Part shown: in pieces, positions 1 to 34,081 of the stretch | Layout: each line of letters opens with the position of its first letter | How positions within the stretch are numbered: the first letter of the stretch is position 1 | Position numbers and translations under genes: made by a program | The notes under the pieces: generated by a model | Seen by the model: only the letters and a program-made list of their open reading frames with translations | What the model was told of the DNA's origin: nothing | The model's database searches: none | Assembly: GCA_002922725.1 (NCBI GenBank) | Contig: PNEW01000011.1 | Span: 1 to 34,081, forward strand | Direction: 5' to 3' | Origin: Verrucomicrobia bacterium Opi.OSU.00C | GTDB lineage: Bacteria; Verrucomicrobiota; Verrucomicrobiia; Opitutales; PNEW01 | Length of the DNA stretch: 34,081 nucleotides

Positions 1-495
1 TTGATAGGTTTCGATCTTGGGGTATCTAATAGCTGGGGCTTTCGTAATCCATATAGTATTTCGATAACCTACACAAAAGCTACTCTTGATGGCGATGCCA
101 ATTCAGAGGATGCAGAATCCATATTTGCGGGAGGTAGAGATGGAAATTACGTTCCTTATATCCCTAAATTTCAAGGAAACTTTACCACAGGATTTGAAAC
201 CCGAAAATTTCGGGCCTACCTTAGCGCCTCTTATATATCGGCAACTTATACATCTGCAACAAATTCTTCATCATCAATAAACCCCAATACTGGAAGTGGA
301 GACGCGCGGTTTGGGGAAACGGATAGCTGTTTAATTATTGACATAAGCGCTTATTACGAAGCTTTTGACGATTGCGAAATCTTTTTATCAATTAATAATC
401 TATTTAAAGATAAATATGTTGCTTCACGGCATCCATATGGCGCACGTCCAGGAGCGCCATTCCTTGGAAGAGTTGGGATCCAATATAAGTTTTAA
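1..495 (+). CDS. TonB-dependent receptor, C-terminal fragment (ferric citrate receptor-like)
   Basis: The frame is open from base 1, so the 5' part (signal peptide, plug and most of the barrel) lies outside the window; 164 codons remain. The segment alternates polar and hydrophobic residues like outer-membrane beta strands. It has the typical last-strand region of TonB receptors: an NNLFKDKYVASRHPYGARPG motif followed by GRVGIQYKF ending in the terminal phenylalanine used for barrel assembly. The RHPYGARPGAP stretch resembles the C-terminus of FecA-type Fe(III)-dicitrate receptors; this is family knowledge and the substrate is inferred. Such proteins import siderophores or other large ligands across the outer membrane using TonB energy. 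A strong terminator follows 46 nt after the stop. Confidence 0.85.
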   Translation: MIGFDLGVSNSWGFRNPYSISITYTKATLDGDANSEDAESIFAGGRDGNYVPYIPKFQGNFTTGFETRKFRAYLSASYISATYTSATNSSSSINPNTGSGDARFGETDSCLIIDISAYYEAFDDCEIFLSINNLFKDKYVASRHPYGARPGAPFLGRVGIQYKF

Positions 496-541
496 TCTCT
501 CTTAATTGGGCAATTTTATATTGTGGTCTAACGGATATTAT

Positions 542-573
542 AAAGCAGGCAATCTTACTCGATTGCCTGTTTT
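542..573 (+). terminator. rho-independent terminator, probably bidirectional
   Basis: A perfect 9-bp stem (CAGGCAATC at 546-554 with GATTGCCTG at 561-569) closes a 6-nt loop. The stem extends through a G-U pair and three A-U pairs and is flanked by an A-run on the left and a T-run on the right. It sits between the end of the TonB receptor gene and the end of the opposing membrane-protein gene, so it can end transcription from both sides. Confidence 0.85.
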
Positions 574-638
574 ATATTAAATTTTAATTTCAATGGTAAG
601 ATAAAATTTAAATGGGCTTATATTACCAAAAATATTTC

Positions 639-1013
639 TCAAATATCGATAATTTCATCATCGCCCTCATTTTTTTGCCTGAAACGCCTGGAAGATGACC
701 GTTTAATTTTCACATTCTTACTTAGAAAGATATTGCTTATAAGAGATGTCATGCTGACAACAAAGGATCCCCAAAGAGCGGTGGGAAAGGAATTAACATA
801 GAATCCAGACACTAGTTCACTTACAAGTAGCAACAAGAGTGCGTTAATTATCCACAGGCCAAAGCCCATAGTGAAAATGATAAAGGGCAGGGCAAATAAT
901 ATGAGAACCGGTTTAAGGATGAGGTTAAATAAACTTAATAGTAAAACAACTAGTATGAGTGTTTTACCGTTGTCAAAATTGATGCCCGATGAGGTAAAAG
1001 CTGCAAGAAGCAC
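639..1013 (-). CDS. small membrane protein, phage holin family (4-TMS, YvlD-like)
   Basis: A 124-residue protein with three to four hydrophobic segments and a charged, Arg/Lys-then-acidic C-terminal tail. The order of blocks (FNLILKPVLILFALPFIIFTMG, then WIINALLLLLVS, then GFYV) fits the YvlD/'phage holin family 4' superfamily, inner-membrane proteins of unclear role, often linked with envelope stress; the name does not imply a phage. The first usable start is GTG at 1013. However, the family N-terminus (IKNIKSLIFRWALIALG) continues in frame upstream to about 1064 with no ATG, GTG or TTG, so the true start may be an ATT/ATC codon or a start codon lost to a base error. Confidence 0.75.
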   Translation of the reverse strand: MLLAAFTSSGINFDNGKTLILVVLLLSLFNLILKPVLILFALPFIIFTMGFGLWIINALLLLLVSELVSGFYVNSFPTALWGSFVVSMTSLISNIFLSKNVKIKRSSSRRFRQKNEGDDEIIDI

Positions 1014-1174
1014 ACCTAATGCGATTAGTGCCCAACGAAAGATAAGTGATTTAATATTTTTGATGTGACTATTGGTTTATTTCCCGAATAATAACAGGAT
1101 CGTTCAACTATTATATGTTAAATTAGGTGACACTATATTTAGCACTTGCTGTAAACAACTCGGGAAAAGTTGAT

Positions 1175-1591
1175 CTATTGTATGAATTGTGTACGAGAAA
1201 AAACCAAACTGTTACCCAAATTACTTTTATCCAGCAATACAAGCCTTACCCAAAACCTATAAGGGGGATATGTATGTCTTATACTAGTAAGATAACTCCC
1301 ATTTTCTGACAATTTTAAATAGAGAGAATATTCATGTGTTTTATTTCTAAACAATTCAACATCAAGGCGGGCTTTCTTAAAAAATGGCCTGACTATATTC
1401 TGATCTTTATCTACAAAATAAATGCGGAAGTTACCTTCCACGATCCGAAGGTTCACCGTTCCAACTTTATCATTCTTAAAGTAATGGCCAAGTTTCTCTA
1501 ACTTATCACCCTCAGTTATGGGTGATTGAACTGATAAAATAATGGGGAGAAAAAAGATAAGGGAATTCAATGCCATATAACTTAAAGTCAT
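1175..1591 (-). CDS. hypothetical secreted protein
   Basis: 138 codons. A hydrophobic N-terminus (residues about 5-22, MALNSLIFFLPIILS) looks like a Sec signal peptide, followed by a soluble, strand-rich domain of about 115 residues with no motif that I recognise. A second in-frame ATG at 1576 gives a cleaner signal peptide and may be the real start. It has no Shine-Dalgarno sequence, as is usual in this window. It lies downstream of the SDR epimerase on the same strand with a 218-nt gap, so co-transcription is uncertain. Codon use looks like its neighbours. A real gene is likely from the signal peptide and compositional pattern, but the function is unknown. Confidence 0.55.
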   Translation of the reverse strand: MTLSYMALNSLIFFLPIILSVQSPITEGDKLEKLGHYFKNDKVGTVNLRIVEGNFRIYFVDKDQNIVRPFFKKARLDVELFRNKTHEYSLYLKLSENGSYLTSIRHTYPPYRFWVRLVLLDKSNLGNSLVFSRTQFIQ

Positions 1592-1783
1592 TGAAAGGTT
1601 ATATTATATTTACCAAATTAAATTATGATACAATGACCCCAACCTATCAAATATTGATTAATGAAATATATAAACTCTTGTAGAGAAATCACAATTATAT
1701 TATAACTCGTGGGTTATTTATGGTGCTTAAACAGCTGATTTACAATAGATAATAGATCTAAGTTATTGTTGATGCTAGACGTT

Positions 1784-1803
1784 GTTATCAGTAGCGTTAT
1801 CAG
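1784..1803 (+). repeat. imperfect direct repeat, copy 1
   Basis: The 20-nt block GTTATCAGTAGCGTTATCAG is itself a tandem of GTTATCAG with a 12-nt period. It matches 15 of 20 positions with the block at 3171-3190 in the same orientation. The two copies flank the epimerase gene and the DUF4011 remnant. Function unknown; chance similarity is possible. Confidence 0.3.
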
Positions 1804-1809
1804 CATGAA

Positions 1810-2769
1810 TTAGGTCAACTTTGATAATATTCGGTCTTCTTCTTCAAAATCCCAGGGTTCTTTATCATAACCTTGCTCCAGCCACCATCGATAGATCATA
1901 TACAGGCCGTCACGGATATTATATCGGGGGTCCCAGTTGAGATCGCGTCGTGCTTTTTCGTTACTGTATACTGAGCTGACGCCCCATCCAAAAGGGAATA
2001 CATCAACCTCAAATTCTTCATAGCGTTTGGGATCAACGTGAATCACTTCCACTTGCTTATTCATGATTTCACTCAGTGTTTGCAGGTACCCGTTAACAGT
2101 AATCATCTCATTGGCGGCGATAGTATAGATCTGTCCGGCTGTTTGTTTTCTGGTAGGAACCGCGGCAAACGCGGCAGCTAAGTCATCGACATGGATAAAG
2201 TGAAGGAGTCGTTGCCCATCTCCGGGAACAATTAATTTACGATCGTGAGTGATGCGGGCAAAAAAAGCCTGCTCGCGCTGTTTCAAGTTATTGTGTGGGC
2301 CATAGACATAGACCAGTCTCATTGAGGTGGTAGGCAGACCGTACTTCGTGTGTGCTTTTAAGAGAAGATCTTCGCAAGCAATCTTGTCCCTGGCGTAATC
2401 ATCGGCATCCGGTCTTCTGTTGAGTGCTGAATCTTCAAAAATAGGTCTAATTTCTGATGGCGCGTAAACAGAAGTCGTGCTGCAGAAAACATAAGATCCA
2501 ATCTGCCCATTGAGAATATCTAGGACATCTTCAACGACGTTTACGGTATAGCCCGAGATGTCATAGACAACATCAAATGCTTTGCCCAACAAAACCGCTG
2601 CGACCTGTTTTCGATCATTGCGATCGGCAGTGAGACGAGTGGTTTCATCTGGAAGCTCCGCCTCACTCAACCCCCGGTTTAAAATCGTTACCTTATGCCC
2701 CTGTTTAGTTAAATATTCAACAAGATGAAGCCCGACAAATTGTGTTCCTCCTAAGACGAGAATTTCCAT
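1810..2769 (-). CDS. NAD-dependent epimerase/dehydratase (extended SDR family)
   Basis: About 319 residues from the ATG at 2769, chosen because the Rossmann strand MEILVLGGTQFVG begins there; an upstream ATG at 2811 would add 14 residues with no family support. Visible are the nucleotide-binding GGTQFVG turn (7-13), a CSTTSVYA serine region, and the catalytic YARDK (Tyr125, Lys129 in this numbering). The C-terminus has the WDPRYNIRDGLYMIYRWW segment common in SDRs that resemble the chloroplast CSP41/'NAD-dependent epimerase' group. Substrate unknown: nucleotide sugars are usual for the superfamily, but the truncated GxxGxxG motif makes a non-sugar or RNA-binding CSP41-like role possible. It stands alone rather than in a sugar operon. 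Confidence 0.85.
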   Translation of the reverse strand: MEILVLGGTQFVGLHLVEYLTKQGHKVTILNRGLSEAELPDETTRLTADRNDRKQVAAVLLGKAFDVVYDISGYTVNVVEDVLDILNGQIGSYVFCSTTSVYAPSEIRPIFEDSALNRRPDADDYARDKIACEDLLLKAHTKYGLPTTSMRLVYVYGPHNNLKQREQAFFARITHDRKLIVPGDGQRLLHFIHVDDLAAAFAAVPTRKQTAGQIYTIAANEMITVNGYLQTLSEIMNKQVEVIHVDPKRYEEFEVDVFPFGWGVSSVYSNEKARRDLNWDPRYNIRDGLYMIYRWWLEQGYDKEPWDFEEEDRILSKLT

Positions 2770-2912
2770 AAAATGTAACCAAAAGATAACCTTTATGGAG
2801 TCAAAAGTCAAAAGTCTAATGTCGTAGGTATATGCAAATACACGAGCATGTGAGAATATAGAAAGGCCGCTTGTTTTATAAAATTATATATTATTTGGAT
2901 TAATACCGGTAA

Positions 2913-3074
2913 TTAAACTAGCTCTTCGATTATCCTAATATGAGTTTTAGATCTCTCACGATGCCTAAAATTTAAAAGAGAATTTCGGTTACTCAAGTCT
3001 AGTAATTTCTCACGCAGCTTTTCTAAACTCTGTTTTATATAATCAAGTTTAGCGTTATCCTCATTCTTAGCCAT
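2913..3074 (-). pseudogene. remnant of a DUF4011-domain (helicase-type) protein, N-terminus only
   Basis: A 53-codon reading frame starting at ATG 3074 and ending at TAA 2913-2915. It carries LEKLREKLLDLSNRNSLLNF followed by a HIRIIEEL segment, the characteristic start of DUF4011 proteins (LRxxLLDLxxRNxLLNF). Full proteins of this family are very large, with a superfamily 1 helicase and often DUF3320 or Vsr-like nuclease domains, and some act in antiphage defence. Nothing downstream on the same strand continues the family in any frame that I could read, so this is a truncated relic or a stand-alone head domain. The surrounding 239 nt up to rarA (3075-3313) holds no other recognisable gene. 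Confidence 0.6.
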
Positions 3075-3170
3075 CAATACGTTAGCTAGTTTGTAAATTA
3101 CAAATAATCTAGATTATAATACAGTAGTTATTAATTTTACCCAACGTTATTCTTGGATATTGGTGAGTTT

Positions 3171-3190
3171 ATTGTCAGTACCATTGTCAG
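3171..3190 (+). repeat. imperfect direct repeat, copy 2
   Basis: ATTGTCAGTACCATTGTCAG is a tandem of ATTGTCAG with a 12-nt period, in the same orientation as the block at 1784-1803 and matching it at 15 of 20 positions. It lies just upstream of the DUF4011 remnant (minus strand). Confidence 0.3.
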
Positions 3191-3313
3191 TTTGGCATAA
3201 TCACACAAAGCTTATATTCATAAGAAATTAATATACATATACTTATGATAATATAGTGTATGAAGGAATCATAATTATATTTTGAATCAAGATAAAATTA
3301 CGTTTTAACTGAA

Positions 3314-4693
3314 TTAATAAGTCCCTTTTTCTTTTAATTGATCTTTAAGTGATTTCCAGTGTTTGAGACGTTTAGCAATTGGCTCCTCAGCGCCCGCAAG
3401 TTGAGGTTGATAAAAGCTTAAAGGGTTTTCCATATATTCCTGTCCTGAAATTGCTTCACTGTAATCATGGCTATATTGGTAGTTGCGTCCATGTCCCAAC
3501 TCACGGTTAGTTTTAGTACTGCTGTCACGCAACCAGAGAGGGACTGCCTGAATGGGTTCGTTTTTTATTACCTTTTTTGCTTCGCCCAGTGCAAGACATG
3601 TAGAATTACTTTTTGGCGCAGTAGCAAGATAGATTACAACATGCGCAAGGTTGAGTTCACATTCTGGTAAACCTATGGATTCACAAGCTTGAAAAGCTGC
3701 TATGGCAAGTGGTAGTGCTCCAGGGTCAGCTAACCCGATATCTTCGGAAGCAAGAATCACTAGCCTCCTGGCTATGTACCGTGGATCTTCACCGCCAGCA
3801 AGCATTTTTGCCATCCAATACAGTGCTGCGTCAGGGTTTCCACCACGCATACTTTTGATGAAGGCCGATATCGTATCGTAATGTTCATCTTCGTTAGCAT
3901 CGTATCGTATCTGACGCTCATTGGCAAAAACTTTTAGTTCATTTTCTGTAATTGTAGCGCCCTCAGTTTGGCTCATGACCAAAGTTTCAAGAGCATTCAA
4001 GGCACGCCTCAGATCCCCATCGCAAAATAGGGTAATTTTTTCGAGAACGGAATTTTCCACCTGGCATTGTCTATCACCTAACCCGTTTTTACTATCCGAA
4101 AGAGCCTGCTTAAGTACTTTTGTTATAACCCCTTTCGACAAAGGATTTAGGCGAAAAAGGTGACTGCGGCTGAGGAGAGGTGGATTAACGTAAAATCCTG
4201 GATTGTGTGTAGTAGCTCCAATTAAACGTATAGTTCCTGATTCAACATCGGGTAGAAGTAAATCCTGCTGGGCTTTATTAAAGCGATGTATTTCGTCGAT
4301 CGATACAATCGTTCGATCTTCGGGACAGCTTCTTGCCAAATGTAAAATTTCACGTAACTCAGCCACGTTTGACATTACTGCATTAACACGAATAAAGCGG
4401 CTACTTGTTTCATGAGCAATAACTTCAGCGAGTGTCGTTTTACCACAGCCCGGAGGACCGTAGAATATAATACTACCAAATGAATCTGATTGTATAAGCC
4501 GTGGCAATAAACTCTTTTTACCCAGAATATGATCTTGTCCAATAATTCCTGAAATCTTTCGGGGCCGAACACGTAATGCCAATGGTAAGGCTGCGAACGA
4601 TTCCTTGTTTTTCAACTCCAATGAAGACTGATCATTTTTGCTTTTTTTATTCGATCGTTGGAAAAGCATAGTTTGTTCAGAATCGTCCATCAA
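3314..4693 (-). CDS. rarA: replication-associated recombination ATPase RarA (MgsA)
   Basis: 459 residues, the usual RarA length. It is a clamp-loader-like AAA+ ATPase acting at stalled replication forks and gaps. Walker A GPPGCGKTT is at 79-87, Walker B SIDEIHRF at 131-138, sensor 1 GATTHNP at 159-165 and an SRSH arginine-finger region at 175-178. The C-terminal tetramerisation part has the family block GGEDPRYIARRLVILASEDIG. Residues 7-11 (QTMLF) fit the beta-clamp binding consensus QxxLF. Two adjacent ATGs (4693, 4690) are possible starts. The gene is divergent from thiD, with only 59 nt between start codons, so the promoters must overlap. Confidence 0.97.
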   Translation of the reverse strand: MMDDSEQTMLFQRSNKKSKNDQSSLELKNKESFAALPLALRVRPRKISGIIGQDHILGKKSLLPRLIQSDSFGSIIFYGPPGCGKTTLAEVIAHETSSRFIRVNAVMSNVAELREILHLARSCPEDRTIVSIDEIHRFNKAQQDLLLPDVESGTIRLIGATTHNPGFYVNPPLLSRSHLFRLNPLSKGVITKVLKQALSDSKNGLGDRQCQVENSVLEKITLFCDGDLRRALNALETLVMSQTEGATITENELKVFANERQIRYDANEDEHYDTISAFIKSMRGGNPDAALYWMAKMLAGGEDPRYIARRLVILASEDIGLADPGALPLAIAAFQACESIGLPECELNLAHVVIYLATAPKSNSTCLALGEAKKVIKNEPIQAVPLWLRDSSTKTNRELGHGRNYQYSHDYSEAISGQEYMENPLSFYQPQLAGAEEPIAKRLKHWKSLKDQLKEKGTY

Positions 4694-4752
4694 TTTAATA
4701 TGAGTATATCCATGCTTGCTTGCAAGGGATCAATGCCTAAAGTAGATTTATT

Positions 4753-5565
4753 ATGAAGACTGCATCTAAAATCCGGTCTTACCATGCCCAATCACTGCCC
4801 ATAGCGATGACCGTGGCTGGCTCAGATAGCGGAGGTGGGGCCGGTGTCCAGGCAGATCTTCTAACTTTTTGCGACCTTAAAGTTTTTGGGACTTCAGCGA
4901 TCACTTGTCTGACCGCACAAAATCCTGATGAGGTTGCAGCAATTGAAGCAATGAGTTCAACCTTTGTTCTTCAACAAATCAACCAAATCAAAAATTATTT
5001 TACTCTTAGTGCCTTAAAGACGGGCATGCTATTTGACGTAGATATTATTATGGTTGTCGCCAACTTTCTTCAGGAACATCGAGAGATTTCATCGGTTATC
5101 GATCCGGTGATGGTTGCTACGAGTGGTGACGAACTTTTGCGACCAGAGGCAGTACAGGCAATAAAAAAAGCTCTTTTGCCTGCAGCCACTATCATCACAC
5201 CTAACCTTGATGAGGTGAAAGTATTACTGGGAAAACGACCAACTGATAGGAAAAGTATACTTCTAGCAGCTGAAAATCTCGTTAATAGTTATCAATCTGC
5301 TGCTCTAGTTAAAGGTGGTCATATGGAGGGTGACGAGATTGTTGACATCCTCTATGAAACAGATGGCACAGTGACGGAGTTTAATTGCAAACGAATAAAA
5401 GGAATCAACACACATGGTAGTGGTTGTACATTATCAGCAGCTATTGCAGCCGAACTAGCGAAAGGAAATCAATTGAGTTCCGCCGTTGGAGCTGCTCATG
5501 CCTATCTGCAACGTGCCATGAACTCACCAAGGCACCTGCAAGATCAAATTTTCATCGGGCATTAA
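4753..5565 (+). CDS. thiD: hydroxymethylpyrimidine/phosphomethylpyrimidine kinase ThiD
   Basis: 270 residues of the ribokinase-like superfamily. The enzyme phosphorylates HMP and HMP-P to HMP-PP for thiamine diphosphate synthesis in the cytoplasm. Motifs seen: AGSDSGGGAGVQAD (22-35) for substrate binding, GTSAITCLTAQN (46-57), KTGML (89-93), DPVMVATSG (117-125), TPNLDE (149-154), KGGH (187-190) and the anion hole/catalytic GSGCT (222-226). No TPP riboswitch is visible; only 59 nt separate it from rarA. No other thi gene is present in the window, so it is a stand-alone locus. Confidence 0.96.
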   Translation: MKTASKIRSYHAQSLPIAMTVAGSDSGGGAGVQADLLTFCDLKVFGTSAITCLTAQNPDEVAAIEAMSSTFVLQQINQIKNYFTLSALKTGMLFDVDIIMVVANFLQEHREISSVIDPVMVATSGDELLRPEAVQAIKKALLPAATIITPNLDEVKVLLGKRPTDRKSILLAAENLVNSYQSAALVKGGHMEGDEIVDILYETDGTVTEFNCKRIKGINTHGSGCTLSAAIAAELAKGNQLSSAVGAAHAYLQRAMNSPRHLQDQIFIGH

Positions 5566-6070
5566 AACTGACCTTGGTCTTCATACAGGACACCATAGGC
5601 CTGGATCTTATCAAATAAGTATGGGGGTTATATTTAAGGCAAGCATATATACGAGATATGAAATATCGTTGTCACCATGTATTGCGGTATTAGTACTGGC
5701 TCTGATAGACTTAACCTACCATCCATTGGTAAAATTTTAGTTTTGATGAATAACTCCACCAATATTTTAATTACCTAGAGATACTCTAATCATCATTTCG
5801 AGTAACTCCTCATCAGTTTGACTTAACATCTTTACTCGTAAGGCAAATTTAACGCAAACTAGACATCCCCCATCATGACTTAATTCGTTTTGCCTGTAAT
5901 AAAGTGAAAGTCACATTTTAATTATGTTTATCTCGTTACATTGCTTTTCTCTTAGTCTAAATTTTAATTAATATTCAAAAAAGTATTTAATTCCCGTATT
6001 GCCTATTGGCTAATACTATTTATTTTACTATTATTTTTACTTTTTGAGTTAAATCTTATCAATTAATAGC
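5566..6070. other. 505-nt intergenic region without a supported gene
   Basis: AT-rich spacer between two plus-strand genes. I found no tRNA fold, strong terminator, repeat array or recognisable protein remnant. A 20-codon minus-strand frame (5767-5829) is too short to support. The last 130 nt, upstream of the coiled-coil gene, is very AT-rich and probably holds its promoter, but no hexamer pair is convincing. Confidence 0.5.
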
Positions 6071-6367
6071 ATGAGTGCCATGAAAAGTGCCTATGAACTC
6101 GCGATGGAACGGTTGAATACCTCTGACCCTGACTCTGTCAATCCGCTAACAGAACAACAGAAAAAAGAACTCTATGAGATTGATCAGCGTTATAAGGCCA
6201 AGAAAGCCGAGCGTGAATTATTTTTAAATAAGCAACTCGAAGAGGCTCTGCTAAAAGGCGATAATGAAGAAGCTGCAAATATCTCTAAACAAATTACCAA
6301 CGAAAAGCTAAGACTTGAAGACGAACGAGAAGAGGAAAAAAATAAGGTACGTAATTCGGGGAACTAA
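6071..6367 (+). CDS. small coiled-coil hypothetical protein
   Basis: 98 residues, highly charged (rich in Glu, Lys, Asp, Arg) and almost entirely predicted helical. It contains a conserved-looking start (MKSAYELAMERL at residues 4-15), LTEQQKKELYEIDQRYKAKK, and then a long heptad-like helix. I recall similar uncharacterised proteins in Verrucomicrobiota, where the N-terminal SAYELAMERL block is the most constant part; this is memory, not a search. It has no signal peptide or membrane segment, so it is cytoplasmic. Either ATG (6071 or 6080) could be the start. The stop codon directly abuts the stop of the convergent nuclease-family gene. Confidence 0.75.
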   Translation: MSAMKSAYELAMERLNTSDPDSVNPLTEQQKKELYEIDQRYKAKKAERELFLNKQLEEALLKGDNEEAANISKQITNEKLRLEDEREEEKNKVRNSGN

Positions 6368-7132
6368 TTAAATCTCTAGCTCGGCAATGAGAACGTTGTG
6401 GTCTGAAGCTTTAGTAATGCTTACATTACTTGATACCAACTTTATTTTTTCATTATAGAATATGTGATCGGTTATATAAGACATTCGCTTCCATGTGATA
6501 GCTTCATCTTGCGAAGTGTGATAACCTAATGATTCTATTCGTTCCACCGTTGATTCTCCGGGTGCAATGTTAAAATCACCACCAATCACAGTAGGTAACT
6601 TTGAGTCTTTTAATTGATTAGTTACGATTTCGCATTGCTGAGGATAATCATCAGCTGAATAGCCTATCATAAAATAAGACTGTAAATGCGTATTGAATAA
6701 TTGAATGTCCTTTCCAAAACATGAAGTTTTTGCTCCGATGATAAGTCTATCTGTTGGCGAAGTCATTTTTCCATGAAAACTAAACTTTATGTCTGGAGCA
6801 GGTAGATCAATAGAGACTGTGCCAAATAATTCAGTTTTAGATAATATTGCTAGGCCAAATCCAAAAGGGAGTTCATGATCATTCGCACGGGGATAATTGA
6901 AGTAAGCATCAAACTCCGGCAATGAATCCTTAATACGGGTAAAGTTAGGAGGTGGATTTATCTGACCTTTCTCCAGTTCTACTTTCTCCACTTCTTGCAA
7001 GAGAATAAAATCAACTTCATGTCTTTTTAGTTCTTCTATTGCACCTTCAATATTAACTGGTGGGGCCTGTATTTTTGTAATCCAAGGCTGTCCAAACTGT
7101 ATATTAAAAGTAAGGACTTTAATTGTCGCCAT
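6368..7132 (-). CDS. endonuclease/exonuclease/phosphatase family protein
   Basis: 254 residues with every core motif of the EEP fold: FN10 in LTFNIQ, LLQE (E47, metal ligand), NTH (147-149), GGDFN (184-188), a TDH near 222 and SDH (243-245) as the final catalytic Asp-His pair. The superfamily includes AP endonucleases, DNase I-like enzymes, sphingomyelinases and inositol phosphatases, so the substrate cannot be set from motifs alone. The lack of a signal peptide argues for a cytoplasmic role. Length and the PRANDHELPFGFGLAILSK region resemble the generic bacterial EEP hydrolases. The gene is convergent with the coiled-coil gene with zero intervening bases. Confidence 0.9.
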   Translation of the reverse strand: MATIKVLTFNIQFGQPWITKIQAPPVNIEGAIEELKRHEVDFILLQEVEKVELEKGQINPPPNFTRIKDSLPEFDAYFNYPRANDHELPFGFGLAILSKTELFGTVSIDLPAPDIKFSFHGKMTSPTDRLIIGAKTSCFGKDIQLFNTHLQSYFMIGYSADDYPQQCEIVTNQLKDSKLPTVIGGDFNIAPGESTVERIESLGYHTSQDEAITWKRMSYITDHIFYNEKIKLVSSNVSITKASDHNVLIAELEI

Positions 7133-7592
7133 GTGTAAAATTTAATGAAGCCATTCAGGTAGCTTTATTGTTAAAGAACATTAAACCTTACTTATCCTAA
7201 AGTTTTGTGCCGTAAGCCGGCCCCAAAGCAGGCTTTTTTGAAGATAAAATAATTAATGGATTGTAGTAATATCCCACCCCAATTTTAGTATGTATATTAA
7301 TCTTATTGAGGGAAATTAATATTCTTTCTCATTTGTCTTAAAACAAGCCAATTAAATTGGTCTAAAAGGAAGCTTATTAAGCTCCCGCTTAGGTTTACAT
7401 ATAATATTGATTTTAATTGATCCATTTGGACTAAGAATATCTTATCCTTTATTACTTTGTTCATTATGACTACCGGATAACAGATAGGTATGCCTAGGCA
7501 AGTTTTATTTCCATAAGGGGAAACAGATATAAGTTGATTAGGAAAAGGATGCCATTGACTTGATTAAGTGGTTTATGATTATTACTTAAATA
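7133..7592. other. 460-nt intergenic region without a supported gene
   Basis: Divergent spacer between the EEP gene and thyA, so it should hold both promoters. A TTGACT hexamer at 7555-7560 could be a -35 element for thyA, but the matching -10 is poor. A 5-bp stem with a T-run at 7214-7238 and a 53-codon minus-strand frame (7303-7464) were noted but not accepted. Otherwise featureless AT-rich sequence. Confidence 0.5.
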
Positions 7593-8394
7593 ATGCGACA
7601 ATATCACGAACTACTTAAGTGTATTTTGAGAAAAGGAAAGCCCCGAAAAGATAGAACTGGCGTTGGGACACACTCACTATTCGGTATACAATCCCGTTAT
7701 AATATAGCTGAAGGCTTTCCTCTTCTCACAACCAAAAAAGTGCATTTTAAATCAATCGTTCACGAACTACTTTGGTTTCTCAAAGGGTGTAGCAATCTTA
7801 AATATCTACACGACAATAAAGTTAGGATTTGGGACGAATGGGCTGATGAGAATGGAGATTTAGGTCGCGTCTATGGTGTTCAGTGGATAGCCTGGCGCAA
7901 ACCTAATGGAGATTCAATAAATCAAATCGAAAATGTAATTGAACAGATTAAATCTGATCCTACGAGCCGACGTCATATCGTCAGTGCTTGGAATGTAGGT
8001 GAACTTGATCAAATGGCCTTGTTACCTTGTCACGCTTTTTTTTCAATTTTATGTCGATACCGATGAACGAACATTAAGTTGTCATCTCTATCAACGTAGT
8101 GCTGATCTGTTTCTCGGGGTTCCGTTCAACATTGCTTCATATTCTTTACTCACGATGATGATCGCCCAACTATGCGATCTTAATCCAGGAGAGTTCATCC
8201 ATTCTTTTGGAGATTTACATATTTACAACAACCATATTGAGCAAGTGAAACTCCAGCTTTCACGCGATTGTCGCCCATTACCTAAAGTTAAGCTCAATCC
8301 TAGAATTAAAAACATGCGGGATTTTAAATTCGAGGATATCGAACTTCATAATTACAATCCACATCCCCCGATTAAAGCTCCTATTGCAGTATGA
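7593..8394 (+). CDS. thyA: thymidylate synthase ThyA, interrupted by a +1 frameshift
   Basis: Catalyses dUMP plus methylene-THF to dTMP plus DHF. The first 150 codons are read in one frame, with [22 protein letters not shown], the phosphate-binding SRRHI (125-129) and the active-site LLPCHAFF (Cys146). The rest ([19 protein letters not shown], then [19 protein letters not shown], and the C-terminal PIKAPIAV) follows in another frame. The switch falls in a run of eight T at 8036-8043; seven T restore one 266-residue protein, the normal ThyA size. As written, the product would lack half the active site. Either a base-calling error or transcriptional slippage on T8 is likely. The stop overlaps the folA start by 4 nt (ATGA), so the two are translationally coupled. 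Confidence 0.93.
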
Positions 8395-8858
8395 AACCTT
8401 ATAAAGCGATCGCAGCGATGTCGCTTAATAGAGTAATTGGCTGCAACAATAAAATTCCGTGGCATATTCCTGAGGATTTTAAATGGGTTAAGACAATTAC
8501 GTTAGGCCATATAATCGTAATGGGGCGAAAAACATTTGAATCCATCGGTCATCCACTTCCACACCGCGAAAATATTGTAATTAGTCAACAGAACTTAAAA
8601 ATACCGGGTACAAAGATTATTCACAGCCTAATGGAATTACAACACATGAAATCAGAAAAAGAAATCTGGATATTAGGTGGTGCGGAAATCTACCGACAAG
8701 TGCTACCGTACTGTTCCGATCTTTATCTCTCAGTGATTAAGCGAGAGGTTGAAGGGGACACATTTTTCCCCACATATGAAGATAATTTTGATCTTAAAGA
8801 AATCCTGCGGGAGGAACCAGATTTTCGTATTGAGCATTATGTAAATTCGTCACCTTAA
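8391..8858 (+). CDS. folA: dihydrofolate reductase
   Basis: 155 residues, standard chromosomal DHFR size. It reduces the dihydrofolate produced by ThyA back to tetrahydrofolate with NADPH. Motifs: [18 protein letters not shown] (15-32, with the catalytic acid at Asp29), GRKTFESIG (45-53) for [13 protein letters not shown] (96-103) and GDTFFP (122-127). It directly follows thyA with a 4-nt overlap, the classic thyA-folA operon. Intact, with no sign of transfer. Confidence 0.96.
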
Positions 8859-8949
8859 ATATAAAATTTTGGTTGAATTGCTAAAACGTTAAGGCTTTTA
8901 CATTTAGTTCATCATAAAAGTTGCAAAAGATTAAATCAAAGAGCTGACT

Positions 8950-11862
8950 TTACTTACTACCACGAACAACTTCTACCCAGTGCTTGGGTGTGAAATCAAA
9001 AGCGTCAAGAATTTGGTGGCGACAGCTGAAACCGCATGCAACAACGGTAGCGCCATCATCGCGATTATGTATAGCCGGGTATAACCTTTCTCCACCTATT
9101 TTCTGCGAGAGATCATAATGTTTCTTTTCGTAGCCGAAGGCTCCCGCCATTCCACAACAACCAGAATTGATTTCGTTCACCTTTATTCCATCGATGTATC
9201 CGAGAACGTCTTTCATAGCGGAAGTGCTAAAGATCGCTTTTTGATGACAGTGTCCGTGAATCAGGATATCTTTACTGTTAGATACGAACTTTGGAGAAAT
9301 ATTTCCTTTTTTAATTTCACGCGAAATAAAAATGTCAATCATTGTAACATGCTCTTTTATTCGCTTTCCGAGTTCTTCATCATCAATAAGGTCAGTAAGG
9401 TCATCAATCATTGCCGTTGCACAACTCGGCTCACATACAACAATATCTAGGTCATCTTTTATAAATTCATCTAACTTCCGCAAGGTTTTGAGTCCATCAT
9501 CTTTAGCGAGCTTAAGTAGACCATGAGAAATTCTTGGTCGCTGACAACAACCAGCCTGGGCAAGAATTACTTCATAGCCACAAGATTCAAGCAGTTCAGT
9601 AGCAGCACGCCCTATATGGGGTTCATGGTAGTTGATATAGGTGTCATCAAAAAGAACGACACGTTTTATTTTATTTTCCTTTCCATTACTTTTTTTATTC
9701 GTTTGAAACCATTTTGGGAAAGGTTCTCTCGCATATGCTGGTAGTTTACGCCGAGCGTCAATACCTGTTAACCATTCGAAAGCTTTTCGAAAAATGTAAG
9801 TTCTCTGTATATAGTTAACGAATGGGGCCAGTAATCCAGAATTAAATTTCGCTGCCTTTGATGAAGCGGCAATTAATTTGTCGATTATTTTCAATCCATG
9901 TTTATCATAATATCCCTGTAAAAATTCGCTCTTTAGTTTGGCCATATCTACATTACTTGGACATTCAGATTTGCAGGCTTTACACGAGAGGCACAGATCG
10001 AGAACATCATGAAGACGCTCACTCGTCATCCCATCAGGGCCTAACTGTCCGCTCATCGCAAGACGCAAAGCGTTAGCTCGTCCTCGGGTAGTATGTTCCT
10101 CATCGAGTGTCGCCATATAGCTGGGACACATGGTACCAACATTTTTCTTTCGGCAGGCACCCACACCGTTACACATATGTACGGCTTCAAAGAAATTGCC
10201 ATCGTCACGAAATTTAAAATTTTCCTTATGTCTGTTGAGTTTATAATTTGTACCAAACCTAAGATTATGATCTATGGGCAAAGCATCAACGATATTACCA
10301 GGGTTCATAAGTCCTTGAGGATCAAATAGGTACTTAATCTCTTTAAATTGCTGATAAATCTCTACCCCGAAATAGCGTTCCAAGTAGGCACTTCGAACTC
10401 GTCCATCGCCATGCTCGCCACACCAGGATCCACCATAAGATTTAACGAGCGCAAATGTATCATCTGCAATGCCTTTCATACGATCAATATCCGCTTGTTT
10501 TCGTAAATCGAGAATTGGGCGTACATGAATAAGCCCAACACTGGCATGGGCATACATGATAACTGGTGTTTCGTGTTTTTCACATATTTTAAGAACTTTC
10601 TCTATATACTCAGGCAGTACTTCGACCGGTACAGCAGCATCTTCAATAAATGGTAACGGTTTACGCTCTCCCTTCATACCAAGCATACATCCAAGTGAAT
10701 TTTTCCGGACTGTCCAGATACGTTCCTGATCGTCAGCATCAGAAAATATCGGATAGTTATACCCTAGTTCTTTCCCGGTAAGGTCCTTTGCCATCTCTTT
10801 AGCATGTTGTAATAACTCTTCCTTATCGTCGCCAAAAAATTCAACAATAAGAACCGCTGCAGGTGACCCTTCTATAAAGGAACACAGGGGCGCCAAATTA
10901 TGATTATCACGAGCGAGCTTTATTACTCCTCCAGTAAGTATTTCTACAGCTGAAGGTTGGTGCTTGACGATCCAAGGCACTGCTTTGATTGACTCAATTA
11001 AATCAGCGTAGTGAGCTACACATAAAATTTTCTCTTTTGGAACTGGTTGTACTTTAACTTTTGCTTCAAGCAAAGTAATAAGTGTTCCCTCACTACCCGT
11101 AATAAGTTTAGCCAGGTTCCATCGTTTGGATTTATGAAATTCATCGAGATTATAACCCTGCACACGGCGCAATATTTTTGGATACCGCCTTTCTATCTCT
11201 TCACGATTATCCCTAACAATTTTTTGAAATTCAGTGTAAATAAGCGCTTCGCGTGTATCTCCCTTTTTTTTCTCTTCATATTCCTCTGGAGATAGCTCCT
11301 TATATTCCATCACTTCACCATTTGCAAGGAGGACTTTAGCTTCAATTACCTGGTCTACCATTTTACCATAAATTATACTTTTAGTCCCAGAGGAATTGTT
11401 CCCAATCATACCACCGACATTCGCCCGGTTAGCAGTGGCTGGATCAATAGAGAGGTGCAGACCATGATCAGCAAGCATTACATTTAACTCGTCTCGGACT
11501 ATGCCTGGTTGAACGCGTACCCAACATTCATCGACATTAAGCTCAAGTAGCTTATTCATGTATTTTGAGAAGTCCAAAACAAGTGCAGCACCTACTGTCT
11601 GACCCCCGAGGCTTGTCCCTCCTCCCCGTGGTAAAATAGGAATTCTATGTTCAAATGCAATTTTCACCGCTGTTTTAACATCCTCCTCATCCAAAGGTAA
11701 AAATACCGCTACAGGAAACATTTGGTAAATGCTCGCATCAGTTGCATATAGACCTCGTGACATTTCATCAGTATAGAGATCACCTCTGACACTTTTCCTT
11801 AACTCTATCTCAAAAGCTTTTACTTTTGAATCTAATTGCGTTGCCTCAAGGGGTTTTAACAT
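8950..11862 (-). CDS. FAD-linked 2-hydroxyacid dehydrogenase with Fe-S and CCG domains (YdiJ/Dld type)
   Basis: 970 residues. The N-terminal PCMH FAD domain (about 40-275) has LPRGGGTSLGGQTVG (78-91) and NVGGMIGNNSSGTKS. The FAD-oxidase C-terminal domain carries GEHGDGR (482-488). A ferredoxin-like section has cysteines at 564, 570, 579 and CxxCxxCxxxCP at 624-635. Two CCG-type domains follow (GCCQRP at 771, GCCGMAG at 901, with HGHCHQK at 869-875). This architecture oxidises D-2-hydroxyacids (D-lactate, D-2-hydroxyglutarate, or glycolate-like acids) and passes electrons to a quinone or other carrier; the exact substrate is not decidable here. The upstream class V aminotransferase ends 1 nt before this ATG, pointing to 2-hydroxyacid/2-oxoacid to amino acid conversion, for example glycolate-glyoxylate-glycine (inference). 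Confidence 0.92.
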   Translation of the reverse strand: MLKPLEATQLDSKVKAFEIELRKSVRGDLYTDEMSRGLYATDASIYQMFPVAVFLPLDEEDVKTAVKIAFEHRIPILPRGGGTSLGGQTVGAALVLDFSKYMNKLLELNVDECWVRVQPGIVRDELNVMLADHGLHLSIDPATANRANVGGMIGNNSSGTKSIIYGKMVDQVIEAKVLLANGEVMEYKELSPEEYEEKKKGDTREALIYTEFQKIVRDNREEIERRYPKILRRVQGYNLDEFHKSKRWNLAKLITGSEGTLITLLEAKVKVQPVPKEKILCVAHYADLIESIKAVPWIVKHQPSAVEILTGGVIKLARDNHNLAPLCSFIEGSPAAVLIVEFFGDDKEELLQHAKEMAKDLTGKELGYNYPIFSDADDQERIWTVRKNSLGCMLGMKGERKPLPFIEDAAVPVEVLPEYIEKVLKICEKHETPVIMYAHASVGLIHVRPILDLRKQADIDRMKGIADDTFALVKSYGGSWCGEHGDGRVRSAYLERYFGVEIYQQFKEIKYLFDPQGLMNPGNIVDALPIDHNLRFGTNYKLNRHKENFKFRDDGNFFEAVHMCNGVGACRKKNVGTMCPSYMATLDEEHTTRGRANALRLAMSGQLGPDGMTSERLHDVLDLCLSCKACKSECPSNVDMAKLKSEFLQGYYDKHGLKIIDKLIAASSKAAKFNSGLLAPFVNYIQRTYIFRKAFEWLTGIDARRKLPAYAREPFPKWFQTNKKSNGKENKIKRVVLFDDTYINYHEPHIGRAATELLESCGYEVILAQAGCCQRPRISHGLLKLAKDDGLKTLRKLDEFIKDDLDIVVCEPSCATAMIDDLTDLIDDEELGKRIKEHVTMIDIFISREIKKGNISPKFVSNSKDILIHGHCHQKAIFSTSAMKDVLGYIDGIKVNEINSGCCGMAGAFGYEKKHYDLSQKIGGERLYPAIHNRDDGATVVACGFSCRHQILDAFDFTPKHWVEVVRGSK

Positions 11863-11863
11863 T

Positions 11864-12983
11864 TTATTTGATTTTTATTAAGTTTTCCAAAGCAGCTAGT
11901 AACAGATTTACATGGTTTTCAGAACTGCTACAACCCATAAGACCTATACGCCAGACCTTGCCAGCATAATCGCCCAAGCCACCTCCTATTTCAATATTGT
12001 ATTCATTTAGTAAGCGGCGTCGGGAGGCGAGATCTTCTAATCCAGAAGGGATCTTAACTGCATTAAGATGAGGGATCCGATATTCAGGTGCTACAATAAA
12101 CTCGAATCCAAGCTTCTCTAATCCCTCACGCAGGTACCCATGGTTTTTCAAGTGTCTGGCAAAACAGGCGTCTAAGCCCTCTTCAAGAATAATTCTTAAT
12201 GCTTCATACAATGCATAAAAGGATGAAACAGGTGCTGTATGGTGATACATCCGTTCTTCGCCCCAATATTTTTTTAATAAATTTAAATCCAAAAAACCAA
12301 CTATTCACTTTACTTTTGCGCCTTTCAATCACATCTACAGCCTTCGAACTAAATGAAACAGGGGCCAATCCAGGAGGAGCACTTATGCATTTCTGGGAAC
12401 AGCTGTAAATGGCATCGATCCCTCTTTCGTCAACGCGTACGTCGACTCCACCCAACGAGGTTACAGCATCTACTAGAAAAAGTGCACCAGCCTCATGAAC
12501 TATTTGACTGATTTCATCAAGTGGTTGCAAAACTCCAGTCGATGTTTCGGCATGAACAATAGCAACCAGTTTCGCTTTACAGGTTCCAAGTGCCTTGTGA
12601 ACTTGTTCCGGCTCTATGGGAGAACCCCATGGTGCATCAACTCGTATTAAATTCCCACCACAACGTTCGACGATATCGCTCATTCGGTTACCAAAAAATC
12701 CATTCACACAAATAATAACGTCATCACCCGGTTCAATGAGATTAACCAAACCGGCTTCCATTCCCGCACTGGCAGGTGCAGGTAGGGCGAAAGTGAGTTC
12801 ATTTTTAGTACCGAATACCCTCCTAATCATGACCATGAGCTCATCCATAATGCTAAGGTACTCAGGGTCTAAGTGTCCAAGTAGTGGGGCAGCCATAGCC
12901 CGCAAAACTCGGGGATGGACATCACTTGGACCAGGACCCATTAAAATGCGTGGGGTTGGATTAAGTTCCTTATTTTTAATCAT
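11864..12983 (-). CDS. class V aminotransferase (alanine/serine-glyoxylate type), interrupted by a +1 frameshift
   Basis: Residues 1-230 are read from ATG 12983, with MGPGPSDVHPRVL, the VDAVTSLGG block (Asp172, cofactor contact) and SCSQKC (PLP lysine 198) followed by APPGLAPV. The remaining 142 residues, starting LDLNLLKKYWGEERMYHHTA, continue in a shifted frame. The join is in an A6 run at 12291-12296 on the given strand (T6 in the gene); five bases restore a 372-residue protein, normal for AGXT/serine-pyruvate transaminases. These PLP enzymes transfer amino groups among alanine, serine and glyoxylate. The gene is 1 nt upstream of the 2-hydroxyacid dehydrogenase, so an operon is nearly certain. 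The break is probably a sequencing error. Confidence 0.9.
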
Positions 12984-13234
12984 AAAGTTTAATATAATGG
13001 TTATTTAAACAGTGGCTAAATTATTAAATGATTGCAGGATGACAAGCTGGTTTTATTCAATAAACATTATTAAAGCAAATAGAAGAAAGAAATTAAGCCA
13101 AAATGCTATCGAAGGTCGTCCTTTATCCTTTACCCATGAATTTATCGCCGGTATAAGAACCTGTATATTGGGTCCATTTGGTCTTATATATCTCCGCTAT
13201 ATGTTTTATATTTTAAGTCTATTTTATTCGTATT

Positions 13235-14431
13235 ATGGCTACCTTTACATCTTTCAAAGCTAGAAATGGTATTGTCGAACGCTGTATCAGTGACGACCAG
13301 ACCCGCTTGCGGTTAAAATACAACCCTTATTACCTGCCATTTGATAGACAGGTAGGTTCGCATGTTTGGCTTGATGGGAAAGAGTTAATTATGCTCAGTA
13401 GCAATGATTACCTAGGATTGAGTGATCATCCAAAAGTTATTGAAGCAGGCAAGAAAGCGCTAGAGGAATGGGGAAGCGGAACAACTGGATCACGTTTTGC
13501 CAATGGTAGTCGATATTTTCATGAAAAACTTGAGAGTGATTTGGCAAGTTTTCTTGGCAAAGAAGCCTGCCATGTAAGTGTTGCAGGGTATATTTCTTGC
13601 ATGTCTTCTATTGAATCCTTCGCTCGTAAAGGAGATCTAATTATTGTCGATCGGAATGTACACTCCAGCCTCTGGGCGGGAATTGCAAATACAGGAGCCC
13701 GCCTAGAAAGGTTCGGGCATAATAATATAGAAAGCCTGAAGGAAGTCCTAGGGCAAGAATCTCCTGAGATTACAAAAATGTTGGTTGTCGAAGGAGTTTT
13801 TTCGATGGAAGGTCACATTGCTAATCTCCCCGACTATTTAACCGTCATTCAAAACCAAAATTGTTTTATTGTCGTAGATGATGCCCACGGTTTCGGAGTC
13901 TTAGGAAAACAGGGTAGGGGCACTGTAGATTATTTTGGCGTAACTGATCAAGTGGATATCATTGCTGGAAGTATGTCTAAATCCATGGCAAGTACGGGCG
14001 GGTTTGTTGCGGGCTCAACCGAAATCATTGAATATCTGAGAACTCATTCTAAACAAACCGTATTCAGTGCGGCTTTAAGTCCCTGCCAAACTGCTTGTGC
14101 TCAAGCTGCTTTAGATGTAATAAAGGAAGAACCGGAACATTTACAGCACCTTTGGGATAATACACGTTATTACCATAAACTTCTTTTAGACTTGGGTCTC
14201 GACATCTGGGAATCTAAAACTCCAGCTACTCCTATCGTCCTCGGAAAAATAGAAAGTGCTTATTATTTTTGGAAAAAACTAATGAAAAAAGGGGTGTTTA
14301 CAAACATAATTCCCCCACCGGCTGTTTCACCAAATAAGATCCTAATTAGAACCGCGATTTCAGCGCGACATTCAAAAGAAGATTTGGAAAAAATTGGCGA
14401 GGCCATGAAATTCGCTGCAAAAGGTCTTTGA
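13235..14431 (+). CDS. alpha-oxoamine synthase, serine palmitoyltransferase-like
   Basis: 398 residues, PLP fold-type I. Seen: LSSNDYLGLS (54-63), GSGTTGSRFANGS (80-92), NVHSS with His143, VVDDAHGFGVLG (213-224) and the PLP lysine 249 in GSMSKSMASTGGFVAG. That lysine motif (SKSxASxGGF) is closer to serine palmitoyltransferases than to KBL (GKALGG) or BioF (GKALGSSGG); this rests on remembered family motifs. SPT condenses serine with an acyl thioester to 3-ketosphinganine, the first step of sphingolipid synthesis. BioF or KBL remain alternatives, but no biotin or threonine gene is near, while a ketosynthase, ACP, SDR and AMP ligase are. It overlaps the following GT9 gene by 4 nt. Confidence 0.8.
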   Translation: MATFTSFKARNGIVERCISDDQTRLRLKYNPYYLPFDRQVGSHVWLDGKELIMLSSNDYLGLSDHPKVIEAGKKALEEWGSGTTGSRFANGSRYFHEKLESDLASFLGKEACHVSVAGYISCMSSIESFARKGDLIIVDRNVHSSLWAGIANTGARLERFGHNNIESLKEVLGQESPEITKMLVVEGVFSMEGHIANLPDYLTVIQNQNCFIVVDDAHGFGVLGKQGRGTVDYFGVTDQVDIIAGSMSKSMASTGGFVAGSTEIIEYLRTHSKQTVFSAALSPCQTACAQAALDVIKEEPEHLQHLWDNTRYYHKLLLDLGLDIWESKTPATPIVLGKIESAYYFWKKLMKKGVFTNIIPPPAVSPNKILIRTAISARHSKEDLEKIGEAMKFAAKGL

Positions 14432-15510
14432 ATTCGAAAATCTCTCAACAAGTAGTCCGGGCTTTCAAGCGCCTGTTGTTATCTCGACCAGATCGTATTG
14501 GTGATGTGGTAATCACGACTTCGTGCCTTAAAGTAATCCATGATGTTTATCCTCACCTTAAGCTTTACTTCCTAGTTAATGAGTCACTAATTCCACTGTT
14601 CAACGATCATCCTTTGCTTGCCGGATTAATTCCCCTGCCTGATCATGACAAAGATCCCAATCATTCAATAATATTATTAAAAGATGAAATACAGAATTTA
14701 AATCCTGATTGTATTGTTCATTTTAATTATGATCCAGTAGTAGCTACTGCTGCCTATAAAGCTAATATACCCTACCGATTGGGGCACTGGACGAAAAAAC
14801 GTAATACCTGGCTAACACATGCTATTACCGATAGAAGAAAGGAAGGTCTTCAACATGAAGCCGAATATAATTTAGATTTACTCAACCCTCTTCACATTTA
14901 TCCACCTCTCAATCTGAAACCTTGGTTATCCCCAAAACCAGTACATGATACACGCTTATTTGAACTTTTACCCTGGTGGAGACCCAATTGTCCTTTTGCT
15001 GTATTTCATATAAGTGCACATGCATCCAAAGCTCGTATCCCACCTAGCATTTTCGCGGGGATTACTCCCTGGCTTGTTGATGAGTTAAATTATCATATTG
15101 TTCTAATTGGATCAGAAAAAAATGATCCAGGAAAGAAATCATTTTTACAATTGATAGGTGATCGCTTGAGTAAAAAGGTTAGTGATTTAACTAATATCAT
15201 TCATTTAGGAGAGACTGCTCGTATTTTAAAAGAAGCACGTTTCCTTTTTTCGCGAGACAGTGGGCCAGCACATCTTGCCAGTGCAGTAAATTGCCCAGCG
15301 TTAACACTAATTGGACCACTTGGGAAAAGATCAGCCTCAACTCGGTGGAGTCCGCTAGGACCATCAGCGAAGATATTGGAGAAGCCAATTCACCCGCGAC
15401 TGTGGGAAACTACCCACGCTTATCATCAGCGCTATTTCAATTCATTTTCCATAAAAGAAATTAAAAATGAATTAATGATAATTATAAACAAGGCTGTTAA
15501 CAATAACTGA
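14428..15510 (+). CDS. glycosyltransferase family 9 (heptosyltransferase-like)
   Basis: 360 residues starting at TTG, whose last two bases form the TGA of the upstream gene, so translation is coupled. The N-terminal LLLSRPDRIGDVVITTSCLK fits the GT9 acceptor-side signature, and FSRDSGPAHLASAVNCPALTLIG is the GT9 nucleotide-sugar binding block. GT9 enzymes add heptose or other sugars to the LPS core on the cytoplasmic side of the inner membrane; acceptor and donor are unknown here. Coupling with an SPT-like enzyme allows the idea that the acceptor is a sphingolipid-type lipid, but this is inference only. Confidence 0.9.
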   Translation: MNSKISQQVVRAFKRLLLSRPDRIGDVVITTSCLKVIHDVYPHLKLYFLVNESLIPLFNDHPLLAGLIPLPDHDKDPNHSIILLKDEIQNLNPDCIVHFNYDPVVATAAYKANIPYRLGHWTKKRNTWLTHAITDRRKEGLQHEAEYNLDLLNPLHIYPPLNLKPWLSPKPVHDTRLFELLPWWRPNCPFAVFHISAHASKARIPPSIFAGITPWLVDELNYHIVLIGSEKNDPGKKSFLQLIGDRLSKKVSDLTNIIHLGETARILKEARFLFSRDSGPAHLASAVNCPALTLIGPLGKRSASTRWSPLGPSAKILEKPIHPRLWETTHAYHQRYFNSFSIKEIKNELMIIINKAVNNN

Positions 15511-15531
15511 ATTTATGACAGTAATTTCCTT

Positions 15532-16740
15532 TTAAGGGTTACTAGCGATTTTAAATTTTTGATAGAGACGGGTAGTATTTTTGTGTGCATCTGCATTTTC
15601 TTCTACCCAATGACGTCCATTCATTCGGATTTTATTGTATAGCTCATCATTATTCATGAGAACTGTAATCGCATTTATCCAAGCTTGACTTTCCGATTGC
15701 TCGACAATCAATCCATTTTCTTTTGAAGTAATAACTTCGGATATTCCAGGATGGGCGGCAGCAATAACCGGCAAACCCGAAGCCATAGCTTCCAGTATCA
15801 CATTAGGTGTCCCATCACGATTACCATCAACAGCAATTCTTGTCGTGTAGAGGAAAATATCCGCCCAGCGATACTGTTCAAAAACCGCCTCATTATCAAC
15901 ATAACCCATGAGTTCCACGTAATGGTTAATATCAAGTTCCTTAATTCTCTCGCTCATTATATTTTCCATTGGACCGGACCCCACTATTTTAGCTTTGAAA
16001 GAAAACTCTTGTTTCAACAACTCAGCATAGATATCAATTTGTCGTAATTGATCTTTTTTCTCAACCAGCCTTCCGACACTTAAAATTCTGAGGGGATGAC
16101 TGACAATGCGCTTTGTTTTTAACTTCGGATAAAAGTTCAGCCCGCGCCTGATGATTACGATATTATTTTTATTTGCACCCTTTTCAATTAAATGACGGGC
16201 GGCAGCCTCAGTAGTTGTGTGGATAAAGACGGACTCTATGAGTTTTTCAGGTAACAACCAATCGCCACCATTAGCATATATATCAAAAGCATGAGCCCCC
16301 ATAGAAAATGGTGTACCAGTCAGTTTAGATAAAAGTAAGGCGGCGGTCGCAGGCATTGTAGCCCAAGGTGCATGGAAAAGCGCAGGTCTTTTCCGATTAA
16401 ATCTTCTCGCATAAAGGATAGCAAAACATATCCCAATAAAAACTTCGCCTGCATTACGAATTGATGGCATCCTCCTTTGCTTTAAACCTGAAAAAATATC
16501 GTAGAAAGCTTTGGGGTTCTTCACTATCCAATAAGGGAAAAGTACCCCCAGAAAGATAAGCTTCCATTTGGCGAATCGAAATACCTTTATCCCATTATAT
16601 AATTTATCTCCACCCCATAGCGAAAATATTTCAAGTTGCACAGGAAGTTTATATATTGCCTGGATCTCCCTTTGCAAAAATGTTTCTGTTGCAACAGGAA
16701 AAGTAGTAAATAAGTAAGTGATTTTAAGGGGCTTTGTCAT
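15532..16740 (-). CDS. glycosyltransferase family 4 (WcaL/colanic acid type)
   Basis: 402 residues with the GT-B layout. The N-terminal half has TFPVATETFLQREI, typical of colanic-acid/exopolysaccharide glycosyltransferases, and FHAPWATMPATAALLLSKLTG. The C-terminal half has LRILSVGRLVEKK and the donor-binding DGTPNVILEAMASGLPVIA with the EX7E-like acidic pair. It probably transfers a hexose from a nucleotide sugar to an envelope glycan or lipid acceptor. Convergent with the GT9 gene (21 nt apart) and downstream of the ketosynthase gene on the same strand (59-nt gap), so possibly in that operon. Confidence 0.9.
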   Translation of the reverse strand: MTKPLKITYLFTTFPVATETFLQREIQAIYKLPVQLEIFSLWGGDKLYNGIKVFRFAKWKLIFLGVLFPYWIVKNPKAFYDIFSGLKQRRMPSIRNAGEVFIGICFAILYARRFNRKRPALFHAPWATMPATAALLLSKLTGTPFSMGAHAFDIYANGGDWLLPEKLIESVFIHTTTEAAARHLIEKGANKNNIVIIRRGLNFYPKLKTKRIVSHPLRILSVGRLVEKKDQLRQIDIYAELLKQEFSFKAKIVGSGPMENIMSERIKELDINHYVELMGYVDNEAVFEQYRWADIFLYTTRIAVDGNRDGTPNVILEAMASGLPVIAAAHPGISEVITSKENGLIVEQSESQAWINAITVLMNNDELYNKIRMNGRHWVEENADAHKNTTRLYQKFKIASNP

Positions 16741-16799
16741 AAGCCATCACAGGGCTCTTTACTTACATCCAAATTTATATTTGTCCCGTGTCCAGTAAA

Positions 16800-18065
16800 T
16801 CAATGCTCGGGATCACTAAAAATTAAAGAGACATTCGAACCACCAAATCCACTACTGTTACTCATCGCATGCTTTGGGGTCTTATCTAGTGTTTTCTTAA
16901 TAATATTTAATCCTTTTGCTTCTGGATCGAGTGTCTCAATATGGGCCGAACCTGGCATAAAGTTTTCTTTTATTGCGAGGACAGAAAAAGATGCTTCCAT
17001 TATACTTGCAAGTGATAAAGCATGTCCGGTCAATGCTTTAGTACTACTTATTGCAGGCTTAGAGTTATTTTTGTTAAAGACTTTTTTTAAAGCACGCATT
17101 TCCGATAAATCACCAGCAAGAGTAGAGGGAGCGTGGGCGTTAATATAATCGATGCTTTTAGGCCCAAGTTTCACTGATCCTAAAGCTCTCTCCATAGATT
17201 GAATCAACCCATTCCCTTCAGGATGAGAAAGAGCAACATGATAGCCATCAGAAGCTTGCCCCCATCCTGTGAATTCAGCATATATCTCTGCATTTCGTTT
17301 TCGTGCGATCGATTCCTCCTCCAAAATCATCACTACTGCACCTCCAGTCCCTACGAATCCATTCCTATTTTTATCAAAAGGTCGTGAAGCCCGATCCGGA
17401 TCAGATGATAAAGTTAAAACTCTCATTCCGGCAAATGGCATAATACTTAGAAAATTGCCATCTTCTCCACCAACAACAAACATGCGATCGTGGCGCCCAA
17501 GAGAAATCTCATCATAAGCGTAACCAAGCGCATGCCCTGAGGATGAGCATGCCGAAGCAAAACCACTAGACGCACCTTTTATTTTAAATGCGGCAACGAG
17601 ATTAAAATTCAACGTTCCAACAATAGATGAAATAATTCCCTGAGGTGATGCCCTCAAAACGCCAACTTTAAACATACGGTTAAGATGGTTATAAGTCATA
17701 AAAACAGAACCAGATGAAGCAGTAAATAATCCTGTTTTTGGATTTGAAATCTCATCTTCTGATAACCCGGCATCTTGAATCGCCTGAACCATGGCACAAT
17801 AAGCATATAAGCCATGGGGAGATAAGCCACGTAAGGTGTCCAGCCTTAATTTATACTGAATAGGATACGTCCAGTCCTCAGAATCCATGGATTCAGTATT
17901 AAATCCCTTAATTGGTGCTGCTAATTTTACAGGGATGTCATCTTTTTTGAAAGGCGGAAAAATTTCTATACCATGTTTCATATGGCATAAACTATCAATG
18001 ACGGTGGCTTTATCATTACCTATACTTGTAACAAAGCCCAAACCGGTGACTACTACCTTACGCAT
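16800..18065 (-). CDS. beta-ketoacyl-ACP synthase, FabF (KAS II) family
   Basis: 421 residues of the thiolase fold. The nucleophile Cys173 lies in SGFASACSSSGHALG, the catalytic His311 in NAHAPSTLAGD, Lys343 and His348 in STKALTGHALSLAS, and GFGGSN is at 406-411. The triad is intact, so it should be an active condensing enzyme using malonyl-ACP. NAHAPSTLAGD departs from the usual NAHGTSTPxGD, suggesting a specialised ketosynthase rather than the housekeeping FabF. It is 75 nt downstream of the ACP-dehydratase fusion on the same strand, its likely carrier partner. Compatible products are modified fatty acids or polyenes; nothing here fixes which. Confidence 0.9.
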   Translation of the reverse strand: MRKVVVTGLGFVTSIGNDKATVIDSLCHMKHGIEIFPPFKKDDIPVKLAAPIKGFNTESMDSEDWTYPIQYKLRLDTLRGLSPHGLYAYCAMVQAIQDAGLSEDEISNPKTGLFTASSGSVFMTYNHLNRMFKVGVLRASPQGIISSIVGTLNFNLVAAFKIKGASSGFASACSSSGHALGYAYDEISLGRHDRMFVVGGEDGNFLSIMPFAGMRVLTLSSDPDRASRPFDKNRNGFVGTGGAVVMILEEESIARKRNAEIYAEFTGWGQASDGYHVALSHPEGNGLIQSMERALGSVKLGPKSIDYINAHAPSTLAGDLSEMRALKKVFNKNNSKPAISSTKALTGHALSLASIMEASFSVLAIKENFMPGSAHIETLDPEAKGLNIIKKTLDKTPKHAMSNSSGFGGSNVSLIFSDPEH

Positions 18066-18140
18066 CTTTCCTGAGTCGAAGAATTTCCCTATAAAAGGAC
18101 TTCCCGTTAAGAGTGATTTTTTACTTAAAAGTCTAAACCC

Positions 18141-18980
18141 TCAACTTTCATAGTCGAAGGTCAAGGTTATATCTTCAGCGAATACCGCTTTTTCATCACC
18201 CACCGTAATGGTACCCTCAAAGGTTACTAAAGGATAACGTATCCTTTTCAATTTAACTTTAAGTTTAAGAACGTCTCCAGGGCGGCATACCCGATGGCAA
18301 CGAACACCATCGCATGAAGCAAACATGACTTTGCTGGTATCAATCGGTTGTTCGAATTCCGGTTTTTCATTCCGGATGAGATAAAGAACTGCCAATTGCC
18401 CCAGAGCTTCAATGAGAATAGAAGCAGGGAAAACGGGGTTGTTTTTAAAATGACCATCGATAAAAAATTCATCTCCAGTGATAGAATAAAGGGATTCGGC
18501 TTCATTAAGACTAATTTTAGATTCTCTAATAAAGAGAAATGGATCCTGGTGCGGCATTACAGAAGCAATTTCTTCAACCGTAAGTTGTTTGTTCTGCTTG
18601 GGGATTGGGATTCCTTTAACTTTATAATCAAGGTAAATTTTGATGTCCCCCACACTTCTAATATCTCTTAATTCATCATTGGCGATAGATATATCAAGTG
18701 TCTCTTCTACAAGAATAATAATCTCGACCATAAGAAGTGAATCTACACCAAGATCTTCGAATAATCGGGTATCATCATTTCCTTCTCTAAGTAAGTGACG
18801 TACATCAGGCTCGAGAAATCTCTCAATAATTCCCATCACAATTACCGGAATGCCATCAAAATTTCCGTGTTGCCTAAAGCTAAGAGCGGCTTCTACGGTT
18901 TCCGGTGAACAACGCTTTAAGGATTCCCTCAATTCATCTTCAAGATGCGGGGTAAAGGCAAGACTCTTCTTCAACTCCAT
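18141..18980 (-). CDS. acyl carrier protein fused to a FabZ/FabA-like hotdog dehydratase
   Basis: 279 residues in two parts. The N-terminal ACP (about 40-120) has LFEDLGVDSLLMVEI with Ser81 as the phosphopantetheine site. After a short linker (125-132), the hotdog domain begins at MPHQDPFLFI (142-151). It keeps the FabZ-type catalytic His177 in DGHFKNNPVFPASILIEALGQ, with Glu191. It should carry an acyl chain and dehydrate 3-hydroxyacyl groups in cis, although the PG of the usual GHFPxxPVMPG is replaced, so activity is probable but unproven. The N-terminal block (SPETVEAALSFRQHGN, then VIVMGIIERFLEPD) resembles verrucomicrobial phosphopantetheine-binding proteins (memory). It is upstream of the ketosynthase in the same direction. 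Confidence 0.88.
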   Translation of the reverse strand: MELKKSLAFTPHLEDELRESLKRCSPETVEAALSFRQHGNFDGIPVIVMGIIERFLEPDVRHLLREGNDDTRLFEDLGVDSLLMVEIIILVEETLDISIANDELRDIRSVGDIKIYLDYKVKGIPIPKQNKQLTVEEIASVMPHQDPFLFIRESKISLNEAESLYSITGDEFFIDGHFKNNPVFPASILIEALGQLAVLYLIRNEKPEFEQPIDTSKVMFASCDGVRCHRVCRPGDVLKLKVKLKRIRYPLVTFEGTITVGDEKAVFAEDITLTFDYES

Positions 18981-19288
18981 ATTTTCAGTTATTTTTAGAA
19001 GATGAAATTACAAAAGCAAGCAATTTTACTGTGTACGTCTTTCCTAAGAATATAATTGTAAAACATTTACCGATAATTGCTACTATTACCTTCGGCTTTT
19101 TGCCCTACTCATAAAATCTACAACTCATTGAATATACGTCAATCTCTACTTGGCAAGGAGATATTTTAGATAATACAAGAAAGATCACAATATACGTGTA
19201 ATACCTACCTCCTTTATGCCTAAACCTTAATTGATCTCTGTTTTTAAACAATTAGTTCATCCTGAGGTGAAATCAGGAGATTCTTTAT
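18981..19288. other. 308-nt intergenic region between the ACP fusion and oleD-like genes
   Basis: All flanking genes read leftward, so this spacer holds the 3' end of the oleCD-like unit and the probable promoter of the ACP-ketosynthase unit. A 6-bp inverted repeat (TCCTGA 19260-19265, TCAGGA 19273-19278) lies just past the oleD-like stop but has no T-run, so it is at best a weak terminator. I see no reading frame that looks like oleA or oleB remains. Confidence 0.45.
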
Positions 19289-20287
19289 TTATAAACCAGT
19301 TTTATTCAGATGCTCAACTAATTGATTAAGCCCCTTTTTAGTGTTAATCACTGGTCTATATCCTAAATCACGGCGTGCAGCTTCGATATTAAAAAAATGA
19401 TTTTTTGAGAGCTCCACTGCTAGAAACCGTGTCATTGGAGGATCTGAACTGCGGCCTGATATTTTATAAAATCCTTCAAATCCCAGGCCTAAGACATATG
19501 CTTTGTTTAAGCTAATTCTTTTTTCCACGGGCTTAATATTTATACGGGTGAGCAATTCATTTATCCATTTCCACAAAACTACAGGTTGATCTTGAGAAAT
19601 AAAATAAGGTTTACCACCTTCGGAATTTCCATTTTCTAAAGCATCGAAAGCTAAAAGGTGAGCATGTGCTGCATTATCAACATGCGTGATGTCAACACGA
19701 TTGTAACCATCACCAATAATGCGTAATTTTCCTGCCCGTGCCCGGGAAATAACAGTTGGGATTAAATGAGGGTCACCAATTCCCCATATTAGATGTGGTC
19801 GTAAAGCTATTGTGCGCAATCCTTTATAATTATTAACAGCGAGAACTTCGGCCTCTGCAATTGCTTTAGTATGGGCGTAGTGAGATAGCCAATTACTACC
19901 ATAAGGCAGTGATTCATCCGCCCCTTCAATAGAATTGCCATTAAATACTACGCTTGGGGTGCTGGTGTAAATTAGTCTTGAGATTCCCTGATCTTTACAG
20001 GCATTGATCACATTCCTAGTTCCAATAACGTTAGGTTGAAAAAAGCTGTTCCAACTCCCCCAAATACCAGCTTTAGCCGCAATGTGAAATACTACATCGC
20101 ACCCCTGACAAGCCTCTTTAACAATTTTATAGTTCTCAATTTCACCTTGATAAACCTTAACTCCCTGGGCTTCAATTCCAGGTTGTGGCGATCGACCTAA
20201 GATAGCAATCTCAGCTCCACGACTACACAACCTTTCGACCACATATCTTCCTAGAAAACCTCCTCCACCTGTTACCAATACCTTCAT
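19289..20287 (-). CDS. oleD: OleD-like 3-beta-HSD/SDR family dehydrogenase
   Basis: 332 residues, extended SDR. TGGGGFLG (6-13) binds NADP(H), a TSTPSVVF serine region is at 108-115, and Tyr137 and Lys141 lie in HYAHTKA. Family blocks shared with OleD include VFHIAAKAGIWG, ALRPHLIWGIGDPHL, NRVDITHVDNAAHAHLLA and PYFISQDQPV. OleD reduces the 2-alkyl-3-ketoacid made by OleA to the 2-alkyl-3-hydroxyacid in long-chain olefin/beta-lactone synthesis. It is 11 nt downstream of the OleC-like gene, the usual pairing. Related SDRs also serve as ceramide reductases or sterol dehydrogenases, so the assignment relies partly on the neighbour. Confidence 0.8.
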   Translation of the reverse strand: MKVLVTGGGGFLGRYVVERLCSRGAEIAILGRSPQPGIEAQGVKVYQGEIENYKIVKEACQGCDVVFHIAAKAGIWGSWNSFFQPNVIGTRNVINACKDQGISRLIYTSTPSVVFNGNSIEGADESLPYGSNWLSHYAHTKAIAEAEVLAVNNYKGLRTIALRPHLIWGIGDPHLIPTVISRARAGKLRIIGDGYNRVDITHVDNAAHAHLLAFDALENGNSEGGKPYFISQDQPVVLWKWINELLTRINIKPVEKRISLNKAYVLGLGFEGFYKISGRSSDPPMTRFLAVELSKNHFFNIEAARRDLGYRPVINTKKGLNQLVEHLNKTGL

Positions 20288-20298
20288 TCTCGAGAAAG

Positions 20299-21963
20299 TT
20301 ATTTATAGGAAAAGGATAAATTATATTTTCGTGCCAAGGTAAGGCGATGGATTTTCGCATTATGCCTTATATCTACCGGTAATTTTTTTTGAATGAAAAA
20401 CTGGTTAATATCCTTTGTCATCTGACAACCCTGACCCAGTTTTTTAAGTTCGGTTATTAATCGTTGTCGTTCTAAACTATTCTTAGGAAAGTATCCTTTT
20501 TCAGGCTCAACGACAATAGCAGGTATTAATTCGTGATATTGACCCAGACCAATCAATGCAGTCCTAAATACTCCAGAATGCTGATTATAGATAGCCTCAC
20601 AACAGTTAGTATAAAGTTCACCTGTAGCCGTATGTACGCGTTCAACCTTGCGGCCACAAAACCAGAGACGACCTACGTTATCAATATACCCTAAATCTCC
20701 AGTTCGATGCCAAATCGCATTCCCATCATTTATCTTTGCCAATTTTGTTTGTTCTTTCAGCGCATCATATTTCTTCGTTGTGACCGCACCCTTGACTATG
20801 ATTTCTCCTATCGAGCCTTGGGGTAGTTCAAGCCTATCACACCATTCTTCAATCGCTTTTTCATAAATTTTTATAATACGAATTATAAGCCCTGGAACGG
20901 GTCTTCCTACACAAGTACCCTTTCCTTGAAGCGTAAGGTGCGCAGTCTCTTTATTTATCTCGGCACTACTTATAGATGTGATAGGCAAACATTCTGTAGC
21001 CCCATAGGGTGTGTAAACAAAACCCTTGGTAAGTAATTTACTTAATTTCTCAATAAGCTGTAATGGGACTGGAGCACCAGCAATAAGAACCCGCTTCATC
21101 GTCGATAGGTTGATATTATTCGCATTACAATACTGAGCGACCTTTGCCCATATTGCAGGAGAACCAAAACTATTCGTAACCCCACATTGTTTAATCGCCT
21201 CTACCACCTTTCGAGGATCTATTGTGGCTGGTCGACTGGGATTCATTTCTGGAACAACCGTTGTCATTCCTAATGCAGGATTAAAAAGTGAGAAAATGGG
21301 TAGCATAGGGAAATCGATCTCGCCTCGTTTAATATCATAGTGCTCACGAATAAGATTTACTTGAGCCTCAAATACCCCGTGCTCATAAGAAACTCCTTTG
21401 GGGGGACCCGTAGAGCCTGAAGTAAAAAGAATCGCCGCAGGGTCATCACTACTCGTTGGGACAATGTTGAAGCTATTGTCTTTGCTCCTTCTTGAAAGAA
21501 AATTGTCAACAGCTGACACAAACTTATACCCCTCGACGTTTATTCTCACTCGAAGTTTACGGAAATAAGGAAAGAAAATACGGCTAAACCAATGAGCTTT
21601 GGAGGCCCCAATCAGAGCTTCCGGTTGAGAATTAATAACACATTTTAGAAAATTTTTTACCCCCATACCTGGATCAATAAAAATGGGGACCGCACCAATT
21701 TTAAAAAGAGCAAAACTTATAAATAAGAAATTTAATCCTGGCTTCAGTAATATTAGTACACGAGTGCTACGACCTATATTACATTCGCATATATAACGCG
21801 AAACTGCATCACAATATTTATCCAATTCAAGAAATGTGAGTTCATTATAAATAATGTTTCCATTTGGTTCGCGATGAAGGGGATCCATAATCGCACAAAG
21901 ATGGGGGTCCTGTTTTGCCATCACGGAGATATAACGCGCTACATTGAATAATTCTTCCTTCAT
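20299..21963 (-). CDS. oleC: OleC-like AMP-dependent synthetase (beta-lactone synthetase)
   Basis: 554 residues of the ANL superfamily. The ATP loop TSGSTGPPKG is at 181-190, the YTPYGATECLP motif at 317-327, and WHRTGDLGYID with LWFCGRKVERV further on; PVDIRHNAKIHR is near the C-terminus. The block FSLFNPALGMTTVVPEMNPS is typical of OleC rather than of acyl-CoA ligases, as is PVDIRHNAKI (family memory). OleC converts 2-alkyl-3-hydroxyacids to beta-lactones with ATP; OleB then decarboxylates them to cis-olefins. It is upstream of the OleD-like gene with an 11-nt gap and 146 nt after purK. An acyl-ACP synthetase of a ceramide pathway is an alternative reading. Confidence 0.82.
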   Translation of the reverse strand: MKEELFNVARYISVMAKQDPHLCAIMDPLHREPNGNIIYNELTFLELDKYCDAVSRYICECNIGRSTRVLILLKPGLNFLFISFALFKIGAVPIFIDPGMGVKNFLKCVINSQPEALIGASKAHWFSRIFFPYFRKLRVRINVEGYKFVSAVDNFLSRRSKDNSFNIVPTSSDDPAAILFTSGSTGPPKGVSYEHGVFEAQVNLIREHYDIKRGEIDFPMLPIFSLFNPALGMTTVVPEMNPSRPATIDPRKVVEAIKQCGVTNSFGSPAIWAKVAQYCNANNINLSTMKRVLIAGAPVPLQLIEKLSKLLTKGFVYTPYGATECLPITSISSAEINKETAHLTLQGKGTCVGRPVPGLIIRIIKIYEKAIEEWCDRLELPQGSIGEIIVKGAVTTKKYDALKEQTKLAKINDGNAIWHRTGDLGYIDNVGRLWFCGRKVERVHTATGELYTNCCEAIYNQHSGVFRTALIGLGQYHELIPAIVVEPEKGYFPKNSLERQRLITELKKLGQGCQMTKDINQFFIQKKLPVDIRHNAKIHRLTLARKYNLSFSYK

Positions 21964-22109
21964 AGTTACTTATTCAAAATAATTTGATTATTCTTTTTTA
22001 TAAATAACACGAAACTGGATCAAGGTAGGTTTAAATTTATATAAAATTTGTCTGATTTAAAATTCTATATTGTTCCAAACAGGATAAAAATAGTTGAGAT
22101 GAAATTAGC

Positions 22110-23261
22110 TTAACAGGAGTTAGAATTTGAAGCTCCACACAATGCTTTGAATATCCCTTCTGCTTTTCGCAAGGCCGTATTAATAGATTCATCAACAACG
22201 CAAAAATGACCCATTTTACGCCCTAATCGGGGTGTTCCTTTATCATAAAGATGTAATTTTACGGTGGGATCACTCAAAACAATATCCCATTCGGGGTTAT
22301 CTGGATCCCATAAATCACCAAGCAAGTTAATCATTACGATAGGTGAAAGTAGTGTAGTAGCTCCTAATGGCAGCCCACAAACTGCTCTTACATGCTGCTC
22401 GAACTGATTGGTTAAGCAAGCGTCAAAACTATAATGTCCAGAATTGTGAGGACGAGGTGCAAGTTCATTTACCAACCATTCATTATTCTGAGTTAAAAAG
22501 AATTCAACTGCTAATAGTCCTACTAAATCGAGCTTTTTAGCTATTTGAATTGCAATATCTTCTGCTTCACGTTGCTTGTCTAGATCAATACGAGCAGGTA
22601 CTATCGATGAATGCAAAATATGATTTCGATGAATATTTTCAGCCATAGGAAAGGTACTTTCCTCACCCTTTTCATTCATAGCACAGATAACAGAATATTC
22701 ACCGTGAAAAGAAATCCATTTTTCGACGACCCCAACATCACTGTTAAATTCTTGCCATATTACTTCGAAGTCTTCGTCAATAAAATCTATCTTTCTCTGC
22801 CCTTTGCCATCGTAACCAAACGAAGCTGTTTTAAGAATACAAGGTAACCCTAATTGTATTACTGCAGCAGCAAGTTCCTGAGGAGACTTAACTACTTTAA
22901 AAGGAACACATGGGAATCCAGAGTGGGCTAAAAAATCTTTTTCTCGCTGACGATGCTGACAAATGTACAAAACCTGTCCCGAGGGATACAAGGGGACTTG
23001 TTCAGCAATGGCTTCTACTGCCGATACTGGAATATTTTCAAACTCAAGAGTAACGACATCAACCTGTGAAGAAAAATACCGCAGACTAGTCAAATCACTG
23101 TAGGGTGCATTAACCTCAAGATCTGCGACCATACCGGCAGAACACCCTTCATTAGGTTCAAAAATATTAAATCTATACCCCATCCGTCGGCCAGCGAGAA
23201 CGGTCATGCGACCGAGTTGCCCTCCCCCAAGGATCCCGATCGTGCTGTCGGGAGAAATCAT
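22110..23261 (-). CDS. purK: 5-(carboxyamino)imidazole ribonucleotide synthase PurK
   Basis: 383 residues, ATP-grasp enzyme of purine synthesis converting AIR, bicarbonate and ATP to N5-CAIR. Motifs: [12 protein letters not shown] (8-19), [23 protein letters not shown] (the ATP-grasp lysine and glycine loop), VEKWI, and the metal-binding [14 protein letters not shown]. It starts inside the purE stop (4-nt ATGA overlap), so it is coupled to PurE, the next enzyme in the pathway. Confidence 0.97.
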
Positions 23262-23770
23262 GAACTAGGTAATTTTGTCTTAAGCACTTTAGCAGTCTGC
23301 ACTTTCCGTAATGTTTTTAGCCGATTACTAAGACTCTTGTTATCAAGAGAAAGAATAGATGCTGCACTAAGTGCTGCATTTATGGCACCTGCTTTACCAA
23401 TCGCGAAAGTAGGGACAGGAATACCGGCTGGCATTTGTACTATAGATAAAAGAGAATCTAATCCACTAAGAGCCTTTGACTGAACTGGAACTCCTAGAAC
23501 TGGTAGCTCAGTCAATGAAGCCGTCATTCCAGGTAAATGCGCAGCTCCACCTGCTCCAGCAATAATTACCTTAATTCCACGTTCCGACGCTTCGTCTGCA
23601 TATTTATACAATAATTCCGGGGTACGATGGGCACTGACAATTTTTTTCTCATAAGGCACTTTCAGTGTATCAAGATTTGCAGCTGCATGGCGCATCGTAT
23701 CCCAATCAGATGCACTCCCCATAATAAGCCCCACCAATGGTTTTAAATTTCTTTTAATTTTTTTTACCAT
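23258..23770 (-). CDS. purE: N5-CAIR mutase PurE
   Basis: 170 residues, class I PurE. It rearranges N5-CAIR to [13 protein letters not shown] (18-26), SAHRTPE (46-52) and the [13 protein letters not shown] loop form the active site. A 14-residue basic N-terminus and a 25-residue basic C-terminal tail go slightly beyond the core fold. It is the first gene of purEK and diverges from trkA across a 354-nt region that should contain both promoters. Confidence 0.97.
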
Positions 23771-24124
23771 TACTCTATGTCTATTTGGAATAAACTAAGT
23801 GCTATTTCCCATCAATTCAATCAATAAGCGTTAACTAATACACGTATCGCAAGAGAATTTATCATTTAATAATTGTTAGTAAACCACACAATAAGATCAA
23901 ATAACTAAGATATAGGCTCCTTAACGACGCTTTTTTTCAGTAATAGTGAAAAAAAATCTTTCATTGTTGAGTGATTCTTTTACAATATTCCATAAAGTTT
24001 GATATGAAGTGCCTTTTAAAAAGGTAAAATCGTCCCCCCATACTCTATCCTTATTATCATTGTCTCAAAGTTCGGTTAATAAGGATTATCTTTTTTATCT
24101 CACTACATTTTTATTTAATAGACT
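23771..24124. other. 354-nt divergent intergenic region between purE and trkA
   Basis: Very AT-rich. It holds an AT hairpin (listed separately at 23931-23955) but no coding remnant, tRNA or riboswitch fold that I recognise. A purine riboswitch upstream of purE was considered; the conserved core was not found. Confidence 0.45.
23931..23955. repeat. 9-bp AT-rich inverted repeat
   Basis: TTTTTTTCA (23931-23939) pairs perfectly with TGAAAAAAA (23947-23955) around a 7-nt loop. It lies about midway between the divergent purE and trkA starts. It could be a weak terminator-like structure or a protein site; the T-first arrangement is unlike a standard terminator. Confidence 0.4.
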
Positions 24125-25475
24125 ATGAAAATAGTAATTGTCGGAGCCGGAGAGGTTGGCAGCTACTTATGTGGGATGTTAAGTGGACATGCACATGAAG
24201 TTACGCTCATCGAATCTGCGGAGAAAACAGTAAGTCGTGCGGATGAGCAATATGATGTTCGTGTTGTGGAGGGAAATGGCAGTTCGGCAGAAATACTTAA
24301 AAAAGCCGAAGTTGATGGTTGTGATTTCTTTCTCGCGATGACAAGTGACGATAAAACGAACCTAATCTCGAGCTCATTAGCCAAAGTATTGGGAGCTGGT
24401 ACGACTATAGCTCGTGTTCACGATCAAACTTATAGCGATAACTCATACCTTAATTACCAACTCCATTTTGGTATAGATATGCTTCTTAATCCCGAAGCCC
24501 TTTGTGCTGTCGAGTTAGCTAAAACGATTCGTAATCCTGGAAGAGTTGCAGTGGAAAATTTTGCAAGAGGTCAGATTGAAGTACAACAAGTGCAACTTGC
24601 TAAAAAATCCAAGCTTAAAGGTAAAACTTTAGCGGAATTAAAAATAAATCCCAAAATACGAATCGGTGCAATCCAGCGGGCTGACAAAATAGAGCTACCA
24701 ACAAGTGATTCAATTTTAGAAGTAGGTGATTGGGTAACACTATTTGGTCCACCCGACGTAATGATGGAATCACGCATTAATTTCAATCCTGATATTACCG
24801 AAAATATAGTTCGGGTTGTTCTTTTTGGGGGAGGGGAAACTTCAATTGCTCTTGTTAGATTACTTACTAACCCTAGATTTAAAATTCGTATAATTGATAG
24901 TGACCGTGAGAAATGTGACTATATAGCAAAAAAAATTCCCTCACGTCACAGTCATCAACGGAGATGCCACACGGTTGCGTTTGTTAGAAGAAGAACAGAT
25001 TGGCAGTACCGATTATTTTATCGCTTGTACTAAAGATGATGAAAATAATATAATGACCGGATTACAGTCATCAAAACTAGGAGCTGCCCATGTTCAAATT
25101 GTAATCAACAAGACCGATTATGAAGAAATCCTCGACCGCATGAAAAGTACTTTAGGTATTGAATTATCTGTCTCTCCGCGCATTGCAACAGTTAACGAAA
25201 TTATGCGCTACCTCTCACCAGAACCTTACACCGAACTTGCTGAACTACCAAATAAAGCTGGGAAAATACTAGAAATTAGGGTTAGTGGTAATAGTTCCCA
25301 GACAGGACGATTGATTAAAGATATCCCATTACCATTAAGCACGGTTTTTGTTGCCCTTCTGCATAAATTTGAAGCGGTGGTTCCTGGTGCTGAAGATATC
25401 ATTCTTGAAGGAGATCGGATAGTTGTTATAACTAAAGAAGATAGCATAAAAGAATTACTTAATTTGTTCACTTAA
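24125..25475 (+). CDS. trkA: Trk potassium uptake regulator TrkA, interrupted by a +1 frameshift
   Basis: Peripheral NAD-binding subunit of the Trk K+ system. The first RCK module has IVGAGEVGSYL (5-15), and NGSSAEIL is followed by MTSDDKTNL. A second Rossmann start, VVLFGGGETSIALVRLL, follows the first TrkA_C domain. The frame breaks at an A8 run (24928-24935). With seven A the text continues KKFPHVTVINGDATRLRLL into LEEEQIGSTDYFIACTKDDENN, giving a normal 449-residue TrkA with a second TrkA_C domain at the end. The break is probably a sequencing error. trkH follows 100 nt downstream on the same strand. Confidence 0.93.
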
Positions 25476-25575
25476 TAAGACCCTAATCCTCTAATAATGA
25501 TGGATATCTTATTCGTTTCTTCCCATACCGTTAAAAATTGAATTCCGCCCTTTTCTAGCTGAAAGCTAACTTAAG

Positions 25576-27051
25576 ATGAATTATGCAGTTATCTTCAAAC
25601 TGTTAAGTGTAATTATGACAGCTATCGGATTTGCCTTATCGGTGAGTCTTGGCGCTGGTTATTTAGCTGGCGATCATTTAATAGAAGCACAGGCACTACA
25701 TGGGTTTGGAATTAGTATATGCATTGCTTTCGGTCTGGCTGTCGCATTGTATATTCTAGGACCGCGTGGTAATTTCAAAATGTTACGTAAAGAGGCACTC
25801 TGCGTGATTGGCCTGGGGTGGATTCTTTCCTGTATGACCGGTGCTTTGCCTTATTTTTTAGTCATCCCCGGTTGTAGTTTAGCTGATGCTTTTTTTGAGT
25901 CTGTTTCAGGGCTTACTACAACCGGGGCTACGGTCTTTACCGAACTTGAACAGTTTCCACGCAGTCTTATGTTTTGGCGACAGATCAGCCAGTGGATTGG
26001 AGGACTTGGTGTCGTTGTGTTTTTTGTTGCTATACTATCCTTTCTTGGAGTGGGAGCAAAAATACTCTATTCTCGAGAATCATCTGCAGAGTCAACAGAA
26101 CTAGGTTCATCAAGAGTTCAAAGTGGGGTTCTTCAAATTCTTTATTTATATCTGGCAATATCTATAGTATGTACATTGGCATACCATGTTTGCGGGATGT
26201 CTTGGTTTGATGCCATCTGCCATATGTTTACCACTATAGCAACGGGAGGATTCAGTACTTATAGTAATAGTATTGCAGCCTTTAATAATCCGCTAATTGA
26301 ATGGATGTTTATTCTTTTTATGATCCTAGGTGGAACCAGTTTTCTCCTTATCCTACGTAGCCTTCGTGGCCAGTGGAAGGATATCTTTACCAATACGGAA
26401 ATTCGCGTCTTTTATGCTACTCTTGTTATTTCAACAATAATAATTATGCTGTTTTTGTTTTTCAATGGAATAGTTGATACACCTCTCGATGCCTTAAGAG
26501 CAAGCGCTTTTCAAGTTGTTTCTATTGCGACTACTTCGGGGTTTACTACTGCTGATTTCGATGCTTGGGTACCTGCGACACATGTTTTTCTTTTTGTCCT
26601 TATGGTTATTGGTGGAAGTTCTGGTTCAACAGCTGGTGGGGTCAAAGTAATACGTGTGGTAATAGGAATTAAAATTTGCCTTGTTAATATTGAGAAGGCA
26701 TTCCGTAGTCATATCGTCCGACCAATAAAAGTTAATGACCGAAATATATCAACCACGGCACAAGAAAATATTATTATATATATCGTGCTTATCACGATAA
26801 TTATTTATGTGAGCAAATGCATTGTAGCATTACTCGAAAACAATTTAAGTTTAGAAGGGACTTATTCCACTGTAATATCTTGTTTTTATAACATTGGACC
26901 AGGGTTTTCAGAAATAGGCCCCACACACACTTACGCTTTTTTTCACGATAGCACGAAATATTATCTCTCTCTTCTAATGATTATGGGGCGCTTGGAACTC
27001 TATGCCATTCTTGTACTCTTTATTCCCTCCTTTTGGAGACGTTTTTCCTAA
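25576..27051 (+). CDS. trkH: Trk-type potassium uptake membrane subunit TrkH
   Basis: 491 residues, polytopic inner-membrane protein of the SKT family with four M1-P-M2 repeats. The four selectivity-filter loops are visible in order: GLTTTGATVF, TTIATGGFST, IATTSGFTT and NIGPGFSEIGP. The first M2 is followed by RQISQWIGGLGVVVF, a hallmark of TrkH/KtrB. It forms the pore gated by TrkA encoded just upstream. Length matches TrkH (about 480 residues) rather than KtrB (about 450). Intact. Confidence 0.97.
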   Translation: MNYAVIFKLLSVIMTAIGFALSVSLGAGYLAGDHLIEAQALHGFGISICIAFGLAVALYILGPRGNFKMLRKEALCVIGLGWILSCMTGALPYFLVIPGCSLADAFFESVSGLTTTGATVFTELEQFPRSLMFWRQISQWIGGLGVVVFFVAILSFLGVGAKILYSRESSAESTELGSSRVQSGVLQILYLYLAISIVCTLAYHVCGMSWFDAICHMFTTIATGGFSTYSNSIAAFNNPLIEWMFILFMILGGTSFLLILRSLRGQWKDIFTNTEIRVFYATLVISTIIIMLFLFFNGIVDTPLDALRASAFQVVSIATTSGFTTADFDAWVPATHVFLFVLMVIGGSSGSTAGGVKVIRVVIGIKICLVNIEKAFRSHIVRPIKVNDRNISTTAQENIIIYIVLITIIIYVSKCIVALLENNLSLEGTYSTVISCFYNIGPGFSEIGPTHTYAFFHDSTKYYLSLLMIMGRLELYAILVLFIPSFWRRFS

Positions 27052-27159
27052 TATATTAGCTTATGGATAGAAATTCTGTAAAAATGACATTTTTTATTTA
27101 TCAATGTTAATAGAAAATTGAAAAAAGGTATTAACCCTCAGAAATATTCATTTCCTAAA

Positions 27160-27402
27160 TTAAACTTCCTCATCACCATTATCTCCAATGGCTTCAACCG
27201 GACACCCTTCAAGTGCTTCCCTACATTCAATAATTTGCTCTTCTGTCTCCGGTTGATTATAGACATAAGAGTAACCACCATTGTCATTACGTGTAAAAAA
27301 GTCAGGGGCTGTTTCTCGACAGAGATCACAATCAATACATTGTTCATCGACAAAAAACTTACCTCTTACATTATCGGACCACTTATCTAATTTATCAGCC
27401 AT
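27160..27402 (-). CDS. small 4Fe-4S ferredoxin
   Basis: 80 residues, acidic. Cys22, Cys25 and Cys28 (CIDCDLC) and Cys67 in EGCPVEAIG provide ligands for one [4Fe-4S] cluster; Cys60 is extra. The ETAPDFF spacing after CxxCxxC, and the GCPVEAI end, are typical of single-cluster ferredoxins that carry electrons to P450s or other oxidoreductases. It is stand-alone: the trkH gene converges on it and the rhomboid gene diverges from it. The partner enzyme is not in the window. Confidence 0.88.
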   Translation of the reverse strand: MADKLDKWSDNVRGKFFVDEQCIDCDLCRETAPDFFTRNDNGGYSYVYNQPETEEQIIECREALEGCPVEAIGDNGDEEV

Positions 27403-27475
27403 TTGAACGCCTAAATTTATTGAAAGGATATAATAGTCAATTATTATCAGATTTTTACAGACGAAAATAGAATTG

Positions 27476-27505
27476 TTGACGCCTTGTTTTTTACAAATAT
27501 TTAAT
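27476..27505 (+). promoter_or_regulatory. candidate sigma-70-type promoter for the rhomboid gene
   Basis: TTGACG at 27476-27481 (5 of 6 to the -35 consensus) and TTTAAT at 27500-27505 (5 of 6 to the -10) are separated by 18 nt. The start codon of the rhomboid gene lies 120 nt beyond the -10. In such AT-rich DNA this fit could arise by chance. Confidence 0.35.
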
Positions 27506-27624
27506 CAAAATTTTATATTTTACTCTATATGACTACTCTTTAAGAAAAACCCTACCTACAGATTTATCAATAACCCTCGAACTGAACTCTAAATACACCT
27601 AGGATACTTACCGCTTAAATACTC

Positions 27625-28503
27625 ATGTTATATGATCGCCCTTATATGCGTTATGATGCTTCTCGTCACCTTCCTGTTCTGAAATGGATCCTCATCATTA
27701 ATATTGGTGTATTTGTATTGCAAAATGTGTTCCGTTGGTGGTTTAACAGCGATTTTCCGGAGCGTTGTTTTGGGCTGAACAGCCTGGATTTATTACGCGG
27801 ATTTGTTTGGACACCTTTTACTTACAGTCTGCTACACGATACTGTCGGATCATTCCCTTGGCATCTTATTTTTAACATGCTGGCTATCTTTATTTTCGGA
27901 AGGATAGTTGAACAAGATATTGGTCCTCATAAACTTCTAGATCTCTATATTCTTTCGGTTTTTACCGGTGGATTGTTGTGGGTGATTTTCAATTTCCAAA
28001 GCCAGTATCCCCTCATCGGTGCCTCAGCAGCAGCGATGGGATTATTGACCGTTTATTGTATTATGCATGCAGATGAACGAGTTACTTTTTTACTCTTTTT
28101 TATTATTCCTGTAATGATTAAACCAAGATATTTAGGTTGGGGTATTTTTGGTATAGAGCTATTTGGATTTCTATTTAGTGAAATGATTCCAGGGAGCACG
28201 AATCGAATTGCACATTCGTCCCACATTGGTGGTATGCTAGGAGGACTTTTCTATTTTCGTTATCTCATCAATCGTGAATCGATAATAAAACGAAGTAAGA
28301 CATCTATTGAATTACCCTCTTGGTTAAAGAAAAAATCTTTGCGTAGCATCAAGACAAAGTATAAAATAAATATTGGTACCCATAGAGATATACAAAATGA
28401 AGTTGATAAAATACTGGATAAAATAAACAGTCAGGGTTTTGGTGCTCTAAGTGAAGAAGAAAAAAAGATTTTAGATCGCGCTAAAGACATCCTCAAACGA
28501 TAA
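27625..28503 (+). CDS. rhomboid family intramembrane serine protease
   Basis: 292 residues with six or so membrane helices in the first 215, then a soluble charged tail of about 75 residues. The family HxxxN is His80-Asn84 (WHLIFNML), the catalytic serine is Ser134 in GASAAAMG, and the catalytic histidine is His200 in AHSSHIGGMLGG. The common GxSG here reads GASA, a variant that I believe also occurs in active family members. The C-terminal tail ends in an amphipathic segment (GALSEEEKKILDRAKDIL), also seen in bacterial rhomboids with cytoplasmic tails. Substrates are unknown. It probably has its own promoter. Confidence 0.92.
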   Translation: MLYDRPYMRYDASRHLPVLKWILIINIGVFVLQNVFRWWFNSDFPERCFGLNSLDLLRGFVWTPFTYSLLHDTVGSFPWHLIFNMLAIFIFGRIVEQDIGPHKLLDLYILSVFTGGLLWVIFNFQSQYPLIGASAAAMGLLTVYCIMHADERVTFLLFFIIPVMIKPRYLGWGIFGIELFGFLFSEMIPGSTNRIAHSSHIGGMLGGLFYFRYLINRESIIKRSKTSIELPSWLKKKSLRSIKTKYKINIGTHRDIQNEVDKILDKINSQGFGALSEEEKKILDRAKDILKR

Positions 28504-28681
28504 GACACTTTTTTATTTATTAGTATATAAATCTTCAAAATAAATGAGTATTTCCTATTGGATTGAACACAAAGTTATCCTTAATTACCCATGTCCAAAT
28601 ATAATTAAAATTAGACATCAGCAAAACGATATTTATAGGATATTTTTTAATGCTTATTCGCTTCAATAAGATCCACCTCAC

Positions 28682-31216
28682 ATGAGTAGATTGATTTATT
28701 TCCTCAATATTTTCCTTCTTATTGTTCTTTTTTATACCACTGGGGTAGCGGAAGATACTTTTAGTCTTAGTATTGCCAGTAGCGAACAGATGAAGAAAGA
28801 AACGGTATTAGCCATTGATTCTATACAAAGTTACCATTTCACAAAAAAGCCATTAGCTAAAATTGATACAGAAAAGCTTTTGCATAATTATATGGAGGAA
28901 TTAGATTACCACCGTTTATTCTTACTCAAGAAAGATGTGGAAGCCCTTACATTAAGATTTCGAGATTCTCTGATTAATGTTTGGCTCGCGAGTGGAGATC
29001 TCTACCCAGCTTTTCAGGTATTTAAAAATTACCGTGACCGCGCACTTGATCGTCTCGACTGGATATTTGAACGTGTCAATGGTGATTTTAATTTTGAGGA
29101 AAATGAAACATTTATTCCAGATCGTTCAGAAGCGGAATGGCCAACTACTATCGCCGATGCCGACGACCTTTGGAATAAAAGATTAAAGTATGATCTCTTG
29201 CAAGAGCTGTTAAGAGATGAACCCTTGGATCGAGCTAAAGAAAAAGTTAGCCGACGCTATCATCGCACCAAGAGGGATATTAATGAGATCGAAGCTAATG
29301 ATATACAGGAACTGTTTCTTAGTGCTTTAGCTCAATTGTATGACCCACATTCAATATACTATTCATCAGATTCACTTGAAGATTTTGCAATTACCATACG
29401 TAATTCTTTAGTAGGTATTGGTGCTCTATTGCGTGATGAAGATGGGTACTGTGTTATTCAGAATCTAATCCCTGGCGGTCCTGCTGAAATGAGTGGTCAA
29501 CTTCACCCAGGAGATATCATCGTGGAAGTCACACAAAAAAATGAAGAGCCCATCGATGTTATCGATATGAAACTACGCAATATCGTAAAAATGATACGTG
29601 GAGTTAAAGGAACTGAAGTGAGCCTGAGTATTCAACCTGCAGTTGCTGCAGATTCTTCAGAACGTAAAATTGTTACCCTGATTCGAGATGAGATTCAACT
29701 AACAGCTAATCTTGCCCGAGCGGATGTATACGAAGTTCCTACCAGTGAGGGAAAATCTATAAGGATTGGTGTAATTGACTTACCAAGTTTTTACGGTTCT
29801 GGTATCGGTGGAGAACCTGCCGAATCGAGCACAACTGAAGATGTTGAACAACTTATTGTAAAATTGAATGATATTGGCATCTCTGGGCTCGTTCTTGATT
29901 TGCGTCGCAATGGCGGAGGTTTACTAAGTGAAGCTATATCCCTAACCGGGTTATTCATTCCCAAAGGTCCTGTAGTACAAGTTAAAGACACTTCAGGTCG
30001 CATCCGCAAAGACTGGGATCGCAATCCTAAAATTGTATATACTGGCCCTTTAGCAGTACTTGTCTCAAGACGAAGCGCATCTGCCAGTGAAATTGTCGCA
30101 GGCGCATTACAAAATCATCGTCGGGCAATCATTATTGGTGATGCTTCCACCCACGGGAAAGGTACCGTTCAAGCTATCTTTGAACTCGAGCGAGGCTTGC
30201 GAATTGGCGTGTTTTCTAAACCACAAAAATTAGGTGCAACGAGAATAACTATTCAAAAATTTTACCTGCCCAATGGAGATTCGACTCAGAAGGAAGGAGT
30301 GAAATCAGATATTATTATTCCCTCGGTAAACGAATTTTTACCCATCGGTGAATCTGACCTCCCTAATGCACTCTCCTGGGACACAATCGCTCCACTCGAT
30401 TGGCCCTCAAATAACGGACATCTGAATGACCATTTTGTCACTACCGATAACTTACTAGCTATATTACGCAAACAAAGCAAAGAACGATTGAATACTCTCG
30501 ATGAGTTTACTTACCTCAAAGAAAACATCGACTGGTTTCAGAAAAAACAAGATGAAAAGGAAGTTTCCTTAAACCTTAATCAAAGACGTAAGCAAAAAGA
30601 TGATGATGTAAGCTTTAAGGAATCAATGGATAAACAGTTGGATGAGTTGAGTACATTGGACTTCCCTTCGACTGATGTTCTACTTGATCTTTCCATTGAG
30701 AAAGAGAATCAACACCAGGAAAAACTACAGAAATCAATATTACCCAATGGTAAACCAAAGAAAAATCAATATTATCAAAAGGTTTATTACCATGCTTCAA
30801 ACGAAAGCAATGACATCAAAGAAGTCTTTGTCGAAAGAATTGATTTTGAGAAAATGATTAAATATTCAGATGACATCAGTGCATATCTTTCACAAAAAAT
30901 AAATACTCAATTGAAATCTCAAACTATTGAGGACATAATGAATCAATTCAAAAATGCAGATCGAACTGAAGATTTTCTAGTCGAAAAAGCGTTTAAAAAA
31001 CATTTTGATAATACCCTTAAAGAAAGTGAAATTAACATTCTTCTTCCTTTATTCTTCAATAAGCTAATTGAAATTGATCCTCACATACTAGAAGATAAAC
31101 CTGTCCTCGACATACCTTTACGTGAAAGTTTTCGTGTCGTAGCGGATTGGTTTATTTACAGTAAAGACAAAGCGCGATCCATTTCCTTTACTGCAGAAAA
31201 CGCGAGCAAAAGATAA
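28682..31216 (+). CDS. prc: carboxy-terminal (tail-specific) processing protease Prc, S41 family
   Basis: 844 residues. A signal peptide (1-23) sends it to the periplasm. The N-terminal helical domain has YHFTKKPLAKID and ELDYHRLFLL (Tsp type). A PDZ domain (about 240-320) has LVGIGALLRDEDGYCVI and IPGGPAEMSGQLHPGDII. The S41 core has LVLDLRRNGGG (403-413), the nucleophile Ser469 in SASASEI and Lys493 in HGKGTVQ, the usual Ser-Lys dyad spacing. It degrades or trims periplasmic proteins at their C-termini. E. coli Prc is 682 residues; here a Lys/Glu-rich extension of roughly 190 residues follows the usual C-terminal region. The gene is convergent with prmC, 20 nt apart. Confidence 0.95.
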   Translation: MSRLIYFLNIFLLIVLFYTTGVAEDTFSLSIASSEQMKKETVLAIDSIQSYHFTKKPLAKIDTEKLLHNYMEELDYHRLFLLKKDVEALTLRFRDSLINVWLASGDLYPAFQVFKNYRDRALDRLDWIFERVNGDFNFEENETFIPDRSEAEWPTTIADADDLWNKRLKYDLLQELLRDEPLDRAKEKVSRRYHRTKRDINEIEANDIQELFLSALAQLYDPHSIYYSSDSLEDFAITIRNSLVGIGALLRDEDGYCVIQNLIPGGPAEMSGQLHPGDIIVEVTQKNEEPIDVIDMKLRNIVKMIRGVKGTEVSLSIQPAVAADSSERKIVTLIRDEIQLTANLARADVYEVPTSEGKSIRIGVIDLPSFYGSGIGGEPAESSTTEDVEQLIVKLNDIGISGLVLDLRRNGGGLLSEAISLTGLFIPKGPVVQVKDTSGRIRKDWDRNPKIVYTGPLAVLVSRRSASASEIVAGALQNHRRAIIIGDASTHGKGTVQAIFELERGLRIGVFSKPQKLGATRITIQKFYLPNGDSTQKEGVKSDIIIPSVNEFLPIGESDLPNALSWDTIAPLDWPSNNGHLNDHFVTTDNLLAILRKQSKERLNTLDEFTYLKENIDWFQKKQDEKEVSLNLNQRRKQKDDDVSFKESMDKQLDELSTLDFPSTDVLLDLSIEKENQHQEKLQKSILPNGKPKKNQYYQKVYYHASNESNDIKEVFVERIDFEKMIKYSDDISAYLSQKINTQLKSQTIEDIMNQFKNADRTEDFLVEKAFKKHFDNTLKESEINILLPLFFNKLIEIDPHILEDKPVLDIPLRESFRVVADWFIYSKDKARSISFTAENASKR

Positions 31217-31236
31217 ATTTTTATGTCTCTGGATTT

Positions 31237-32076
31237 TTATTTCCAAGCAAAAAAATAGCGATTGCGAAAACTGAAATCTACTCGTGAATCCCAGTGCCTA
31301 AATCCCTTTTTAATAGCTATCTTTTTTAATACTGGGTGATGGTTAATGCCTGTCTCCATCGCTACCAGTCCTCCTTCATTTAAATAATTTAAAGCGTGTG
31401 AGAGGATATGCTTTAACTCATTCACCCCATTACCTTCTGCGACAAGCGCTGCGCGTGGTTCAAATTTATTAATTTCTGGTTGGGATTCATTCCATTCAAG
31501 CTCCGATAGGTAAGGAGGATTGGCCACAATCAAATCAAATTTTTCTTCAATATTATTAAACCAATGGGATTTTAAGATCTCAATACGATTGTGTAGCCCG
31601 GACCTTTTTATATTATCGCGCGCCAGAGAGAGGGCTTCATCACTGGTGTCAACTGCAAGTAATCGTGACTCAGGGTAATGTATCGCCAAAGCTAATACTA
31701 TAGCGCCACTTCCGGTACCAAGATCTAAAATTTTATTTGGAACACGATCCTTACCCTTAATAATAAGATCAATTAATTCTTCTGTCTCTGGCCTAGGGAT
31801 AAGCACACGATGATCAACCCTCAAATTAAGGCTAAAAAAATCTACTTCTCCTAATATATATTGCCATGGTTCACGTTTTCCTCTCCGTCTTACTAGATTG
31901 CGGATCTGATCCAAGTTCTCTGAGTCCAAGGGGCGATCGTATTGCAAATAGAGATCCAAGCGATTCAGATTCAATGCTTTCCCTATAATAATTTCTGCAT
32001 TCAGGCGAGCATTCTCTATTCTTTTAGTTGAAAAGAATAGTGTCGTCTTTTGGATTGCATCTATAAGGGTAATCAT
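31237..32076 (-). CDS. prmC: peptide chain release factor N5-glutamine methyltransferase PrmC
   Basis: 279 residues. It methylates the glutamine of the GGQ motif of release factors using SAM. An N-terminal helical domain is followed by REPWQYILGEVDF (68-80), the SAM-binding [15 protein letters not shown] (117-131), AVDTSDEAL (141-149) and the catalytic NPPY (186-189). It lies 58 nt downstream of prfA, its substrate's gene, in the common prfA-prmC order. Residues about 110-149 are encoded by the stretch duplicated in inverted form at the right edge of the window. Confidence 0.97.
   Translation of the reverse strand: MITLIDAIQKTTLFFSTKRIENARLNAEIIIGKALNLNRLDLYLQYDRPLDSENLDQIRNLVRRRGKREPWQYILGEVDFFSLNLRVDHRVLIPRPETEELIDLIIKGKDRVPNKILDLGTGSGAIVLALAIHYPESRLLAVDTSDEALSLARDNIKRSGLHNRIEILKSHWFNNIEEKFDLIVANPPYLSELEWNESQPEINKFEPRAALVAEGNGVNELKHILSHALNYLNEGGLVAMETGINHHPVLKKIAIKKGFRHWDSRVDFSFRNRYFFAWK
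31628..31751 (-). repeat. inverted duplicate, original copy within prmC
   Basis: These 124 bases recur exactly, reverse complemented, at 33958-34081. Position x here pairs with 65709-x. Here they form an unbroken part of the prmC methyltransferase domain, so this is the authentic copy. Confidence 0.95.
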
Positions 32077-32134
32077 ACCCGTTAGGGAACTAACGAGAAT
32101 TAGCGATAACTAGGTGTTTTCTAAAATACAATAT

Positions 32135-33226
32135 TTAATTTTTTTCAGGTGAAAGCAATTCTTCTATTTTCAGTTTTTGATCAGTATCTTGGAGAGAATG
32201 AATCACTTCATCTAAATTACCCTCCATAATATCAGGAAGGTTATATAAAGTAAGTCCAATACGATGATCGGTAAGACGGCTTTGAGGGAAATTATAGGTC
32301 CTAATACGTTCACTTCGATCGCCACTTCCAATTTGACTGCGGCGATCTTGGGCATAACGCATCCTTTCCTCCTCTTCTTTTTTGTGCAATAATCGAGCGC
32401 GTAATACTTTCATCCCTTTTTGTTTATTCTTCAATTGTGAACGTTCATCTGCACAATTAACAATTAACCCGGAAGGCTTATGAAGGATTTGTACTGCCGA
32501 ATCTGTTGTATTAACACCTTGTCCCCCAGGACCGCTTGCCCGACAAACTGAAAATTCTAGGTCAGCTGGATCAAGATGAACATCGACATCTTCAGCTTCC
32601 GGAAGCACAGCCACAGTTGATGTAGAAGTATGGATGCGCCCATTAGTCTCAGTTACAGGTATGCGTTGAACGCGGTGCACGCCACTCTCAAATTTCAAGT
32701 ATTTATAAACTTCATCACCTCTTAAGTTGAAAACTACTTCTTTAAATCCACCCGCTTCCGAGACACTTGTACCTAGCTTCTCAACTTTCCATCCATGTTT
32801 TTCAGCATAGCGGACATACATTCTATACAGATCGGCAGCAAATAGTGAGGCTTCATTTCCACCGGCTCCAGCACGAATTTCGACTATAGTATTTCGAGAA
32901 TCGCTTTTATCAGGTGGCAGCATAGAGAATAGAACGTCACTATGTAAAACTTCCGCTTGTTGACGTATTATAGAAATTTCATCTTCTGCCATTTGTTTAA
33001 TATCTAGATCACTTCCAGGATCATCGACAATTGCTTGAATTTCCTTAATCTGCTGACCCTTGTTTTCTAGTTCACTGTAAAGAGCAAGTAATTTACTAAG
33101 ATTCTGATGTTCGCGTGTTAGATCCACTGCCCGTCGTGCATCCTGATAAAAGTCAGGCTCCGCCATCTGTGCATCAATTTCTTCGAAACGCTTGCGAAAT
33201 GGGTTAATATCAGGTAGAGATTTCAT
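32135..33226 (-). CDS. prfA: peptide chain release factor 1
   Basis: 363 residues. RF1 rather than RF2: the codon-recognition tripeptide region reads IPVTETNGRIHTS (PxT type, for UAA/UAG), not the SPF of RF2. The peptidyl-tRNA hydrolysis motif GGQ is at 234-236 in SGPGGQGVNTTDSAVQI. The N-terminal domain has EIRAGAGGNEASLFAADLYRMY (117-138). No frameshift, and no UGA-dependent autoregulation site of the RF2 kind. It diverges from the HAD gene across 88 nt. Confidence 0.97.
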   Translation of the reverse strand: MKSLPDINPFRKRFEEIDAQMAEPDFYQDARRAVDLTREHQNLSKLLALYSELENKGQQIKEIQAIVDDPGSDLDIKQMAEDEISIIRQQAEVLHSDVLFSMLPPDKSDSRNTIVEIRAGAGGNEASLFAADLYRMYVRYAEKHGWKVEKLGTSVSEAGGFKEVVFNLRGDEVYKYLKFESGVHRVQRIPVTETNGRIHTSTSTVAVLPEAEDVDVHLDPADLEFSVCRASGPGGQGVNTTDSAVQILHKPSGLIVNCADERSQLKNKQKGMKVLRARLLHKKEEEERMRYAQDRRSQIGSGDRSERIRTYNFPQSRLTDHRIGLTLYNLPDIMEGNLDEVIHSLQDTDQKLKIEELLSPEKN

Positions 33227-33314
33227 GGAATTATGAAAGCATCAATAGATATTATAACGAAACGTACCTTATTTTATGCCCTTTCACTTAGATTAAAAAA
33301 ATATTCCCATTGCG

Positions 33315-34081
33315 ATGGCTGATAACAACCTTCATAGTCGAAACATTGTCGCCTGTATCTGGGATTTCGACAAGACTTTAATTCCCGGTTATATGCAAAC
33401 TCCCTTATTTGAGCAATATAACATCGATGAAAAAAAATTCTGGGAAGAGGTTAGTCGGCTGCCAAATATTTACAAAAAAAAAGGCATTAATGTAAGCAAA
33501 GATACCGTTTATCTAAATCACTTGCTAAGTTATGTTCGAACGGGGATAATGAAAGGCCTAAACAATGCCATTTTAAGGGAATTAGGTTCTAAGCTCCAAT
33601 ATTATCCAGGATTACCTGAAATTTTCCATGACTTGAAAGAACTTGTACGCAGTAATAATGAATCTGGGACTCATGATATAACCCTTGAACATTACATTAT
33701 TAGCACCGGCTTAGCAGAAATTATTCGAGGAAGTTCCATCGCGACTTATGTTGACGGAATTTACGGATGTGAATTTGTTGAAAGCCCTCTTCCTCCAGGT
33801 TTTCTAAACCAAGAAGAGCTACCACTCGCAACAAAGCAAGAAATAAGTCAGATCGGAACAATGGTGGATAATACTATCAAGACACGATTCATTTTTGAAA
33901 TAAATAAAGGGTCAAATAAAGATTCCGAAATTGACGTAAACGCTGTCATTCGTAATGAGGATCGTGTTCCAAATAAAATTTTAGATCTTGGTACCGGAAG
34001 TGGCGCTATAGTATTAGCTTTGGCGATACATTACCCTGAGTCACGATTACTTGCAGTTGACACCAGTGATGAAGCCCTCTC
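33315..34081 (+). CDS. HAD-superfamily phosphatase, partial and chimeric at its 3' end
   Basis: Open from ATG 33315 to the edge. [10 protein letters not shown] carries the HAD motif I nucleophile and acid (Asp17, Asp19). A helical cap follows, then [15 protein letters not shown] (motif II region), VDGIYGCEF and [12 protein letters not shown] with the motif III lysine. This set resembles a HAD hydrolase family that I recall from Verrucomicrobiota; the substrate is unknown. The expected motif IV (an ADGPSD-type acidic loop after DRVPF) is missing: from Arg217/Val218 on, the text is prmC sequence ([12 protein letters not shown]). True HAD sequence therefore ends at about 33958-33970, and the rest is an artefactual join. 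There is no Shine-Dalgarno sequence. Confidence 0.85.
33958..34081 (+). repeat. inverted duplicate of prmC, chimeric copy at the window edge
   Basis: Exact reverse complement of 31628-31751 over 124 of 124 bases, running to the last base of the window. It is joined in frame to the HAD gene at a point where both proteins would read DRVP. The shared AGGATCGTGTTCC is a plausible microhomology for template switching. Confidence 0.95.

Follow-up and report, generated by a model that had tools for sequence, protein, structure and literature searches.

An OleC-OleD gene pair of an Opitutales genome is very probably one half of a split OleABCD hydrocarbon pathway

In the Ole pathway, OleA condenses two acyl-thioesters, OleD reduces the condensation product, OleC closes a beta-lactone and OleB decarboxylates this beta-lactone to a cis-olefin (PMC7158056, PMC7064751). 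The window, which is the whole stretch of 34,081 nucleotides analysed here and which lies on contig C11, was read from its sequence alone as carrying an OleC-OleD-like pair at 19289-21963 with neither OleA nor OleB. This raises the question of where the rest of the pathway is encoded, and whether the product of the pair is an olefin or a beta-lactone. Both open reading frames of the pair are present on the minus strand, and their profile matches support the families proposed for them:

20299..21963, minus strand: oleC, AMP-forming beta-lactone synthetase of the OleC family, 554 aa (profile matches and tree)
19289..20287, minus strand: oleD, extended SDR, 2-alkyl-3-oxoalkanoate reductase of the OleD family, 332 aa (profile matches and tree)

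In the family profile scan, OleC matches NF006754/PRK09274 with 639 bits, above the cut-off of 478, and the OleC equivalog models NF045786 and NF045785 with 516 and 491 bits over the whole protein (NF045786 spans residues 7-545 of 554, with an E value of 8e-155). The OleC models are its top-scoring family, and the top clearly non-ole family reaches only 169 bits. OleD matches NF042423 and NF042422 with 385 and 375 bits, with HpnA as the runner-up family at 141 bits, and contains the YxxxK motif of SDRs as YAHTK. These equivalog scores are below the curated cut-offs (900 and 850 bits for OleC and 580 bits for OleD); the models, judging by their names, are based on Xanthomonas and Shewanella proteins. 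The gap between family members and outsiders is wide, the weakest OleC scoring 450 bits against 101 bits for the best outsider, and the weakest OleD 244 against 58 bits. In the trees, both of which have long outgroup branches, OleC groups within the clade formed by OleCs of complete, contiguous oleABCD operons (SH-aLRT 100 versus other AMP-ligases) and OleD groups likewise with the OleDs of such operons (SH-aLRT 99 versus other SDRs), so that neither protein falls outside the Ole clades. The nearest named relatives of OleC are from Opitutales, a group in which the cultured Pelagicoccus mobilis (L128) also carries oleC, and OleD is 63% identical to an OleD of family f5. A search of the PDB detects no solved OleC structure. 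Judged from these profiles and trees, the pair is phylogenetically genuine OleC and OleD. A sphingolipid reading of the pair, in which SPT, ACP, SDR and acyl-CoA ligase are grouped as in bacterial ceramide loci, was rejected because both proteins are in Ole clades.

The source genome is a metagenome-assembled genome of Opitutales (Verrucomicrobiota), which is 83% complete and consists of 287 contigs. A genome search gives no OleA- or OleB-type match on contig C11, and the absence of both genes from the window is thus correct. In contrast, an oleA-oleB pair is found elsewhere in the same genome, on contig C102 (locus L008). This contig of 4.5 kb carries, in this order, a CrtI-like gene cut by the contig end, FabZ, a FabI-like SDR, OleA and OleB. 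OleA matches PRK09258 with 416 bits, above the cut-off of 285, and the structure of Xanthomonas campestris OleA (3row) with an E value of 4e-58. Its residues E97, C123, H271 and N301 align with the catalytic set of the X. campestris enzyme and are invariant in 17 OleAs. OleB (L008:314-1189) has N43, D109, W110 and H271 as the haloalkane-dehalogenase-like catalytic residues, which are likewise invariant in 17 sequences. The GC content of contig C102 (34%) is slightly lower than that of the window (39%). The best relatives of both halves, oleCD and oleAB, are members of the same family, f5, and it is therefore unlikely that contig C102 is a contamination of the bin. The possibility that OleA and OleB are truly missing was rejected, since both are on contig C102. 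Contig C62 of this genome contains another ketosynthase (KS) gene together with genes for an ACP and for a second CrtI-like protein (CrtI'). The ole pieces are never on one contig in this fragmented genome.

The split between oleAB and oleCD is biological and not an assembly effect, because oleCD is located more than 2 Mb from the oleAB run in the single-contig genomes G031 and G034. In G031, a run of KS-ACP-CrtI'-CrtI-FabZ-FabI-OleA-OleB is located at 2.11 Mb, and oleCD is found at position 4.33 Mb. G034 has this run as well, with its oleA at 2.0 Mb and its oleC at 4.26 Mb. A one-cluster definition of oleABCD fails for these two genomes, as it does for the separate contigs of the source genome. 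Among 20 Opitutales loci with oleA, FabI accompanies it in 15, FabZ in 14 and CrtI in 11. Outside the order, the locus L152 of Planctomycetota contains FabZ-FabI-OleA-OleB-OleC-OleD together, three other loci of this phylum (L169, L172 and L183) contain OleC-OleD-KS-CrtI'-CrtI-FabZ-FabI, and L174 of a further phylum, Muiribacteriota, contains OleA-B-C-D-KS-CrtI'. Across 87 Opitutales genomes, 66 have both OleC and OleA, 7 have OleC without OleA, 4 have OleA without OleC (G025, G042, G062 and G078) and 10 have neither (p=3.4e-6, uncorrected for shared ancestry). The proposal that OleA and OleB are elsewhere is therefore borne out by contig C102, by the same split in single-contig genomes and by this co-occurrence across the order. 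Strict co-occurrence with an intact oleAB elsewhere, which the sequence-only reading also considered, is found in part: oleAB is present and the association is strong, but no OleA match is detected in 7 of the 73 OleC-bearing genomes.

The genome G064, which is 99% complete and consists of 6 contigs, contains oleCD (locus L047) with a CrtI-like gene approximately 4 kb away and an ole-linked KS (C4:308351-314862; C1:59348-60595), and a profile search of this genome detects neither OleA nor OleB. It is a true case of oleCD without oleAB, and such sets do occur. G017, like G064, has oleCD with CrtI and KS and is without oleAB.

The genes around oleCD in the window are as follows:

22110..23770, minus strand: purK-purE, directly upstream of oleC with a gap of 146 bp
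19260..19278, no strand assigned: 6-bp hairpin directly past the oleD stop codon, within the 308-bp gap to the ACP-FabZ gene
18141..18980, minus strand: ACP-FabZ fusion, 279 aa (family profile match), present in genomes without ole and lacking in many that have it
16800..18065, minus strand: FabF/FabB-type ketosynthase, 421 aa, paired with the ACP-FabZ fusion and distinct from the ole-linked KS
15532..16740, minus strand: GT4 glycosyltransferase, located after the ACP-FabZ/KS pair in many Opitutales
13235..14431, plus strand: serine palmitoyltransferase (SPT)-like alpha-oxoamine synthase, repeatedly found near the ACP-FabZ/KS/GT module

The FabF-type ketosynthase and the ACP-hotdog fusion that had been reported downstream on the same strand are thus present. 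The hairpin in the gap suggests that oleCD is a unit apart from the KS module, although it is a weak terminator-like site, and such sites are not above chance frequency in the scan. The ACP-FabZ/KS pair is a conserved unit of its own, and the genes after it often encode an SDR ketoreductase, an MGDG-synthase-like GT28, GT4s and an SPT-like enzyme. Throughout Opitutales, the region corresponding to 13235-18980 of the window recurs as a module of ACP-FabZ, KS, sometimes KR, MGDG-synthase-like GT28, GT4, SPT-like enzyme and GT9, and in several genomes with such a module ACP and FabZ are encoded by two genes instead of a fusion. A reasonable guess is that this module directs a pathway for a glycosylated sphingoid-type lipid; the sphingolipid reading may hold for these KS, SPT and GT genes. 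On the other side of oleCD, the contiguous order purE-purK-oleC-oleD of the window is also seen in another Opitutales family (L057:8046-12299). Elsewhere in the window, a trkA-like gene at 24125-25475 extends over two overlapping open reading frames in different frames (24125-25033 and 24975-25475), representing a frameshift or an assembly error; a class V aminotransferase gene at 11864-12983 is maybe split into overlapping open reading frames (12204-12983 and 11864-12292), possibly by a frameshift; and the product of 27625-28503, with a weak rhombosortase-like match (29 bits versus a cut-off of 84), is possibly a rhomboid-type membrane protease.

It was proposed from the sequence that the neighbouring ACP-based ketosynthase supplies the beta-ketoacid to OleC and OleD in place of OleA. 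The genes are on the same strand as oleCD and adjacent to it, with a gap of merely 308 bp, and both proteins look intact by sequence, the ACP having a DSL motif and the KS a Cys-His-His set. FabF-type enzymes catalyse decarboxylative extension and not the OleA reaction. When the gene order at 16.8-22 kb is compared with that of other genomes, the ACP-FabZ gene or its KS is beside oleC in none of the 100 other OleC loci. Nor does the presence of the window-type ACP-FabZ depend on ole: among the 87 Opitutales genomes, 43 have both, 34 of the 77 ole genomes lack ACP-FabZ, 6 ole-less genomes have it (G004, G007, G015, G035, G050 and G066) and 4 have neither (p=1.0; p=0.38 for OleC alone). The recurrent companions of the pair are the KR, glycosyltransferase and SPT-like genes described above, and an intact OleA is present in the genome, which argues against its replacement by the window KS. 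The proposal is not upheld by these results, and a role of the window KS as a substitute for OleA is extremely improbable. A beta-lactone end product, proposed on the ground that OleB is missing, is equally improbable for this genome. Actinobacterial oleACD clusters without oleB do make beta-lactones (PMC7064751), and OleB is not found in G017 or G064, but here an OleB with conserved catalytic residues adjoins OleA on contig C102, which speaks against this product. On present evidence, the ACP-FabZ/KS pair belongs to an independent module outside the ole pathway and happens to adjoin oleCD in the window.

An ACP-dependent ketosynthase module tied to ole does exist, close in spirit to what had been supposed, but its KS is that of contig C62, to which the window KS is only about 29% identical, and OleA is retained. 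Among the 87 genomes, 72 have ole and CrtI, 5 have ole without CrtI, none has CrtI without ole and 10 have neither (p=7.5e-10); the corresponding numbers for the C62-type KS are 73, 4, 0 and 10 (p=2.5e-10), both p values being uncorrected for ancestry. The 10 ole-less genomes belong to five families, two of which (f5 and f8) also have members with ole. This co-occurrence and the gene order suggest that OleA most likely receives acyl chains that are built and desaturated by the KS-ACP-CrtI'-CrtI-FabZ-FabI module. The module might instead serve an unrelated lipid pathway whose genes happen to be in the oleAB locus, which would affect the acyl-supply part of our interpretation only. CrtI and KS are indeed on contigs other than that of oleAB in several genomes, but CrtI or KS is found in none of the 10 ole-less genomes as compared with 72-73 of the 77 ole genomes, and clusters of the module with ole recur in three phyla. 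An unrelated pathway is therefore unlikely, though less so than the alternatives considered above. In two deltaproteobacterial loci (L182:812-7867 and L187:565-7551), PfaA-like type I synthases are located directly upstream of oleABCD instead, which suggests that the Pfa-type synthase and the CrtI module are two alternative acyl suppliers. A Pfa synthase was rejected as the polyene source in the source genome, because the single large type I synthase detected there, on contig C19, is not PfaA; its domains are KS-AT-DH-MT-ER-KR-ACP-C-A-T. The gene for this large PKS-NRPS hybrid (L260, contig C19 of G000, 3263-15342) has a stop codon between KS and AT and is followed by a sulfotransferase gene, and its domain order is like that of fungal highly reducing PKS-NRPS enzymes.

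We conclude that the pair of the window is very probably the OleC-OleD half of a complete but split OleABCD head-to-head hydrocarbon pathway. The reaction order given here is inferred from known Ole biochemistry. The KS-ACP-CrtI'-CrtI-FabZ-FabI module would make acyl chains and add or rearrange their double bonds, and these chains would be passed from ACP to OleA. OleA of contig C102 would then condense two acyl-thioesters to a 2-alkyl-3-ketoacid, OleD of the window would reduce this ketoacid, OleC of the window would close the beta-lactone, and OleB of contig C102 would decarboxylate it to a long-chain cis-olefin. Because all four Ole enzymes are present, an olefin, namely a long-chain cis-olefin, is the expected product and a beta-lactone is not. 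There is close to an even chance that this product is a polyunsaturated hydrocarbon. We propose more tentatively that a type II fatty acid module with two CrtI-like FAD enzymes makes polyunsaturated acyl chains independently of Pfa in both Opitutales and Planctomycetota and delivers them, perhaps as acyl-ACP, to OleA. If this is the case, C31:9-like polyenes would account for polyunsaturated hydrocarbons in organisms without PUFA synthases. It is also conceivable that oleCD is a relic or has a moonlighting role, and that KS-CrtI-FabZ-FabI-OleA-OleB make another product, such as a ketone, through OleA and OleB alone. The lack of linkage between oleAB and oleCD in Opitutales and the four genomes with OleA and no OleC match would fit such a product. 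Against it, the two halves strongly co-occur, the full-length proteins are conserved over the order with approximately 45-63% identity, and contiguous versions exist in Planctomycetota, so that a relic is very improbable. The split OleABCD pathway remains the preferred interpretation.

The split layout and the linkage of the module with ole appear to be undescribed in the open-access PMC literature, in which no paper tying a CrtI/FASII module to ole was found. Three ole contexts have been listed previously, namely oleABCD clusters, oleBC fusions and oleACD sets that lack oleB, and none is split (PMC7064751). Published surveys located ole genes by demanding adjoining ole genes (PMC7064751, PMC7158056), and split sets would therefore be overlooked or mistaken for beta-lactone clusters. 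How polyunsaturated hydrocarbons arise without a PUFA synthase has been asked since Desulfotalea psychrophila was studied in 2009 (PMC2649909), and the near-perfect co-occurrence of KS, ACP, CrtI, FabZ and FabI with ole provides a testable candidate answer for bacteria without this synthase.

As in the OleABCD systems of Xanthomonas campestris, Shewanella oneidensis and Micrococcus luteus, all four enzymes are encoded; OleA and OleB have their catalytic residues, and OleC and OleD are full-length. Unlike in these systems, oleCD is in a locus apart from oleAB, and OleC and OleD score below the curated equivalog cut-offs. The lipstatin-type oleACD beta-lactone clusters (PMC7064751) likewise have an OleC and OleD locus without oleB, but in the present genome oleB is elsewhere and oleA is also outside the locus. 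The FASII/phytoene-desaturase-like clusters of Kuenenia stuttgartiensis and D. psychrophila (PMC2649909; PMC4790861) have the same combination of FabF-type KS, ACP, FabZ and CrtI-like proteins, a likeness at the level of gene families; KS, ACP, FabZ and a CrtI-like pair are all present in L219 and on contigs C62 and C102 of the source genome. The radical SAM genes of those clusters, in contrast, are not among the families found here. Acyl unsaturation by the CrtI module is supported from outside by these two organisms, because D. psychrophila, for which no PUFA synthase is known, makes C31:8 and C31:9 hydrocarbons and has phytoene-dehydrogenase-like genes in its FASII clusters (PMC2649909, in which OleA is unmentioned), and the CrtI-like proteins of Kuenenia do not desaturate phytoene (PMC4790861). 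The Pfa PUFA synthase that feeds OleABCD (PMC6463001) is similarly a dedicated acyl-chain supplier tied to ole, but here the sole large type I synthase found is the PKS-NRPS hybrid, and the candidate supplier is a type II module with CrtI-like enzymes.

Follow-up and report, generated by a model that had tools for sequence, protein, structure and literature searches.

Background

The closest described counterparts of the junction reported here are the chimeras formed during multiple displacement amplification (MDA) with phi29. Lasken and Stockwell (2007; PMC1855051) described 475 MDA chimeras obtained by amplifying one E. coli cell; 85% were inverted, and in 83% of the inverted chimeras the distance between the two segments was below 10 kb. 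Priming by the displaced 3′ end on 2–21 complementary bases accounted for most of the chimeras, and the authors proposed a model in which the 3′ end is displaced by branch migration and then misprimes on a nearby displaced strand.

The sequence analysed here (the window, 34,081 nt) is the whole of contig C11 (PNEW01000011.1) from an assembly of 2.05 Mb in 287 contigs, estimated to be 82.6% complete. Because the window is a complete contig, the inverted repeat described below reaches a true contig end. We interpret this end as an in-vitro chimera of the MDA (phi29) type, with a probability of roughly 94%.

The inverted copy at the contig end

Self-comparison of the window showed that its last 124 nt, 33958–34081 (+ strand), are the reverse complement of 31628–31751 (− strand) at 124 of 124 nt (BLAST E = 2e-58), with 2206 nt separating the two arms; the mismatch-free inverted copy claimed in the original prediction is thus real. 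The longest exact inverted match was 14–20 nt in ten shuffles of the window and 16 nt once the last 124 nt of the window were removed, which excludes chance as the origin of the 124-nt copy.

The source segment lies within a genuine prmC gene (31237–32076, − strand) for peptide chain release factor N5-glutamine methyltransferase, assigned by TIGR03534 (RF_mod_PrmC, NCBIfam; 255 bits against a cut-off of 199) and a PrmC_N domain. The neighbouring prfA gene (32135–33226, − strand) is of the peptide chain release factor 1 type, with PCRF and RF-1 domains. Divergent from prfA is a HAD-like phosphatase gene (33315 onward, + strand), whose genuine 5′ part (33315–33957, about 214 codons) was recognised from its homologues and carries motif I as DFDKT. 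An open frame from 33315 to 34079 passes from this HAD-like N-terminal part into PrmC, and residues ~203–255 of the fusion match PrmC/HemK models in a profile search; the copied prmC segment itself stops at the contig end.

The HAD-like gene and its missing 3′ half

Homologues of the HAD-like protein are about 340 aa long and share 53–69% identity with residues 1–214 of the window protein. Past the join, they read (D/E/A)RR(V/I)P...(I/V/M)Y.ADGPSDVP, a stretch that represents the acidic HAD motif IV region. None of them reads PrmC there, whereas the window reads PrmC in place of the HAD C-terminal part. A genuine HAD–PrmC fusion protein conserved in relatives was therefore not found, since the homologues carry ADGPSD and the HAD C-terminal part instead. 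Aligning the gene with its homologues, a check proposed earlier, placed the end of homology at the join. Judging from the homologues, the real HAD-like gene should run approximately 120–130 codons further. However, when the closest relative's C-terminal part was searched against the assembly, the best E was only 0.09, showing that the assembly lacks the native 3′ half of this gene. A full-length relative gave a weak Pfam HAD match below the cut-off, and the HAD part of the window protein found no meaningful relative among PDB sequences.

The closest relatives by sequence belong to the Opitutia/Puniceicoccales (Verrucomicrobiota), and the order prmC–prfA–HAD is kept in relatives. Where prfA or prmC was found near the HAD gene of a relative, both lie upstream on the opposite strand, and in none of the relatives' loci does prmC follow the HAD gene within the short flanks (~1.5 kb). 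The switch from HAD to PrmC had been called biologically meaningless in the original prediction, a view that these loci bear out: about 105 homologues continue as normal HAD proteins, and the relatives' prmC occurs only on the other side of prfA.

The sequence alone, with its frame open across the join, is compatible with a real and recent inverted duplication in the sampled cell or population, in which part of prmC truncates a conserved HAD-like gene as one of many such events. Nonetheless, 39 of 52 relatives have kept the HAD gene and no relative shows the arrangement, and we regard such a duplication as extremely improbable, the more so given the recurrence described below. The HAD–PrmC fusion gene is a laboratory artefact of a known type, not a new gene.

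The junction and a possible route to it

A 13-mer, AGGATCGTGTTCC, occurs exactly at both 31739–31751 (−) and 33958–33970 (+), and a microhomology of roughly 13 nt at 33958–33970 had been suggested on this ground. We infer the length of the truly shared stretch from homologues, because the native continuation is missing from the assembly. The motif was recognised in 106 homologues, 105 of which have two Arg codons (RR) at this place, whereas the window has one R. The bases after the first Arg codon of the native gene should therefore differ from prmC, which argues against a native origin for all 13 nt. Of 104 homologues, 98 use CGN for the first Arg codon of the pair. A native gene reading GAG GAT CGN, followed by C or A, would share AGGATCG(T) with prmC, and only AGGAT, 5 nt, would be shared if the native Arg codon were AGR. 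Provided that RR also stands in the native gene, HAD and prmC thus probably share AGGATCG(T) at the join (33958–33965, +), a stretch common to prmC (−) and the window and 7–8 nt long (range 5–8). The HAD family had also been expected to read DRVPF and then an acidic motif IV; the motif IV region does follow, as ADGPSD, whereas the expected native reading before it is DRRVP or DRRIP.

The C11 junction probably originated by mispriming of a 3′ end. A nascent + strand would reach approximately position 33965 in the HAD gene, where its 3′ end would be displaced by branch migration. Within prmC, at 31751, the displaced end could then pair through AGGATCG(T) with another displaced strand close by, and its extension would run back toward lower coordinates. 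Reads from the resulting chimera would lengthen the contig by 124 nt, and the assembly would stop there because the sequence re-enters a region that is already assembled, leaving the HAD gene's native 3′ half out of the assembly.

Recurrence at other contig ends

Each of 61 of the 287 contigs, i.e., the window and 60 others (C30–C89), was compared with itself; the contigs were picked by contig number and thus roughly by size. A terminal pair was defined as a segment within 25 nt of a contig end that recurs, inverted, in the interior of that contig. Exact or nearly exact terminal inverted copies were found in 20 of the 61 contigs (C11 included), giving 21 pairs with copies of 41–139 nt and gaps of 172–7775 nt (median 1935). 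All 21 pairs are inverted, and no direct-orientation pairs of at least 30 nt and at least 95% identity were present in the checked contigs; nor were the segments of the 21 pairs found on other checked contigs. In the imperfect copies, most differences, as read from their positions, lie at the junction side, where the BLAST alignment overruns the true join, and by the same reading three of the 21 pairs differ internally by one mismatch or by an indel of 1 nt, a point that counts against the chimera reading.

These pairs bear on two of the alternatives. A real duplication would need 20 independent inverted duplications, all placed exactly at contig ends, and the copies are identical or nearly so. 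Alternatively, the end repeats could be a pure k-mer overlap left by the assembler, of fixed length k at a repeat or branch of the graph, with no chimeric molecule behind them. The identity that runs exactly to the last base of the contig would suit such an overlap. However, the copies in the 21 pairs are of differing length (41–139 nt), the source at C11 is a single-copy prmC, and a path from HAD into inverted prmC would still need reads that contain the join. We therefore reject this explanation, to which we assign a negligible likelihood, and retain the in-vitro chimera.

Other end structures were seen in the same comparison. Contig L162 carries inverted chimeric copies at both ends (1–83 with 7147–7229, and 17628–17676 with 16319–16367). 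Both ends of L139 were first counted as terminal pairs and then dropped, as they consist of a dispersed repeat common to at least nine other contigs. This repeat (~120–237 nt, 95–100% alike) occupies 1–236 and 10920–11156 of L139 and is also found at the ends of L129, L130, L145 and L163 and near the start of L146; its position at contig ends probably reflects that it breaks the assembly. Rfam gave no family for the repeat in L139, L145 and L130, the only hits being two tRNAs elsewhere. Finally, L130 contains an internal self-complementary palindromic stretch of 162 nt (7621–7782, 95%), unlike the terminal chimeric pairs.

Control genomes

Three fragmented relatives served as controls. No terminal inverted pairs were found in 18 contigs of G036 (~410 contigs), and 20 contigs of G045 and G005 together yielded no terminal pairs and only one internal inverted pair of 31 nt. 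The contrast between 20 of 61 contigs in the present assembly and 0 of 38 in the three relatives (Fisher's exact p = 1.7e-5) strongly supports the MDA-type chimera proposed in the original prediction, as the junctions recur at many unrelated loci of one sample. In G052, reported to be a single-cell genome (isolate AG-913-J04) and taken as a positive control, 14 contig starts and five whole contigs were also free of terminal pairs. This counts against the MDA reading in so far as it shows that not every single-cell assembly has ends of this kind and that assembly or trimming practice matters.

Inverted chimeras can also arise in vitro where no MDA is involved, through fold-back or ligation artefacts while a library is being prepared. 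Protocols of other kinds could yield the same geometry by template switching, and inverted chimeric reads are described from ligation-prepared nanopore libraries as well (PMC13141652). However, the spacing of 0.17–7.8 kb, the uniformly inverted orientation and the probably short junction homology closely match the published MDA data, and chimeric paths that dominate at a third of the contigs would suit the very uneven coverage of whole-genome amplification. Chimeras of non-MDA origin fit less well than MDA, and we consider them very unlikely. That MDA itself was applied to this sample is what these junctions suggest.

Data quality and consequences for annotation

Three other genes in the window are broken. 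In the thymidylate synthase gene (7593–8394), two overlapping frames meet at a T8 run at ~8037–8044, which looks like a +1 homopolymer error. A class V aminotransferase gene (11864–12983, − strand) is split into two frames near 12290, beside T6/A6 runs, and the gene of a TrkA-type potassium uptake protein (24125–25475) is split into two frames near 24925–24980, with an adjoining A-rich run; both are likely indel errors. Indel errors of the homopolymer type are typical of pyrosequencing or low-coverage data. The three apparent single-base indels, at or beside homopolymers, are independent signs of raw-data quality and point in the same direction as the artefact reading.

The apparent fusion ORF should stay unannotated, and the contig is to be trimmed at approximately 33957. 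The conclusion that such ends are artefacts should extend from C11 to the whole assembly, and the same trimming is called for at its other ends with inverted interior copies. Left untrimmed, these ends give rise to spurious fusion proteins and spurious inverted repeats; their importance is one of quality control only.

Comparison with known systems

Like the palindromic reads described in PMC13265396 for MDA long-read assemblies, the ends reported here are inverted self-copies that compromise assembly. That report concerns reads of tardigrade DNA, whereas the present case is a bacterial assembly in which only the last 41–139 nt of contigs are affected.

The ends also resemble the phi29 MDA chimeras of PMC1855051: the C11 join agrees with these in its orientation, in the distance bridged and in the probable length of its microhomology. 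As in that study, the junctions are inverted, are spaced in the kilobase range (all below 10 kb) and occur independently at many sites of one assembly; the join at C11 probably also involves short complementarity. Two differences are to be noted. First, the published chimeras were seen in individual reads, whereas those described here are assembled contig ends, so that only junctions at contig ends are visible. Second, the method of amplification is deduced here from the junctions themselves, whereas the published chimeras come from a cell amplified by MDA.
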